Shown: positions 1 through 64,000 of the stretch, piece after piece
Position numbering within the stretch: position 1 is the stretch's first letter
Layout of the letters: each line of letters starts with the position of its first letter
NCBI RefSeq assembly: GCF_900113065.1
Contig: NZ_FOOA01000002.1
Location: 186,001 to 250,000, forward strand
Length of the DNA stretch: 64,000 nucleotides
Direction of reading: 5' to 3'
Origin: Aureimonas phyllosphaerae
Lineage (GTDB): Bacteria > Pseudomonadota > Alphaproteobacteria > Rhizobiales > Rhizobiaceae
Position numbers and translations under genes: made by a program
The notes under the pieces: model-generated
What the model saw: only the letters and a program-made list of their open reading frames with translations
Databases searched by the model: none
What the model was told of the DNA's origin: nothing

Positions 1-501
1 CAGGCGCTGGCGCGCGGCGACGAGGGTTTCCTCCTGGCGCTCGGGTATTCGACGCAGCGCGGCTACGGGCGCACCCATCCCTTCGTCGGCGAAATCCGAA
101 TCGGGCTGGTGGAAGTCGAGGTCGAGCTCCCCGAACTCGGCTTCGCCATCACCATCGGGCGCGTTCGCGTCACGGAATGTCAGATGGTGGCACAGTTCAC
201 CGGTGGTCCCGACGAGCCTGCCCGCTTCTCGCGCGGCTACGGCCTCGTGTTCGGGCAGTCGGAGCGAAAGGCGATGGCGATGAGCCTCGTCGACCGCGCG
301 CTGCGCGCGGACGAGTACGGCGAGGAGCGGCGCAGCCCGGCGCAGGACGAGGAGTTCGTGCTCGAGCACTGCGACAACGTCGCCGCGACCGGCTTCGTCG
401 AGCACCTCAAGCTGCCCCACTACGTCGATTTCCAGGCCGAACTCGACCTCGTGCGTCAGCTCAACGCCGAGCGCGACGCCCGTCAGGAGGCAGCCGAATG
501 A
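1..501 (+). CDS. phnI: PhnI, C-P lyase core subunit (3' part only)
   Basis: The gene runs off the left edge; 166 C-terminal residues are visible of a family that is normally about 355-370 residues. PhnI is part of the PhnGHIJ carbon-phosphorus lyase core complex in the cytoplasm and, with PhnG, H and L, couples a phosphonate to ATP to form a ribose-triphosphate phosphonate while releasing adenine. The visible segment has the family's conserved C-terminal region, including GYSTQRGYGRTHPF, the SRGYGLVFGQSERKAMAM stretch and the LEHCDNVAATGFVEHLKLPHYVDFQ end. The stop codon overlaps the phnJ start (ATGA), which indicates translational coupling. The genes phnG and phnH presumably lie to the left, outside the window. 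Confidence 0.95.
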   Translation, partial: QALARGDEGFLLALGYSTQRGYGRTHPFVGEIRIGLVEVEVELPELGFAITIGRVRVTECQMVAQFTGGPDEPARFSRGYGLVFGQSERKAMAMSLVDRALRADEYGEERRSPAQDEEFVLEHCDNVAATGFVEHLKLPHYVDFQAELDLVRQLNAERDARQEAAE

Positions 502-1373
502 GCACCGAGCTTCCCGAAATCAACTTCGCCTATCTCGACGAGGCGACCAAGCGCATGATCCGGCGCGCGCTCCTCAAGGGGATCGCGATCCCCGGCTATC
601 AGGTTCCTTTCGCCAGTCGCGAGATGCCGATGCCCTACGGCTGGGGGACGGGCGGCGTGCAGGTCACCGCAGCGGTGATCGGTCCGGACGACGTTCTGAA
701 GGTCATCGACCAGGGCGCCGACGATACGACCAACGCGGTGTCGATCCGGGCATTCTTCCAGTCCGTCGCGCGCGTCGCCACGACGACGAAGACGGCGCAA
801 GCCACGATCATCCAGACCCGCCACCGCATCCCCGAGGTGCCGCTCCGGGCCGGACAGATCCTCGTCTATCAGGTGCCGATCCCCGAGCCCCTGCGCTTCC
901 TCGAACCGCGCGAGACCGAAACACGGACGATGCACGCGCTCGAGGAATACGGGCTGATGCACGTCAAGCTCTACGAGGACATCGCGCGGCACGGCCATAT
1001 TGCGACCACCTACGCCTATCCGGTGAAGATCGAGGGTCGCTACGTCATGGACCCCTCGCCGATCCCGAAGTTCGACAATCCGAAGATGAACCGCTCGCCG
1101 GCACTCCAGCTCTTCGGGGCGGGCCGCGAGAAGCGCATCTACGCGCTGCCTCCCTACACCGAGGTCGTCAGCCTCGACTTCGAGGACCATCCGTTCCGCG
1201 TCCAGAGTTTCCGCACGCCGTGCGCCCTGTGCGGCTCGACCGGCGTCTATCTCGATGAGGTCCTCACCGACGACCGGGGCGGACGCATGTTCGTCTGCTC
1301 TGACACCGATCACTGCGAGACGCAGCGCGAAGCCGGCGAAACCGGTCTCGCGCTCGGGGAGGCCGCGGAATGA
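498..1373 (+). CDS. phnJ: PhnJ, radical SAM C-P lyase catalytic subunit
   Basis: This 291-residue protein is the radical SAM enzyme that breaks the carbon-phosphorus bond of alpha-D-ribose 1-methylphosphonate 5-phosphate, giving methane (or another alkane) and the 1,2-cyclic phosphate. The diagnostic cysteine pattern C-x2-C-x21-C-x5-C is complete: C242, C245, C267 and C273 near the C-terminus. Three of these bind the 4Fe-4S cluster in the family and the fourth is proposed to carry the thiyl radical. The start is the ATG overlapping the phnI stop; longer readings upstream lie inside phnI in another frame. The stop overlaps the phnK start, again as ATGA. Confidence 0.97.
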   Translation: MSTELPEINFAYLDEATKRMIRRALLKGIAIPGYQVPFASREMPMPYGWGTGGVQVTAAVIGPDDVLKVIDQGADDTTNAVSIRAFFQSVARVATTTKTAQATIIQTRHRIPEVPLRAGQILVYQVPIPEPLRFLEPRETETRTMHALEEYGLMHVKLYEDIARHGHIATTYAYPVKIEGRYVMDPSPIPKFDNPKMNRSPALQLFGAGREKRIYALPPYTEVVSLDFEDHPFRVQSFRTPCALCGSTGVYLDEVLTDDRGGRMFVCSDTDHCETQREAGETGLALGEAAE

Positions 1374-2149
1374 CCATGGAAACACCTCTCCTCCAGGTCC
1401 GCGACCTTGAAAAGCGCTACGGATCGCGCGTCGGCTGCATCGGCGTCTCGTTCGATCTCTGGCCCGGCGAAGTGCTCGCCATCGTCGGCGAGTCCGGCTC
1501 CGGCAAGACCACTCTCCTGTCGTGCATCTCCGCGCGCCTCGAGCCGACCGCCGGCAGCGTCTCCTATGCCATGCGGGACGGTGTGACCCGCAACCTCGCG
1601 ACCCTCACCGAAGCCGAACGGCGGCTCCTGATGCGGACCGACTGGGGCTTCGTACACCAGAACCCCGCTGACGGGCTGCGCATGCGTGTCTCCGCCGGGG
1701 CGAATGTCGGCGAGCGATTGATGGCGGTCGGCCAGCGTCACTATGGGACGTTGCGCGAGACGGCGCAGGATTGGCTCGGACGCGTCGAGATCGCCGGAAG
1801 CCGCATCGACGATCGGCCGACCGAGTTTTCCGGGGGCATGCGCCAGCGTCTTCAGATCGCCCGCAACCTCGTCACGCACCCGCGCCTAGTCTTCATGGAC
1901 GAGCCGACTGGCGGGCTGGACGTGTCGGTTCAGGCGCGCGTGCTCGATCTCTTGCGCGGCCTCGTCGCCGACCTTGGCCTGTCCGTCATCATCGTGACTC
2001 ACGACCTCGCCGTGGCGCGGCTCCTGTCGCAGCGGATGATTGTGATGAAGGAAGGCCGCGTCGTCGAGGAAGGCCTGACCGACCGGGTGCTGGACGATCC
2101 GCACCACCCGTATACCCAGCTTCTCGTCGCCTCGATCCCGGAGTCCTGA
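1370..2149 (+). CDS. phnK: PhnK, C-P lyase ABC-type ATPase
   Basis: This 259-residue ABC-type ATP-binding protein has Walker A GESGSGKTT, the signature FSGGMRQRLQIARN, Walker B LVFMDEPTGGLD and the switch histidine in VTHD. In the known system PhnK docks on PhnJ of the PhnGHIJ core rather than on a membrane permease; this window likewise offers it no permease of its own. The first ATG (1370) overlaps the phnJ stop; a second ATG six bases later is an equally possible start. It resembles oligopeptide transporter ATPases, but its place between phnJ and phnL settles the assignment. Confidence 0.95.
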   Translation: MTMETPLLQVRDLEKRYGSRVGCIGVSFDLWPGEVLAIVGESGSGKTTLLSCISARLEPTAGSVSYAMRDGVTRNLATLTEAERRLLMRTDWGFVHQNPADGLRMRVSAGANVGERLMAVGQRHYGTLRETAQDWLGRVEIAGSRIDDRPTEFSGGMRQRLQIARNLVTHPRLVFMDEPTGGLDVSVQARVLDLLRGLVADLGLSVIIVTHDLAVARLLSQRMIVMKEGRVVEEGLTDRVLDDPHHPYTQLLVASIPES

Positions 2150-2151
2150 CC

Positions 2152-2865
2152 GTGACCGCTCCGCTCCTGTCCGTCGAGGGCGTCGCCAAGTCCTTCACCA
2201 TGCACCTGCTCGGCGGGCTGACGCTGCCCGTCGTCGAGAACGTCCGGTTCGAGCTCCATCCCGGCGAATGCGTCGTGCTGGGCGGTCCGTCGGGCGTCGG
2301 CAAGAGCTCGATCCTGCGCATGATCTACGGCAACTACGCGGTGGATCGCGGATCGATCCTCGTCCGCGACGCGGTCGATGGGCAGATGCGAGATCTCGGC
2401 GCCGGGGACCCGCGTACCGTGCTGCGCCTTCGCGAGCGCTCGATCGGCTATGTCAGCCAGTTCCTGCGCGCGGTGCCTCGCGCGTCCGCTCTTGAGGTCG
2501 TGGCAGACCCCTTGGTTCGGCTCGGCGTGCCGCGCGAGGCCGCGAGCCAGCGTGCGGCCGCCATGCTGCGCCGATTAAATCTGCCCGACGCACTCTTCGA
2601 CCTGCCGCCCGCGACCTTCTCCGGCGGCGAGAAGCAGCGCGTGAATATCGCCCGCGGTTTCCTGACCGATCACCCGATCCTGCTTCTCGACGAACCGACC
2701 GCGTCGCTCGACGCCGCCAACCGTGATGTCGTGGTGGCGATGATCCGCGAAAAGCTCGCCGACGGTGTCGCCATCCTCGGCATCTTCCACGACGAGCCCG
2801 TGCGCGCGGCCGTCGCCACCCGCATCCTCGACGTCTCAGCTTTTTCAGCCCGGAAGGCCGCGTGA
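2152..2865 (+). CDS. phnL: PhnL, C-P lyase ABC-type ATPase
   Basis: This is a 237-residue ABC-type ATPase with Walker [11 protein letters not shown], signature [14 protein letters not shown] and Walker [13 protein letters not shown], followed by a FHDEP switch region typical of PhnL. PhnL is needed with PhnG, H and I for the nucleophilic attack of phosphonate on MgATP. The start is taken as the GTG at 2152, two bases after the phnK stop, giving the usual family length; the open frame extends further upstream only because it shadows phnK. Its stop overlaps the next gene by one base (TGATG). Confidence 0.94.
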
Positions 2866-3527
2866 TGCCCAAGCTCAGCGAGCGGACGCCGTATATCCAT
2901 CCGACGGCCGAGACCGAGACCACCTCCTTCGGCCGATACACCGAGGTCGAGGCGCGGTCCGTCCTGACCGAGACGGTCCTCGGCGACTATTCCTACGTCA
3001 TGCAGGACTGCCGGATCTTCGCCGCCCGCATCGGCAAGTTCGTCAACATCGCGGCCTCGGTGCGCATCAATGCGACGAACCACCCGGTCTGGCGCGCCAC
3101 GCTGCACCACTTCACCTACCGCGCCGGCGACTATTTCGAAGGCGCCGAGGACGAGGCGGACTTCTTCGAGGCCCGGCGCGAGAACACCGTGAATATCGGT
3201 CACGACGTCTGGATCGGCCATGGCGTGACCGTGCTGCCGGGCATCACGATCGGCAACGGCGCAGTGGTGGGCTCCGGCGCCGTAGTGACGCGTGACGTCG
3301 CGCCGTACACGATCGTCGGCGGCGTGCCGTCCCGTCCGATCCGAGACCGGTTCGGTCCCGGCGTCGGCGAGCGGATGGACGCGCTCGGCTGGTGGGACTG
3401 GCCGCACGACACGCTGCATGCGGCGCTCGAAGACTTCCGCACCCTCGACGCGAGTGCCTTTCTCGACCGCTACGAAGGCGTCACGGAACCTTCATCGGCC
3501 CGTCACGCGAACCGCATCGCTTCCTGA
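2865..3527 (+). CDS. Hexapeptide-repeat acyltransferase of the phosphonate cluster
   Basis: This 220-residue protein belongs to the left-handed beta-helix (hexapeptide repeat) acyltransferases, most like the phosphonate-cluster subgroup. The repeats are clear in the second half, for example [20 protein letters not shown] followed by [15 protein letters not shown] and the [10 protein letters not shown] closing turn. A histidine in the ATNHPVWR segment is a candidate catalytic base. No N-acetyltransferase of the PhnO type is visible here, so this enzyme may acetylate aminoalkyl phosphonates in its place; that is an inference from position. It is one-base coupled to phnL. An in-frame GTG lies just before the chosen ATG. 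Confidence 0.87.
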
Positions 3528-3559
3528 CACTGTCCGCGAAAACCGGAAGGACGACCGCC

Positions 3560-4408
3560 ATGACCGCGATCTCCGTGTCTCGCCTGTCGAAACGCTTCGG
3601 AACGACGCAAGCCCTCTCGGGCATCGACCTCTCCATCGGTTCGGGGGAAATGGTCTGTCTGATCGGCGCCTCCGGGTCCGGGAAGTCGACGCTGATCCGC
3701 CATATCGCCGGGCTGGAGTTCGGTGACGGCGGGGACAGCCGGGTCTCGATCTTCAACGTGCCGACACAGGCGGGTGGGCGCCGACTGCCGGGCGCGCGCA
3801 CGATGCGTCGCGACGTGTCGATCCTCTTCCAGCAGTTCAACCTCGTCTCGCGCCTGTCGGTCCTCACCAACGTTCTCGTCGGCAAGCTCGGGCGCATCCC
3901 GCGCTGGCGCGGCACGTTCGGCGTCTTCAGCGCGAGCGAGAAGTCGGAAGCCAGAAGCGCCCTCGCCCGCGTCGGCATCGAGAAGGTCTGGCGCCAGCGC
4001 GCCTCGACGCTTTCCGGCGGCCAGCAGCAGCGTGCGGCGATCGCCCGGACACTGGTCCAGAAGTCGCGCATCCTGATCGCCGACGAGCCGATCGCTTCGC
4101 TCGATCCGGCATCGGCCCGCCGGGTGATGGACATCCTGTCCGACATTAACCGCACCGACGGCATCACGGTCCTCGTGTCGCTTCATCAGGTCGAGTACGC
4201 GCGCCGCTATTTCCCGCGCACGATCGCCATGCGGGACGGCCAGATCGTTTTCGACGGTCCGTCCTCGGCGCTGACCAACGCCTTCCTGTCCGAGCTCTAC
4301 GGCGCAGCTTCGGAAGAATTCGTCCTGCCGGAAGCCCCGGCAGCGCATCCCGACCACCGGCCCGAGCCGGCGGTTACCAAGCGGCTCGGAGCCTTCGAGG
4401 CCGCCTGA
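3560..4408 (+). CDS. phnC: PhnC, phosphonate ABC transporter ATPase
   Basis: This is the 282-residue ATPase of the phosphonate/phosphate ester import system PhnCDE. It has Walker A GASGSGKST, signature LSGGQQQRAAIAR and Walker B ILIADEPIASLD. The start at 3560 is preceded by a GGAAGG ribosome binding site. The roughly 35-residue C-terminal extension ending in a proline- and alanine-rich stretch goes slightly beyond the usual PhnC. It is followed 25 bases later by the binding protein gene phnD, the standard order for this importer. Confidence 0.95.
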   Translation: MTAISVSRLSKRFGTTQALSGIDLSIGSGEMVCLIGASGSGKSTLIRHIAGLEFGDGGDSRVSIFNVPTQAGGRRLPGARTMRRDVSILFQQFNLVSRLSVLTNVLVGKLGRIPRWRGTFGVFSASEKSEARSALARVGIEKVWRQRASTLSGGQQQRAAIARTLVQKSRILIADEPIASLDPASARRVMDILSDINRTDGITVLVSLHQVEYARRYFPRTIAMRDGQIVFDGPSSALTNAFLSELYGAASEEFVLPEAPAAHPDHRPEPAVTKRLGAFEAA

Positions 4409-4433
4409 ACCCATCCAACCATCGGAGACGACA

Positions 4434-5426
4434 ATGAACGCGATCCTCAAGGGTCTGGCGGCGCTCGCGCTCGCCTCGACTTTCGCTGGCTCGGCCATCG
4501 CCGAGACCATCAACTTCGGCATCATCTCGACCGAGTCGCAGCAGAACCTGCGCACGAAGTGGCAGCCGTTCCTCGACGACATGAAGAAGGAAACCGGTCT
4601 CGAGATCGAACCCTTCTTCGCCACCGACTATGCCGGCGTGATCGAGGGCATGCGCTTCGGCAAGGTCCAGATGGGCTGGTTCGGCAACAAGTCGGCGATG
4701 GAAGCGGTAGACCGCGCCAAGGGCGAAGTCTTCGCCCAGTCCGTGCCGGTCAGCGGCGAGCCCGGCTACTACGGCTTGATCCTTGCGCCGAAGGATTCCC
4801 CGCTGAACAGCGTCGACGACCTCCTCAAGTGCGACAAGACGCTGAACTTCGGCCTCGGCGATCCGAACTCGACCTCGGGCTACCTCGTGCCGATGACCTT
4901 CGTGTTCGGCGCCCGGAACATCGACCCGAAGTCCTGCTTCAAGACGGTGACCAACGCCAATCACGAGACCAACGCGATGGGCGTGGCCAACGGCCAGCTC
5001 GACGCCGCGACCAACAACACCGAGAACCTCGCGCTGATCGAGAAGAACCAGCCGGCCGCCTTCCAGAAGGTCAAGATCATCTGGAAGTCGCCGCTGATCT
5101 CGTCCGACCCGCTCGTCTGGTCGAAGGACCTCTCCGCCGAGACCAAGGAAAAGCTTCGCACGTTCGTGCTGAACTACGGCACCGACCGCACCAAGGGCGA
5201 TAAGGCCGAAGAGCTGAAGACGCTCGCCGGTCTGACCTGGTCGCCGTTCCGCGCCTCGAGCGACGACCAGCTCCTGCCGGTCCGCGTGATGGAAGTGTCG
5301 AAGGCGATGGCCGCGACCCGCAGCGACGCCTCGCTCTCCGCCGGTGCCAAGGCTGCCAAGCTGAAGGAGCTGGAGGACAAGAAGGCCGGCTACGAGGCGA
5401 AGCTCGCCGCGGCGCCGCAGGGCTGA
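4434..5426 (+). CDS. phnD: PhnD, periplasmic phosphonate-binding protein
   Basis: This 330-residue solute-binding protein has a typical signal peptide (hydrophobic core up to about residue 20, likely cleavage after SAIA, leaving ETINFGI). The mature part shows the PhnD family pattern, with EPFFATDYAGVIEGMRFGKV near the N-terminus, the PGYYGLI segment and the DPNSTSGYLVP loop that contributes to ligand binding. It delivers phosphonates to PhnE in the inner membrane. The gene is preceded by GGAGACGACA. A stable hairpin follows it before phnE and may allow more PhnD than PhnE to be made. Confidence 0.95.
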   Translation: MNAILKGLAALALASTFAGSAIAETINFGIISTESQQNLRTKWQPFLDDMKKETGLEIEPFFATDYAGVIEGMRFGKVQMGWFGNKSAMEAVDRAKGEVFAQSVPVSGEPGYYGLILAPKDSPLNSVDDLLKCDKTLNFGLGDPNSTSGYLVPMTFVFGARNIDPKSCFKTVTNANHETNAMGVANGQLDAATNNTENLALIEKNQPAAFQKVKIIWKSPLISSDPLVWSKDLSAETKEKLRTFVLNYGTDRTKGDKAEELKTLAGLTWSPFRASSDDQLLPVRVMEVSKAMAATRSDASLSAGAKAAKLKELEDKKAGYEAKLAAAPQG

Positions 5427-5444
5427 AGCCGGATTTGAAACGTC

Positions 5445-5471
5445 CACCGCCGCGCCGGATGCGCGGCGGTG
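5445..5471 (+). other. Intercistronic hairpin between phnD and phnE
   Basis: The 70-base gap between phnD and phnE holds a perfect 11-base inverted repeat (5445-5455 with 5461-5471) around a five-base loop. It has no T-run, so it is unlikely to be a full terminator. By analogy with other binding-protein operons it may protect the phnD message or reduce read-through into phnE. Confidence 0.6.
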
Positions 5472-5496
5472 AACCGTCCGTCGAGGAGACACCGAG

Positions 5497-6309
5497 ATGA
5501 CGAACGCTCCCACTGTAGAGGCCGCGGCCGCCACGGCAACTGATGGCGCGCCGAAGCGCTCGCTCGGCAGCCTTGCCGTCTGGCTGGGATTGGCGCTCCT
5601 TCTCGTCTGGAGTTGGGGCCCGGCCGACATGGGGCGCTGGACCTACCTCTTCACCGATTCCGCCAACATGGCCGAATACGCGAAGGGCTTTCTGTCGCCG
5701 AACTTCGCGGACTGGCGCTACTACCTCTCGGAAATGATCGTGACGGTGCAGATCGCGGTCTGGGGAACGTTCCTGTCCGTCCTCCTGTCGATCCCCTTCG
5801 GCATCCTTTCGGCCGCCAACGTCTCGCCGTGGTGGGTGCATCAGCCCGCGCGGCGTCTGATGGACCTCTTCCGTGCGATCCACGAAGTCGTCTTCGCGGT
5901 GCTCTTCGTCGTGGCCGTCGGCCTCGGGCCGTTCGCCGGCGTCATGGCGCTCTTCATCCATACGACCGGCATTCTCGCCAAGCTCTTCTCGGAAGCCGTC
6001 GAGGCGATCGATCCACGGCCCGTCGAGGCGATCCGCACCACCGGCGCCTCGCGTCTGCAGGAGATCGTCTACGGCGTTATCCCGCAGGTTCTTCCGCTGT
6101 GGATCTCGTTCTCGCTCTACCGTCTCGAGTCCAACGTGCGCGCGGCCACCGTGCTCGGCGTAATCGGGGCCGGCGGGATCGGACAGGTGCTGTTCGAGGC
6201 GATCCGCGGCTTCTATTATCCGCAGGCGTCGGCCATCCTCATCATCGTGGTCGCAACGGTCACGGTCATGGACATCATCTCGCAGAGCCTTCGAAAGCGC
6301 GTCATCTGA
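5497..6309 (+). CDS. phnE: PhnE, phosphonate ABC transporter permease
   Basis: This 270-residue inner-membrane permease has about six hydrophobic segments, beginning with [16 protein letters not shown] near the N-terminus. The coupling-helix (EAA-like) region lies around [20 protein letters not shown] and carries the conserved glycine-containing turn that contacts PhnC. The C-terminal [19 protein letters not shown] segment is typical of PhnE. The start is preceded by GAGGAGAC. Only one phnE is present, although related clusters often have two. Its stop overlaps the next start (TGATG). Confidence 0.94.
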
Positions 6310-6986
6310 TGCGCGCAGCCATCTACTTCACGCCGCCGCGCGACGCGCCTCTGACCCGCCTTGCCGCCGCATGGCTCGGCCGCGATGCCTTCTCGGACGG
6401 CCCCGCTCCCGAGCCCGCGCCGCTCGTCGCAGAGCCCGCCCGTTACGGGTTCCACGCCACGATGAAGCCGCCGTTTCGGCTCGCCGAGGGTCGGACGCTG
6501 GATGAGCTCGACGAGGCGCTCGCCGACTTCTGCCGTCGGCACCGCCGGGCCGAGATCGCGCAACTGGAGCTTCGACGCATCGGACGCTTTTTCGCGCTGG
6601 TACCCGGCGCGCGCGAGCCAGCCCTTCACGCGTTGGCCGACGAGACCGTGCGAGAATTCGAGCGCTTTCGAGCGCCGCTCGACGCGGCCGAACTGGCTCG
6701 CCGCGCGCCGGACCGGCTCACCGTACGGCAGCGCCAGCACCTCGATCGCTGGGGCTACCCTTATGTCTTCGACGAATTCCGTTTCCACATGACCCTGACC
6801 GGCCCCGTCGCAGATGAGGATGCGGCAGCGGTCGAGGCACGACTTCAGGAACGCTTCGCGCCCCCGGTCGGGCGGCCGTTGGCGGTCGACGGGCTTGCGC
6901 TGTTCGTCGAACCGCGCCCCGGCGAGCCGTTCCGCGTCCACGCCCTCCACTCCCTGTCTTCCGACACCGCAACGAGCCCGACATGA
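6309..6986 (+). CDS. DUF1045 phosphonate-cluster protein with 2H phosphoesterase motifs
   Basis: This 225-residue protein matches the DUF1045 family found almost only in C-P lyase operons. It has two HxT motifs, H49-A-T51 in GFHATMKPPF and H160-M-T162 in FHMTLTGPV, spaced as in 2H phosphoesterases (the LigT/CPDase-like fold), whose members open cyclic phosphates or cleave 2'-5' bonds. The C-P lyase product is a ribose 1,2-cyclic phosphate 5-phosphate, normally opened by PhnP; no phnP is visible here. I infer that this protein could do that step, without proof. It is one base coupled to phnE and four bases to phnM. Confidence 0.87.
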   Translation: MRAAIYFTPPRDAPLTRLAAAWLGRDAFSDGPAPEPAPLVAEPARYGFHATMKPPFRLAEGRTLDELDEALADFCRRHRRAEIAQLELRRIGRFFALVPGAREPALHALADETVREFERFRAPLDAAELARRAPDRLTVRQRQHLDRWGYPYVFDEFRFHMTLTGPVADEDAAAVEARLQERFAPPVGRPLAVDGLALFVEPRPGEPFRVHALHSLSSDTATSPT

Positions 6987-8131
6987 GCAGTCCAGCGACC
7001 GAAGAGGTCTTCCACAACGCCCGAATCGTCCTGGCCGACGAGGTGATCGAGGGCAGCATCCTCGTTCGCGACGGACGGATTGCCGACATCTCGGCCGGCA
7101 CGTCTAATGTTGGGACGGACATGGAGGGCGACTACCTTCTGCCCGGCCTCGTCGAGCTTCACACCGACCATCTGGAAGGCCACTACCTCCCCCGCCCGAA
7201 GGTGCGCTGGAACATCGACGCCGCGCTGCAGGCGCATGACGCGCAGGTTTCGGCCTCCGGCATCACCACCGTGTTCGACGCCCTTCGAGTCGGCATGGAC
7301 GAGGATGCCGCGCTCGGCTCCACCGACATGTCGGCGATGGCCGACGCGATCCTCGAGGCGACGCACGACGACCGGCTGCGCGCCGAGCACTTCATCCATC
7401 TGCGATGCGAGGTCTCTGCGCCCGACGTCGTGCCGGCCTTCGAGACCATGATCGGTAACGAGCGCGTGCGCCTCGCCTCACTGATGGACCACGCGCCCGG
7501 CCAGCGCCAATTCGTCGATATCCAGACCTATCGCACCTACTATCAGGGCAAGATGCGGATGACGGATGCCGTGTTCGACGCGTTCTGTGCACGGCGCGTG
7601 GCAGAGTCGGAAGCGAACTCGCCGGGCAACCGGCGCCAAATCGCGGGGCTCTGCCGCGACGCCGGCATCACGCTCGCCAGCCACGACGACGCCACGGCTG
7701 CGCATGTCGAGGAAAGCCGCGAGCTGGGCATCGCGCTGGCCGAGTTCCCGACAACACTTGAGGCGGCACGCCTGTCGCGCGATTCGGGGCTGTCGGTCTT
7801 GATGGGGGCGCCCAACGTCGTGCGTGGCGGCTCGCATTCAGGCAACGTGTCGGCGAAGGACCTCGTCGAGATTGGAGTCCTCGACGTCCTGTCGTCTGAC
7901 TACGTGCCGTTCAGCCTCATCCAGGCGACCTTCGTGCTGGCGGGATCGATCGGGCTGCCCGCGGCGACTGCGATGGTCACGCGGACACCTGCGCGCGTGG
8001 CCAGCCTCGACGACCGTGGCGAGATCGCCGTCGGCCTGCGCGCCGATCTCGTGCGCGTGCGCGCGCAAACGGGTGCCGCCAAGCCGCCTGTGGTGCGGAG
8101 CGTCTGGCGCGAGGGACGGCGCGTTGCGTGA
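6983..8131 (+). CDS. phnM: PhnM, alpha-D-ribose 1-methylphosphonate 5-triphosphate diphosphatase
   Basis: This 382-residue member of the amidohydrolase superfamily removes pyrophosphate from the ribose-triphosphate phosphonate made by PhnGHIL, giving the substrate of PhnJ. Metal-binding motifs are present: HTDHLEGH near residue 55, ASHDDATAAH around residue 235 and the late SDYVPFS aspartate. The N-terminal beta-sandwich strand pattern (NARIVLADEVIEGSILVRDG) and C-terminal GLRADLVRVR return strand are typical. The ATG overlaps the previous stop (ATGA). Confidence 0.95.
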   Translation: MSSPATEEVFHNARIVLADEVIEGSILVRDGRIADISAGTSNVGTDMEGDYLLPGLVELHTDHLEGHYLPRPKVRWNIDAALQAHDAQVSASGITTVFDALRVGMDEDAALGSTDMSAMADAILEATHDDRLRAEHFIHLRCEVSAPDVVPAFETMIGNERVRLASLMDHAPGQRQFVDIQTYRTYYQGKMRMTDAVFDAFCARRVAESEANSPGNRRQIAGLCRDAGITLASHDDATAAHVEESRELGIALAEFPTTLEAARLSRDSGLSVLMGAPNVVRGGSHSGNVSAKDLVEIGVLDVLSSDYVPFSLIQATFVLAGSIGLPAATAMVTRTPARVASLDDRGEIAVGLRADLVRVRAQTGAAKPPVVRSVWREGRRVA

Positions 8132-8717
8132 CGATCGAAGGCCGCAAGGGCTCCTTGTGGCCGTGGTCGGCCCGAGCGGTGCCGGCAAGGACACGTTGAT
8201 CCGTCTTGCGTTCGAGGGTCTGACCGACGAGCCCCGCATCGAACTGGCACGGCGCACGATCACCCGGCCACAGGACGGCGAGACCGAGGATCATGAGAGC
8301 CTCGACGCGGACGCGTTTGCAAACGTCGAGGCTGCCGGCGGCTTCTGTCTGACCTGGCGGGCCCATGGCCTCGCCTACGGACTGCCACTTGCGATCGAGG
8401 ACCGCGTCCGGTCCGGTCGGATCGTGGTGGCGAACCTCTCCCGTCGGTCCCTCGCGGATGCCGTCGCTCGCTTCGGGCGGATCGCAGTGGTCGAGATCAC
8501 CGCCCCTCGCGCCGTCCTCGTCGAACGCATCGCCGCGCGCGGCCGGGAGAGCGCCGACGAGATCGAACGACGGCTCGCCCGCCAAGTCGGCCTCGACATT
8601 CCGGCCCGCTGCGAAAGCGCGCTAAGGATCGACAACAGCGGGCCGCCGGGCCCGAACGCAAAGATCTTGCGGGACCATCTGCGCGGCCTCGTGGCATCCA
8701 TCCGGCATCCCGACTGA
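8124..8717 (+). CDS. phnN: PhnN, ribose 1,5-bisphosphokinase
   Basis: This 197-residue guanylate-kinase-like enzyme phosphorylates ribose 1,5-bisphosphate to PRPP, the last step of the C-P lyase route. The P-loop is GPSGAGKDT and the RRTITRP segment matches the GMP-kinase-like substrate site. No ATG is available; the best start is TTG at 8124, preceded by GAGGGA at 8111 and overlapping the phnM stop by eight bases. A GTG at 8157 would begin directly before the P-loop strand and looks too short. It ends the coupled phosphonate operon. Confidence 0.91.
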   Translation: MRDDRRPQGLLVAVVGPSGAGKDTLIRLAFEGLTDEPRIELARRTITRPQDGETEDHESLDADAFANVEAAGGFCLTWRAHGLAYGLPLAIEDRVRSGRIVVANLSRRSLADAVARFGRIAVVEITAPRAVLVERIAARGRESADEIERRLARQVGLDIPARCESALRIDNSGPPGPNAKILRDHLRGLVASIRHPD

Positions 8718-8792
8718 CGGCCCGCGGCAGTCGTCTTGACGTTGCGACGCCGTTGCGGTGGAGGATGCTCCCGCCAGACGGAGCGCCGCACC

Positions 8793-9836
<1,044 letters not shown>

Positions 9837-9860
9837 ACCGTTCCTGAAGCGGAAACGAAA

Positions 9861-9880
9861 AGGGCGCCTTGCGGCGCCCT
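9861..9880 (-). terminator. Terminator downstream of recA
   Basis: A perfect eight-base stem (9861-9868 with 9873-9880) and TTGC loop lies between the convergent dehydrogenase and recA genes. On the minus strand it is followed by CTTTTCGTTT, so it fits best as the recA terminator; it may also slow transcription from the left. Confidence 0.75.
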
Positions 9881-9892
9881 CTCTCGTCCCGA

Positions 9893-10966
9893 TCACTCGG
9901 CGTCGTCGTTCGGATCCGGACCGCCGTTCTGCAGCAGCTGCTCGGCGATCAGTCCCGCGTTCTGACGGATCGCGCTCTCGATCTCGGTGGCCACCGCCGG
10001 ATTGTCGCGCAGGAACTGCTTGGAGTTCTCGCGGCCCTGACCGAGGCGCTGCGAGTTGTAGGAGAACCAGGCGCCCGACTTCTCGACGATCCCGGACTTC
10101 ACGCCGAGGTCGACCAGCTCGCCGACCTTCGACACGCCCTCGCCGTACATGATGTCGAACTCGACCTGCTTGAACGGCGGTGCGAGCTTGTTCTTAACCA
10201 CCTTGACGCGGGTCTGGTTGCCCGTGACCTCTTCGCGCTCCTTGATCGAACCGATGCGGCGGATGTCGAGGCGCACCGAAGCGTAGAACTTCAAGGCGTT
10301 GCCGCCCGTCGTCGTCTCCGGCGAGCCGAACATCACGCCGATCTTCATGCGGATCTGGTTAATGAAGATGACCATGCACTTCGAGCGCGAGATCGAGCCC
10401 GTCAGCTTGCGCAGCGCTTGGCTCATCAGGCGAGCCTGCATGCCGGGCAACGAGTCGCCCATCTCGCCCTCGATCTCGGCGCGCGGGGTCAGCGCGGCGA
10501 CCGAATCGACCACGAGCACGTCGATCGCACCGGAGCGGACCAGCGTGTCGACGATCTCCAGCGCCTGCTCGCCCGTGTCCGGCTGCGAGATCAGGAGGCT
10601 GTCGAGATCGACGCCGAGCTTGCGGGCATAGACCGGATCGAGCGCGTGTTCCGCGTCGACAAAGGCGCAGACGCCGCCGCCCTTCTGGGCCTCGGCGACC
10701 GTGTGGAGCGCCAGCGTCGTCTTGCCCGACGACTCGGGGCCGTAGATCTCGACGATACGACCCTTCGGAAGACCGCCGACGCCGAGCGCGATGTCGAGTC
10801 CCAGCGAGCCGGTCGAGATCGTCTCGATGTCGAGCTTCTCGGTGGCACCGAGCCGCATGATCGAGCCCTTGCCGAAGGCCCGCTCGATCTGCGACAGGGC
10901 TGCGTCGAGCGCCTTTGTTTTGTCCACCGATGTATCCTCAACGAGACGGAGTGAATTCTGGGCCAT
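9893..10966 (-). CDS. recA: RecA recombinase
   Basis: This 357-residue protein is the DNA strand-exchange and LexA-coprotease ATPase. Visible motifs are Walker [10 protein letters not shown], the VDAEHALDP segment, Walker [10 protein letters not shown] and loop region KGEMGDS-like ([16 protein letters not shown]). The acidic C-terminus DPNDDAE is typical. The start [16 protein letters not shown] at 10966 is chosen over in-frame codons further upstream because it matches the family length and an AAGG lies ten bases before it. A LexA-like site upstream suggests SOS control. The gene is divergent from psuK. Confidence 0.98.
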
Positions 10967-11027
10967 GGGGCAGGACCTTATTCCATGAGCGATGGTGGGG
11001 TGCAACGTCGTTACCGTGGTTCTCCAT

Positions 11028-11042
11028 GTACTCTTTTTGTTC
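11028..11042. promoter_or_regulatory. LexA-like SOS box upstream of recA
   Basis: The site reads GTAC-N7-GTTC with a T-rich centre, one base away from the alphaproteobacterial LexA consensus GTTC-N7-GTTC. It lies 62 bases before the recA start. On the minus strand a possible TTGCGA-17-TACATG promoter overlaps it, which is where a repressor would act. Further GTTC copies occur at 11019 and 11070. Confidence 0.65.
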
Positions 11043-11114
11043 TCGTTTCGCAAGCGATGATCCCGATTTGTTCTCGCAAATCGCCAGTGATTCGCTGTTT
11101 CGCAAACGCGTCCA

Positions 11115-12083
11115 ATGGTTGACGAAGCGTTGACAGATACGGGCCACCGCAAACCGCCTTCGGTCCTCCTGTTGGGAGCAGCTCACCTCGATCGCATCGC
11201 GGTTTCCAGCACCCCGTTCCGGCTGGGGTTCTCGAATCCTGGCCGCGTCGTCGAGCGTCTTGGCGGCGCTGCGTTCAATGCGGCTCTCGCGCTGAAGCTA
11301 TTCGGGAGTGCGGCGACCCTCGTCAGCGCTTGCGGCGGCGACGATGTGGCGGAACGGGTCGGTGCGGAGCTCGATCGCTTCGATGTCGTCGACGGCCGCA
11401 TCGCGTGGCTCGACCGCCGCTCCGCCACCTACACAGCCCTTGTCGATGCCGGTGGCGATCTGGTCGGCGGCGTTGCAGATATGGAGATCTACGATCGTCT
11501 CACACCGCGCGTTCTGTCACGTCGGCATCTCCTCGATCGAATCGCCGAAGCGGATGGCGTTCTTGTCGACGCCAATCTCCCGCCTGCGGCGCTAGAGCAG
11601 CTCGCTTCGCTTCGGCCTCGAAGACTCGGCGCGATCGCCGTCTCCCCGGCCAAGATAACGCGCCTGCCGACAATCCTTCCGAAGCTCTCCGTCCTCTTCG
11701 CCTCGCGCGTGGAGATCGCGACGCTCTTGTCATTGCACTCGGACGTCGGTGATGCCGACCTCGTCCGGTCGATCCGGAACGGAGGGCTTGAGCGGGCTAT
11801 CGTGACCGACGGCCCCAGGTCGGTCCTGGTCGTCGACGCGGACGTCGCGTTGCGGCAGGCACCCCCGATGGTCGCGGCTGTAACCGATGTGGTCGGTGCA
11901 GGTGACACGTTGGCCGGCGTGGCATTCGGCGCCTGGCTCGATGATCGTCCATTCCTAGATGCCGTACGCCTCGGTCTTGCGGCGGCATCGCTGCGGATCA
12001 GCACCGGCCTCGATGGCAGTTCGGCAGAGGCTGCCGCGGCAATCGCGGCATCGCTTCCCCCACCCCAATTCCTGCAGATCTGA
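11115..12083 (+). CDS. psuK: PfkB-family kinase, likely pseudouridine kinase
   Basis: This 322-residue ribokinase-family (PfkB) protein has the N-terminal glycine pair region [13 protein letters not shown] and the C-terminal catalytic motif [13 protein letters not shown] with the aspartate base. Sugar kinases of this family phosphorylate the 5'-hydroxyl of nucleosides or sugars. The directly following psuG makes pseudouridine kinase the best call: pseudouridine would be phosphorylated here and then split to uracil and ribose 5-phosphate. No strong ribosome binding site precedes the ATG. It is divergent from recA, sharing a 148-base intergenic region. Confidence 0.83.
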
Positions 12084-12095
12084 CGGAGGCTCCCT

Positions 12096-13007
12096 GTGGC
12101 CCAAACCTTTCAATGTTCCCCGGCTGTCCAGGCGGCTCTCGATGCGGGGCGGCCCGTGGTCGCACTGGAGTCGACCATCATCACCCACGGCATGCCGTGG
12201 CCGCAGAATGTCGAGATGGCACGCGGCGTCGAGGCGTTGATCCGCGACGAGGGCGCCGAGCCTGCGACCATCGTCGTCCTCGATGGTGTCCTGCGGATCG
12301 GGCTGTCGGACGATGAACTCATGAGGCTCGCGCAGACCGCCGGCGCCATGAAGCTGTCGCGTGCGGATCTCGCCTTTGCCATGGCGACCGGGCGCACGGG
12401 ATCGACCACCGTGGCGGCGACGATGATCGCGGCTGCGCTGGCCGGAATCCGTACCTTCGCTACCGGCGGGATCGGCGGCGTTCATCGCGGCGCCGAGACG
12501 AGCTTGGACATCTCGGCCGATCTCGACGAACTGGCTCGAACGCAAGTCATCGTCATCTGCGCCGGCGCGAAGGCAATACTCGACCTTCACAAGACGTTCG
12601 AAGTGCTGGAAACCAAAGGCGTTCCCGTCGTCGGGTTCGGGGTCGACGAACTCCCGTCCTTCTGGTCTCGCGGCTCCGGCATTCCCGCCCCGCTTCGCCT
12701 CGATACGCCCGAGGAGATCGCCGCCTTCCAATCCGCCCGCGAGGCGATCGGCCTCGACGGCGGAATGCTCATCGCCAATCCGCTGTCACCCGAACTGGAG
12801 ATCGACCGCGAGACGGTGGGCGATTGGATTGAGAAGGCCCTGCGGGATGCGGAGGCGGCAGGCGTTCGCGGCAAGGCGGTGACGCCGTTCCTTCTTCAAC
12901 GGATCTTCGAACTCAGCGGCGGTCGCTCGCTGGAGGCCAACATCGAACTCGTCCGCTCGAACGCGCGGCTGGCAGCCCGGATCGCCGTCGCGAGCGCCTG
13001 CGCCTGA
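12096..13007 (+). CDS. psuG: Pseudouridine-5'-phosphate glycosidase
   Basis: This 303-residue protein cleaves the C-glycosidic bond of pseudouridine 5'-phosphate to uracil and ribose 5-phosphate, using a manganese ion and a Schiff-base lysine. Family motifs are clear: ALESTIITHGMPWPQN near the N-terminus, LSRADL, TTVAATMIAA, ATGGIGGVHRGAE, the VICAGAKAILDL segment holding the candidate lysine, and GVDELPSFW. The start is GTG at 12096 with GGAGG six bases before it, 12 bases after psuK, so the two form an operon. Confidence 0.95.
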   Translation: MAQTFQCSPAVQAALDAGRPVVALESTIITHGMPWPQNVEMARGVEALIRDEGAEPATIVVLDGVLRIGLSDDELMRLAQTAGAMKLSRADLAFAMATGRTGSTTVAATMIAAALAGIRTFATGGIGGVHRGAETSLDISADLDELARTQVIVICAGAKAILDLHKTFEVLETKGVPVVGFGVDELPSFWSRGSGIPAPLRLDTPEEIAAFQSAREAIGLDGGMLIANPLSPELEIDRETVGDWIEKALRDAEAAGVRGKAVTPFLLQRIFELSGGRSLEANIELVRSNARLAARIAVASACA

Positions 13008-13011
13008 CCGC

Positions 13012-15528
13012 CTATTCTTCCAGCGCTTCCTTCACCGCCACGGCCAACTCACGGAGAGAGAAGGGTTTCGGCAGGAAGCCGAACTTCTCCCCTTCGGGCA
13101 GGTTTTTGGCGAATGCGTCCTCGGCATAACCCGAGACGAAGATGAACTTCAGGTCCGGCCGCTGCTTGCGCATCTCGCGCAGAAGGGTCGGGCCATCCAT
13201 TTCCGGCATGACGACGTCGGACACCACAAGGTCGACCTTTCCGCCGATCTCCTCCATCACGTCGAGCGCCTCGAGACCGCTCGACGCTTCGTGAACCTCG
13301 TAGCCGCGCATCTTGAGGGCACGAACATTGCCGGCGCGCACATTGTCCTCGTCCTCGACCAGGAGGATCGAGGCGGTGCCGGACAGGTCCTGCTTGGCGT
13401 TGGAGGCCGCAGGAGACGGCAACTCACCCTTGGCGGCAGGGACCTCAGCCGGAATGTGCCGCGGCAGGAAGATGCGGAAGGTCGTACCTTCGCCGGGCTT
13501 CGTCTCGACGAAGATCGATCCGCCGGACTGCTTGACGATGCCGTAGACCATCGACAGGCCGAGGCCCGTCCCCTTTCCGATCTCCTTCGTCGTGAAGAAC
13601 GGCTCGAAGATGCGCTCGGCGACGTCGGCGGGCATGCCCGATCCGGTGTCCGACACTTCCATCAGCACGTAGTCGCCCTCGCCGAGTTCGCTGTAGCCGA
13701 ACTGCGCAGCCTCTTCGGCCGGAACGTTGCGCGTCGAGATGATGACGCGACCGTTCGTCGACATGGCGTCGCGCGCGTTCTGCACGAGGTTGGTGACGAC
13801 CTGCTCGAACTGGCCGATATCCGCCATGACAGGCCAGAGATCGCGCGCGTGCTGCCGCTCCAGCTTCACCAGATCACCGGAAATGCGCTTCAGGAGAAGG
13901 TGCATGTCGGCGATCACGTCTGTCAGATTCAGCATCTTGGGACGCATGGTCTGGCGACGGGAGTAGGCCAGGAGCTGGCGAACCAGCGAGGCGGCGCGGT
14001 TGGCGCTCTGCTTGATCAGCAGGAGGTCCTGGAACGAGGGATCGCCGGTCCTGTGGTTGAGAAGCAGGAAATCGACCGACGCGGTGATGATGGTCAGGAC
14101 GTTGTTGAAGTCGTGCGCGATGCCGCCGGCGAGATTGCCGATCGCCTGCATCCGCTGCGACTTGGCGAACTGGTCCTCCAGCGTGCGCTGCTGCGTGATG
14201 TCGACGCCGTAGAGGATCGCCACCTCGCCCGACCCGTCGCTGACGTCGGCATTGGCGCTGAGATAGAGGCGGGCCGAGCGGGTCGGCTCGCTCATAAGGT
14301 CGACGTCTAGCGACGGAATGCCCGCCTGCCCGCGCATCGCCGCCGACACGGCCTGGCGCAGCGCTTCGCGGTTCTCCTCACGCAGGCATTCCGAGACGGC
14401 GCCGCGCGCCATGGCGGCCTCGTCGCCGAAAAGGTTGGCGAACGCGGCGTTCGCGCGGGTGACGCGCCCGTTCGCATCCATCGCCGCAATCGCCATGGGC
14501 GACGAGTTGAAGAAACGGGTGAAGCGGATTTCGGCAGCGCGCAGCGCGTTCTCGTCGTCGCCCCGCGGGGCGCGGTCGAGGACGAGCGTGCGGGTGAGAC
14601 CCGGCGCGCCGTCGGCGGTCCGGGTCGCATTGCGCAGGAGGCGGACCGGCAGTCGCTGGCCGGCGGACGTCACGAGGTCGAGATCGAAGCTTTCGACGCT
14701 TCCGGGCGTCCGCTGGTCGCCCGCCCGCCGGAGGAAGCCGGCCGCACCCTCGCCGAGATAATCCTGGATCGAGCGCGAATAGGGTTTGAAGGTTGCGAGG
14801 TCCAGCGACAGCCAGTCGGCGAGCGTTGCATTGATGTAGGCGATCCGGCCCTGCTCGTCGGCTGCGAAGAAACCCGCCGGCGCGTGATCGAGGTAGTCGA
14901 TCGCGTGCTGCAGGTTCTTGAAGAACGACTCCTGCTCTTCGCGCTCCGGCGTGATGTCGGCGATCTGCCACAGCTGCAAACCGGCCGCCGCGTCGCCGAA
15001 CGGGCCGACCGAAGCGCGATACCAGTGCGGCGACGACGGCCCGGCGCTGCCGAGGCGTCGGGTCAGCCGAAATTCCTCCTGCCCGGACTTGTTCTCGCGC
15101 GCGAGGTTTGCCAGCCGGTAGATCGCCTCCGAAGCCTCCGCCTCGCGCGAGAGCAGACGCTCCAAGCTACGCACGGACGAAGCGCCCGCGGCACCGGTCG
15201 CCTCGCCATAGGCGCTGTTGGCATAGACGATGCGGCCCTTGCGATCGGTGACGAGCATGCCGACCGGCAGCGAGTTCAGGGCATCGCGCGCGATGTCGGC
15301 ATCGGCGACGCGGGGCCCGACGTGCAGGAAGCCAAGTGCAAGGCCGAACACGGCGGCAATACCGCACATGGCGAGGATGCCGAACATCACGAGGAGCGCG
15401 AGCGCGCCATAGGAGTGGCCGAGCAGCGCCAGTGTGGCTGCGAAGACGAACACGAAGCCTGCGAGGAACAGAAGACGGCGGACACCGCTCGGATCGGTCC
15501 GTCCGTCGATCAGCGGCTTATCGCTCAT
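13012..15528 (-). CDS. cckA: CckA, hybrid histidine kinase/phosphatase of the cell cycle
   Basis: This 838-residue membrane kinase has two N-terminal transmembrane segments (about residues 17-70), PAS-type sensor domains over roughly residues 80-450, a HisKA domain with H472 in [10 protein letters not shown], an HATPase domain with DTGSGM and [13 protein letters not shown], and a C-terminal receiver with D771 in [12 protein letters not shown]. In alphaproteobacteria CckA passes phosphate through ChpT to CtrA and CpdR and so controls replication, division and polarity. The start at 15528 gives normal length; an upstream in-frame extension is cysteine- and arginine-rich and does not look coding. 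It converges with psuG, four bases apart. Confidence 0.95.
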
Positions 15529-15809
15529 ATGCGTGGCGGAAGCGGGCGTCTGGTCCACAGCAGATGTTCCATATGCGATCGATCGACCCTTCCGAGGCAA
15601 AGCCGAACAGATTAATGCGGGACGGCACGGGCACGAGAATCTGTCGAATTTGCGCCAGTCGCAATCTCTCGACATGATGGCACGGCACTATGTTCCGAAG
15701 CTGACCCGGCGCTGGAGCCCGGCCGGCGGAACTCTACATGGCAGGCAAGGCGTCGTCCGGTGTAACCATGGGGTTTCATCGCATACGAAGGCCTAGGAGG
15801 ATATGGTAA

Positions 15810-17546
15810 ATGCGTGAGTGGCTCGCGAGCATCGTTGGCGAAAGCCTGGCCCCGATCATGACGGTGATTCTGGCGGCCGCGCTGGTGGTGCTCCTGGCGC
15901 TCGTGCTGATCGGGCTGGCAAAGCGCGTGTTTGCAGGCAGCGGCGGCATTGGAGGGCGCTCGCGCGCACCACGGCTGGCTGTTCTCGACATGGCGCCGGT
16001 GGATCCCAAGCGCAAGCTCGTGCTGGTGCGGCGTGACGACGTCGAGCATCTCATCCTGATCGGCGGGCAGAACGATCTCGTGGTCGAGCCGGGGATCGTC
16101 CGCGGCCAGCAGCGACGCGTCCGCCAGGAGCCCGGTTTCGCCGAGCCCGAGCAGCGCGTTGCTCCTCCGCAGCCGCCGTTGCCGCATCGGCGCTCCCCGC
16201 GGCCGACGGTTCAGCCCACTCCGAACGACGGACAGGATCCCGGAGAGCATCCCGCTCTAGCGCCCGTTGCGGAAACGCCCGTAACGGCTCCGCCCGAGCA
16301 GCGTGTGCAGCCCGCTGTTCGCAATCCGGTCCCCGCTTCCGAGCGGCAGCGCCCGATGGAACCGCGCGCTGCTGAGCCGACGCCCACACCAGTGGCATTG
16401 CCCGAATCGGAACCGCTCGTTGAGCCGGCAATGGCTCCGGCAAAGCCCGCCGCTCCGGTCGCTCCGCCTCCCCAAGCGATCGTGCCGCCGGTCGCGCCGC
16501 CGGTACGCGCCAACGAGCAGCTTCCCGCCACGCGCCCCCCCAAGCACGATCTACCGCTCGAGCCGACGACGCCTACGCGTCGCGCAACCGATATGCCGTC
16601 CCAGCCGCCGTTCACCGCTCCGCCATCACCGAGCGTCCCGATCACGACATTCGTCGAGCCGCTGGAGCGCAGGGCCGAGCCCGCGCAACCGTTGGTGGAA
16701 CGTCCGATCCCGGCCAGCCCGACCTACGAGCCGCCGCGTCAATCGCCGATCCCGCCGGCTCCCATGCCGCGACCGCCGGTCCAGCCTGCCGCGATCGTCC
16801 CGCCGATCGCCCCTTCGACGACTGCGCCTGCTTCTCCTTCCGGCGCGAGCGCCCCGCGTCCGCCGGTCTTGCCGCCGCAGCCGCAAGCCGCACTGCAGCC
16901 TCCCGCGACGCCCCCCCGATCGATGGCGACGCCCACCCTGCCCCAGCCGTCGCGCGCAACGCCGGTCGTACCACCGGTTCGCAACGAACCCGAAGTCGCT
17001 CCGGCGCGGTCGTTCTGGTCCACGACCCCGGCGAGTTCGGGGCCTCATCAAACGGCTGGCAATCGGGACGGCGAGACGTCGCGCAACGATGCCATCGAGA
17101 CCCGTAATGAAGCTCCGGTACCGCCGCTGCCGGAGCGCATCCCGGTGCGTTGGCCTTCCGCGCCGGTCGCGCCTCGTGCCGACGCCAATGCGGACGCGGA
17201 GGTCGGGTTTGCCGGGCCGACGGCAGAGCCCGAGACAGCCACGCCCGCACCGCTGTCGGTTCGAAGCTTCGCGTCCACGATCCAGGATCGGCGAACGCCG
17301 CAGGCTGCCGAACCGTCGTCCCCCCCGGTGCAGCCTCAGCGGACGCCGACGCCGCCGCAGCCCGCTGCGCCGCCCGTCTATGCGGCAGCCCCGGTTGCGG
17401 CGGCTCCCATTGCAGTCACTCCTTCGTCGGCAGACGACGAGATGCCGTCTTCGGCTGACGAGCGCGCGGAACGGCCGCTGACGTTGGAAGAGGAGATGGA
17501 GCGCCTGCTCCACGACTTCACGATCGACGTCTCGGAACGCCGATAA
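15810..17546 (+). CDS. FliO-like membrane protein with long proline-rich tail
   Basis: This 578-residue protein has one transmembrane helix (about residues 15-38) followed by a small basic domain (residues 45-95: APRLAVLDMAPVDPKRKLVLVRRDDVEHLILIGG in part) that resembles the FliO family of flagellar export proteins. The remaining ~480 residues are low-complexity, rich in proline, alanine, arginine and glutamate, and end in a short conserved-looking segment (LTLEEEMERLLHDF). FliO normally is near 100-150 residues, so the tail is unusual. AGGAGG sits nine bases before the ATG. No flagellar gene lies nearby. The base pattern fits coding over the whole tail. Function beyond an envelope anchor is not established. 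Confidence 0.8.
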   Translation: MREWLASIVGESLAPIMTVILAAALVVLLALVLIGLAKRVFAGSGGIGGRSRAPRLAVLDMAPVDPKRKLVLVRRDDVEHLILIGGQNDLVVEPGIVRGQQRRVRQEPGFAEPEQRVAPPQPPLPHRRSPRPTVQPTPNDGQDPGEHPALAPVAETPVTAPPEQRVQPAVRNPVPASERQRPMEPRAAEPTPTPVALPESEPLVEPAMAPAKPAAPVAPPPQAIVPPVAPPVRANEQLPATRPPKHDLPLEPTTPTRRATDMPSQPPFTAPPSPSVPITTFVEPLERRAEPAQPLVERPIPASPTYEPPRQSPIPPAPMPRPPVQPAAIVPPIAPSTTAPASPSGASAPRPPVLPPQPQAALQPPATPPRSMATPTLPQPSRATPVVPPVRNEPEVAPARSFWSTTPASSGPHQTAGNRDGETSRNDAIETRNEAPVPPLPERIPVRWPSAPVAPRADANADAEVGFAGPTAEPETATPAPLSVRSFASTIQDRRTPQAAEPSSPPVQPQRTPTPPQPAAPPVYAAAPVAAAPIAVTPSSADDEMPSSADERAERPLTLEEEMERLLHDFTIDVSERR

Positions 17547-17562
17547 GCCAAAGGCAAGCGCG

Positions 17563-17591
17563 AAAAAGGGCCGCAGAAGCGGCCCTTTTTT
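17563..17591. terminator. Bidirectional terminator between the FliO-like gene and dksA
   Basis: A perfect 12-base stem (17563-17574 with 17579-17590) with an AGAA loop has an A-run on the left and a T-run on the right, so it can end transcripts from both convergent genes. Confidence 0.9.
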
Positions 17592-17620
17592 GGGGGATCA
17601 GGATCGTAAGCGCGTCGCAC

Positions 17621-18037
17621 TTACTCGTCGCGATAGACCTTCTCGCGCCGCTCGTGCCGTTCCTGCGCCTCCAGCGACAATGTGGCGATCGGGCGGGCGT
17701 CCAGGCGACGAAGGCTGATCGGCTCGCCGGTCTCTTCGCAGTAGCCGTAGGTTCCGTCGTCGATGCGCTCGATCGCGGCGTCGATCTTAGCGATCAGCTT
17801 GCGCTGGCGATCGCGGGCGCGCAATTCGATCGCTCGGTCGGTTTCCGACGAAGCGCGGTCTGCAGCGTCCGCGAGGTTCGCGTTCTCGCTCGCCAAGGCT
17901 TCCAGCGTCTCGCGCGACTCGCGAAGGATATCCGCCTTCCAGCCCAGAAGCTTCTTGCGGAAGTACTCCTTCTGGCGGTCGTTCATGAAGGGCCCGTCTT
18001 CCGGCAAGCCGGTTCCCAACGGAAGGGTTTCACTCAT
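17621..18037 (-). CDS. dksA: DksA-type RNA polymerase-binding regulator, cysteine-poor
   Basis: This 138-residue protein binds the secondary channel of RNA polymerase and works with ppGpp to adjust rRNA and amino acid gene transcription. The coiled-coil region spans about residues 20-95 and the C-terminal globule follows. The zinc finger is degenerate: the canonical four cysteines are replaced by C100, T103, S121 and A124 (C-x2-T-x17-S-x2-A), so zinc is not expected to be held as in E. coli DksA. Such forms are known among rhizobia and in Pseudomonas DksA2. GGAGG precedes the start. Confidence 0.93.
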   Translation of the reverse strand: MSETLPLGTGLPEDGPFMNDRQKEYFRKKLLGWKADILRESRETLEALASENANLADAADRASSETDRAIELRARDRQRKLIAKIDAAIERIDDGTYGYCEETGEPISLRRLDARPIATLSLEAQERHERREKVYRDE

Positions 18038-18318
18038 GCGGATCCTCCATCTGCACCTTGCGCGGGCTTATAGCGACCGTTCGAGAACCGGACAAGTTGC
18101 CAACACGCCCTGCAGCCTTTGCTTCCTCGAAGGCTAAACTGCGAAAATCGCAGCGAATTTGTGACGCGACAAGTCGATCGCCGTGCTCGGCATCAGCCCC
18201 GGACCAGCCCGGCGCCAAGCGGGCTTCCGTGATGGAGCTACGCGCAGCGGTTGCAGACGGTCTCATGTGCCACCTAGCGATTCTCGACCTTCGCTCCGGC
18301 TTGTCCTATCGAGGGAAC

Positions 18319-18810
18319 ATGACGTCTGAACGCACGGTCCACATTCTGCGCCACGCTCACTCCTCATGGGCGGTCCCCGGACAACGGGACCACCAGCGCG
18401 TTCTCGACGACCGGGGTCGCGCCGATGCCGTACGCATGGCGGAAGAGGCGCATGCGATCGGATCGCGTGTTGGAATGGTGGTCTGTTCCACAGCGGTGCG
18501 TGCGCGGCAGACGCTGGACCTTTTTCGAAGGGCGCTGCCGCAGGACGTGCCGGTCCGCTTCAGCGACGAGCTCTATGCGCTCGGCCGCGCTGCATATGTC
18601 GGCGAGATCGACGCGTTCGCGGGACCCGGCGAACTGCTGCTCGTGGGGCACAATCCGACGATCGAGGATCTCGCGCTTCACCTTTGCGAGGGCGACGAGA
18701 CTTCGCAGCGACTGCTTCGGTCCGGTGTCGGCACCTCGAACTGGCTCACGATCGATCTGAACGCCGGGACCAGCCAGCGCGGACGTCTGCGCGTGTTGCT
18801 CAAGCCTTAG
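18319..18810 (+). CDS. sixA: SixA-like histidine phosphatase
   Basis: This 163-residue protein belongs to the histidine phosphatase superfamily. The phospho-accepting histidine is in LRHAHSSW (R11-H12), a second arginine lies in STAVRARQT, and the acid/base and second histidine are in the LYALGRAAY and LVGHNPTIEDL segments. Such short forms resemble SixA, which removes phosphate from histidines of phosphotransfer proteins; small-molecule phosphatase activity is also possible. GAGGG precedes the ATG at 18319. It is divergent from dksA across a 281-base gap. Confidence 0.82.
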   Translation: MTSERTVHILRHAHSSWAVPGQRDHQRVLDDRGRADAVRMAEEAHAIGSRVGMVVCSTAVRARQTLDLFRRALPQDVPVRFSDELYALGRAAYVGEIDAFAGPGELLLVGHNPTIEDLALHLCEGDETSQRLLRSGVGTSNWLTIDLNAGTSQRGRLRVLLKP

Positions 18811-18890
18811 CGATCCGACCTGTCGAGGGTGGCGAGCGCCGACTATATCAGCGTCTCCTGTTCGCAGATCCCGAACCCGATCGGTTGACC

Positions 18891-20348
18891 ATGCCCTCCA
18901 TTGCCGACGAAGCGCGTATTGTCTTCGAAAACATCGCGGATCGGGGAGCCGGGCTGTTCCATCCCACGCTGCGGCTTGGCGTCGCCGGGCTTTCACGCGC
19001 CGGGAAGACGGTCTTCATTACGGCTCTGGTCCACAATCTCCTGCATGGCGGTCGCCTGCCGGTGTTCGAAGCCCAGAGCTCCGGGCGCATCTCGCGTGCC
19101 TATCTCGAGGAGCAACCGGACGATGCCGTGCCGCGCTTCCAGTACGAAGAGCACCTGCGCGCTATTCTGGAGGACCGGGTCTGGCCGCAATCGACACGAG
19201 CGATCTCGCAACTGCGCCTGACGGTCGAATACGAGTCCGCCTCAGGCTGGATGCGCTTCCTGTCACCGGGAAAGCTGTCGATCGACATCGTCGATTATCC
19301 CGGCGAATGGCTGCTCGACCTTCCACTTCTCGAGAAGGACTTCGCCACCTTTTCCGCGGAATCGCTGGAGCGAGCGCGCCTGCCGTCGCGGGAGAGGATG
19401 GCACAACCGTTTCTCGACGTGCTGGCAACGATCGACCTCGAAGCGGTCGCCGACGAGACCACGAGCCAGCGGCTCAGTTCGACCTTCGCTGACTACCTGA
19501 GGGCCTGTCGGCAGGATCGCACGGCCCTTTCGACCCTGCCGCCGGGACGCTTCCTGATGCCGGGCGATCTCGAGGGATCGCCCGCCCTCACGTTCGCGCC
19601 TTTGCCGGTCGAACCGGGGCGCGTCTATCCGAAGGGCAGCTACGGGGCGATCCACGCGCGTCGGTACGAGGCCTACAAGACCGTCGTCGTCCGACCATTC
19701 TTTCGCGACCACTTCGCGCGCCTCGACCGCCAGATCATCCTGATCGACGCGCTGCAGGCGATCAACGCGGGACCGGAAGCGGTTCAGGATCTGGAGACCG
19801 CCCTCAGCGACATCCTCGCCTGCTTCCGGCCGGGCCGCGCGTCCTGGCTCGGATCGCTGCTCACACCGCGGATCGATCGTATTCTTGTGGCCGCAACCAA
19901 GGCCGACCACCTGCACCGCACCAGCCACCAGCGCCTCGAAAACATCGTCAGGCGGCTGGTGGACGGGGCAGTCGAGCGTGCGAAACTATCGGGCGCCCAG
20001 ACCGATGTCGCCGCGATGGCTGCGGTGCGCGCGACCCACGAGGCCACGGTTTCGGACAAAGGCGAGACGCTGCCGGTCATCGTTGGCACCCCGATCGAAG
20101 ACGAAGAGATCGCCGGGCAACGCTTCGACGGCCGAACCGAAACGGCGGTCTTCCCGGGCGATCTGCCGGAGGACCCCTCGCGCATCCTGCGCGCGCGGGA
20201 GGACGGCATCGGTGCGCTCGATCCCCTGACCTTCGTCCGCTTTCGTCCGCCGAGGCTGGAGCGCACCGCCGAAGGGGCGACGCTCTCCCTGCCGCAGATC
20301 CGCCTCGACCGCGCCCTTCAGTTCCTGATGGGAGACCGTCTGGCATGA
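18891..20348 (+). CDS. ycjX: YcjX-like P-loop ATPase/GTPase
   Basis: This 485-residue protein matches the YcjX (DUF463) family of P-loop NTPases. The Walker A motif is GLSRAGKT at residues 33-40 and a DYPGEW segment around residue 137 resembles a Walker B/G3 motif. In enterobacteria ycjX is linked to ycjF and the phage-shock regulon, but the molecular role is unknown. A CTATAT element at 18843 with CTGTCG 17 bases before it could be the promoter. It overlaps the ycjF-type gene by four bases (ATGA), a pairing conserved widely among proteobacteria. No pspA is nearby. Confidence 0.92.
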   Translation: MPSIADEARIVFENIADRGAGLFHPTLRLGVAGLSRAGKTVFITALVHNLLHGGRLPVFEAQSSGRISRAYLEEQPDDAVPRFQYEEHLRAILEDRVWPQSTRAISQLRLTVEYESASGWMRFLSPGKLSIDIVDYPGEWLLDLPLLEKDFATFSAESLERARLPSRERMAQPFLDVLATIDLEAVADETTSQRLSSTFADYLRACRQDRTALSTLPPGRFLMPGDLEGSPALTFAPLPVEPGRVYPKGSYGAIHARRYEAYKTVVVRPFFRDHFARLDRQIILIDALQAINAGPEAVQDLETALSDILACFRPGRASWLGSLLTPRIDRILVAATKADHLHRTSHQRLENIVRRLVDGAVERAKLSGAQTDVAAMAAVRATHEATVSDKGETLPVIVGTPIEDEEIAGQRFDGRTETAVFPGDLPEDPSRILRAREDGIGALDPLTFVRFRPPRLERTAEGATLSLPQIRLDRALQFLMGDRLA

Positions 20349-21388
20349 GCGACACACCGTCCCGCCGCCCATCGGCTTTCCCGGTCGATCCACCGCTGCC
20401 GCAGCCCCCTATCGCAACGGCGCGAGCGCCTCGCAGCATTTCCGACCTCGCCCGCGTGCAGATCGAACCCGACGAAGCGCTCGAGGCTGAAGCCGCCGCG
20501 CGGCTGGACGCGGAACCGGCGACCCGCCGCCGCCGCACGTTCTCGTTCGGCAAGCTCGCCATGGGCGCGCTCGGTGCGCTTGCATCGCTGGCCTTCGGGC
20601 TGGCGATCGATAGCTTCGTGCGCGATCTCTTCCAGCGCTCGGACTGGCTCGGCTGGACGGCTCTCGGTCTTGCCGTGCTGCTGCTGGTGGGGTTGCTCGG
20701 TGTCGTCGGTCGCGAAGCCCTCGGCATCATGCGGCTCAACGACGTGGAGCGTGAGCGCAGCGAGGGGCGCCGGGCCTTCGAAACCGACTCCGCAAAGGAC
20801 GCCCAGGCCGTCGTCGCCAAGCTGACAAAGCTCGTGTCGGCGAGACCGGAGACGGCCGCAGGTCGCGAGCGCCTCCATGCCTCGCGCGACGACGTCATCG
20901 ACGGTCGGAACCTGATCACGCTCGCCGAACGCGAACTCCTCCTGCCGCTGGATGCCCGCGCGCGTGCGCTTGTGCTCGCTTCGTCCAAACGGGTGTCCGT
21001 TGTGACGGCGGTCAGTCCGCGCGCCTTCATGGACCTCGCCTTCGTCCTCTTCGAAACTGTGCGCCTGATCCGCTCGGTATCGTCGCTCTACGGCGCCCGA
21101 CCGGGCGCTATCGGGCTCGTTCGGCTGGTGCGCGACGTTCTGGCGCATCTGGCTGTCACCGGGTCGATCGCGGTCGGCGACGGGATCGTGGGGCAGGTCG
21201 TAGGCCATGGGCTGGCGGCGCGACTGTCCGCGAAGCTCGGCGAGGGCCTCGTCAACGGCCTTCTGACCGCCCGGATCGGCATCGCCGCCATGGACCTCTG
21301 CCGACCCCTTCCCTTCCTCAGCGTCCAACGCCCGAGGATCGGCGACTTCCTCAATGAACTCAAGCCTATGGGCGGCGAGAAGCCGTGA
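20345..21388 (+). CDS. ycjF: YcjF-like (TIGR01620/DUF697) inner membrane protein
   Basis: This 347-residue protein has a polar, proline-rich N-terminal stretch, two transmembrane helices at about residues 75-120 (LAMGALGALASLAFGLA and WLGWTALGLAVLLLVGLLG), an amphipathic middle section and a third hydrophobic region near residues 225-300 with the DUF697-type VTAVSPRAFMD start. It is translationally coupled to ycjX. The pair is expected to work together at the inner membrane, but no reaction is known. Confidence 0.9.
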   Translation: MSDTPSRRPSAFPVDPPLPQPPIATARAPRSISDLARVQIEPDEALEAEAAARLDAEPATRRRRTFSFGKLAMGALGALASLAFGLAIDSFVRDLFQRSDWLGWTALGLAVLLLVGLLGVVGREALGIMRLNDVERERSEGRRAFETDSAKDAQAVVAKLTKLVSARPETAAGRERLHASRDDVIDGRNLITLAERELLLPLDARARALVLASSKRVSVVTAVSPRAFMDLAFVLFETVRLIRSVSSLYGARPGAIGLVRLVRDVLAHLAVTGSIAVGDGIVGQVVGHGLAARLSAKLGEGLVNGLLTARIGIAAMDLCRPLPFLSVQRPRIGDFLNELKPMGGEKP

Positions 21389-21480
21389 CCCGAGTGCTGC
21401 GGCTTGTCGCTCGCGAAAGGTTCGGTTAACCGTTCCCGGCGATAGATAGGCCCATGTCCTTGCCGCTCCGAAGGCTCCCC

Positions 21481-22014
21481 ATGTTCCGTCCCGTCATCGC
21501 CGGATTGTCGCTTCTCTCGATCGCTCTTGCAGGCGCGATGCCGGCGCGCGCGGCCGATGTCGACGAAGCCTTCTTCAACTCGGTTTTCGGGCGCTGGTCG
21601 GGCCCGGGCGAAATCGTCGCCGGCAAGTACAAGGGCACGAAGTTCGTGTGCGACCTGTCGGGTCTCCAGCCCGAAAAGGCCGTCGGCATGTCGCTCGACG
21701 GGGCCTGCCGCGTCGGCATGTTCTCTCAGCCGATGAACGCGACCTTCACCAAAGGCGGCTCGTCCTACAAGGGCACGTTCCTCGATGGCTCGGGCGGCAA
21801 GGGCCTCGACATCGTTTCGGGCGACGTGTCGGGAAACAAGGTCGTCGTGGGTCTCGACCGCAAGCAGTTGAAGGGCGCTATGGTCGCCCGGCTCGAGGAC
21901 AAGAACAAGCTGATGATCACGATCTCGGTGCAGGTCGCGGGCGAGCTCGTTCCCGTCATCGGCATGACGCTGAAGCGCGACGAGAGCGTGAAGCGCGCCG
22001 CGTTGGCGGACTGA
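21481..22014 (+). CDS. Exported protein of unknown function
   Basis: I do not recognise a named family. The 177-residue product has a signal peptide (hydrophobic core VIAGLSLLSIALAGAMP, probable cleavage after ARA) and a mature part of about 150 residues rich in glycine, lysine and beta-prone segments, with two cysteines (CDLSG and ACRVG) that could form a disulphide in the periplasm. The ATG at 21481 has AAGG six bases upstream; an ATG at 21454 with a poorer site would add nine residues. It runs alone between ycjF and the convergent folK. Confidence 0.75.
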   Translation: MFRPVIAGLSLLSIALAGAMPARAADVDEAFFNSVFGRWSGPGEIVAGKYKGTKFVCDLSGLQPEKAVGMSLDGACRVGMFSQPMNATFTKGGSSYKGTFLDGSGGKGLDIVSGDVSGNKVVVGLDRKQLKGAMVARLEDKNKLMITISVQVAGELVPVIGMTLKRDESVKRAALAD

Positions 22015-22017
22015 GCG

Positions 22018-22521
22018 TCAGGCGGTCCGCCACCAGTCCGGCTCCGTCGGCCGACGTTCGATACCCGTCGTATCGAGCGTCTTCAGCCGCTCGACGATCG
22101 TCACGCCATCCAGAATTAACTGTGGCGCGATCTCGACGAGCGGGACAAGTACGAAGGCTCGCTCACCCATGCGTGGATGCGGCAGCGTCAGTGTCTCGCT
22201 CCGCATGCTGACACCACCGAAGTCCAGGATATCGAGGTCGACCGTCCGCGGACCCCAGCGCACGCTGCGATCGCGATGAAGCTCGGTTTCTACAGCCAGG
22301 CAGAGCGACAGCAGGCCATCCGCCGAGAGGCTGGTTTCGACACTCGCGCAGGCATTCAGGAATGTGGGCTGCACGATCGGCCCCCAAGGCGGAGTTTCAT
22401 AGACCGACGATACGGCGACCACGCTCGTGCAGAGATCGCGGTCGAGGGCACGCAGCGCCAGCGCCATTGAGTGGACGGGGTCCCCGATATTCCCGCCAAG
22501 CCCGAGATAGGCGGTGATCAT
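22018..22521 (-). CDS. folK: FolK, 6-hydroxymethyl-7,8-dihydropterin pyrophosphokinase
   Basis: This 167-residue enzyme transfers pyrophosphate from ATP to hydroxymethyl-dihydropterin in folate synthesis. Family motifs are LGLGGNIGDP at the N-terminus, VSSVYETPPWGP, FLNACASVET and the catalytic RWGPRTVDLDILDFGG followed by LPHPRMGERAFVLVPL. The start overlaps the folP stop by four bases, so the two are coupled. The usual middle gene folB (dihydroneopterin aldolase) is missing from this junction. Confidence 0.96.
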   Translation of the reverse strand: MITAYLGLGGNIGDPVHSMALALRALDRDLCTSVVAVSSVYETPPWGPIVQPTFLNACASVETSLSADGLLSLCLAVETELHRDRSVRWGPRTVDLDILDFGGVSMRSETLTLPHPRMGERAFVLVPLVEIAPQLILDGVTIVERLKTLDTTGIERRPTEPDWWRTA

Positions 22522-23378
22522 TGCCCTCGCTCCCGAAGCGCGGCGTCGACCAGCGCCAGCGCGTCTCGTGTCGGGCCGACGGCATGGACCCGGAAGATCG
22601 AGACGCCCCGCTCCCGCATCAGAACGCTCGTCGCGGCCGTGGCCACGTCGACGTCCCCGCTGTCCCGGTCGAGAACGCTCCGCACGAAGCGCTTGCGCGA
22701 GGTGCCGGCGAGGATCGGGTAGCCGAGGGGGGCAAGTTCGCCCAGCCGCATCATCAGTTCGAAGTTCTCCCTCGCATCCTTCGCGAAACCGAACCCGGGA
22801 TCGAGGACGATCTGGTCCTCGCTGACGCCCGCGTCGCGCGAGATCCCGACGGAGCGCCGGAGAAACGACCGCTGATCCTCGATGACGTCAGGCAGTTTCT
22901 CGCGCTCTCGCCCCGTGTGCATCAGGCATAGGCCTGCCCCGGTTCGGGCCGCGACTTGCGCGATCTCCGGCTCGCGTTGCGCGCCCCAGACGTCGTTGAC
23001 GATCGATGCGCCGGCCTTGACCGCAAGGGCCGCGGTCTCGGCGCGGTAGGTATCGATGGAGATCGCCACGTCGCTGTGAGCCCGTAGCGCGCGAATGACC
23101 GGCAGGACCCGGTCCTGCTCTTCCGCCGCCTCGACGGGTGCGGCGCCCGGCCGGGTTGACTCGCCGCCGATGTCGATGATGTCGGCGCCCTCTGCGATCA
23201 TTGCGAGCGCGGCCTCGACCGCCCGCTCGGTGCTGCCGTCGAAGCGACCGCCGTCGGAAAAGCTGTCCGGGGTGACGTTGAGGATGCCCATGATGGTCGA
23301 TCGCCGCCCGAGACGGATCGTCCGGCCGTGGGCCGTTCGCCAGATGCGCTCCAGTGTCACGGGTTCGCCCGATCTCAT
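22518..23378 (-). CDS. folP: FolP, dihydropteroate synthase
   Basis: This 286-residue TIM-barrel enzyme joins dihydropterin pyrophosphate and p-aminobenzoate; it is the sulfonamide target. Visible motifs are MGILNVTPDSFSDGG, DIGGESTRPGA, SIDTYRAE, IVNDVWGA and the DPGFGFAKD pterin-binding loop, with SRKRFV near the C-terminus. It is the first gene of a folP-folK operon and is followed directly by folK in a four-base overlap. Confidence 0.97.
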   Translation of the reverse strand: MRSGEPVTLERIWRTAHGRTIRLGRRSTIMGILNVTPDSFSDGGRFDGSTERAVEAALAMIAEGADIIDIGGESTRPGAAPVEAAEEQDRVLPVIRALRAHSDVAISIDTYRAETAALAVKAGASIVNDVWGAQREPEIAQVAARTGAGLCLMHTGREREKLPDVIEDQRSFLRRSVGISRDAGVSEDQIVLDPGFGFAKDARENFELMMRLGELAPLGYPILAGTSRKRFVRSVLDRDSGDVDVATAATSVLMRERGVSIFRVHAVGPTRDALALVDAALRERGQ

Positions 23379-23494
23379 CCGTATTTCCCAAGCCCGTTAC
23401 TGACGACCGCAATATTTCCGCAATCGTCCCTTGTATCTCTTTCGAACCCGCGTAGCGTAGGGGTCAGGTGTTTCAAGGGTCGAGGCCAGCGACG

Positions 23495-24094
23495 ATGCGG
23501 CGACTTCTGATCTCCAGCCTTGCGGCCGGATGCATGTTCACCGGCTCGGCCCATGCCGCCGAGATCACCGAGCGCACCACGTATTTCATGGTGCGCGGAG
23601 CGACGTTTGCCGAGCTGGACAGGGCGCTCGGAACAAACGGTCCGCTTCTGGGCGGCGGCGAGCGTCACGCGGGGGCCACGAAGGTCACCTTCACCCGCGA
23701 CCTGCAGTTCGACATTCAGAAGACCGGCTGCCGCATTGCCCGCACCAACCTCCGCCTCGATCTCGTGACCACCCTCCCGCGCTGGAACGCACCGCGTGGC
23801 GCCGACGCGAGGACGCGGACGATGTGGAAGGTGCTGCAGCGGGACATCGCGGAACACGAGGCGAAACACTCCACGATCGCCAAGAACTGGCTCGACCTGA
23901 TGAACCGGGAACTCTTGGCCCTGCCCCCCGAGCCGAGTTGTGCCCGTCTGGAGGTGAAGGCCGCGCATCTCTCGCAGCAGATGCAGATGGCCCATGCCAA
24001 GGAACAGAACGGGTTTGATCGTGCGGAGACGCGCGTCGTGGACTCCCGTCTCAATGCGAAGCTCGCGGCGGCCACGAAACGCGCGGCGCCTTGA
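23495..24094 (+). CDS. Secreted DUF922-type zinc protease
   Basis: This 199-residue product has a signal peptide (cleavage likely after SAHA) and the metalloprotease motif HEAKH at residues 121-125, which fits HExxH, within the DUF922 pattern RDIAEHEAKHSTIAK. The family is predicted to contain secreted zinc-dependent proteases; substrates are unknown. The ATG at 23495 with GAGG nine bases upstream is preferred over a GTG 27 bases earlier, because it starts right at the basic signal peptide. Two cysteines (CRIAR and SCARLE) may pair. It converges with the ferredoxin gene. Confidence 0.83.
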   Translation: MRRLLISSLAAGCMFTGSAHAAEITERTTYFMVRGATFAELDRALGTNGPLLGGGERHAGATKVTFTRDLQFDIQKTGCRIARTNLRLDLVTTLPRWNAPRGADARTRTMWKVLQRDIAEHEAKHSTIAKNWLDLMNRELLALPPEPSCARLEVKAAHLSQQMQMAHAKEQNGFDRAETRVVDSRLNAKLAAATKRAAP

Positions 24095-24111
24095 AAAGGC
24101 AGGGCTTCGGC

Positions 24112-24432
24112 TTACGCCTGACGTGCAGGAACCGTCAGCGTCAGTCCGTCGAGGTCCGGCTTGACCCGGATCTGGCAGGACAGGCGCGAGTTCGGGCGTA
24201 CGTCGAGTGCGAAGTCCAGCATGTCTTCCTCCATCGCTTCCATTGGCGGAATCTCCACGAGGCGAGCCTCGTCGACATAGACATGGCAGGTCGCGCAGGC
24301 GCAGGCTCCGCCACAATCGGCATCGATGCCGGGCACATCGTTTCGGATCGCCGCCTGCATGACGCTCGCCCCGTCGGCAGCATCGATATCGTAGCGGGTT
24401 CCGTCGGGCGTGATGAAGCTGATCGCGGTCAT
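24112..24432 (-). CDS. Adrenodoxin-type 2Fe-2S ferredoxin
   Basis: This 106-residue protein has the cluster ligands C40, C46, C49 and C86, that is C-x5-C-x2-C-x36-C, as in adrenodoxin-type ferredoxins of alphaproteobacteria. These pass electrons to cytochromes P450, to iron-sulfur cluster assembly or to other oxygenases. An extra cysteine (C44) lies between the first two ligands. No partner reductase or P450 is adjacent, so the acceptor is unknown. It is monocistronic and convergent with the DUF922 gene. Confidence 0.93.
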
Positions 24433-24934
24433 GCCCGCGGGTAGAACGACTGCGGGCGGCCGTCAATGGTCGCCCGGACGACCGCAAGGCGTCGAAGCGT
24501 TCGGTTATCAACAACCATGTCCGCACAAGCCGACGTATGGTGACCGGCTTCGACGATCGACGCAACGCGACAAGCGGACGCCGCGGGTTGGTGCGACGAA
24601 AGCAGACCAACTGACGATTCGAAGCCGGAAACCTCGCTGGACGCGACGTCAACGCAAGCCCGCGGCAAGCGCAGCGCCCTCGGATCGCAGTCAAGGGATC
24701 GATACCGCCGAAAGCTGCATTTCGAAATCGGCGTTAACCAAATGTTTAAACTTGTATCAAAGCCCGGAATTGCGGGTTTCCTTCCGCCCTCCGCGCCTCT
24801 AATTTGGTCGAATGTAAAAGGCCCGCCATCCGTGTTCTGGTGGCGGCCTTCCGATGGCGGGATGGTTCGGGGCGCGCGACAGGGCGGCGCGTCGGCGGCC
24901 ACCCCGCGAGTAAACGAGTACGGGGCGGCGGGTC
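24433..24934. promoter_or_regulatory. 502-base intergenic region upstream of the giant coiled-coil gene
   Basis: I see no convincing gene here. The left part should hold the ferredoxin promoter on the minus strand and the right part the promoter of the giant gene. An AT-rich patch at 24730-24790 contains TTAACC followed by a second TTAA (24734-24737 and 24746-24749, eight bases between). This resembles a CtrA site, whose consensus spacing is seven, so it is only suggestive. Confidence 0.4.
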
Positions 24935-27900
24935 ATGTCGAAGATCAAGACGGCTGAACAGCTATCGGACGAAGCAGTCACCGAGCTGGAGGCGGCGCTT
25001 CAGGACACGGATTTCCTGGGTGCCGATCCCGATCAGCCTCAGGTGAGCGGGACGGCCGAAGGCCATGTCGAGAGCGATACGCTCGCCCCGTCCGAGATCA
25101 ACATCGAGTTCGCCCTCAATGAATTCGATCGCTCCGTGGAGGAAGCGACGAGCGCCCTCCGTGAGGAATCGATCGCCGAGCCAGTTGCGCAAACCGATCC
25201 GCTGAAGGCCGACGGGGAGGTTCCGCCCGAGCCGGACTTCCAGATCGCCGAAGAGGAACTGATCGCGTCGCTTGGCGATCTCGACCGCGTCGACCCGCCT
25301 GCGGCGGCCGATCGCCTCGGAAGCGCCGTGCCGCCGGTGGCGGCCGCGATCGCGGCAGGAACAGCCAGCACAGCGCGTCAGGATGCTCCCCCTCCTCGTG
25401 CGGAACCTGCGGCTCGGCGCCCGGAGCCGAGCGTCGCCCCCGAGCCCGTTCGTGCGTCGCGCACCCGCGACTTCAAGGCCGCTGTCGCCAATGACGAGCA
25501 GCGATCCGCCGCCGTGCGCGCCGATGCGCTGCTGACCCGCCGTTCATCGCGCCGCACGGTGGTCATCGGCGGCGTCGTCGCCGCCGCTTGGGTTCTCCTG
25601 GCTGGTGCGGCCGCCGCCGCTTTCATCAATTCCGGCACGTCGTCCGCCCCCGAGGCCGTCACGCTGGCCTTGGCGGCTTCTGCCGTGGTCCTGCCTGCCC
25701 TTCTCATCATGGCATTCGCCGTGATGGTGCGGCGTTCGCAGGATCTGCGCCTCATGAGCCGCTCGCTTGCCGAGGTCGCTCTTCGGCTGGCGGAACCTGA
25801 AAGCATTGCTTCCGAAAAGGTGGCGAGCGTCGGCAATGCCATTCGTCGTGAAGTGGCCGCTCTCGGCGAAGGCGTCGAGCGCGCGCTTTCGCGCATGGGC
25901 GAGCTGGAGGGCATCGTCCACAACGAAGTGTCTTCGCTCGAACGGGCCTACGCCGACAACGAGGTGAAGATCCGCTCGCTGGTGACCGACCTGTCGTCGG
26001 AGCGCGAGGCGATGCTGACGCATGCCGAGAACCTTCGCTCGTCGGTGGTCGGTTCGCACGATCGCCTGATCGGCGACGTCGACACGGCCTCCACCCGGAT
26101 CATCCGCCAGGTCGAGGACGCGACGCAGCGGTTCCATTCGCTCCTCGACGAGCGCGGTGCCGCCCTGTCGCAGGCCTATGAGGAACGCAGCCAGGCGCTG
26201 ACGGCGATGTTCGATACGCGCAGCCGCGAGATCGAAAGCGAACTGACCGGCAGCAGCACGACGGTGATCCTGCGGATCGGCGAAACCGCAGAGGAGACGA
26301 CGCGTCGGCTGGCTCAGACCGGCGAGGAACTCGCCCGGTCGCTGCGAGCGCAGGCCGAGGAACTGCAGGCGCGATCCGACGAACTGGTGCAACGCGTCTC
26401 CTCGATCGGCGAGGAAGCGGGTGAGCGCCTTCGCCAGTCGAACGATACCGTGCTGCGCCAGTTGGCGGAGCGTACCGAGAATCTTGCAACCGGCTCGGAG
26501 ACCTTCGACCGACGCCTCGCCGAAACGCTCGACGAGCGTTCCTCGCGTCTGATCGGCGAGAACGAAGCGCTGATCGCTTCGCTGGCCGGTAGCCTGGACC
26601 AACGGCTCGCCAACCTGACGACCGAGACCGAGCGTCTTCTGGCGCGTCTCGACGAGGCCTTCGACAGCCGGATCCAGAACGCGACCACCCTCCTCGGCTC
26701 GCGCAACGACAATGTTCTCAGCCGCTTCGACGAACGTCTCGCTCAGCTGGAAGCGGCTCTTTCTGGCAAGGGTGCGCAGCTCGTGCAGACGATCGAGGGT
26801 CAGGCCCTTGCGATCGACCGCACGGCAGACCGCCTCGCCGTCACCCTTTCCGAATCCTCCGGTAGCTTCGCGCGGACCGTGGCCGAGCGCGCCGACGAAA
26901 TCCGTCAGGCGATCGACAGTGGCCGGGAGAATCTTACCGCTGCCGCAGACAGCGCTCGTCAGGGCATCGACGCCAGCTTCAACCAGCATTCCGATCATTT
27001 GCGCTCGACCTTCGACGCGCAGATCGGCTCGCTCGGGGCCGTTCTCAGCGATCGCGCGGCCGACATCGACACGTCGCTCGCTTTCGCGCAGCAGGCGCTG
27101 ATCGCCCAGTTCGAAGAGCGCGGGACCGCCCTCACGCACTCCATCGAGAGCAACGTCGCCCGTATGGAGGCGATCATCGGCGGCGCCGAAGGCCGCCTGG
27201 TCTCCGGCGTGGAAGAGCGGGCCGGACGGCTTGAAGCTGCTCTCGTCGCGGCCGACTCGCAGGCGGACGATCGCTTCCAGACCCGCCTCGACCGCATGAA
27301 CGCGCTTCTTGCCGAGCGCGGATCGGCGATCGAAGTGGCGCTCGACCAGCGCACCCAGCTCCTGTCGAACGAATTCGAGACGCGTCTGGCTTCCCTCGAC
27401 CGCATGCTTGCCGATCGCACGGAGCGCTTCGTCACCGACTTCGACGAGCGGAACGAGGCCTTGACCACCGGGCTTGCGGACCGCATCACCGCCAGCGAGG
27501 CCTTCATGCGCGACAGCGGCGAGCGGCTGTCGACCTCGCTCGACCTTTATACCTCGCGGGTCGGCGACGACGTCATCGGGCGCCTGGAAGCGGCGTTGAT
27601 GATGGGCGACGACCGCCGGCAGGAATTCCTCGCCAATCTGGAAACGCGCACGGCCGGCATCGAGGCGAGCTTCGAGCAGTCCGTCGAGCGCGTCGTCAAC
27701 GATCTCGCCGTCCGGGTCCGCGAGCTTTCGGATGCGGTCGACACCTCGCATGCCGGTCTCACCGAAAGCCTGGACGAGCGCACTGACCGCTTCGCCCGCG
27801 ATATCGACCAGAATGCCGGCACGGTGCTCTCGGCTGTCGAGAACGCCCTGTCGCTCCTGATTCAGGGTCTCGACGGTCGTGGCGCGACGCTCCGCGAAGC

Positions 27901-30900
27901 GGTCGAGAACGCGCGCGGCGCCATTCTCGATGGCCTCGACGATCGCGTCGTCTCCATGCGCCAGATGGTCGACGCCTCGGAGAGCTCGCTGATTTCCGAC
28001 CTCGATGAGCGGACCACCCGTATCGCCGCCACGCTCGACAGCGGCAACGCGGCTATCCTCTCCACGTTGGAGACCCGCATCACGGCCCTGCGTCAGGCGC
28101 TCGTGGAATCCGACGGCTTCCTCGCCACCGCGATGGACGAGCGTCGCGACAACCTCACGTCCGCCATCGAGGACGTTGCGGGATCTCTGGCCGCCACGCT
28201 CGGCGACCGGGCGGACGACGTGCGCCGCGTTCTTGAGCAGAGCGCGGGCAACGTCACCACCGCGCTGGAGACCAAGCGCGAAGAGATCGTCGCCGCACTC
28301 GCCGCAGGCACCGTCAGCCTCGCGGCCGCGGTCGACGAGCGGACGAACGCCATCAATGCCAGCCTCGAGCGCGGCCTCGGCAATGTCGAACGCACACTCT
28401 CGGGTCGCACGGCAATGATCGCCGACACCCTGCGAGAGTCCATCGTCGCCGCGTCCGCCAAAATGGGCGAGGAGGCCGACCGTGCCCGCGCCGGTCTGGA
28501 AACCGAGACCCAGAAGATCGCCATCATCATCGGCGAGCTCGGCTCGACCTTCCGGTCGTCCTCTGCCGAGGCACAGGCCGAGTTCGTCGCCGAGGCCGGC
28601 CGGTTCGAGGAGCGCATCCGCGCCGTCGTCCAATCGGTTCAGGAGACCAGCCAGACGGCTCGCGAGGAGCTGACCGGCCAGAGCGCGCAGATCGCCGAGG
28701 GCATTGTGCTTTCCGCCGACTCGATCCGCCGCATTGGCCAGGAGGCGCAAGAGCGCTTCGCCGCAGAGGCTCAGCAACTCGGCCGTCAGGTCAGCGACGT
28801 CGCCGGGCGCATGCGTGCCGACGCCGAGGAACTGCGCGAGGCGCTCGCCCTCGAAGGCGACGCTTTCACCACGCAGATCGGCGGAGCCTCGCTCGCCATG
28901 CGCAGCGAAGCCGAGGCGGCGCGTGAGCGACTTTCGGAGGTCGCCAACGAGTTCGCAGGTGGGCTGGAGGCGATGGCCGACCGCCTGCGGCAGGACGCCG
29001 AGTCGGCGCGCCAGATCGTTCAGGACCAGGCGCAGTCCCTCTCCGGCGATATCTCGGAAGCATCGGACCGTCTCCGCCTCATCGGCGATCGGACGCGCCA
29101 GCAGTTCGCGACCGACGCCGCGCAGATCCGCGAGGAAGTTGCTGCAGCGGCCGTTCAGGTTCGCGAGCAGTCGGACGTGCTGCGCCGAGAGGTTGCCGAG
29201 CAGACCGCTGCGATCGGCGCCGAGTTCACCGATGCGAGCGCCCATCTGCGGGAAGCCGGCGAGCAGTCGCGCCGTAACCTGCTGGACGATGCGGGTCGCA
29301 TCACCGGCGAGGTCGCGCGGGTGGTCGAGGCCATGCGCGGCGAGACCGATCGCGTCCGCGAGCGGATCGGCGAGACGGCGGGTCAGCTGGTCGCCGAACT
29401 CACCGGTGCGACCGACCGCTTCGAGGCGAGCTCCGGCGACGTTCGTGAGCGTTTCGCCGCCGATGCCGCGCGCGTCGTGGGCGAAATCGACGCCGTGGTC
29501 CTCTCGATGACCGAGCAGGCCGAAAGCGCCCGGCAACGGTTCCTTTCGGATGCCGAAAGCTTCGCCGAACGCGTTCGCGGCGCCTCGACGCTCATCCGGG
29601 ACGAGACGGGTCGCAGCGTCACGATGCTGGGAGAGCGGGCCGACGGCTTCGTCGGAGAACTGGCGACCTTGTGGGATCGCCTCGCCACCCTCCTCTCCAA
29701 CACGTCCGGTGGGCTCAACGAAAGCCTGTCGCGTTCGATCATGGACCTGCGGGCCGAGATCGACGGCACGTCGGAGACGATCCGTAACGACATCCTGTCG
29801 GTTGCCGCCAACATCCGCGACGAGACGGCCAACGTCTCGGGCGAGATCCTTCGCGAGGCCGAGCAGGCGCGTACGGCGCTGAGCGCCGAAGGCTCGCAGG
29901 TCGTGCTCGGCCTGTCTGCGGCGGCAACCGCCCTCCGTCTGGAGGCCGAGCGCGCCCGCGATCAGATCGCCGAGGTGACGACGGGATTCGGCGCGGAGAT
30001 CGCCGATCGCGTCTCGTCGTCCGAGCGCGAGCTGACGCAGAGCTCGGATCGTGTGGCGGAACGGATGGCGGAGCGCACCCGCGCCCTGTCGCAAATCCTG
30101 ACCGATCGCAACGCCGAGCTTGCCACCCTGATCGAGACACGCACCCAGCCCATCGTCGATGCGCTGTCTCAGACGGGAACCGCGGCGATTGCCGCCCTGG
30201 AAGGCACATCCGACCAGGTGGCGGAGCGGCTGCGCGCCGAGAATGCGGCCGTGGTTGCCGATTTCGTGCAGCGGACGGAGGAGCGCGTTCAGCGCCTCAG
30301 CCGTTCGTCGTCCGAGCTGATTGCCGCGCTCGACCAGCGTTCGGAAGAGGCCGCAACCCGTGTGTCCGGTATTCAGGGTCAGCTCGGCCAGGAGGTCACG
30401 CAGCTTCTCGATCGGCTCGACAACAGCAACGAGACGCTTCGCACGATGCTGGAGGACGCCAGCGGCTCGATCGGCCGCGTGGAGACCTCGCTCATCGATA
30501 CCCGCGATCGCTTCCGGACCGAGGCGCTGCGTGTCGAGGACGAGATCACGTCCTCGTCCGACCGCCTGGAGCAATCGATCGCCCGGATGGACGGTGTCAC
30601 GTCGTCCGCCTTTATGCAGATCGGCGGTATGACCGAGAAGTTCGCCGAGCACGGGCGCCTTCTCTCCGACGCAGCACGTCTGCTCGACGAGACGCAGACC
30701 AACCTTCAGTCGACGCTCGAAGAGCGTCACGAGGGCCTGACGCTGCTGGCCGGAACGTTGGCCGACCGCTCGCGCACCATCTCCGAGACGCTGAACGCGT
30801 TCGAGGGCGTCGTGGATCGTCTCTTCACGCAGGCCGAGGAGCGCGCCCGCGCCGTGGCTGCGACGGTCAATGGCGAACTTGGGTCGAGCCTCGGCGACGC

Positions 30901-31945
30901 CGAGCAGCAGCTGGAGGAGACCGAACGCCGTTCGCAGGCTGCCGCCGAGCAGATCCGCGAGGCGATGCGCTCGGTGATCGAGGAGGCGTCCGAGAAGTTC
31001 GCGGGTGCGACATCGGAAATGCGCCGCGCAGCTGGCGACATGCGTCGCGAGCTGGAAACGGCGCGTACGGAAATCCGCCGCGGCGTCTTCGAGCTGCCGG
31101 AGGAGACTCGCGAGAGCACCCGGGCGATGCGCCGGGCGGTGTCGGACCAGATCCGCGCCCTGCGCGAACTCAGTGACATCGTTTCGACCTCCGGCCGTGC
31201 GATGGACGTGCGCAAGCCCTCGACCGACGACCGCGGTTCTCGCTCGGCCGGCTCGAGCAGCGAGAGCGAGCGTCGCGTGGCACCGCCGGCCGTCAGCGGC
31301 AACCTGGCCTATGACGTGCGTGGCAATGCCGACGCCTCGCGCATGCTGACGCAGCAGCCTTCGGCAAACCCGGTCCAGACGGGACGGACGGGCGAGTTCT
31401 CGCCGCTTCGCCCGGCTGCACCAGCGCAGGTCCCCGCTCCGATCGCCACGCCTGCAGCCCGTCCGGCGGCTGGTGAAAGTGATGGCGGCTGGGTGTCCGA
31501 TCTCCTGCGTCGCGCCTCCCAGGATGAGGACGAGGGTGTGGAGCCTGCATCGGCTCCGGCCGCTCCCTCAGAAGCGGCGCGCACCGAGCGCAGCCAGGCG
31601 CACGTGGTCGACTCCTTGAACTCGCTGTCGGTAGATATCGCCCGTGCGATCGATCACAACGTGTCGGTCGAACTGTGGGACCGCTACCGCAACGGCGAGC
31701 GCAACGTCTTCACTCGTCGTCTCTACACGATGAAGGGGCAGCAGACGTTCGACGAAATCCGTCGCAAGTACCAGCGCGACGCGGATTTCCGTCATGCGGT
31801 CGACCGCTACATCGCGGACTTCGAGTCGCTGCTTCAGGACGCCTCGCGACGCGACCCGGACAACACACGCAGCAAGTCCTACCTGACGTCCGATACGGGC
31901 AAGGTCTACACGATGCTGGCGCACGCTTCGGGCCGCTTTGACTGA
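24935..31945 (+). CDS. Giant apolipoprotein-like coiled-coil membrane protein, GPR (growth pole ring) homologue
   Basis: This is a 2,336-residue protein. Residues 1-205 are acidic and proline-rich; two transmembrane helices lie at about 209-229 and 242-265, giving a hairpin with both long ends on the same side. Residues ~280-2070 are almost entirely amphipathic helix with units such as LDER-x18. From residue 404 the phasing is largely 22 residues and from 1177 it is exactly 29. Residues ~2090-2225 are a low-complexity linker, and the last ~110 residues form a conserved-looking globular end (SVELWDRYRNGERNVFTRR and so on). In size, membrane hairpin and apolipoprotein-like helix it matches GPR, the growth-pole ring scaffold of Agrobacterium (about 2,100 residues), which organises unipolar growth. 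A role in polar growth is inferred from that likeness. A strong terminator follows. Confidence 0.85.
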   Translation: MSKIKTAEQLSDEAVTELEAALQDTDFLGADPDQPQVSGTAEGHVESDTLAPSEINIEFALNEFDRSVEEATSALREESIAEPVAQTDPLKADGEVPPEPDFQIAEEELIASLGDLDRVDPPAAADRLGSAVPPVAAAIAAGTASTARQDAPPPRAEPAARRPEPSVAPEPVRASRTRDFKAAVANDEQRSAAVRADALLTRRSSRRTVVIGGVVAAAWVLLAGAAAAAFINSGTSSAPEAVTLALAASAVVLPALLIMAFAVMVRRSQDLRLMSRSLAEVALRLAEPESIASEKVASVGNAIRREVAALGEGVERALSRMGELEGIVHNEVSSLERAYADNEVKIRSLVTDLSSEREAMLTHAENLRSSVVGSHDRLIGDVDTASTRIIRQVEDATQRFHSLLDERGAALSQAYEERSQALTAMFDTRSREIESELTGSSTTVILRIGETAEETTRRLAQTGEELARSLRAQAEELQARSDELVQRVSSIGEEAGERLRQSNDTVLRQLAERTENLATGSETFDRRLAETLDERSSRLIGENEALIASLAGSLDQRLANLTTETERLLARLDEAFDSRIQNATTLLGSRNDNVLSRFDERLAQLEAALSGKGAQLVQTIEGQALAIDRTADRLAVTLSESSGSFARTVAERADEIRQAIDSGRENLTAAADSARQGIDASFNQHSDHLRSTFDAQIGSLGAVLSDRAADIDTSLAFAQQALIAQFEERGTALTHSIESNVARMEAIIGGAEGRLVSGVEERAGRLEAALVAADSQADDRFQTRLDRMNALLAERGSAIEVALDQRTQLLSNEFETRLASLDRMLADRTERFVTDFDERNEALTTGLADRITASEAFMRDSGERLSTSLDLYTSRVGDDVIGRLEAALMMGDDRRQEFLANLETRTAGIEASFEQSVERVVNDLAVRVRELSDAVDTSHAGLTESLDERTDRFARDIDQNAGTVLSAVENALSLLIQGLDGRGATLREAVENARGAILDGLDDRVVSMRQMVDASESSLISDLDERTTRIAATLDSGNAAILSTLETRITALRQALVESDGFLATAMDERRDNLTSAIEDVAGSLAATLGDRADDVRRVLEQSAGNVTTALETKREEIVAALAAGTVSLAAAVDERTNAINASLERGLGNVERTLSGRTAMIADTLRESIVAASAKMGEEADRARAGLETETQKIAIIIGELGSTFRSSSAEAQAEFVAEAGRFEERIRAVVQSVQETSQTAREELTGQSAQIAEGIVLSADSIRRIGQEAQERFAAEAQQLGRQVSDVAGRMRADAEELREALALEGDAFTTQIGGASLAMRSEAEAARERLSEVANEFAGGLEAMADRLRQDAESARQIVQDQAQSLSGDISEASDRLRLIGDRTRQQFATDAAQIREEVAAAAVQVREQSDVLRREVAEQTAAIGAEFTDASAHLREAGEQSRRNLLDDAGRITGEVARVVEAMRGETDRVRERIGETAGQLVAELTGATDRFEASSGDVRERFAADAARVVGEIDAVVLSMTEQAESARQRFLSDAESFAERVRGASTLIRDETGRSVTMLGERADGFVGELATLWDRLATLLSNTSGGLNESLSRSIMDLRAEIDGTSETIRNDILSVAANIRDETANVSGEILREAEQARTALSAEGSQVVLGLSAAATALRLEAERARDQIAEVTTGFGAEIADRVSSSERELTQSSDRVAERMAERTRALSQILTDRNAELATLIETRTQPIVDALSQTGTAAIAALEGTSDQVAERLRAENAAVVADFVQRTEERVQRLSRSSSELIAALDQRSEEAATRVSGIQGQLGQEVTQLLDRLDNSNETLRTMLEDASGSIGRVETSLIDTRDRFRTEALRVEDEITSSSDRLEQSIARMDGVTSSAFMQIGGMTEKFAEHGRLLSDAARLLDETQTNLQSTLEERHEGLTLLAGTLADRSRTISETLNAFEGVVDRLFTQAEERARAVAATVNGELGSSLGDAEQQLEETERRSQAAAEQIREAMRSVIEEASEKFAGATSEMRRAAGDMRRELETARTEIRRGVFELPEETRESTRAMRRAVSDQIRALRELSDIVSTSGRAMDVRKPSTDDRGSRSAGSSSESERRVAPPAVSGNLAYDVRGNADASRMLTQQPSANPVQTGRTGEFSPLRPAAPAQVPAPIATPAARPAAGESDGGWVSDLLRRASQDEDEGVEPASAPAAPSEAARTERSQAHVVDSLNSLSVDIARAIDHNVSVELWDRYRNGERNVFTRRLYTMKGQQTFDEIRRKYQRDADFRHAVDRYIADFESLLQDASRRDPDNTRSKSYLTSDTGKVYTMLAHASGRFD
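27869..28462 (+). repeat. Array of 22-residue protein repeats inside the GPR-like gene
   Basis: Residues 979-1176 consist of nine units of exactly 22 residues. Their openings are LDGR, LDDR, LDER, LETR, MDER, LGDR, LETK, VDER and LSGR, at residues 979, 1001, 1023 and so on to 1155. The DNA is not repetitive enough to call a tandem DNA repeat; the repetition is in the protein. Twenty-two residues is the unit of apolipoprotein A/E helices. Units in the same phase also occur at residues 404, 426, 532, 554, 576, 598 and 620. Confidence 0.9.
28463..29680 (+). repeat. Array of fourteen 29-residue protein repeats inside the GPR-like gene
   Basis: From residue 1177 to 1582 the helix repeats every 29 residues. 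Unit starts are hydrophobic residues at 1177, 1206, 1235, 1264, 1293, 1322, 1351, 1380, 1409, 1438, 1467, 1496, 1525 and 1554. The pattern is: hydrophobic at 1, often Arg at 2, acidic at 4 and 6, usually Arg at 9, hydrophobic at 12, usually Ala at 16, hydrophobic at 19, often Glu at 21-22, hydrophobic at 23. The array starts directly where the 22-residue array stops. Confidence 0.9.
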
Positions 31946-31973
31946 CCGGATGCTAGAGAAACCTTCGAACTGA

Positions 31974-32005
31974 GAAAGGGCGGCAGCTAAGGGTGCCGCC
32001 CTTTC
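31974..32005. terminator. Terminator after the GPR-like gene
   Basis: A perfect 12-base stem (31974-31985 with 31994-32005) with an eight-base loop lies 28 bases after the stop. The stem's own end supplies CTTTCTT, so T-richness is modest. Confidence 0.85.
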
Positions 32006-32719
32006 TTGTGATGCCAAGCGCCCCATGCAACCCGCCCTGACGTCATCGACTGCACGCGGTCCGTGCCACAGGACGCGAGAGAGCGCTGACGGGGCTTCTC
32101 CGTTCCGGTCGTCTGGACTGAGACTTCAAGCGGAGCGTGGAGAGCAATCGTTCGAAATCAGCAGCCACTTCGACCACGATTGCGGTGTCCATATCCGTAG
32201 AAAGGCATTCGCAGTCCTGCCTTCTATGGAACATGACACCGCTACGGTCAGGAGGCTAATTCCACCGCACGTTGGCGCCGGTGCCGACCGGACACGAAAG
32301 ACTAGGAACATGTCCGAATGCCTTGACTGGCCGCCCTGCTCCTCCCACTCCCGTCGCGCGGACGAGCGCTTTCGCTCTGCAGGGTCCACACTCGTCGCGC
32401 ACGATGCGACGACATCGCATCCTCGTTATGCCTTGAGAAAATCCGTCATCAGACCCTCGGGCTATCCGACCCGGTCGAACGAGCGCCGATACAACGCAGG
32501 CTCATTCCAGAGTGTGGTCGGTTTTGTTTGCGAGACGCTAGTGGTCAGCGCTGCCTCCCGATCTTCATCCACGTGCGAGGCAAAGGCGAGCGTTCGGCGA
32601 ACGTCCGCAGTTTAAACTGGCCGACGAATTCTTACCAAACCTTCAAAACAGCCGTCGGCAGGTTCGGCTATAGCATGAGCCTTCGCGGACAGAGTGTGCG
32701 CGAGCGAAGGCCAAAGAAA
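32006..32719. other. Gene-poor region of about 700 bases
   Basis: No reading frame here has convincing protein character: the longest ones are rich in Ser, Arg, Thr and Cys and lack the third-position GC pattern of the neighbours. The stretch is visibly lower in GC than its surroundings, especially 32400-32700. I find no RNA gene, repeat pair or insertion-sequence end. It could be a decayed gene, an insertion remnant or a large regulatory region. Confidence 0.5.
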
Positions 32720-32737
32720 AGCCCGCCGAAGCGGGCT
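32720..32737 (-). terminator. Terminator of the Mla-type operon
   Basis: A perfect seven-base stem (32720-32726 with 32731-32737) with a tetraloop is followed on the minus strand by TTTTCTTTGG. It lies 34 bases downstream of the lipoprotein gene and ends the minus-strand operon. Confidence 0.8.
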
Positions 32738-32771
32738 GTTCAAAGCTGATGAATTCGCTGGGAGAGCGTGC

Positions 32772-33368
32772 TCAGACGAGCCGGATCATCCATGCCACGA
32801 TCTCGTCCGCCACGGAGCCGAAAGCCTGATCCAGCGCGGACACGTAGCCCGAGGGCTGGCCGTTTGCGACCGGCACGTCGGCGCGGAAGATACGAGTGCC
32901 CCGAACGACGCCCGTTCGGTCGTTCAAGGCTTTCACGGAAATCTCGACGACGGCCGTGGCCCCGGGCTCGAAAGCGATCTCGAAACGCCGAAGCTCGGTG
33001 ACGACCTGATAATCGATCGCGAGGCCCTGTCCCGGCACGCCGGCTGCGCCGATGCGGCCCGTGTTCTGGAAGGCCTGCAGTAGGCGCAGCTGAACGAGAC
33101 GCGGAAGGCGGTCGCTCCACTGACTGTCGGCGAGGTTCTCGATGGTCTGCGGTGTCGGCTTCACGACGATCCGCTGGCTGTCCAACGTCTGGGTTGCGGT
33201 GGGCTCCGGCAGGAGGATTTGCGACCGCGTCGAAGCGGACCCGACCGAGGCCGGGCCGGGAGGCGAGAGTTCGAAAGTGGCGGGCGGGGTCTTCAAGGAC
33301 GCGCAAGACGAGAGCGCGAGCGCTGCCACCATGAGGCCGGACCATCTTGCCGCAGCGTTTCGTGCCAT
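32772..33368 (-). CDS. ABC-type transport auxiliary lipoprotein (PqiC/DUF330-like)
   Basis: This 198-residue lipoprotein has a signal peptide ending in the lipobox LSSC (ALALSSCASLK). The mature part fits the auxiliary lipoproteins that accompany MCE/Mla transporters in alphaproteobacteria, with a YVSALDQAFGSVADEIVAWM-like C-terminal helix, shortened here to its pattern. It likely sits in the periplasm or at the outer membrane as the partner of the MCE protein encoded 140 bases upstream. It is the last gene of the operon mlaE-mlaF-mce-lipoprotein and is followed by a terminator. Confidence 0.88.
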   Translation of the reverse strand: MARNAAARWSGLMVAALALSSCASLKTPPATFELSPPGPASVGSASTRSQILLPEPTATQTLDSQRIVVKPTPQTIENLADSQWSDRLPRLVQLRLLQAFQNTGRIGAAGVPGQGLAIDYQVVTELRRFEIAFEPGATAVVEISVKALNDRTGVVRGTRIFRADVPVANGQPSGYVSALDQAFGSVADEIVAWMIRLV

Positions 33369-33508
33369 TTCGATCCTCGACGCATTTACTGACGGAAAGC
33401 CGAAGCTGGCGCGCTTCCCGCGGGTTTCAAAGTGGCGAAGTGCCTGACGGCAGCGCTTCGCGCGACGTATGTTGCCGGCTGGCCACCCGGCCCGCCGAGG
33501 AAGCTCGC

Positions 33509-35176
33509 CTATCGCCGGACGCGACCGTCGAACTGGCGGACCTCGCCCGATCCGTCGCCGCCATAGATGACGCGGCTCGGATTGTTCGCGAGATCGAGGA
33601 TGGCCCGCTCGATCCGCGACACCGCCTGCGTCGTCTCGCGGATGAGGTTGCGTGCGTCCTGCAGTCCCTGCCCGGTGAAATTCTGCAGATTCGCCGCGAT
33701 CGGTCCGACCGAACGCTGGATCGTCTCGGCCGTCGCGCGCACGCTCTGCAGCGTTGCCCTCGCCTCCGCGGTCAGGCCCTGCCCGTCCGGGCTGTTCACG
33801 AGGCCGTTCACCGAATTGATGAGCGTCTGAACCTGGTTCGAGGCGACCTTCAGCGCGGCGCTCGTGTCCTCGACGTTCGTGATGATGTCGTTGATGTCCT
33901 GGCGGCGCGAATTGATGTTGTCGGCAACGCCGCGCACCGAGTCTGCCGCCGCCGCGATGTTGTTGGTCGCGGACGAAACGTTGTTGACGGCCTGGTTGAT
34001 GGTCGAGGCGCTTACGGCCGACAGAAGCGTGTCGATCCGGGCGCGGGTACCGTTCAGACCCTCCAGCGCACCGTTCAGGGTCTGCAGCATCGTGTCGGCG
34101 CCAGCGACGACCGAACCGACGCGGCCGGACTGGGCGTTGAGCGCATCGGTGAAGCCGGAGACGCTGTTGATCGTCGAGCGCACCTGATCCGGATTGACGG
34201 CTGCGGTGATCTGAGAGACGTCGGCGAGCGTCGAGTCGAGGCGCGTCGCCACGCTCGTCGCGGTCTCGGAGATCGGGCCGAGCCGCTGGAGGAATGCCTG
34301 AACGCTCGGAAGATTCTGGGTGATCGTGTCGCCCACCGAGCCAAAGCCGGCGACCGCCGAGGAGACGGACTCGATCGCCCGCGTGAAGTTTCCGGTCTGA
34401 TCGCGCAGCGACTGCGAAATCGCCGCGACGTTCTGGATCGACTGGTTGACGGCCGCGACGTCGAGCGCGCCGATAAAGTTGCTGGCGCGGCTCATGAGGT
34501 CGGGAAGCTGCACCGCGACGTTGTTGGCGCTGCGCGAAAGGTCGGCGAGACTCGCCAGGAAGTCGTCGATCTGGTCGGCGTTGGCGGCGAGGCTGTCGGT
34601 GAACGTGCGGACGTTGGTCGACGTCTGCGCGACGTTGTCGGCCGTCGTGCGCACGGCAGGACCGATCGCCTGCACGATGTCCTCGAACTGGCCGAGAATG
34701 TTGTTGGCGCGGTCGGCGATGTCGCGCGCGGTGGCGAGGATGTCGGTCACATCCGACGGGTTGGCGGTGATGACCGGCGTCGCGCCCTGCTCCAGCGCCG
34801 ACTGGATGATGTTGCGGTCGTTGACGTTACCGCCCGTAAGTCCGATGAACCCGATACCGGTGAGGCCCTGGAAGCCGATCGTCGCGGTGGTCGAGGTGGT
34901 GACCGGCGTCGTGCGATCGATCTGCGTCGTCGCGATGACGACGCGCGGATTGTTCGGATCGATGCGCAGGTTGGTGACCGAACCGACTGCGAGGCCGTTA
35001 AACAGGACCTGGCTGCCCTGGCTAAGACCGGAGACGGAGCCTTCGATGCGCACGAGTAGCGGGACGCGGGAGTCGCGGTCAGACACGTTCGCGGACCAGT
35101 AGACGAAGCCGAAGCTTGCCAGGAGCACCGCGACGGTGAACACACCGACGAGGATGTAGTTGGCTCTGGTTTCCAT
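33509..35176 (-). CDS. MCE-domain lipid transport protein (MlaD-like)
   Basis: This 555-residue protein has an N-terminal transmembrane helix (ANYILVGVFTVAVLLASFGFV in shortened form), one MCE domain at about residues 38-115 (SVSGLSQGSQVLFNGLAVG) and a long helical C-terminal region rich in Asn, Val and Ser with pseudo-repeats such as VNNVSSATNNIAAAADSV. MCE proteins of this length form hexamers whose helices can build a periplasmic needle or channel for phospholipids. The ATG at 35176 overlaps the preceding ATPase stop (TGATG); an in-frame GTG just upstream is less likely. It belongs to the Mla-type operon. Confidence 0.93.
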   Translation of the reverse strand: METRANYILVGVFTVAVLLASFGFVYWSANVSDRDSRVPLLVRIEGSVSGLSQGSQVLFNGLAVGSVTNLRIDPNNPRVVIATTQIDRTTPVTTSTTATIGFQGLTGIGFIGLTGGNVNDRNIIQSALEQGATPVITANPSDVTDILATARDIADRANNILGQFEDIVQAIGPAVRTTADNVAQTSTNVRTFTDSLAANADQIDDFLASLADLSRSANNVAVQLPDLMSRASNFIGALDVAAVNQSIQNVAAISQSLRDQTGNFTRAIESVSSAVAGFGSVGDTITQNLPSVQAFLQRLGPISETATSVATRLDSTLADVSQITAAVNPDQVRSTINSVSGFTDALNAQSGRVGSVVAGADTMLQTLNGALEGLNGTRARIDTLLSAVSASTINQAVNNVSSATNNIAAAADSVRGVADNINSRRQDINDIITNVEDTSAALKVASNQVQTLINSVNGLVNSPDGQGLTAEARATLQSVRATAETIQRSVGPIAANLQNFTGQGLQDARNLIRETTQAVSRIERAILDLANNPSRVIYGGDGSGEVRQFDGRVRR

Positions 35177-36006
35177 CACTCGTTCCCGCTGAAATACGGA
35201 TTCTCGTCCTTGGGCACGACGTATCGCGCCCGCTTGCCGTGAAAGTACGACTTCACCCAGTCGTCCTCGAAATCCAGCATGGTCTGGAGCGGCCCTTCCA
35301 CAAGGACCTTCTTCTTGCCGAGCACCGCGATCCGGTCGCAGGCCTGGAACAGGCTGTCGAGGTCGTGCGTCACCATGTAGACCGTCAGCCCGAGCGTGTC
35401 GCGAAGCGTCATGATGAGCTCGTCGAAGTCGGCGGCGCCGATCGGATCGAGGCCCGATGTCGGCTCGTCGAGGAAGACGATGTCGGGGTCGAGCGCGAGA
35501 GCGCGGGCCAGCGCAGCGCGCTTGATCATGCCGCCGGAGAGCTCGGACGGGTACTTGTCGGCGGCGTCGGCGGCCAGACCGACGAGATCGATCTTCAGCC
35601 GTGCCAACTCGTCCATGAGCTTGGGCGAGATGTCGAGATACTCGCGCATCGGAACCTGGATATTCTCCAGCACCGTCAGCGACGAGAACAGGGCGCCCTG
35701 CTGAAACAAGACGCCCCAGCGCTGCTCGACGCTCAGCCGCGCGGCTTCGTCGGCGCGCTCGTAGTCGACGCCGAACACCTCGATCGTGCCCGACTGCTTG
35801 GCGTTGAGGCCGAGAATGGTGCGCAGGAGCACGGACTTGCCGGTGCCCGAAGCACCGACGAAGCCGAGGATCTCGCCGCGACGCACGTCGAGCGACAGGC
35901 CGTCCAGAATCGTCTTCGAGCCGAAGCGGACCGTCACATCCTTGGCGCGGATGATGACGTCGTCGTCCCGGTTGCGAGGCGTGGTGTCAGTATCCGATGG
36001 CGGCAT
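35176..36006 (-). CDS. mlaF: Mla-type ABC transporter ATPase
   Basis: This 276-residue ATPase drives the MlaE-type permease in lipid transport between the membranes. It shows Walker A GASGTGKSV, signature LSGGMIKRAALARAL, Walker B IVFLDEPTSGLD and the VTHDLD switch. The ISPKLMDELARLKIDLVGL segment is typical of MlaF. I chose the ATG at 36006, inside the last codons of mlaE (20-base overlap); an ATG at 36027 would add seven residues and cannot be ruled out. No good ribosome site is seen, consistent with coupling to mlaE. Confidence 0.93.
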   Translation of the reverse strand: MPPSDTDTTPRNRDDDVIIRAKDVTVRFGSKTILDGLSLDVRRGEILGFVGASGTGKSVLLRTILGLNAKQSGTIEVFGVDYERADEAARLSVEQRWGVLFQQGALFSSLTVLENIQVPMREYLDISPKLMDELARLKIDLVGLAADAADKYPSELSGGMIKRAALARALALDPDIVFLDEPTSGLDPIGAADFDELIMTLRDTLGLTVYMVTHDLDSLFQACDRIAVLGKKKVLVEGPLQTMLDFEDDWVKSYFHGKRARYVVPKDENPYFSGNE

Positions 36007-37177
36007 AGAAGATCGCGAATACGGCATCCAGAAGGATGACCAGGAAGATGGATTTCACGACCGAAGCCGTGACGTGGCGGCCGAGGCTTTCGGCGCTGCC
36101 GCCGACCTTGAGCCCTTCGAGCGAGGCGACGACGCCGATCACGATCGCCATGAACGGCGCCTTGATCAGGCCGGCGAAGACGGTGCCGATGTCGATCGCG
36201 CTGCGCATGCGCGTGATGAAGGCATCGGGCGTTATGCCGGAATAGATCCAGGTGACGACGATGGCGCCGAGGAGGCCGGCGATGTCGGCGATGAAGGCGA
36301 GGAGCGGCAGGACGATCGTCAGGGCCACGAGGCGCGGAAAGACGAGGACGCCGATCGGGTTGAGGCCGATCACCTGCAACGCGTCGACCTCTTCGCGCAT
36401 GCGCATCGAGCCAATCTCGGCGGTGATGGCGCTGCCCGAACGACCGGCGATCATGATCGCGGTCAGAAGTACGCCGATCTCGCGCAGCTGCAGGATGCCG
36501 ACGAGATCGACGACGAAGATTTCGGCGCCGAAGTTGCGAAGCTGGAAGGCGCCCTGCTGCGCGATGACAGCGCCGATCAGGAAGCTCATCAGGGCGATGA
36601 TGGGCACGGCGCGCACGCCCATGCGGTCCATCTGGCTGACGATGGCCGCGGGCCGCCAGCTCTGCTTGCCGGTGATGCGCCGACCGGCGCCGTAGAGCGA
36701 CGCGCCGACGATGTTAAGGCCCATCATCGTCTCGCGGCCGACCGCAAAGACGTTGGCGCCGATCGCGGCGAAGAAATCCGCGATGGCCGAGGTCTTCTTT
36801 GTCTTGGTCTCCGGTCGAGGCGTGTCCATCGCCTTGCGCACCGCGCCGAACAGCTTCGTCTCCGCGTCGCCCAACCCCTCGGAGCGCACCTCGGCACCCT
36901 TCTCGGCGAGGGCCCGCTGCAGACGCTCCATCAGAAGCGCGCCCGACGTGTCGAGGCGCCCGACCGACGATAGGTCGAAGGTTACGGACTTGCCGAGGTC
37001 GGCCTTGCGCGTCTCGTCGACGACGCTTTCAACATGACCGATGGTACGAGCCAGCCAGTCGCCAGAGAAATGGAGGACGACGCCGCCCTTGCCCTTCTCC
37101 GCCTCGAGCGAAGGCGAGGCGCCGTCGGGGCGACCTTCCTTCTTCGGAGCCCCTTCGGGGTGCGGAGTATCCAGCAT
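35987..37177 (-). CDS. mlaE: MlaE-type permease with N-terminal STAS domain
   Basis: This 396-residue protein has a STAS-like domain at about residues 25-115 (SVTFDLSSVGRLDTSGALLMERL) followed by the MlaE permease, with some five transmembrane helices and the conserved GRSGSAITAEIGSMRMREEVDAL motif and SGITPDAF loop. In E. coli the STAS domain is a separate protein (MlaB); the fused form is common in alphaproteobacteria. The ATG at 37177 is preferred; a GTG 48 bases upstream is in frame but has no family support. It is the first gene of the four-gene lipid transport operon. Confidence 0.93.
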   Translation of the reverse strand: MLDTPHPEGAPKKEGRPDGASPSLEAEKGKGGVVLHFSGDWLARTIGHVESVVDETRKADLGKSVTFDLSSVGRLDTSGALLMERLQRALAEKGAEVRSEGLGDAETKLFGAVRKAMDTPRPETKTKKTSAIADFFAAIGANVFAVGRETMMGLNIVGASLYGAGRRITGKQSWRPAAIVSQMDRMGVRAVPIIALMSFLIGAVIAQQGAFQLRNFGAEIFVVDLVGILQLREIGVLLTAIMIAGRSGSAITAEIGSMRMREEVDALQVIGLNPIGVLVFPRLVALTIVLPLLAFIADIAGLLGAIVVTWIYSGITPDAFITRMRSAIDIGTVFAGLIKAPFMAIVIGVVASLEGLKVGGSAESLGRHVTASVVKSIFLVILLDAVFAIFYAAIGY

Positions 37178-37308
37178 GCGATCGCTCGGGTCGTGGGATG
37201 GCGGTATAGGAAAAGGCCGTAACACCGCTCGGCCGGCTTAAGGTCTTAACGCCAGAGTTAGCTTGCGTCGTGTGCGATGCAATGCCCGTTAAGTTTTGCG
37301 AAGGAAAT

Positions 37309-38298
37309 ATGCCGATGCGTCGTCTTTCGGTCACAGTGGACCGCTTCCCGCTGGCGCGACGCTTCACCATCGCGCGCGGCTCGAAAACCGAAGCCGCGGT
37401 GGTCACCTGCACGTTCGAGGCCGGCGGCTTTCGCGGTCGCGGCGAGTGCGTCCCCTATGCGCGTTATGGCGAGAACGTCGAAACGGTGTGTGCCGCCATC
37501 GAGGGCGTGCGCGAAGCGCTGGAGGCGGGTGCGGATCGCGTGGCGCTTCAGTCGCTGCTGCCGGCGGGCGCGGCCCGCAACGCGGTGGATTGCGCGCTCT
37601 GGGATTTCGAGGCCAAGTCGGCCGGGACCAGCGTAGCGCAGCTCCTCGGCATCGGGACGCCGCATCCGATCGATACCGCCTTCACCATCTCGCTCGACAC
37701 GCCCAACGAGATGCACCGGGCCACCGCTGCCGTCGCGAACCGAACCGTCCTGAAAGTCAAGGTCGGCGGACCGGACAGCGACGCTGAGCGTATGCGTGCC
37801 GTCCGCGCGGCGTCGCCGGCGGCGCGTCTCATCATCGACGCGAACGAAGGTTGGCGGCCCGAGACCATCCGCGACCATATGCTCGTCGCTGCATCGATCG
37901 GAGCGTTCGTCGTGGAGCAACCCTTGCCGGCCGGTCAGGACGAGATCCTCACGCGGATGCCGCGTCCGGTGCCGGTGTGTGCCGACGAGTCGGTGCACGG
38001 TAGCGACGACCTCGCCGCGCTCGTCGGACGCTACGACTACGTGAATCTCAAGCTCGACAAGACCGGTGGCCTCACCGAAGGAATGCGGTTCCTGGCCGAG
38101 GCGCGGCGGCTCGGATTCGGAGTGATGGCCGGTTGCATGGTCGGCTCGTCGCTCGGCATGGCGCCCGCCGTTCTCTTGGCGCAGGAGGTCGAACTCTGCG
38201 ATCTCGACGGACCGCTGCTTCTGGCCGAGGACCGGCCGGACGGCCTGCGCTACGAGGGCTCGACCGTCGGCGTCCCCCAAGCGGCGCTTTGGGGCTAG
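37309..38298 (+). CDS. Dipeptide epimerase (L-Ala-D/L-Glu type, enolase superfamily)
   Basis: This 329-residue enzyme has the enolase-superfamily capping domain and barrel. The catalytic lysine pair is in VLKVKVGG, metal ligands in LIIDANEGW, VVEQPL and CADES, and the second catalytic lysine in NLKLDKTGGL, the pattern of L-Ala-D/L-Glu epimerases that recycle murein peptides. Specificity for other dipeptides is possible. The ATG at 37309 follows AAGGAA closely; the ATG at 37315 has better spacing, and the difference is two residues. It is divergent from the mlaE operon and convergent with the following phosphatase gene. Confidence 0.88.
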   Translation: MPMRRLSVTVDRFPLARRFTIARGSKTEAAVVTCTFEAGGFRGRGECVPYARYGENVETVCAAIEGVREALEAGADRVALQSLLPAGAARNAVDCALWDFEAKSAGTSVAQLLGIGTPHPIDTAFTISLDTPNEMHRATAAVANRTVLKVKVGGPDSDAERMRAVRAASPAARLIIDANEGWRPETIRDHMLVAASIGAFVVEQPLPAGQDEILTRMPRPVPVCADESVHGSDDLAALVGRYDYVNLKLDKTGGLTEGMRFLAEARRLGFGVMAGCMVGSSLGMAPAVLLAQEVELCDLDGPLLLAEDRPDGLRYEGSTVGVPQAALWG

Positions 38299-38305
38299 CC
38301 GCGCG

Positions 38306-39142
38306 TCAGGCGGCGCGGGCTGGCTCCAGCGCGCGGGCATCCTCCAACACAGGTTTCTCCACGATCTGGGGGACCGGCATCTGCGTGCCGGTCCAGGTCA
38401 GGAGCTCGAGCGTCCCATCGTTCCGCTCGGCGATGGCGGAGCAGCTTTCGACCCAGTCGCCGCTGTTGACGTAGAGGATGCCCGAACGCTCCGCGATCTG
38501 CGGGTGATGGATGTGCCCGCACACCACGCCCTCGCAGCCCATGCGATCGGCCTCCGCCGCGAGCAACGTCTCGAAGGCGCCGATGAAGGATACGGCGTTC
38601 TTCACCTTCAGCTTCGCCCAGGAGGAGAACGACCAGTAGCCGAAGCCGAAGCGGCGGCGAAACCGGTTGAAGACGAGGTTGATGGCGATCGCCGCGTCGT
38701 AGGCCCAGTCGCCGAGATAGGCGATGAGCCGCGCGTTGCGGACCACGACATCGAACTCGTCACCGTGCATCACGAGGAGCTTGCGGCCGTCCGCCGTCTC
38801 GTGGACGTCGGTGAGGCGCACCTCGATGCCGCCGAAGTGCTGGCCGGGAAAGCCGCGCAGAAACTCGTCGTGGTTGCCGGGGATGTAGACGATCTGCGTG
38901 CCCTTGCGCGCCTTGCGCAGGAACGCCTGCACGACGTCGTTGTGCGACTGCGGCCAGTGCCACGCCCGCTTCAGGCGCCAGCCGTCGACGATGTCGCCGA
39001 CCAGATAGATCTTCTCGGCGTCGTGGACCGCAAGAAAGGCGAGGAGCTGCTCGGCCTGCGCCGCCTTGGACCCGAGATGGACGTCGGAGATGAAGAGGGT
39101 GCGGAAGTGCCGGTGCGTGCGCGGCTGACTCGTCGGCGTCAT
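38306..39142 (-). CDS. LpxH-like metallophosphoesterase (UDP-2,3-diacylglucosamine diphosphatase family)
   Basis: This 278-residue protein has the full calcineurin-like metal motif set: DVHLG, GDIVDGW, GNHD, MHGDEFD and GHIHHP. The arrangement is that of the UDP-2,3-diacylglucosamine diphosphatase family, which makes lipid X in lipid A synthesis. Many alphaproteobacteria use the unrelated LpxI for that step, so a different phosphoester substrate is possible here. The ATG at 39142 is used because upstream in-frame residues do not resemble the family. It diverges from maeB. Confidence 0.82.
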   Translation of the reverse strand: MTPTSQPRTHRHFRTLFISDVHLGSKAAQAEQLLAFLAVHDAEKIYLVGDIVDGWRLKRAWHWPQSHNDVVQAFLRKARKGTQIVYIPGNHDEFLRGFPGQHFGGIEVRLTDVHETADGRKLLVMHGDEFDVVVRNARLIAYLGDWAYDAAIAINLVFNRFRRRFGFGYWSFSSWAKLKVKNAVSFIGAFETLLAAEADRMGCEGVVCGHIHHPQIAERSGILYVNSGDWVESCSAIAERNDGTLELLTWTGTQMPVPQIVEKPVLEDARALEPARAA

Positions 39143-39326
39143 GGGCTTCGGCCCCTTCGATTGCCAATGCGGGCAAAATCGCCGGTTTGCATTGCATCCA
39201 TGTGACGGCAGGGCTTCGGGTCGAAGGTTGTTTACCACCTGCCCGGCTGGCATTAGTCGATCGAAGCCCATCGTTGCCGACATGCCTCAGCGCGTCGGCG
39301 CGATTCGAACGACTGGAGAGCCAAGC

Positions 39327-41645
39327 ATGTCGAGCGCCGACGAAACCAGAAACACCTCCGCCAAGCGGGATCTGGACGAGCAGGCGCTCTTCTACCACCG
39401 CCATCCCAAGCCCGGTAAGCTCGGCGTCCACGCCACCAAGCCGCTCGGCAACCAGCGCGATCTCGCGCTCGCCTATTCGCCGGGCGTCGCCGCGCCCTGC
39501 CTTGCGATCGCGGACGATCCGTCGGTGGCCGCCGACTACACCAGCCGGTCCAATCTCGTGGCCGTGGTGTCCAACGGTTCGGCGGTGCTGGGCCTCGGCA
39601 ATATCGGCCCCCTCGCCTCTAAGCCGGTGATGGAGGGCAAGGCCGTCCTATTCAAGAAGTTCGCCGACATCGATGTCTTCGACATCGAGATCGACGCAAC
39701 CAGCATCGATCGCATGGTTGACGTGGTCTCGGCGCTGGAGCCGACCTTCGGCGGCATCAACCTCGAGGACATCAAGGCGCCGGAGTGCTTCGAGGTCGAG
39801 GAACAGCTTCGTGCCAAGATGGGCATCCCCGTCTTCCACGACGACCAGCACGGCACGGCGATCATCGTCTCGGCGGCGGTGCGCAATGCGCTGCTCCTGG
39901 CGGGCAAGCGCATCGAGGACGTGCGGATCGTGACCTCAGGCGCGGGAGCGGCTGCGCTCGCCTGCCTCAACCTCCTCGTGTCGCTCGGCGCGAAGGTCGA
40001 GAACATCATCTGCACCGACAAGGAAGGCGTCGTCTACGAAGGCCGCGAGAAGGGCATGGACCGCTGGATGGCGGTCTATGCGAAGAACACCGAGGCGCGC
40101 ACGCTCGCCGACGTGATCGCAGGCGCCGATATCTTCCTCGGCCTGTCGGCCGGCGGCGTCCTCAAGCCCGAGCTTCTCGAATCGATGGCCGAGAAGCCGC
40201 TGATCATGGCGTTGGCCAACCCGACGCCGGAGATCATGCCCGACCTCGCGCGGGCCGTCCGCAAGGATGCGATGATCTGCACCGGGCGCTCGGACTTTCC
40301 GAACCAGGTGAACAACGTCCTCTGCTTCCCTTACATCTTCCGGGGCGCGCTGGACTGCAGCGCGACCTCGATCAACGAGGAGATGAAGATCGCCGCGGTC
40401 GACGCGATCGCGGCGCTCGCTCGCGAGGAAGTGTCGGAAGTCGCGGCCAAGGCCTACGGCTCCGAGACCCCGGTCTTCGGCCCGGAATACCTGATCCCCT
40501 CGCCCTTCGATCCTCGACTGATCCTGAAGATCGCCCCGGCGGTGGCTCGCGCGGCCGAGACGACCGGCGTCGCGCTGCGTCCGATCGCGGACTGGGACGC
40601 CTATCTCGATCGCCTCAACCGCTTCGTCTATCGCTCCGGCCTCGTGATGAAGCCGATCTTCGCCTTCGCCCGCAATTCCGAAAAGCGGGTGATCTTCTCC
40701 GACGGAGAGGACGAGCGCGTGCTTCGGGCGGCGCAGGTGCTCCTCGAGGACAAGGTCTGCCGGCCCATCTTGATCGGGCGCCCGAGCGTCATCGAAACGC
40801 GTCTGCAGCGGTTCGGACTGCGCATCCGGCCGCACCAGGACTTCGAGGTCGTGAACCCAGAGGACGATCCGCGCTACCGCGACTATGTCGACCACTACTT
40901 CTCGAAGGTCGGCCGCCGGGGCGTGAATCCGGACACGGCGCGCGCGCTGGTGCGCACCAACACGACCGTGATCGGTGCGGTCTCGGTCTCGCGCGGCGAC
41001 GCCGATATCCTGATCTGCGGTCTCGCCGGTCGGTTCTCGCGCCAGATCCGGGATATCCGGCAGATCATCGGCGTGGCGCCGGGCGTCGGTCGTCTATCGG
41101 GGCTGAGCCTCCTGATCTCGCAGAACGCCACGACCTTTTTCGCCGACACCTACGTGCAGGACAGCCCGACGGCCGAAAACCTTGCCGAGATCGCGCAACT
41201 CTCGGCGCGAATGATCGAGCACTTCCGCATCAAGCCGCGCGCCGCGCTCCTGTCGCACTCGAACTTCGGTACGGCCGACACGGCCGACGCCCGCAAGCTA
41301 CGCGCCGCTCTCGCTCTCGTGCGCGAGCAGATGCCGGATCTCGAGATCGACGGCGAGATGCACGGCGATACGGCGCTCTCGCGTGAACTGCGCCAGCGCG
41401 TCATGCCGAACTCGACGCTGACCGAGGACGCCAACCTCCTGCTGTTCCCGACGCTTGACGCGGCCAACATCACGATGAACGTCGTGAAGACCATGACCGA
41501 TGCGCTGCATGTCGGGCCGATCCTGCTGGGTACCGCCAAGCCGGCCCATATCCTGACGCCGTCCGTCACCTCGCGCGGCGTCGTCAATATGGCCGCGATC
41601 GCCGTGGCCGAGGCGCTGCAGCGCGACGAGGAAGCGAAGGGCTGA
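39327..41645 (+). CDS. maeB: NADP-type malic enzyme with phosphotransacetylase-like domain
   Basis: This 772-residue enzyme decarboxylates malate to pyruvate. The N-terminal half is malic enzyme, with [21 protein letters not shown] and [17 protein letters not shown]; the C-terminal ~330 residues resemble phosphate acetyltransferase (from about [22 protein letters not shown]) and are thought to be regulatory in MaeB proteins of rhizobia. The length is normal for this fused type. GGAGAG sits seven bases before the ATG. It converges with gltX across a strong hairpin. Confidence 0.95.
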
Positions 41646-41658
41646 AGACGCTCCTTCA

Positions 41659-41683
41659 GCCGGCGTCCGTCAGGGACGCCGGC
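41659..41683. terminator. Hairpin between maeB and gltX
   Basis: A perfect ten-base GC-rich stem (41659-41668 with 41674-41683) lies 14 bases after maeB and overlaps the last codons of gltX. There is no T-run, so it is a factor-assisted or weak terminator at best. Confidence 0.45.
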
Positions 41684-43043
41684 CAGCAGCCCGCTCGGGG
41701 CCGATCAACGGTAGGAGATCGGCGAGCTCCGGACCGTGTTCCAGCCCGGTCAGGGCCAGTCGAAGCGGCATGAACAAGGCGCGGCCCTTGCGGCCGGTTG
41801 CCGCCTTCAAGCGCTCCGTCCACAGCTTCCACGTTCCGGCATCCCACGGACATTCAGGCAGGAGGTCGAAGGCTTCGCGCGCGAACGCCAGATCGTCCTC
41901 CTTGAGAGGGGGCTTCTCGATCGCGGCACCGAACACGATGTCCCGCCACGCCTCGGCGTCTCGCACGCGCTCGCAATTCCGACGGACCGCCATCCAGAAC
42001 TCCTCGGCCCGATCATCCGGCACGCCGAGGTCGCGCAAGCGATCCGAAACTGCCGCATAAGGCATTGCGTGGACGAGTTCGGCGTTCAGGCGGTGGAGTT
42101 CGGCGGGGTCGAACTTCGAACTCGACGCCGACACGTGATTGAAATCGAGGCGCGCCTCCAGAGCCGTCAGGTCCGACATCGCCTCGATCGAGCCAGACAG
42201 GCCGGTCAGCACCGCGAGCGACGCGACAGCCATCGGCTCCAGTCCGTCGTCGCGGAGCGACCGAAGCGACAGGGCGCCCGTGCGCTTTGAGAGCCCCTCG
42301 CCGTCGATCGTGGTCAGCAGGTTGAAATGCCCGAAGGCGGGCACGGCATGACCGAGCGCCTCGAAGATCGCGATCTGAACGCCCGTGTTGGTGACATGGT
42401 CGTCACCCCGCAGGACATGGGTGATCCCCATCTCGCCGTCGTCGACCACCGAGCAGAACGTGTAGAGGTAGGTTCCGTCCTCGCGGATCAGCACCGGATC
42501 GGACAGCGAAGCGAGATCGACGGTCTGGCGGCCGCGAACGACGTCGTCCCAGTGGACGTCCGTCCGCTCCGGCTTCAGCGGGTCGCTGGCGAAGTTCGGC
42601 AACCGAAAGCGCCAGTGGGGCCGCAGGCCCTCGGCTTCGAGCCTCAAGCGATCCTCGGCCGTCAGCCGCAGCGCCTCGCGACCGTAGACCGGCGGCAACC
42701 CGCGCCCCATGCGCCGCTTGCGCATGCGCTCGAGTTCCTCGGCCGTCTCGTAACACGGGTAGAGAGCGCCGCTGTCACGCAGGAGATCGGCCGCTGCATC
42801 ATAGTGCGACAGGCGATCGGACTGCCGGGCCACCGCATCGGGGCGAATACCGATCCATGCCAGGTCCTCTGCGATGGCCTCGGCATATTCGGTCTTGGAG
42901 CGCTCGCGATCGGTATCATCGTATCGCAGGAGGAAACGGCCGCCGCGACGCTGCGCGAACAGCCAGTTGAAGAGGGCCGGACGCAGGTTGCCGATATGGA
43001 GATAGCCCGTCGGGGACGGGGCGAAACGGACGAAGACGGTCAT
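41670..43043 (-). CDS. gltX: Glutamyl-tRNA synthetase
   Basis: This 457-residue class I aminoacyl-tRNA synthetase charges tRNA-Glu. It has the HIGH-type motif HIGN at residues 16-19 within [13 protein letters not shown], and the KMSKS-type motif GLSKRTG. Alphaproteobacteria often carry two GltX proteins, one of which may also charge tRNA-Gln before amidation; which one this is cannot be told by eye. The ATG at 43043 is chosen for alignment with the family start. A small membrane-protein gene lies 36 bases upstream on the same strand. Confidence 0.94.
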
Positions 43044-43079
43044 GCCTTCCGCGATAAACGTCGCGCGTTCCCGTTGCAA

Positions 43080-43388
43080 TCATGCGGACGCGAACGGAAC
43101 CGGCCAACCGAAGAGCGCGGCACCGCCGAGCCACAGAGCGAGAATCGCGGCCAGCGCGAGGCAGACCATCCCGACGCCGAGCTGCCGCATGGCATGCCGC
43201 CGGTCCGGCTCCATCGCTTCGCCGAACGCCAGCGGACGCGTAGCGCCTCGCCAAGCTTGCGGTTCGCTCGGCCACCGGGCGCCGAGTTCGAGACGAATGC
43301 GACGCAGCGCCAGCATGAATCGAACGAGAAACAGCACGCCGACCGCGAAGGCGGCCGCCAGAAGATCGGTGGGGGCCGGTGTTTCCAT
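43080..43388 (-). CDS. Small two-helix membrane protein of unknown function
   Basis: I do not recognise this 102-residue product. It has two hydrophobic segments, LLAAAFAVGVLFLVRFMLAL near the N-terminus and GMVCLALAAILALWLGG near the C-terminus, separated by a basic loop, so it is probably an inner-membrane hairpin protein. Coding is supported by third-position GC preference and the membrane pattern. The ATG at 43388 follows AGGGAA; an earlier in-frame start would add ten residues. It lies immediately upstream of gltX and may share its transcript. Confidence 0.6.
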   Translation of the reverse strand: METPAPTDLLAAAFAVGVLFLVRFMLALRRIRLELGARWPSEPQAWRGATRPLAFGEAMEPDRRHAMRQLGVGMVCLALAAILALWLGGAALFGWPVPFASA

Positions 43389-43603
43389 GCAGATCGTTCC
43401 CTGTCCTTTCCGGCCCATACCCCACGATTACCACGGGGAGTGTCGAAGACCGCCAACGCAGGCCCGCGACCGCAGGTCACAACGCCTCACGCAACGGAGA
43501 GATGCGCGTCTGACGCTTGCCTCGCAATTGCAAATCGCGCATTCCGCCCGACATAGGACGCGAGGGAGATGCCTCGCACGACGAAGACGCCTGCGGAGAC
43601 CGC

Positions 43604-44272
43604 GTGTACGAAATCCTCTCTCTGATCGACCGGTTCGGTCCCGGCATCGTGTTCGCCGGGACGTTCTTCGAAGGTGAGGTCTTCGCCATCATCGGCGGTT
43701 TCCTCGCCTATCGCGGGTCGTATCCAATCGAACTGATGGCCACGCTTGCCTTCATCGGGTCGTTCTGCGGCGATCTCGCGGTGTTCCTGTTCTCGCGCTA
43801 CTTTTCCGACAGCCGCTGGGTCGTGCGCTGGAAGAAGAAGCCGAAGTTCGCCAAGGCCCTGCGCCTCGTCGACCGGTATCAGGCCTATTTCGTGATCGTG
43901 AACCGCTATGTCTACGGGCTTCGGATGCCCGGGCTGATCGCGCTCGGCCTGTCGTCCATCACGATCCCGCGCTTCCTCGTGCTCAACTTCATTGGCGCCG
44001 GCATCTGGGCCGGCCTGTTCACAACGATCGGCTATGTCTTCGGATACTCCATCACTTCGGTCTTCCAGTGGCTGGAACAGATGGAGCACGGGGTGATGAT
44101 CGGTCTCGCCGTCCTGTTCGTGCTGCTGGGGCTCTTCTTCGCCTGGCAGCAGGGTGGCTCGGTGATCCGCGACAAGATCCTTTCGCGCGGCCGCGAGGAC
44201 GGGGCCGGCGAGACCCTCGAGCCGGTCGCCTCCCGCATTTCGGGCTCCGGCGATCGCAAGGCGAAGGACTGA
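43604..44272 (+). CDS. DedA-family inner membrane protein
   Basis: This 222-residue protein belongs to the DedA/VTT family of membrane proteins, several of which flip undecaprenyl phosphate or phospholipids. Family marks are the re-entrant FAGTFFEGEVFAIIGGFLA and the NRYVYGLRMPGLIALGLS segment with its conserved arginine and glycine residues, plus three or four further helices. The start is GTG at 43604 with GGAG five bases upstream; an ATG about 90 bases earlier leads through a polar stretch without family character. It is followed by a bidirectional terminator. Confidence 0.88.
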   Translation: MYEILSLIDRFGPGIVFAGTFFEGEVFAIIGGFLAYRGSYPIELMATLAFIGSFCGDLAVFLFSRYFSDSRWVVRWKKKPKFAKALRLVDRYQAYFVIVNRYVYGLRMPGLIALGLSSITIPRFLVLNFIGAGIWAGLFTTIGYVFGYSITSVFQWLEQMEHGVMIGLAVLFVLLGLFFAWQQGGSVIRDKILSRGREDGAGETLEPVASRISGSGDRKAKD

Positions 44273-44294
44273 GACGCCGCTGACTCCTCCAATC

Positions 44295-44330
44295 GAAAAG
44301 GGCCGGATGCTTTCACATCCGGCCCTTTTC
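44295..44330. terminator. Bidirectional terminator between dedA and aroG
   Basis: A perfect 15-base stem (44295-44309 with 44316-44330) and six-base loop, with an A-run on one side and a T-run on the other, separates the convergent genes. Confidence 0.92.
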
Positions 44331-44354
44331 ATTGCGCAATCGTCTCGACCCGTC

Positions 44355-45734
44355 TCAGAAGCCGACGGCCTGCGGCGGCCGGTAGGCTTCCTGCTCCTTC
44401 TTGATCCGCTCGGCGGTCAGGAAGGCGAGTTCCAGCGCCTGGTTGGCGTTGAGGCGCGGGTCGCAATGCGTGTGGTAGCGATCCGACAGATCCTCCGCGA
44501 GAACCGGACGCGCGCCGCCGGTGCACTCAGTCACGTCCTTGCCGGTCATCTCGATATGGATGCCGCCGGCATGCGTTCCCTCGGCACGGTGCACGTCGAA
44601 GAAGGCCTCGACCTCGGACAGGATGCGATCGAACGGTCGCGTCTTGTAGTCGTTCACCGTGATCGTGTTGCCGTGCATCGGATCGCACGACCAGACGACC
44701 TTGCGGCCTTCCTTCTGCACGGCGCGGATGAGGCGCGGCAGATGGTCGGTGACTTTGTCGTGGCCGAAGCGCGTGATCAGCGTCAGGCGCCCCGCCTCGT
44801 TCTGCGGGTTCAGGATGTCGATGAGGCGGATGAGTTCGTCCGCCGACAGCGACGGGCCGCATTTCAGGCCGATCGGGTTCTTGATGCCGCGGCAGTACTC
44901 GACATGCGCGTTGTCCGGCTGACGCGTGCGATCGCCGATCCAGATCATGTGGCCCGAGGTCGCGTACCACTCGCCGCTCGTCGAATCGACGCGCGTCAGC
45001 GCCTCTTCGTAGCCGAGAAGCAGGGCCTCGTGACTGGTGAAGAAGTCGGTCTCGCGCAGCGATGGATGGCTCTCGGAATTGATGCCGATCGCGCGCATGA
45101 AGTTCATCGTCTCGGAGATGCGGTCCGCGAGTTGGCCATAGCGCTCCGCCTGCGGGCTGCCCGACACGAAGCCGAGCATCCACTGATGGACGTTGTCGAG
45201 GTTGGCGTAGCCACCCTGCGCGAAGGCACGCAGGAGGTTCAGCGTCGCGGCGGACTGCCGGTACGCCATCTCCTGCCGCTCGGGCGACGGGATGCGCGAG
45301 GCCTCGTCGAAGTCGATGCCGTTAATGATGTCGCCTCGGTAGGACGGCAGCGTCACGCCGCCCTTCGTCTCGTTGCCGGACGAACGGGGCTTGGCGAACT
45401 GACCGGCGATCCGGCCGACCTTCACCACAGGCGAGGACGCCGCGAAGGTGAGCACGACGGCCATCTGGAGGAACGCGCGGAAGAAGTCGCGGATGTTGTC
45501 CGCGCCGTGCTCGGCGAAGCTTTCGGCGCAGTCGCCGCCCTGAAGCAGGAAGGAACGCCCTTCGGCGACTTCGGCCAGCGCCTTCTTCAGCTTGCGCGCC
45601 TCGCCTGCAAAGACGAGCGGCGGAAAGGAGGCCAGACGCTTCTCGGTTTCCCCGAGCGCCGCGAGGTCGGGATACGCCGGCACCTGCTCGATGGGCTTTG
45701 CGCGCCAGCTCGACGGGGTCCAATCCTTGGCCAT
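44355..45734 (-). CDS. aroG: Class II (plant-type) DAHP synthase
   Basis: This 459-residue enzyme condenses phosphoenolpyruvate and erythrose 4-phosphate, the first step of the shikimate pathway. It is clearly the class II type: [40 protein letters not shown] in part, [16 protein letters not shown], the [13 protein letters not shown] region, the KCGPSL segment and the CDPMHGNT metal-binding motif. Lone class II enzymes are usual in alphaproteobacteria. The gene appears to be transcribed alone and shares the terminator with dedA. Confidence 0.97.
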
Positions 45735-45878
45735 GACATCTCCTCAGCCGATCGTGCGCCCGGTTCTTGTTTCTCGTTCGGGCAGAATGTTCGCGGGCAC
45801 GAAGGCACCCGGAGCGATCGGTGGCGGCTTACTGACACGAACCCGGCCGTTTGTCACCAAAGGGTTGACGTTGACCGT

Positions 45879-46532
45879 TCAACCGGGGCCGACGATCCGT
45901 GCACCCCGATCGCACACGAGACGATCGAACAGATCCGCTTCGCCGGCGGAGAGAACGACGGATCGCGGATAGCGCGGGGCCGCGCGGTCGGCCACGATCC
46001 GGGTCGCGAAGCCTTCGGTTTCCGTGACGAACCGGCGGACGCCGGTCTCGCCGTAGAGCGAGAGAAAACCCTGCAACACCGCGTCGAGATAGGACTGCAG
46101 GATAAAGGCGCCGACATCCGCCGCGTCCGGTTCCACCGGCGATGCCTCGTAGATGAACAGCGGCACGTCGGGTGCGGGCGCATCCTCGATCGTGACATGC
46201 AAGGGCATCACGACGCGCCTGATGTAACCAGCTTCGCGCTCGTCCACGGCGGGCAGATGGTCGGCGAGGTCGTAGACGACGACGCCCTGCGTCTCGAAAC
46301 CCTCGGTGGGACGAACGGACAGAAGCGCCGCTTCGGGCGTCCGGCGCGGCATCCAGAAGCGTCGCCAGCCCGTCACGCTCGCCCGGCGGATGCCGAGAAA
46401 TTTCGTGCGCAGGGTGGCCCGGTTCACCAGCGAGCCATAGCCGAAGTAGGCGACGATCCGCCCCTCCGCGGCGAGCGCAGCAAGGTTCGGATCGTCGGGA
46501 TGAACGGAGCCGCCGAGCGGCAGCTCACCCAT
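45879..46532 (-). CDS. Gamma-glutamylcyclotransferase-like protein
   Basis: This 217-residue protein has the FGYGSL substrate loop at the start of a GGCT-like barrel and a candidate catalytic glutamate in VDEREAGY. Such enzymes turn gamma-glutamyl compounds into 5-oxoproline. The gene overlaps the end of glutathione reductase by eight bases, so the two are translated together, which points to glutathione or a gamma-glutamyl derivative as substrate. The length is larger than short GGCT proteins and includes a C-terminal helical extension. Confidence 0.82.
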   Translation of the reverse strand: MGELPLGGSVHPDDPNLAALAAEGRIVAYFGYGSLVNRATLRTKFLGIRRASVTGWRRFWMPRRTPEAALLSVRPTEGFETQGVVVYDLADHLPAVDEREAGYIRRVVMPLHVTIEDAPAPDVPLFIYEASPVEPDAADVGAFILQSYLDAVLQGFLSLYGETGVRRFVTETEGFATRIVADRAAPRYPRSVVLSAGEADLFDRLVCDRGARIVGPG

Positions 46533-47925
46533 CGACGCGCTGCCCGCTTCGAAGCCGATAGCTCGGCTCGTAGAGAGTCACCAGTTCTTCGGCTGCACTC
46601 GGATGCAACGCCATCGTGCGGTCGAAGACATCCTTGGTCAGGCGGCCCTTCACGCAGACGCCGAGGATCTGCACCGTCTCGGCCGAATCCGGACCGAAGA
46701 GATGCGCCCCGACGACCCGGCGCGACGCGCTGTCGACGAGAAGCTTCATCAGCGTCCGGTCCTGCCGGCCCGACACCGTGTTTCGCATCGGGCGGAACGT
46801 CGTGCGGTAGACCTCCACCTCGTCGAACGCCTTGGCCGCTTCCGCCTCGGTCAGACCGACCGTGCCGATCTCTGGCTGCGAGAAGACGGCGGTCGGAATG
46901 TCGTCGAGATCGGGCTTCGTCGGTCGATCGCGATAGACGGTGTCGACGAAGCACATGGCCTCGTGGATCGCCACCGGCGTCAGCTGGACACGATTGGTGA
47001 TGTCGCCCAGCGCCCAGATATTGTCGGCCGTCGTCTTCGAGTAGTCGTCGACCTTCACCGCGCCCTTCTCGTCGAGCTCGACACCGGCCTTTTCGCAGCC
47101 AAGATCGATCGTGTTCGGCATGCGCCCAACCGCAAGCATCACCTCGTCCGCGTCCAAAAGCCCGCCGCCCTTGAGGTGGGCCTGAAAGCGGCCGTCCGCC
47201 TTCTGGTCGACCTGCACGATCGTATCCTCGGTCAGGACGCGGATGCCCTTGGCGACCATCGACGCCTGTAGCGCGTCGCGCAGGTCGTCGTCGAAGCCCT
47301 GCAGCACTCTCTGGCCGCGATAGACCAAGGTCACTTCGGACCCGAGGCCATTGAAGATGTGAGCGAACTCGATGGCGATGTAGCCACCTCCGAGGATCAC
47401 GATCTTCTCGGGCAGGCGCTTCAAATGAAACGCCTCGTTCGAGGTGATGCAGTGCTCGGCGCCGGGAAGGCCCGGGAAGGGATTGGCGCGACCGCCCGCA
47501 GCCAGAACGATGCGTTCGGCGGTGACGACCTTGTCGGTGGCGAGAAGCCGGATCTCATGCGGGCTTTCGAGAACGGCCCGAGACTTCAGGATCTCCGCGC
47601 CGGCATTCTCGACGTTGCGGGCGTAGATCGCCTCGAGGCGCTCGATCTCCCGGTCCTTGGCGGCGATGAGTTCGGACCAGTCGAAGCTCGGCTCACCGAG
47701 GGTCCAGCCGAAGCCCTTGGCGTCCTCGAAGTCCTCGGCGAAGTGCGAGGCATAAACCATCAGCTTCTTGGGAACGCAGCCGCGGATGACGCAGGTGCCA
47801 CCGAAGCGATATTCTTCCGCGATCGCGACCTTTTGGCCGAGTGCTGCCGTCTTCCGGGCGGCCCGGACGCCACCGGATCCTCCACCGATCACGAAAAGAT
47901 CGAAATCGTATCCGCTAGACGCCAT
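46525..47925 (-). CDS. gor: Glutathione-disulfide reductase
   Basis: This 466-residue flavoenzyme reduces oxidised glutathione with NADPH. It shows the FAD motif GGGSGGVRAAR, the redox disulphide GGTCVIRGCVPKK, the NADPH motif GGGYIAIEFA with the YRGQRVLQGFDDD arginine pair suited to NADPH, and the C-terminal ALHPSAAEE histidine-glutamate pair. The ATG at 47925 has AGGAG six bases upstream. It overlaps the GGCT-like gene and is separated from the upstream DUF2059 gene by a terminator. Confidence 0.96.
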   Translation of the reverse strand: MASSGYDFDLFVIGGGSGGVRAARKTAALGQKVAIAEEYRFGGTCVIRGCVPKKLMVYASHFAEDFEDAKGFGWTLGEPSFDWSELIAAKDREIERLEAIYARNVENAGAEILKSRAVLESPHEIRLLATDKVVTAERIVLAAGGRANPFPGLPGAEHCITSNEAFHLKRLPEKIVILGGGYIAIEFAHIFNGLGSEVTLVYRGQRVLQGFDDDLRDALQASMVAKGIRVLTEDTIVQVDQKADGRFQAHLKGGGLLDADEVMLAVGRMPNTIDLGCEKAGVELDEKGAVKVDDYSKTTADNIWALGDITNRVQLTPVAIHEAMCFVDTVYRDRPTKPDLDDIPTAVFSQPEIGTVGLTEAEAAKAFDEVEVYRTTFRPMRNTVSGRQDRTLMKLLVDSASRRVVGAHLFGPDSAETVQILGVCVKGRLTKDVFDRTMALHPSAAEELVTLYEPSYRLRSGQRVDG

Positions 47926-47949
47926 GATCGCTCCTGTTTCCATGGAAAA

Positions 47950-47968
47950 GGGCGGCTCGAGGCCGCCC
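47950..47968 (-). terminator. Terminator between the DUF2059 gene and gor
   Basis: A seven-base perfect GC stem (47950-47956 with 47962-47968) is followed on the minus strand by TTTTCC, so it should end the DUF2059 transcript before gor. Confidence 0.7.
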
Positions 47969-48002
47969 CTTGCATTCGATTATAGAGCTACGGCGAGACC
48001 CG

Positions 48003-48530
48003 TCACTGCGTCGAGGTGGCCTGCGCCGGCGGGGCGAGCTTGGCCGCGCCATTGATCGAGGCGTTGCGCAGATCGCGCACGATGCCGCTCGCCCAGACGT
48101 CGGCCGCCGACATCATCTCGCGCGAGGCCGTCGGGCCCTGCGCCAAGAGCTTCTTTCCGGCTTCTCCCTGATAGAACTCGGCGATCTCGCGCAGCTCCTG
48201 CTCGGTGAAGAGCTTGGCATAGATGCGCGCGATCTCGTTCTCGAGGTCGCCGCGACGAGGGGCGAGCTTCAGCGCCTCGTCGTCGACCATGTTCGAGATC
48301 TCGGACTGGAGGTTCGGATTGTTGACGATCAGCTCCGCCTTGATCTGCGTCGCCGCGTTCAGGAGGATCTGGTCGAACTGCTCGGTGGTGTCGAGAGCGT
48401 CCACAGCCTGACGCGCAGCCGCGATGTGCGACGGGCTGGCGTCCTGCGCGAAGGCCGGAGCCACGGACAGGCCGAGCAGCGCGACGGACACGCACAGTCC
48501 GCGACGCAGTGTTTCGCTAGGAAGCTTCAA
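48003..48530 (-). CDS. Exported DUF2059 protein
   Basis: This 175-residue product has a signal peptide (core VALLGLSVAPAFA, cleavage before QDAS) and an all-helical mature domain with the DUF2059 motif FTEQELREIAEFYQGEAGKKL. The family occurs widely in proteobacterial periplasms and its function is unknown. It lies 94 bases downstream of rpiA on the same strand, so it may share that transcript. Confidence 0.9.
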   Translation of the reverse strand: MKLPSETLRRGLCVSVALLGLSVAPAFAQDASPSHIAAARQAVDALDTTEQFDQILLNAATQIKAELIVNNPNLQSEISNMVDDEALKLAPRRGDLENEIARIYAKLFTEQELREIAEFYQGEAGKKLLAQGPTASREMMSAADVWASGIVRDLRNASINGAAKLAPPAQATSTQ

Positions 48531-48624
48531 GTTCCCACTCCATTGATCTCGATGGGGCTATTGCGGCCCAAGTGCCAAACTCTGAATTGCGCCGCAAGCC
48601 CTGCCAGGCTTTCGCGAGGGTCCG

Positions 48625-49320
48625 TCAGCGCGGCGCGACGTGTTCGATCCCGTCCGGTCCAGCCAGGATCGCCGCGCTCGCCAGCCCCAGGAACAGCCCA
48701 TGCTCAACCACGCCCGGAATCGCATGAAGGGCGGCCGAAAGCGCTTCTGGATCGGGAATACGGCCAAAAGATGCGTCCACGATGAGGTGTCCCCCGTCCG
48801 TGACGAAGGGGCTTTCGCCGACCTTGCGAAGCGATAGGTCGCCGGTCAGTCCGAGAAGCTGCCCGGCCTTTTCGATCGCGATCAGCGAGGCGACGATGCC
48901 GAAGCCGTTGACCTCGACGGGTAGCGGAAAGGCGCCGAGCGTCTCCACCTTCTTCGAAGCGTCGGCGATGACCAGCATCCGGGCCGAGGCGGCCGCAACG
49001 ATCTTCTCGCGAAGGAGCGCGCCGCCACCGCCTTTCACGAGGCGAAGCTGAGGGTCCATCTCGTCCGCGCCGTCGATCGTCAGGTCGAGTTCGGGGATCT
49101 CTTCGAGCGTTGCAAGGGGAATGCCAAGGTCGCGGCACAGCGCCGCGGTTCGCTCGGACGTCGGCACTCCGACGATCCTCAGCCCCTCCTTCACGCGGAC
49201 GGCGAGCGCGCGCACGAAGGCCTCCGCCGTGGAGCCCGTGCCGATGCCGAGGCGCATCCCGGTCTCGACCTCGGCCGCAGCCGCCTGCCCGACCTTCTCC
49301 TTCAACGATGCCGCGTCCAT
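48625..49320 (-). CDS. rpiA: Ribose-5-phosphate isomerase A
   Basis: This 231-residue enzyme interconverts ribose 5-phosphate and ribulose 5-phosphate. Motifs are the phosphate loop [21 protein letters not shown], the TIDGADEMD catalytic aspartates, [12 protein letters not shown] and [10 protein letters not shown]. The ATG at 49320 with AGGAAGG upstream is preferred over an earlier in-frame start eight residues before. It is divergent from gph. Confidence 0.96.
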
Positions 49321-49544
49321 GACTGCCTTCCTGATCGTCTGCATCGGTCGGCTCTAACCGATAGCCGCGCGAGGTCAAAGCCGAACGGCGCGGAGGCGAT
49401 GCAACTCTTTGTTGGTGAATACAGGCTTAACCTGTGACCCCAATGTTTCAGAGCGTCAGCAAATCCGTCGATCTGCGGGTCCGATGTCGCTCCGGAGCGT
49501 TGGCTCGCTTGACCGATCACCGAAGGTCCCCAAAGTCCGTAACG

Positions 49545-50300
49545 ATGAGTGTTGTCCGTTCCGTTCCCCTCGCCCGCCCGGTCACCGGCCCGCCGGCACG
49601 CAGAACTCTGGCGAAGCACGAGCGGGCGCTGGACGGTGCGACCGTCGTGTTCGACCTCGACGGCACGTTGGTCGACACGGCGCCCGATCTGACCGGTGCA
49701 CTGAATCACTGCCTCGCTTCGGCCGGTCTTTCCGCGACGACGCTGGATAGCGTTAGGCCGCAGGCCGGCCACGGTGCCAAGGCGATGTTGACGGCCGCGT
49801 ACATGCGGGCCGACCGGCCGCTGGGCGATGCCGAACTCACCGAGCAGACCGCGCGGTTCCTCGCCTACTACGGCGACCATATCGCCGTGTCCTCGACGCT
49901 CTTTCCGGGTGCTCTCGCAACGCTCGATCGCATGGCCGACGCCGGTGCGACGCTCGCGGTGTGCACCAACAAGACCGAGGCGCTGGCCATCCGGCTGCTG
50001 CGCGAACTTCGCCTCGCGGACCGGTTCGCCGCCATCTGCGGCGCCGACACGTTCATGGCCCGCAAGCCCGATCCGGTCCACCTGTCCGGCACGATCGCGC
50101 TGGCCGGCGGCCGGATCGACTGTGCCGTCATGATCGGCGACACGGATACGGATATCGAGGCGGCCAAGCGGCTCGGCCTGCCCTCCATTCTCCTCGGCTT
50201 CGGCTATGACGCCGACCGGATCGCACGGGAGAAGGCGACGGCGGTCGTCTCGCATTTCGACGAGATCGACGTCGCGCTGGTCGACCGGTTGATCCGCTGA
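49545..50300 (+). CDS. gph: Phosphoglycolate phosphatase (HAD family)
   Basis: This 251-residue HAD hydrolase has motif I FDLDGTLVDT, motif II CTNKT, the lysine of ARKPDP and motif IV GDTDTDIEAA, with an alpha-helical cap as in phosphoglycolate phosphatases that remove 2-phosphoglycolate made by DNA repair or oxygenase side reactions. The N-terminal ~32 residues before the first motif are longer than usual, so the ATG at 49545 is the best but not a certain start; ribosome-site support is weak. It sits between rpiA and tRNA-Val. Confidence 0.88.
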   Translation: MSVVRSVPLARPVTGPPARRTLAKHERALDGATVVFDLDGTLVDTAPDLTGALNHCLASAGLSATTLDSVRPQAGHGAKAMLTAAYMRADRPLGDAELTEQTARFLAYYGDHIAVSSTLFPGALATLDRMADAGATLAVCTNKTEALAIRLLRELRLADRFAAICGADTFMARKPDPVHLSGTIALAGGRIDCAVMIGDTDTDIEAAKRLGLPSILLGFGYDADRIAREKATAVVSHFDEIDVALVDRLIR

Positions 50301-50318
50301 TCGACCACGTTTGGCGGA

Positions 50319-50346
50319 TTGACGAGCCCGGCTCGGGCGACTATAG
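50319..50346 (+). promoter_or_regulatory. Promoter of the tRNA-Val gene
   Basis: TTGACG (50319-50324) and CTATAG (50341-50346), 16 bases apart, match the alphaproteobacterial housekeeping promoter pattern. The tRNA begins 37 bases after the -10 element. Confidence 0.65.
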
Positions 50347-50382
50347 GCAGTCTCGTTCGCAGCCGGCAACGCCCGGGGCGAC

Positions 50383-50457
50383 GGGCGATTAGCTCAGCGG
50401 GAGAGCACTGCATTCACACTGCAGGGGTCACTGGTTCAATCCCAGTATCGCCCACCA
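50383..50457 (+). tRNA. tRNA-Val (anticodon CAC)
   Basis: The cloverleaf folds fully: acceptor GGGCGAT with ATCGCCC, D-arm GCTC...GAGC, anticodon stem CTGCA/TGCAG, T-arm ACTGG/CCAGT with TTCAATC loop, and an encoded CCA. The anticodon CAC is at 50415-50417 and reads GUG valine codons. Confidence 0.97.
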
Positions 50458-50489
50458 TTTCCGAACGAACATGACGCGCCGATGACGAT

Positions 50490-50513
50490 GGGCCGGGTTT
50501 GACCGGCCCTTTT
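50490..50513 (+). terminator. Terminator after tRNA-Val
   Basis: A seven-base GC stem (50490-50496 with 50503-50509), six-base loop and TTTT tail lie 33 bases after the tRNA and just before the end of the convergent nadE. Confidence 0.82.
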
Positions 50514-50518
50514 CGCGT

Positions 50519-52609
<2,091 letters not shown>

Positions 52610-52783
52610 GGCCACGGGCAAGCTCCGATGTTCAGGCGCGACCAGTGGGTGTCGGCCTCGGCAGAGAGGTTAAGTCCGATTCGCAGGCCGCGTTCCAGAG
52701 GTCGCCTCCCCTTAGCCGCCTCCCTGTTTCGCCGGGAACTGCGGGGTTGCGGCGCGCGTCCTTCCCAGAAGAAGGACTGCACC

Positions 52784-53413
52784 ATGACCGATGATCTCAA
52801 GCTTCGACACGGACCGATCGGGCCGAACTGCGTGCATCTCTGCGTCGACATGCAGCGCATGTTCGCGGAGGACACGGAGTGGCGCACCCCATGGATGGAG
52901 CGTGTCCTGCCGCGGGTCGTGGCTCTCTGCGAGGCAGCGCCGGACCGGACCATCTTCACGCGCTTCATTCCGGTGGACAGGCCGGGACAGGGCGAAGGCA
53001 CGTGGCGGCGCTATTACCAAAGCTGGCAATCCATGACGGTCGAGCGGATGGGCGCCGAGATGGTCGACCTTCTCCCCGCGCTCGCGCGGTTTCACCCGCC
53101 AGCGGAAATCATCGACAAGACCGTCTACTCACCATGGTGTGAGCCGGATCTCGACCGGAGGCTTCAGGCGTGGAACGTCGATACGCTGATCGTTTCAGGC
53201 GGCGAAACCGATGTCTGCGTTCTCGGCACGGTGCTTGGCGGCGTCGATCGCGGATACCGCGTGATCGTCGTCATCGATGCGCTCTGCTCCTCGTCGGACG
53301 AGATGCACGATGCGATGCTGGCGGTCTATCGTCGGCGCTACGGCCAGCAGATCGAGACGGTCCTGACTGAGACCACCATCGCCGAATGGACCGGCATTCA
53401 ACCTTCGATATAG
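52784..53413 (+). CDS. Isochorismatase-like cysteine hydrolase
   Basis: This 209-residue protein has the Asp-Lys-Cys triad of the family: aspartate in CVDMQRMF, lysine in IIDKTVYSPW and cysteine in GGETDVCVLGTV. Members hydrolyse isochorismate, nicotinamide, N-carbamoyl compounds or other amides; the exact substrate is not readable. GAAGGA precedes the ATG. Its 3' end overlaps the convergent GntR-type gene by 16 bases. The neighbouring UxaA-like enzyme hints at a role in catabolism, which is an inference. Confidence 0.87.
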   Translation: MTDDLKLRHGPIGPNCVHLCVDMQRMFAEDTEWRTPWMERVLPRVVALCEAAPDRTIFTRFIPVDRPGQGEGTWRRYYQSWQSMTVERMGAEMVDLLPALARFHPPAEIIDKTVYSPWCEPDLDRRLQAWNVDTLIVSGGETDVCVLGTVLGGVDRGYRVIVVIDALCSSSDEMHDAMLAVYRRRYGQQIETVLTETTIAEWTGIQPSI

Positions 53414-54384
53414 CTGGCCCGGACGTCGGCTCCGGGCATCGCCTGGAATGCGTGAAGGCGATCGAGCGCCTTGTCGCGCGCCAGAACGAGGTGGCGCTTC
53501 ATCTCGACGGCCGCTGGTGCGCCTTCGCCCCGGCGCAGACATTCGATCACCGAGAGATGCTCGTCCACGAAGCGATCGACGGTCGCCGTCGGGCCGATGG
53601 CGCGCTGGACGTGCTTGCCGGACAAAAGCACCGTCCGGCTGCGCCGCAGTGCCTCCGTGATCTCCGGATTGGCGGCGTAGCCGAGGCAGGTCACGTGCAG
53701 ATCGGTTTCGAGTTGATCGAGCGTTGCGGCTTCGGTCGAGGTCCATGCGGCGGCGGCCATGCGATGCCGCTCCTCGATCTCGGCAAGGGTCGCGTCAGGG
53801 ATGCGCCCAGCGGCCTGTGCGATAGCCGCGGGTTCGAGGAGCATCCGCAGTTCGTAGAACTGCTCGATCCGCTCGGCGCCGAGTTCGCGGATCACCCAGC
53901 GGGAGTTATCGCCCTTTTCGAGGATGCCCGCCGCCTGCGCCCGAAGCAGAATGTCGTGGGCAACCGACCGCCCGATCTGCAAATGACGCGAGAGGGCCAG
54001 TTCGTTGACGCGCGAGGGGCCGCGAAGCGAGCGCAGGATCAACTCGCGCTCGACGCCGTAATAGAGAGCGTCGGCCGGGCGCGCGTGCACGAGGCCGATC
54101 GTGTCCGCGCATAGACCAAGCATCGAGGGCGTGACCTCGACCCGGCTCGGTGCTTCCTGCCCGACGAGGAATCCGCGGCCGTCGAAGCGGCTCACGAGCC
54201 CGTCCGCCTCGAGGCGCCCGAGCGCCTGACGCACGGGGGAGCGACCCGCGCCAAACAGCCGTGCCAGCGGAACCTCCGACAGCACGGTTCCCTGCGGCAC
54301 GCGCTCCGCCTCCAGTGCTGCACGCAGTATCTCGGCGATCCGCTCGTAGGTCGGGCGCCGGGCGCCTGACTCGGCCGGCTCCAC
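53398..54384 (-). CDS. GntR-family regulator (FadR/FCD type)
   Basis: This 328-residue regulator has the winged helix-turn-helix at about residues 12-77 (LSEVPLARLFGAGRSPVRQALGRLEADGL in part) and a mostly helical ligand domain with the FCD pattern (ELRMLLEPAAIAQAA, then histidines in LHVTCLG and EHLSVIE). Residues 90-160 form a second, less clear HTH-like segment (NELALSRHLQIGRSVAHDILLRA), so the protein is longer than normal FadR-type regulators. It starts with GTG five bases after the uxaA-like gene and is co-transcribed with it, suggesting it controls that gene. Confidence 0.87.
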   Translation of the reverse strand: MEPAESGARRPTYERIAEILRAALEAERVPQGTVLSEVPLARLFGAGRSPVRQALGRLEADGLVSRFDGRGFLVGQEAPSRVEVTPSMLGLCADTIGLVHARPADALYYGVERELILRSLRGPSRVNELALSRHLQIGRSVAHDILLRAQAAGILEKGDNSRWVIRELGAERIEQFYELRMLLEPAAIAQAAGRIPDATLAEIEERHRMAAAAWTSTEAATLDQLETDLHVTCLGYAANPEITEALRRSRTVLLSGKHVQRAIGPTATVDRFVDEHLSVIECLRRGEGAPAAVEMKRHLVLARDKALDRLHAFQAMPGADVRASYIEG

Positions 54385-54389
54385 CGGCG

Positions 54390-55928
54390 TCAGGTGATCG
54401 CGCCGAGCTGCCAGGGGACGAATTCGTTGTCGCCGTAATCGTAGATCTCGCTCTGCGTCCGCTTGCCGGACGCCACGGCCAGAATGGTCTCGAACATCCG
54501 CGTGCCGGACTCCTCGATCGTCTCCTCGCCAGTGACGATCCCGCCGCAGTTGATGTCCATGTCGTCGCTCATATGCTCGTACATGGCGTTGTTCGTGGCC
54601 ACCTTGATGGTCGGCACCGGCTTCCAGCCCGACACCGACCCCCGGCCGGTGGTGAAGACGAGCATGTTGCAGCCGCCCGCAATCTGTCCGGTCACCGCGA
54701 CGGGATCGTAGCCTGGCGTATCCATGAAAACGAAGCCCGTCCGGTCGATCGGCTCGGCGTATTCATAGACGGCCTCGAGTGGCATCGAACCGCCCTTCGC
54801 CACGGCGCCGAGCGACTTTTCGAGGATCGTCGTCAGGCCGCCCGCCTTGTTGCCATGCGAGGGATTGTTGTTCAGTTCGGCCCCGTGGCGCGCGGTATAG
54901 TCGCGCCACCAATCGATGCGGTCCATCAGCTTCTGCGCCACCGCCGGCGTCGCCGCGCGGCGTGTCAGCAGATGCTCGGCGCCATAGATCTCGGGCGTTT
55001 CGGCAAGGCACGCCGTCCCTCCGTGGCGAACCAGGAGGTCGGACGCGTAGCCGAGCGCGGGGTTTGCCGAGATGCCGGAATAACCGTCCGAGCCGCCGCA
55101 TTCGAGCGCCAGCTTCAGCTTGGAGACGGGCTGCTCGGTGCGCTCGACCGCGTTGATGACCGGGAGCATCTCGTTGATGATCGTGCTCGCTTCCTCGACG
55201 GTGCGCCGCGTGCCGCCGAGCTGCTGGATCGTCATGGTCCGCATCAGCGGCCCCTCCTCCAGCCCGTACTTCTCGGTGATGAAGGAAATCTGGTTGGTCT
55301 CGCAGCCGAGACCGATCATCAGGATGCCGCCGAAGTTCGGATTGCGCGCGTAGCCGCTGAGGGTGCGCGCGAGGTAGGTGTATCCCTCGGTCTTGAGGTT
55401 CAGCGCGCAGCCTTGACCGTGCGTCAGCGCCACGACGCCATCGACGTTCGGGAAGCCGTCGAGGCCGCCCTTGCGGTTGAAATGGTCGGCGATGGCGCGC
55501 GATACGGTGGCCGAGCAGTTCACCGACGAGACGATGCCGATGTAGTTGCGCGTCCCTGCCTGACCGTCGGCTCTGGAGTATCCCAGGAAGGTCCGCCGCT
55601 CGCTCTCGGGCAGAAGCGGCGTCGGCCGGGCATCGGCGGCGAACTCGTGATGGACCTCGCTGTCCAGCATTCCGAGGTTCTGAAGGTGCACATGGTCGCC
55701 CGGCAGGATCGGCGCCGTCGCATACCCGATCACCTGCCCGTATTTCAGAACCCGGCCTCCTTGCGCGACCGCCTGAACCGCGACCTTGTGCCCGCTCGGA
55801 ATGTCGGCCCGGGCGACGATGCTTCCGACGCCCACGCGCTCGCCCACTGCGATGGTCCGCCGAGCCACGACGACGTTGTCGTCCGCATTGAGACGGATGG
55901 TAGGCGAGACGTCGAGCACGTCCGACAT
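54390..55928 (-). CDS. UxaA/galactarate dehydratase-family sugar acid dehydratase
   Basis: This 512-residue protein combines a small N-terminal SAF domain (IRLNADDNVVVARR ... PSGHKVA) with the large UxaA catalytic domain. Visible marks are YIGIVSSVNCSATV, VVALTHGQGCALN, GLGCETNQI, LECGGSDGYSGISANPALG and CGGIVTGEETIEE. Family members dehydrate altronate, galactarate or related sugar acids with a metal ion; the substrate here is not known. The ATG at 55928 follows GGAAG. An ATTG-TCGG-CAAT palindrome at 55956-55967 upstream could be the site of the co-transcribed GntR regulator. Confidence 0.9.
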   Translation of the reverse strand: MSDVLDVSPTIRLNADDNVVVARRTIAVGERVGVGSIVARADIPSGHKVAVQAVAQGGRVLKYGQVIGYATAPILPGDHVHLQNLGMLDSEVHHEFAADARPTPLLPESERRTFLGYSRADGQAGTRNYIGIVSSVNCSATVSRAIADHFNRKGGLDGFPNVDGVVALTHGQGCALNLKTEGYTYLARTLSGYARNPNFGGILMIGLGCETNQISFITEKYGLEEGPLMRTMTIQQLGGTRRTVEEASTIINEMLPVINAVERTEQPVSKLKLALECGGSDGYSGISANPALGYASDLLVRHGGTACLAETPEIYGAEHLLTRRAATPAVAQKLMDRIDWWRDYTARHGAELNNNPSHGNKAGGLTTILEKSLGAVAKGGSMPLEAVYEYAEPIDRTGFVFMDTPGYDPVAVTGQIAGGCNMLVFTTGRGSVSGWKPVPTIKVATNNAMYEHMSDDMDINCGGIVTGEETIEESGTRMFETILAVASGKRTQSEIYDYGDNEFVPWQLGAIT

Positions 55929-56156
55929 GGCAAGCTTCCGAACAATGGAATGGATATTGTCGGCAATGATCATTTCGGGCCGGAGGCTCGAAGTCAATCG
56001 GTTTGATGTCTCTGCCCGCGCATCGCCTTGGAGACGATTGGCTCGCGCGCGGCGTACGGAGGCACTGGTTCACGATGCCGGCGAATAGAGAGCGCATCGA
56101 AGGGAACCCTTCATTCCGGGCATCCACTGTCGGCGAACCGCAACAGGCCGACTCTC

Positions 56157-57248
56157 ATGAGCCTTTCGATTCCGACCCTGCAGTTCACGGACTCCGTCGT
56201 CTTCCTGACGTGCGGCGTCGTGTTCGTCAGCTGCTGGCTCCTGCATCGCGAACGGCTCCATCACCTCCTGTTCGGTCTGAGCTTCCTCCTCTGCGCCAGC
56301 ATGTCGATCGGCTTCGTCGACTTCGGCCGGTATGGCAGCGTCTGGTCACCGCTCGGGTGGTCGACCGCAGGCATGCTGTTCTGGGTCGGCTTGCGCCTCT
56401 TCGATCAGCGCAGCGCGATGACAACCTTCATGATGGTCATGGCGGTCGTGCCGGTCGCAACGCACGTGCTGCTTGACCTTGCCACCTTCGACGAGGAGGC
56501 CGTCAACACCGGCAGCACCATCGCCTATGCCATTCACGAGGCTGCGATGGCCGTCTACGTGCTATCGATGTCACGCGGACGCTCCCCGATCCGCAAGGTC
56601 ATCGGCCTGTCGCTCCTGGCGATCTCCATCGCACTCTGTCTGCCGTTGTTGTCGCCAGCAATTTTGCCGCCCAACGTGCCGGTCATTCTGATCTTCGTCG
56701 TCGACCATGTGTCCTCGATTCTGCTGACGACCGCGATTCTGGCGCTCGAAGCGGACCGAGCGAACCTTGCGCTCGCCCGGCAGGCCCTGCGGGATCCGCT
56801 GACGCAAGTTCTCAATCGGGCGGGACTGGTGGCGCAGACGCAGCATGTGACGGGACCCGCCGGCGTCGTGGTCGTGGACCTCGATCACTTCAAGCGGGTC
56901 AACGACGGGCACGGCCACACGGCAGGTGACCATGTGCTCGGAACCTTCGCACGACGCGCAGAACTCCTTCTTCCGTTCGGTGCCCACATCGCACGGTTCG
57001 GCGGTGAGGAGTTCGTACTGGTGCTTCCCGGTGCGGGACGCGCCGAGACAGCCGTTTTCGCCGAGCGCTTGCGGCGATCCATCGGTGCACAACCGATCGA
57101 CTGGAACGGCGCCCAGATCGAGATATCCGTCAGCGTCGGTGTCGCGATCGCCCTCGGCGGCCCGGACATTCCTGCTGCCGTGGATCGTGCGGACAAGGCG
57201 CTCTACGTCGCCAAGACGAACGGCCGGAATCAGGTCCGGGTCGCTTAG
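56157..57248 (+). CDS. Membrane-bound GGDEF diguanylate cyclase
   Basis: This 363-residue protein has an N-terminal membrane domain with about six hydrophobic helices (residues 8-205) and a C-terminal GGDEF domain that makes cyclic di-GMP from GTP. The active site reads GGEEF at residues 282-286, and the DPLTQVLNRAGL and DLDHFKRVNDGHGH motifs are intact, so activity is expected. The RxxD product-inhibition site five residues before GGEEF is absent. The ATG at 56157 lacks a strong ribosome site. No EAL domain is present. Confidence 0.92.
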   Translation: MSLSIPTLQFTDSVVFLTCGVVFVSCWLLHRERLHHLLFGLSFLLCASMSIGFVDFGRYGSVWSPLGWSTAGMLFWVGLRLFDQRSAMTTFMMVMAVVPVATHVLLDLATFDEEAVNTGSTIAYAIHEAAMAVYVLSMSRGRSPIRKVIGLSLLAISIALCLPLLSPAILPPNVPVILIFVVDHVSSILLTTAILALEADRANLALARQALRDPLTQVLNRAGLVAQTQHVTGPAGVVVVDLDHFKRVNDGHGHTAGDHVLGTFARRAELLLPFGAHIARFGGEEFVLVLPGAGRAETAVFAERLRRSIGAQPIDWNGAQIEISVSVGVAIALGGPDIPAAVDRADKALYVAKTNGRNQVRVA

Positions 57249-57288
57249 CAGCGAAGCGGCTTCGGAAGGTAATCGGTTGTCCGGTTAG

Positions 57289-57365
57289 TGGTCGGAGCGA
57301 GAGGATTCGAACCTCCGACCCCCTGAACCCCATTCAGGTGCGCTACCAGGCTGCGCTACGCTCCG
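57289..57365 (-). tRNA. tRNA-Pro (anticodon GGG)
   Basis: On the minus strand a complete 77-base cloverleaf forms: acceptor CGGAGCG/CGCTCCG, D-arm, anticodon stem CCTGA/TCAGG with loop ATGGGGT, T-arm with GTTCGAATC and an encoded CCA. The anticodon GGG at 57329-57331 reads CCC and CCU. Confidence 0.97.
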
Positions 57366-57426
57366 ACACGAGCTTCCCTAATCAATGCGCACGGCGGATG
57401 CAAGCGCGAACGCGCGTCCCAGCCGG

Positions 57427-57981
57427 TCAACGAACCTGATCGAGCAGCCGTTTCAGTTCCAGAAGCTCGAGAATCACGCCATTGAGGCGATCGACGCCGT
57501 CGCGCGACAGGGCGTTGCCGCCCGCATGGCCTGCCCCTTCACGGTCGCGCCGCAGAAGATTCGACAACGGTCCGCGCCGCTGTTCGGGAACCGGATGATC
57601 GATCTCGTCAGCGGGCAGCTCGTCGACCTCTTCGATTTCGGCTGCGGCTTCGGGCTCGACGCGCTGACCCTTGCCGGACTGAAGACGTTCGAGCCCGGAG
57701 AGATCGCCGGCACCGATCGCCATCACGGCGCGATGCCCGCTTTCCTTCAGGATGCGCTGGACACCCCGGATCGTGAAGCCGCGAACGTACAGGAGATAGC
57801 GAATGCCCTTCAGAAGCTCGACATCGTCCGGTCGATAATAGCGGCGTCCGCCGCCCCGCTTCATCGGCTTGATCTGCGGAAACCGCGTCTCCCAGAAGCG
57901 CAGGACATGGGGCGGTAGATCGAGCTCCTCCGCCGCTTCGCTTATGGTGCGGAACGCGTCCGCGCTCTTCTCGCCGCTCAA
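57427..57981 (-). CDS. MerR-family transcriptional regulator
   Basis: This 184-residue protein has a MerR-type winged helix at about residues 10-80 ([21 protein letters not shown] and [18 protein letters not shown] patterns) followed by an acidic linker and a C-terminal helix. There is no cysteine-based metal site. It lies 13 bases downstream of ihfA on the same strand, an arrangement kept in many Hyphomicrobiales; its targets are unknown. Confidence 0.9.
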
Positions 57982-57994
57982 CCGCCGACGGCCT

Positions 57995-58336
57995 TCATTC
58001 CGCAGCCTTCAGTGCCGGTTCTACGTCCGGTCCGCGCGCCTCGTGGGCTTCGAGAATGCGGTCCTTCATGACGTTCGACGGCTTGAACACAGCCACACGT
58101 CGCGGCGAGATCGGAACCTCTTCGCCGGTCTTCGGATTACGCCCGACGCGCTCGTTCTTGGCCCGAACGAGGAATGAGCCGAACGACGAAATCTTGACCG
58201 CCTCCCCGCGAGCGATCGTCGTGCAGATCTCCTCCAGGATCGACTCGACCAGATAGGCCGACTCGGACCGGGAAAGACCGATCTTGCGGAAAACCGCCTC
58301 GGCGAGATCGGCCCGCGTCACCGTCCTGTCTCCCAT
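57995..58336 (-). CDS. ihfA: Integration host factor alpha subunit
   Basis: This 113-residue DNA-bending protein matches IHF alpha: [20 protein letters not shown] at the N-terminus, [14 protein letters not shown], and the beta-arm [23 protein letters not shown] with the intercalating proline. A roughly 15-residue C-terminal tail extends past the usual end. It forms the heterodimer with IHF beta, encoded elsewhere, and acts in replication, recombination and transcription. It is co-directional with plsX-fabH upstream, 106 bases after fabH. Confidence 0.96.
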
Positions 58337-58442
58337 GCAAAACCCCTGCTGAAACCGAACCGGAACCCCCGCCCCGAGCGACGACGCGCTTCGGCTAGGC
58401 CTCGGAAAATACCGAAAAGAAAGGGTGAATCAAGCGCGCCCG

Positions 58443-59414
58443 TTACCAGCGAACGACGACGGCGCCCCAGGTAAAGCCACCACCCATCGCCTCGAGAAGC
58501 ACGATGTCGCCGGTCGAAATCCGCCCGTCGCGCACCGCGACGTCGATCGCCAGCGGAATCGAGGCGGCCGACGTGTTGCCGTGGCGATCGACCGTGATCA
58601 CGACCTTCTCGATCGGAATCCCGAGCTTCTTCGCCGAAGCCTCGATGATGCGTCGGTTCGCCTGATGCGGCACGAACCAGTCGATCTCGGCCGCAGAAAG
58701 GGAAAGGGCCTGAAGCGAATCCTCGACGACGTCGGTGATCATGCCCACGGCGTGCTTGAAGACCTCGCGGCCTTCCATCCGAAGATGCCCGATCGTACCG
58801 GTCGAGGATGGGCCACCGTCCACGAACAGCTTGTCGCCGTGCGATCCATCCGCCCGCAGCCGCGCGATCAGAACGCCCGGATCGCTTGCCTCACCCTCTT
58901 CCCGTTCGAGGACGACCGCGCCGGCTCCGTCTCCGAAGAGGACGCATGTCGTTCGATCCGACCAGTCGACGATTCGGCTGAACGTTTCCGCTCCGATCAC
59001 GAGGGCCCGGCGCGCCATGCCGGCCTTCAGATAGAGGTCGGCCGTCGTCATCGCGTAGACGAAGCCACTGCAGACAGCTTGGACGTCGAACGCGAATCCT
59101 TTGGTGATGCCGAGGCGGCGCTGCACCTGCGTCGAGGACGCGGGGAACGTGTTGTCGGGCGTCGCGGTGGCCAGGATCACGAGGTCGATGTCGTCGGGCA
59201 CGAGGCCCGCAGCCTCCAGCGCCTTGCGCGCCGCCGCCTCGCCGAGCGAGACCGTAGTCTCGCCCTCGCCCGCAATGTAGCGCTGCTTGATGCCGGTCCG
59301 CTGCTGGATCCACTCGTCGCTCGTCTCGACGCGCGTCTCGAGGTCCTGGTTGGTCACGACTTGGCGGGGCAACGCCGAGCCGGTGCCGCGGACGACCGAG
59401 CGAAACATGGTCAT
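58443..59414 (-). CDS. fabH: Beta-ketoacyl-ACP synthase III
   Basis: This 323-residue enzyme starts fatty acid synthesis by condensing acetyl-CoA with malonyl-ACP. The catalytic triad is complete: C115 in AVCSGF, H250 in VPHQANRRI and N280 in HGNTSAAS. The [13 protein letters not shown] end is typical. The ATG at 59414 overlaps the plsX stop (ATGA), so the two are translationally coupled, linking fatty acid and phospholipid synthesis. Confidence 0.97.
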
Positions 59415-60496
59415 GGCGCGACCTCTTCCGAACCGGCCGCTTCGCCTTCGAGCGGCACCGAAACCTCGTTCGCATACACTCGACCGAGATCGCTCTCGAT
59501 CTTCGCGAGCAAACCGTTGGCGGCCATGGCGTAGGCGACGTCGATCGCGGCTGCCGTGCCTTCGGCGTCCGAACCGCCATGGCTCTTGATCACCACGCCG
59601 TTCAGCCCCAGGAACACGCCGCCGTTGACCTTACGCGGGTCCATCTTATCGCGCAGCCGGTCGAAGGCGCTCTTGGCGAGGAGATAGCCGAGTTTGGCCA
59701 TCCACGTGCGCGTCATCGCTGCTTTGAGATACGAGCCGATCTGGCGGGCGGTGCCCTCGGCGGTCTTCAGCGCGATGTTCCCGGTGAAGCCTTCGGTGAC
59801 GACCACGTCGACGGTGCCCTTGCCGAGATCCGTGCCTTCGACGAAGCCGCGATAGTCGAGGCCGTCGATCGGCGTCTCCTTCATCAGGCGACCCGCTTCG
59901 CGAATGTCCTCCTGACCCTTCACCTCTTCGACGCCGATGTTGAGGAGGCCGACCGTCGGCCGGTCGATCTGGAACAGGGCGCGCGACATGGCCGCGCCCA
60001 TCACCGAGAAGTCGATCAGCTGCTGCGAGTCGGCCCCAATCGTCGCGCCGACGTCGAGAACGATGCTCTCGCCGCGAAGCGTCGGCCAGATGGCGGCGAT
60101 CGCCGGGCGTTCGATGTTGGCCATGGTGCGAAGGCAGAACTTCGCCATCGCCATCAGGGCGCCGGTGTTGCCGGCCGAGACCGCCACATCAGCCTCGCCG
60201 GTCTTCACCGCCTCGATCGCCTTCCACATGGACGACTTGTAGCGCCCCTGCCGAAGCGCCTGTGACGGCTTGTCGTCCATGCGGATCGAAACATCGCAAT
60301 GGTGAAAGGTCGACCGTTCGCGCAGCTTCGGCAGGCCATCGAGCACCGGGCGCACGGCGTCTTCCTGCCCGAACAGCACGAAGCGCATGTCGGGGTGACG
60401 CTCCAGCGCCGTCTGCGCCCCCGCCAGCACGACGGCGGGACCGTGGTCGCCGCCCATCGCGTCCAGGGCGATCGTAATGGTGCTTTTCGACAACAA
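59411..60496 (-). CDS. plsX: Phosphate acyltransferase PlsX
   Basis: This 361-residue enzyme makes acyl phosphate from acyl-ACP for phosphatidic acid synthesis. Motifs include [41 protein letters not shown] and [14 protein letters not shown]. No ATG exists near the N-terminus; the start is TTG at 60496 (a second TTG follows directly) with AAGGCAGG six bases upstream. It is coupled to fabH and preceded by the DUF177 gene, a standard bacterial order. Confidence 0.95.
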
Positions 60497-60549
60497 AGAG
60501 TACCTGCCTTCAGATCGATGCGATGCCCGGACCGGCGCGGCCCTTGCCG

Positions 60550-61110
60550 TCAGCCGCCCGCCGGCTTCAGGCGTCCGAGAGCGGCGAAGGGCGAAACCTT
60601 GCCGCCGGACGGATCGGGGTCCGTGTCGAGCTCGGAGAATTCGACGCCGGGCGCTCTTGGATAGGGGTCGAGCGACAGGCCGACAAGCTCTTCGATGAAG
60701 GGCCCGAGATCGATCGTGTCGCCGCGGAATGTTTCGGGAATGTCGGCGCCCTCGGGGTCGAGATGCAACTCGCCGTCGCCTTCCGGCTCGATGCGGGCGA
60801 GCTTCGAGGTCTCGGGAACGAAGATGAGATCGACCGCCTCGTCGACGATCTCGCGGACGGGATCGAGCGTCACGACGCAGGCCTGGTCCAGCGATCCCTT
60901 GATCCGCCCTTCCACCATCACGCCATCGCGCTTCCAGCGGCGGACGAGAAGGTCCGCGGCGAGATCGTTCACGGCCAGAATGCCTAGCCGCTCGGCGACG
61001 CCGGCCCGTTCGTCGGCAGTCGTATCGAGGCGCAGCGGCATTCCCGCCTGCGGAAGGCGAGCGACATGGACGACGAGGCTCAAGGGCGCCTTCGGATCGG
61101 CCTTCTTCAT
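60550..61110 (-). CDS. DUF177 (YceD-like) protein
   Basis: This 186-residue protein matches the DUF177 family found upstream of plsX (with or without rpmF) in many bacteria, where links to 23S rRNA processing or fatty acid gene clusters are proposed. Visible marks are the [17 protein letters not shown] core containing the single conserved cysteine and the acidic second half. It overlaps the UQCC-type chaperone gene by four bases at its start. Unlike in many species, no rpmF lies between it and plsX. Confidence 0.87.
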
Positions 61111-61655
61111 AGGGTCTCCGTCTCCGGCGGCTCGAGGAGGCTCCCCGCCAGGATCTGTTCGTTGGCGAGCGCGACGTAGCGGGCCTGCTGCCGGATCATA
61201 TGGTGCGCCAGAGCTGCGGCCGCATCTGGGCGGCCGCCGACGGCTTCCGCGAGGACGGTCCGCGCCAGCGCGTCGGCGAGGCGTTCCTCGTCGCCTTCAG
61301 CCATCGCCGGCTGGCAGTCGCGAACGCGGGTGTAGAAGCGAGCGGCGAACTTGCGCATGCGCTTCGGGACAGCAAGGTAGCTGATGCCGACCTCGCGCAT
61401 GGAATGGTCGATGTCGGTCATGAACCGGTCCACCAGGTCCTGGGATAGGGCCTTGAGGTCCGGCTGGCCGGACAATCGATTCAGAACCGCGATCATCTCC
61501 AACGACAAGGCCTCGAAACGGCCTTCCAGCGTATCGGGCAGCCCGCCTTCGGTGAAACGGACCGGATCGCGCGCGGCGGCGACGACCTGATCCCAAAGCT
61601 GGTCGACGATCTGCCGGTTGAGGCGATCCCGTCGGAAACGGGCCAGAATTCCCAC
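61107..61655 (-). CDS. Ubiquinol-cytochrome c chaperone family protein (CBP3-like)
   Basis: This 182-residue protein fits the ubiquinol-cytochrome c chaperone family: [18 protein letters not shown] and [23 protein letters not shown] in shortened form. In mitochondria CBP3 helps assemble cytochrome b of complex III; the bacterial role is presumed similar. The start is GTG at 61655 with an AGGGGAA ribosome site; an ATG 39 bases earlier has none. It is first in the coupled set with DUF177, plsX and fabH and is divergent from bamE. Confidence 0.85.
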
Positions 61656-61827
61656 GTCGTTTTCCCCTGTTTCGGATGCCCGGTTCGCACGCATGCGGCT
61701 GGATTGCAACGGTTGGCAGGTTGCTTTACCAAGTCGCAACCTTCAGGGCGGCGGCGGTGCCTCACTTTCCGACCAATCCGCACCTACGGAACGCAAAACC
61801 GATTCCCTCGGGAGGAGTAGCATCCGC

Positions 61828-62337
61828 GTGATCGAGATCCATCGTCCGTTGCGCCGCGTGGTCATGGCGACCAGCGTCGGCGCCATGATCGTTCTGGCTG
61901 GCTGCCAGACGGCGGAAGTCTACAACCAGGGTTACATCGTCGACGAGCAGGCGCTGGCGCAGGTTCCGGTCGGCTCAAGCCGCGATCAGGTTCTCCTGGC
62001 ACTCGGCTCTCCGTCGACCACCGCGACGTTCGACAACGAGGTGTTCTACTACATCTCGCAGAAGCGCGTGCGCCCCGTGGCTTTCATGAAGCCGCGCCTT
62101 GTCGAGCAGCGTATCCTGGCGGTCTATTTCGGACCCGACAACACCGTGCGTCAGATTGCCAACTACGGCCTCCAGGACGGCAAGGTTTTCGACTTCATTT
62201 CGCGCACGACGCCAACCGGTGGCCGCGACTCCAGCTTCCTCGGCTCGATCCTCTCCGACGAAGGTCCGGGCTCCGGCAACATCCTCGATACGATGGGCGG
62301 CATGGGTCGCTCCGGTGGCGTCTCAGCCGGGCGCTGA
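61828..62337 (+). CDS. bamE: Outer membrane lipoprotein BamE/OmlA
   Basis: This 169-residue lipoprotein has a signal peptide ending in the lipobox LAGC and the SmpA/OmlA domain (VPVGSSRDQVLLALGSPSTT, then VFYYISQKR and RILAVYFGPDNTV). It is an accessory of the BAM complex that inserts outer-membrane proteins. The start is GTG at 61828 with GGAGGAG ten bases upstream; an ATG at 61864 would leave a very short signal peptide. The Gly/Ser-rich C-terminal tail is usual in this order. Confidence 0.92.
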   Translation: MIEIHRPLRRVVMATSVGAMIVLAGCQTAEVYNQGYIVDEQALAQVPVGSSRDQVLLALGSPSTTATFDNEVFYYISQKRVRPVAFMKPRLVEQRILAVYFGPDNTVRQIANYGLQDGKVFDFISRTTPTGGRDSSFLGSILSDEGPGSGNILDTMGGMGRSGGVSAGR

Positions 62338-62348
62338 CCGATCTCACG

Positions 62349-62377
62349 AAAAAAGGCCGGCATTGCCGGCCTTTTTT
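62349..62377. terminator. Bidirectional terminator between bamE and nusB
   Basis: A perfect 13-base stem (62349-62361 with 62365-62377) with A-run and T-run ends separates the convergent genes. Confidence 0.93.
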
Positions 62378-62408
62378 ATGCGCGGTGGAAGCCGACGCCA
62401 TGACGTCG

Positions 62409-62909
62409 TCAGTCCGCTTCCTTGGGATCCTGGCCGCGCCCCTCGCCGCGCGAACGGCGGGCGACCCGATCGAGCACAGCGTTCACGAGACGCGACTCGT
62501 CCTCGTCGTAGAATGCCTTTGCGATATCGACATACTCGCTGACGATCACCGCGACGGGCACGTCCTTGCGGGCCGTGACCTCGTAGGTGCCCGCGCGCAG
62601 GATGGCGCGCAGCGTGGTGTCGAGGCGAGCCAGCGGCCAGTCCGTCGTCAGCGACGAGTGGATGAGCGGGTCGATGAAGGTCTGTCCGCGGACGACGCCG
62701 GAGACGATGTCGCGAAACCACGCGGCGTCGGCTTCGCGATAGGTGTCGCCGTCGACCTCCTGTCCGAGACGGAACGCCTCGTATTCCGCGACCGTCTCAA
62801 GAAGGCCGGTGCCGCCGACGTCCATCTGGTAGAGAGCCTGAACGGCTGCAAGGCGGGCTGCGCCGCGCTTGTTGGCGGGGCGGAAGTTGCGGAGGGCTGC
62901 GTCGGCCAT
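62409..62909 (-). CDS. nusB: Transcription antitermination factor NusB
   Basis: This 166-residue protein binds boxA RNA with NusE (S10) in rRNA antitermination. The all-helical family pattern is clear: [19 protein letters not shown] near the N-terminus, [15 protein letters not shown] and the [13 protein letters not shown] end. It begins one base after the ribH stop, the common riboflavin-nusB arrangement. Confidence 0.96.
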
Positions 62910-62910
62910 G

Positions 62911-63357
62911 TCAGGCTCCGAGACGCTTGCGGACGGCGATCATGGCCAGCGCGGCGGCGGCTGCGTCGCCGCCCTTGTTCTTGCGATCCGGCATCGCCCG
63001 CTCCAGCGCCTGTTCCTCGTTCTCGACCGTCAGGATCCCGTTGCCGATCGCCAGACCTTCGTGAACCGAAAGGTCCATCAGCGCCCGGCAGGACTCGTTG
63101 GCCACGATGTCGAAATGATAGGTCTCGCCGCGGATCACGCAACCTAGCGCGATGAACCCGTCGTACTCGGTCGCGCCCTCGTCGGCACCGCTGAGCGCAA
63201 ATCCGACCACCGCCGGAATTTCCAGCGCGCCGGGAACGGTCACGACGTCGTAGGTGGCACCTGCCGCATCGAGATGTGCCTTCGCCCCTGCCAACTGATG
63301 GTCCGCGACGTGATCGTAGAACCGGGCCTCGATGATGAGCAGATGCGGAGCGGACAT
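62911..63357 (-). CDS. ribH: 6,7-dimethyl-8-ribityllumazine synthase
   Basis: This 148-residue enzyme joins the pyrimidine and butanone phosphate precursors of riboflavin. Motifs are [40 protein letters not shown] with the catalytic histidine, and [15 protein letters not shown]. It lies 104 bases downstream of the riboflavin synthase gene and directly before nusB in one transcription unit. Confidence 0.97.
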
Positions 63358-63461
63358 GACAGCTTTCCAAAACGGGACGGCACGCGATTCAGCGACGCGC
63401 GGAGCGCCGGGTCATGCGAAGCCAACGAACGGGAACGAGTGGGCGCGGTCGGCCTTCCGAA

Positions 63462-64000
63462 TTACTCGGCCTGTCCGGGCCCGAACAGACGCTCCGCATA
63501 GCGTGCAATCTGATCGACCTCAAGGTTCACGTGGTCCCCCTCGCCCTTTTCGCCCCATGTCGTCACCTCCAGCGAGTGGCGGATGAGGAGAACGTCGAAC
63601 TGGTGGCTCGAAACGCCGTTGACCGTCAGCGACGTTCCGTCGAGGCAGACAGACCCCTTCGGGGCGATGTAACGGGACAGTTCCGGCGGCGCCTCGAGCG
63701 TGAAGCGGACGGCCTCGCCCTCGTCCTTGCGCGAGACGATGCGCGCCTGCCCGTCGACATGGCCGGACACGAGATGCCCGCCGAGTTCGTCGCCGAGCTT
63801 CAGCGCACGTTCCAGATTGATGCGGCTTCCCTCCACCCACTGCCCGGCGGTCGTGAGCCGCAACGCCTCTTCCCAGGCCTCGACCTCGAACCACGCCGCG
63901 TTGGCGTTCTGCTCCGGCAGGCGGGTTACGGTGAGGCAGACGCCGGAACAGGCGATGGAGGCGCCGATCAGGATCGTCGCCGGATCGTAAACGGTCTCGA
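63462..64000 (-). CDS. ribE: Riboflavin synthase alpha subunit (5' part missing)
   Basis: This gene runs off the right edge; about 178 residues of a normal ~205 are visible. Riboflavin synthase dismutates two ribityllumazine molecules into riboflavin. The first visible residues include DPATILIGASIACSGVCLTV, and the second barrel repeats the pattern as YIAPKGSVCLDGTSLTVNGV; GHLVSGHVDG is the family's substrate loop. A shorter reading from an internal TTG at 63863 would lose half of the first barrel and is not used. Also called ribC in some species. Confidence 0.95.
   Translation of the reverse strand, partial: ETVYDPATILIGASIACSGVCLTVTRLPEQNANAAWFEVEAWEEALRLTTAGQWVEGSRINLERALKLGDELGGHLVSGHVDGQARIVSRKDEGEAVRFTLEAPPELSRYIAPKGSVCLDGTSLTVNGVSSHQFDVLLIRHSLEVTTWGEKGEGDHVNLEVDQIARYAERLFGPGQAE

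Follow-up and report, generated by a model that had tools for sequence, protein, structure and literature searches.

Hendecad and heptad repeat units in the rod of a GPR/RgsE orthologue from Aureimonas phyllosphaerae

The closest described systems are GPR of Agrobacterium and RgsE of Sinorhizobium. Throughout an entire bacterial order, polar growth is organised by GPR, the working model of which relies on kinship with apolipoproteins. Growth and division in Streptomyces are served by the hendecad rods Scy and FilP, which also act in polar growth, the repeat unit of Scy being 51 residues (7 + 4 × 11). In the available part of PMC9858780, Scy and FilP are long hendecad coiled coils with an alanine-rich core, described as dimers, and carry, unlike GPR, a DivIVA-like N-terminal motif; the likeness to GPR is one of rod type. 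For Agrobacterium GPR, the accessible text of PMC8262873 describes a ring-like localisation at the growth pole, two N-terminal TM domains, and, along the chain, domains of apolipoprotein type as well as coiled-coil stretches some 21 residues in length; no mention of 22- or 29-residue repeats was found in that text. RgsE is termed 'repeat-containing' once, in the methods of PMC7327166, as far as the available text of that paper goes; according to the same text, the S. meliloti laboratory strain can do without RgsE.

A GPR/RgsE orthologue and its parts

The window, that is the whole analysed stretch of 64,000 nucleotides from A. phyllosphaerae, contained an open reading frame of 2336 amino acids (24935-31945; this and all following features lie on the + strand). 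It was assigned as a GPR/RgsE orthologue based on a PF01442 match (5.9e-49), the C-terminal domain, and the size and architecture known for RgsE and GPR (PMC7327166 and PMC8262873, both in their accessible parts). In common with these proteins, it has two hydrophobic segments near the N-terminus, recognised by inspection of the translation, which precede a helical rod of great length, and a conserved C-terminal domain that S. meliloti and other Rhizobiales also possess.

The two hydrophobic segments (approximately residues 206-265; 25550-25730) form a putative membrane anchor. The first part of the rod (residues 274-630; 25754-26824) has an 11-residue-based spacing with slips and is followed by a hendecad array in a single register, which the HMM parse resolved into 24.5 units of 22 residues (residues 631-1169; 26825-28441; lags 33/55/22/44 in lag autocorrelation). 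Nine strict 22-residue units (11 + 11; residues 979-1176; 27869-28462) are directly followed by fourteen 29-residue units (11 + 11 + 7; residues 1177-1582; 28463-29680), and the last part of the rod (residues 1583-2073; 29681-31153) shows a mixed 11/18/22/25/29 spacing. Residues 289-1738, approximately 1450 in number, contain no proline. A Pro-rich linker (residues 2074-2222; 31154-31600), delimited by its proline positions and read as background in the HMM parse, leads to the C-terminal all-helical domain (31601-31942). The repeat stretch would be part of the cytoplasmic rod of this growth-pole ring scaffold of Rhizobiales.

The C-terminal domain was 75-100% identical across 80 loci, with 77% identity in the S. 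meliloti orthologue (L071), and was present in 286 of 297 genomes of the order, eleven being without a match. The structure model of the domain was all-helical with a mean pLDDT of 81. A fold search against the PDB gave a best E of 1.1 and none at 0.001, no Pfam match was obtained at 0.1, and the one weak PHROG match (0.0052) was to an entry whose function is not known. Matches to ZorA, LA_3659 and SpiroCoCo stayed under the curated cut-offs and were treated as coiled-coil noise.

Two repeat lengths and one core register

The original prediction had nine 22-residue units abutting fourteen 29-residue units at residue 1177 of a single GPR-type protein. Both repeat lengths and the abrupt switch were confirmed, and the quoted base positions were correct (27869, 28397, 28463, 28811 and 29507 for residues 979, 1155, 1177, 1293 and 1525). 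Lag autocorrelation with BLOSUM62 gave 44, 22, 66, 88 and 110 as top lags in residues 979-1176 and 116, 87, 58 and 29 in residues 1177-1582, i.e., multiples of 22 before the switch and multiples of 29 behind it, and sliding windows located the change of period where it had been placed. The observed values were reached by 0/2000 plain shuffles for either zone and by 0/500 helical-angle-preserving shuffles in each of 15 settings, where z at the matching pitch was 4.4-7.8 for 22 and 8.5-12.9 for 29. In wrong-period controls (400 plain shuffles and 100 per angle setting), a period of 29 in the first zone was at or under the null; a period of 22 in the second zone was slightly over plain shuffles (z 2.5; 4/400 reach it) and, against angle shuffles, gave z 2.3-3.1 at pitches 3.5, 3.6 and 3.667 and null values at 3.625 and 3.64. 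A tandem-repeat search of the window's own DNA returned no row within the repeat stretch.

The 11/22 register runs without slip from residue 631 to 1169 in the HMM parse and thus exceeds the nine units; the strict 22-residue pattern (acidic at 2, R/K at 4, G/S at about 15-17) is restricted to residues 979-1176. The boundary to the 29-residue units carries an uncertainty of approximately 7 residues, as their extra heptad may be assigned to either side of 1177, and the parse places the switch at 1170. Downstream of residue 1582, an 11/18/22-residue spacing comes back. In the window and ten Aureimonas relatives, the 604 residues covering the nine 22-residue and fourteen 29-residue units (979-1582) were aligned gap-free, though the units have diverged.

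Core columns were 1, 5, 8, 12, 16 and 19 in the 22-residue unit and 1, 5, 8, 12, 16, 19, 23 and 26 in the 29-residue unit. Because of these columns, the longer unit is 11 + 11 + 7 and not four heptads plus one, as had been proposed together with a different supercoil. We conclude that it consists of the 22-residue unit, i.e., two hendecads, and one heptad in register. Four heptads and a skip residue make up the 29-residue repeat of SF-assemblin and beta-giardin, which are eukaryotic and have a helical domain of about 240 residues; a repeat of that type was ruled out by the core columns, and the Pfam SF-assemblin model matched only a reversed control in scans.

The helical pitch was 3.670 residues per turn in the 22-residue part and 3.628 in the 29-residue part, and therefore both are nearly straight. 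With a change of 0.04 residues per turn, the 29-residue unit is the straighter of the two, an undistorted helix having 3.63 residues per turn (PMC9858780, available text). The 11-residue hydrophobic period a-d-h with a pitch near 3.67 is that of a hendecad coiled coil. Among 75 orthologues, columns 1, 8, 12 and 19 of the 22-residue unit were 86-97% LIVMF, and columns 5 and 16 were 66% and 49% A/G/S/T, values that are partly built in, as the parse that defines the columns was fitted to the same sequences. In a single-chain structure model of low confidence (mean pLDDT 63, pTM 0.30), one predicted helix (residues 980-1206) crossed the junction; helix breaks were modelled at 1207-1210 and 1497-1501. 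A multimeric state is likely for the whole rod and not only for the 29-residue part.

Rod length and indels among orthologues

The first set held the best 80 of 550 relatives and consists of close kin for that reason; its genera (Aureimonas, Mesorhizobium, Sinorhizobium, Brucella and others) are presumably all within the window's GTDB family code. Upon exclusion of L015, L016 and L036 (frame <900 aa), L031 and L042 (contig end) and L053 (N), 74 loci and the window gave 75 orthologues, with frames taken stop to stop. A wider set of 40 orthologues covered 19 other family codes and included four from the window's family; here, the rod was set to begin at residue 301 and to stop 330 residues short of the end.

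Rod length ranged from 1057 to 2412 aa among the 75 orthologues, and all 40 wider orthologues of the order had hendecad rods. The 29-residue arrays were found chiefly in the window's closer relatives: six of the 75 proteins had no 29-residue segment, and neither had 35 of 36 orthologues outside the family. HMM decoding gave 3-7 units in eight Sinorhizobium/Ensifer loci; L071 of S. meliloti has the same order, an 11n spacing and then 29, with 4 units in the array versus about 14 in the Aureimonas protein. Conservation of the two periods was thus seen in near relatives and not in the order at large. Decoded unit numbers are off by one at array ends (14.3 in the window and 13.3 in L003 and L004, though these align gap-free with the window). 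A quick tree labelled by unit number indicated at least 23 changes among 75 rows and carries little weight, both because it is a quick tree and because of the off-by-one decoding.

Indels were counted in 308 pairs with a 5-mer overlap >0.25, gaps being accepted when flanked on both sides by 8 or more aligned residues; repeats of one event were merged only roughly, and pairs share history. Among 454 rod indels between related orthologues, none was of 1-2 aa and three were of 3 aa, and 324 of the 328 with 4-60 aa had lengths that are sums of 7 and 11 (the 7a+11b set). The most frequent length was 29, and steps of 11 and 7 residues accounted for 56 and 43 of the 454. The rest of the same proteins, with N-terminal part, linker and C-terminal domain counted jointly, had ordinary indels, 386 out of 901 being of 1-2 aa and 83/402 of those with 4-60 aa falling in the 7a+11b set. 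Restriction to 26 disjoint pairs, which partly answers the shared history, gave 24/25 in the rod versus 6/102 elsewhere for indels of up to 60 aa. An alignment-free count with exact shared words as anchors (8-mers in the rod, 6-mers elsewhere; pairs non-disjoint) gave 512/524 versus 199/1620.

The same lengths were found in tandem arrays at the DNA level, where in-frame periods of up to 60 aa were in the 7a+11b set in 131/134 rows from 74 rods and in 158/165 rows from the 40 rods of the wider set; out-of-frame rows of at least 18 bp made up 8/199 in the first set. Dominant-period segments were in the set without exception (419/419 and 262/262) in a period scan that is noisy above 40 aa, since 225 shuffled rods yielded 425 segments, all but 18 of them >40 aa.

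Lipid binding, repeat turnover or a coiled-coil strut as possible readings

We consider it probable that the protein is a membrane-anchored, nearly untwisted coiled-coil strut, the length of which evolves by phase-neutral units. The rod would be a long coiled coil, with a parallel dimer or a small bundle as the probable oligomer, assembled from 11-residue steps with inserted 7-residue steps, and, as the 29-residue unit is two hendecads and one heptad, the helices would keep their register across the junction. In the core, large residues (L/I/V/M/F) alternate with small ones (A/S/T/G) at hendecad 'a', as expected for low-order bundles. Since the rod joins the membrane anchor to the conserved C-terminal domain, it may act as a strut that sets the reach of this domain from the membrane and that also provides a long docking face.

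In the published reading, amphipathic helices of 22 residues serve at the growth pole to bind lipid or to sort it, and the original prediction likewise took the 22-residue part to be lipid-facing or curved. The protein scored 166.8 bits with the PF01442 profile (Apolipoprotein A1/A4/E; curated cut-off 90), a family that has the same 22- and 11-residue helical periodicity, and phmmer with residues 300-1176 listed apolipoprotein A-IV chains among the PDB matches at 3.6e-06, with no PDB match of the 29-residue part at E 0.01. Yet residues 300-1176 were over the cut-off in reversed (97.2 bits) as well as forward (107) direction, as was the S. meliloti orthologue (110.3 reversed, 141.9 forward), so that the score, with a forward advantage of 10 and 32 bits, is not specific to sequence order; columns shuffled within hendecad phase still matched at 2.2e-11 (44 bits). 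Because the reversed sequence also passes the Pfam cut-off, the match is no evidence of homology and does not demonstrate the presumed apolipoprotein kinship. Apolipoproteins have a wide hydrophobic face of about half of the helix. The rod lacks such a face when compared with this general yardstick, rather than with a measured apolipoprotein: columns with a mean hydropathy of at least 1.9 lie within approximately 65 degrees, with a few weak ones beyond, LIVMFWY make up only 26% and 23% of the residues, and the long proline-free stretch is a further difference. Lipid-related function is favoured by MCE/MlaE-type ABC lipid-transport operon genes close to the gene (among 74 loci: auxiliary lipoprotein 55, MCE 55, permease 54, ATPase 62), counted with at most 10 kb of flank per side, so that a flank cut short may explain a miss, and with paralogues possibly included in the ATPase count, and by the perturbed cell shape upon removal of the A-IV-like regions of Agrobacterium GPR (PMC8262873, available part). 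On balance, we regard lipid binding by the repeats as quite improbable. A two-module layout, in which the 22-residue units are curved or face lipid and the 29-residue units form a distinct multimeric rod under another supercoil, would agree with a switch that is abrupt and kept within the genus; this is very unlikely given identical core positions in both units, the minute pitch shift, a predicted helix that continues across the junction in the model, and 29-residue arrays that are short in Sinorhizobium/Ensifer and mostly missing outside the family.

Neutral turnover would create units of 22, 29, 36, 44 and 94 residues by slippage or unequal exchange, the quantised steps then mirroring no more than the repeat unit, with helical phase and rod length being irrelevant. 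Recent near-identical tandem arrays in the DNA of relatives (282-bp units with 92-93% matches in L041 and L080; 198-bp units with 94% in L012) are in line with it, and whole-unit changes would also follow, with no need for selection, where like repeats exchange unequally. We regard this reading as unlikely, given the frequent steps of 11 and 7 residues, the lack of 1-2 residue steps in the rod versus their abundance elsewhere, and the gap-free alignment despite diverged units. Steps of 7 and 11 residues, together with the absence of those of 1-2 aa, speak for selection without proving it. Under the strut reading, the rod would evolve by gain and loss of units whose length comes close to an integral number of helical turns, selection would eliminate any step that rotates the hydrophobic stripe, and the quantised indels would be a clean quantitative sign that evolution protects the helical phase.

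A tentative and rather doubtful extension would make GPR a molecular ruler that can evolve. Rod length would change by units of 7 and 11 residues, which are phase-neutral, and by their compounds (22, 29, 36, 44 and 94), while the C-terminal domain keeps its rotational setting; the reach of this domain from the membrane would differ among lineages, with about 160 nm at the lower and about 360 nm at the upper end, and rod length might set ring size or growth-zone depth per lineage. The natural rod-length series would offer a direct test of 'strut or lipid organiser'.

The accessible text of PMC8262873 reports foci approximately 50 nm wide and argues for a folded chain. A straight rod, at a length of about 270 nm, needs to be reconciled with this. 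An alpha helix of 1700 residues, rising by 0.15 nm for each, would measure 255 nm; the 600 nm given there for the extended helix do not match this value and fit an extended chain.

Repeat architecture of the growth pole ring protein

The whole 22/29 stretch lies in a single frame of 2336 aa (window 24935–31945, + strand), whose product is orthologous to the growth pole ring protein, termed GPR in Agrobacterium and RgsE in Sinorhizobium. Passages of PMC8262873 and PMC7327166 describe GPR (2,115 residues) and RgsE (2,089 residues) as membrane-anchored, cytoplasmic and located at the growing pole, with six GPR foci in a 200-nm ring, GPR being required for rod shape, and TolQ, RgsA and RgsS as partners of RgsE. 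According to a passage of PMC8262873, a helix of 1700 residues measures 600 nm when extended; a rise of 0.15 nm per residue yields 255 nm, which is near the size of the ring reported there.

According to the original prediction, nine 22-residue units (residues 979–1176; 22-part) abut fourteen 29-residue units (residues 1177–1582; 29-part), and all coordinates quoted for them were correct. Autocorrelation revealed top lags of 44, 22, 66, 88 and 110 in the 22-part and lags of 116, 87, 58 and 29 in the 29-part, with the change at the predicted place. For either period, the observed value was reached by 0 of 2000 plain shuffles and by 0 of 500 helical-angle-preserving shuffles in each of 15 settings. 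As wrong-period controls, period 29 gave no signal in the 22-part, and period 22 in the 29-part was slightly above most nulls (z 2.3–3.1), though not at pitch 3.625 or 3.64. Two points of the prediction need correction: the parse into repeat units by HMM finds the 11/22 register from ~631 onwards rather than from 979, and 11/18/22 spacing returns beyond 1582.

Column make-up places the core at columns 1, 5, 8, 12, 16 and 19 of the 22-unit and at columns 1, 5, 8, 12, 16, 19, 23 and 26 of the 29-unit, so that the former reads as 11+11 and the latter as 11+11+7. In the 22-unit, the large core columns 1, 8, 12 and 19 are 86–97% LIVMF across 75 orthologues, and the hendecad 'a' columns 5 and 16 are 66% and 49% small, respectively; both results arise partly by construction, since these proteins served to fit the parse. 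As stated in parts of PMC9858780, the hendecad 'a' place requires a small residue or else a higher oligomer, and an undistorted helix has 3.63 residues per turn. Fourier peaks were found at 3.670 (22-part) and 3.628 (29-part), both far from the heptad pitch of 3.5, with the 29-part nearly straight. A low-confidence structure prediction of residues 979–1582 (11 sequences; mean pLDDT 63, pTM 0.30) suggests an unbroken helix at 980–1206, across residue 1177, with breaks at 1207–1210 and 1497–1501.

Length variation of the rod

Among the best 80 of 550 relatives, 74 had a usable complete frame, giving 75 proteins with that of the window. By parse, the rod, i.e., the long helical region between the putative N-terminal membrane anchor and the Pro-rich linker, ranges from 1057 to 2412 residues, which, if helical, would reach ~160 to 360 nm. 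A 29-residue segment was above threshold in 69 of the 75, in 63 preceded by an 11n segment; none was above threshold in the orthologue loci L030, L032, L038, L068, L078 and L079, although the parse decodes three 29-units in L079. The order of arrays is alike in the parse and unit numbers are very different, the 29-array counting ~14 units in the window, 35 in L021, 23 in L018, 19 in L020 and 3–7 in eight Sinorhizobium/Ensifer loci. Units of 36 and 94 residues occur in Mesorhizobium loci and units of 44 residues in L030, L068 and L078.

That both periods are kept in homologues held for ten Aureimonas loci, where the 604-residue stretch is gap-free at 56–94% identity, but not in the order at large: of 40 additional orthologues, four of which share the family code of the window and 36 of which belong to 19 others, three have a 29-segment (L094 of family f32; L111 and L112 of f1). 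Segments of 40 residues were seen in a few of these, and segments of 11, 22, 33, 44 or 55 residues in all 40. We conclude that the hendecad rod is found throughout the families sampled, while the 29-array belongs mainly to the closer kin of the window.

Indels were counted in 308 pairs of related orthologues, comparing the rod (454 indels) with the rest of the same proteins (901). Rod indels comprised 98 of 29 aa, 56 of 11 aa, 43 of 7 aa, 35 of 65 aa, 30 of 36 aa, 28 of 58 aa and 22 of 22 aa; none was of 1 or 2 aa and three were of 3 aa, as compared with 236 of 1 aa and 150 of 2 aa elsewhere. In the range of 4–60 aa, where sums of 7 and 11 make up 0.53 of the numbers, 324 of 328 rod indels were such sums, versus 83 of 402 elsewhere. 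The average offset from an integral number of helical turns was 0.078 in the rod and 0.245 elsewhere, with 0.25 expected without preference. Restriction to 26 disjoint pairs left 24 of 25 rod indels in the 7/11 set versus 6 of 102 elsewhere, and exact shared words in place of alignment gave 512 of 524 versus 199 of 1620. Between L047 and L064, a single 36-residue insertion in the rod is the sole indel to pass the filter; L030 and L068 differ by 44 residues in the rod, and L049 and L079 by 11 and 29 residues in the rod. TRF on the rods placed 131/134 and 158/165 in-frame rows of up to 60 aa in the 7/11 set; a period scan placed 419/419 and 262/262 segments there, but above 40 aa it is noisy and passed by shuffled rods too.

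Apolipoprotein assignment and proposed mechanism

The window protein matches PF01442 at 5.9e-49. Against a Pfam cut-off of 90 bits, residues 300–1176 scored 107 bits forward, 97.2 bits reversed and still 44 bits when shuffled within hendecad phase; an S. meliloti orthologue (L071) scored 141.9 bits forward and 110.3 bits reversed. Since the profile accepts the reversed chain, it reads mostly period and composition, even though the forward score is the higher one in both proteins. A phmmer search of the PDB found apolipoprotein A-IV with residues 300–1176 (3.6e-06) and no match with the 29-part. Columns of mean hydropathy of at least 1.9 are confined to ~65 degrees, and LIVMFWY account for only 26%/23% of residues. 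These results, with the reversal control run on GPR sequences only, lower the claim that GPR is an apolipoprotein; lipid contact may still occur.

Most likely, GPR is a membrane-anchored coiled-coil strut bearing the conserved C-terminal domain; its oligomer state, direction and reach are what we infer. Rod units would be gained by duplication and lost by deletion, with phase-neutral lengths alone persisting because any other length would shift the hydrophobic stripe around the helix and open the bundle. Whole units can also arise by repeat exchange alone, which, however, leaves both the 7- and 11-residue steps and the absence of 1–2 residue steps unexplained. Hendecad rods are already known from the growth/division scaffolds Scy and FilP, and 29-residue rods from SF-assemblin. 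Within the searches of open-licence PMC papers, the 11/7 grammar and the quantised length evolution of GPR are new, and so is the use of reversed sequences to question its apolipoprotein assignment.

C-terminal domain and neighbouring genes

The C-terminal 114 residues were detected in 286 of 297 genomes and in 117 of the 118 genera of the order. This domain (window 31601–31942, + strand) is 75–91% identical among 23 orthologues compared, and its E-values are much weaker in distant families (down to 1e-11); it is thus well conserved, not invariant. Pfam and PDB fold searches gave no match for the domain, which is likely a partner-binding one. Short frames ending in it were seen in Jiella pelagia (L015, 725 aa) and Aurantimonas manganoxydans (L016, 533 aa), which may reflect a disrupted gene or a misassembly within its repeats.

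An MCE/MlaE-type lipid-transport operon (window 32772–37225, − strand) adjoins the GPR gene on the opposite strand and encodes an ABC_trans_aux lipoprotein, an MlaD/MCE protein (556 aa), an ABC ATPase and an MlaE permease with STAS, with relatives in 55, 55, 62 and 54 of 74 loci (at least 15 kb), respectively; L048 and L071 yielded the ATPase relative only. Upstream (window 18366–24094) are genes for a YcjX-like DUF463 protein, a DUF697 protein, a small protein without assignment, folK and folP (both − strand), and a DUF922 protein (23468–24094) with relatives in 51/74 loci. A 1728-aa open frame (window 25544–30730, − strand), antisense to most of the rod, probably results from the high-GC codons of the repeats.
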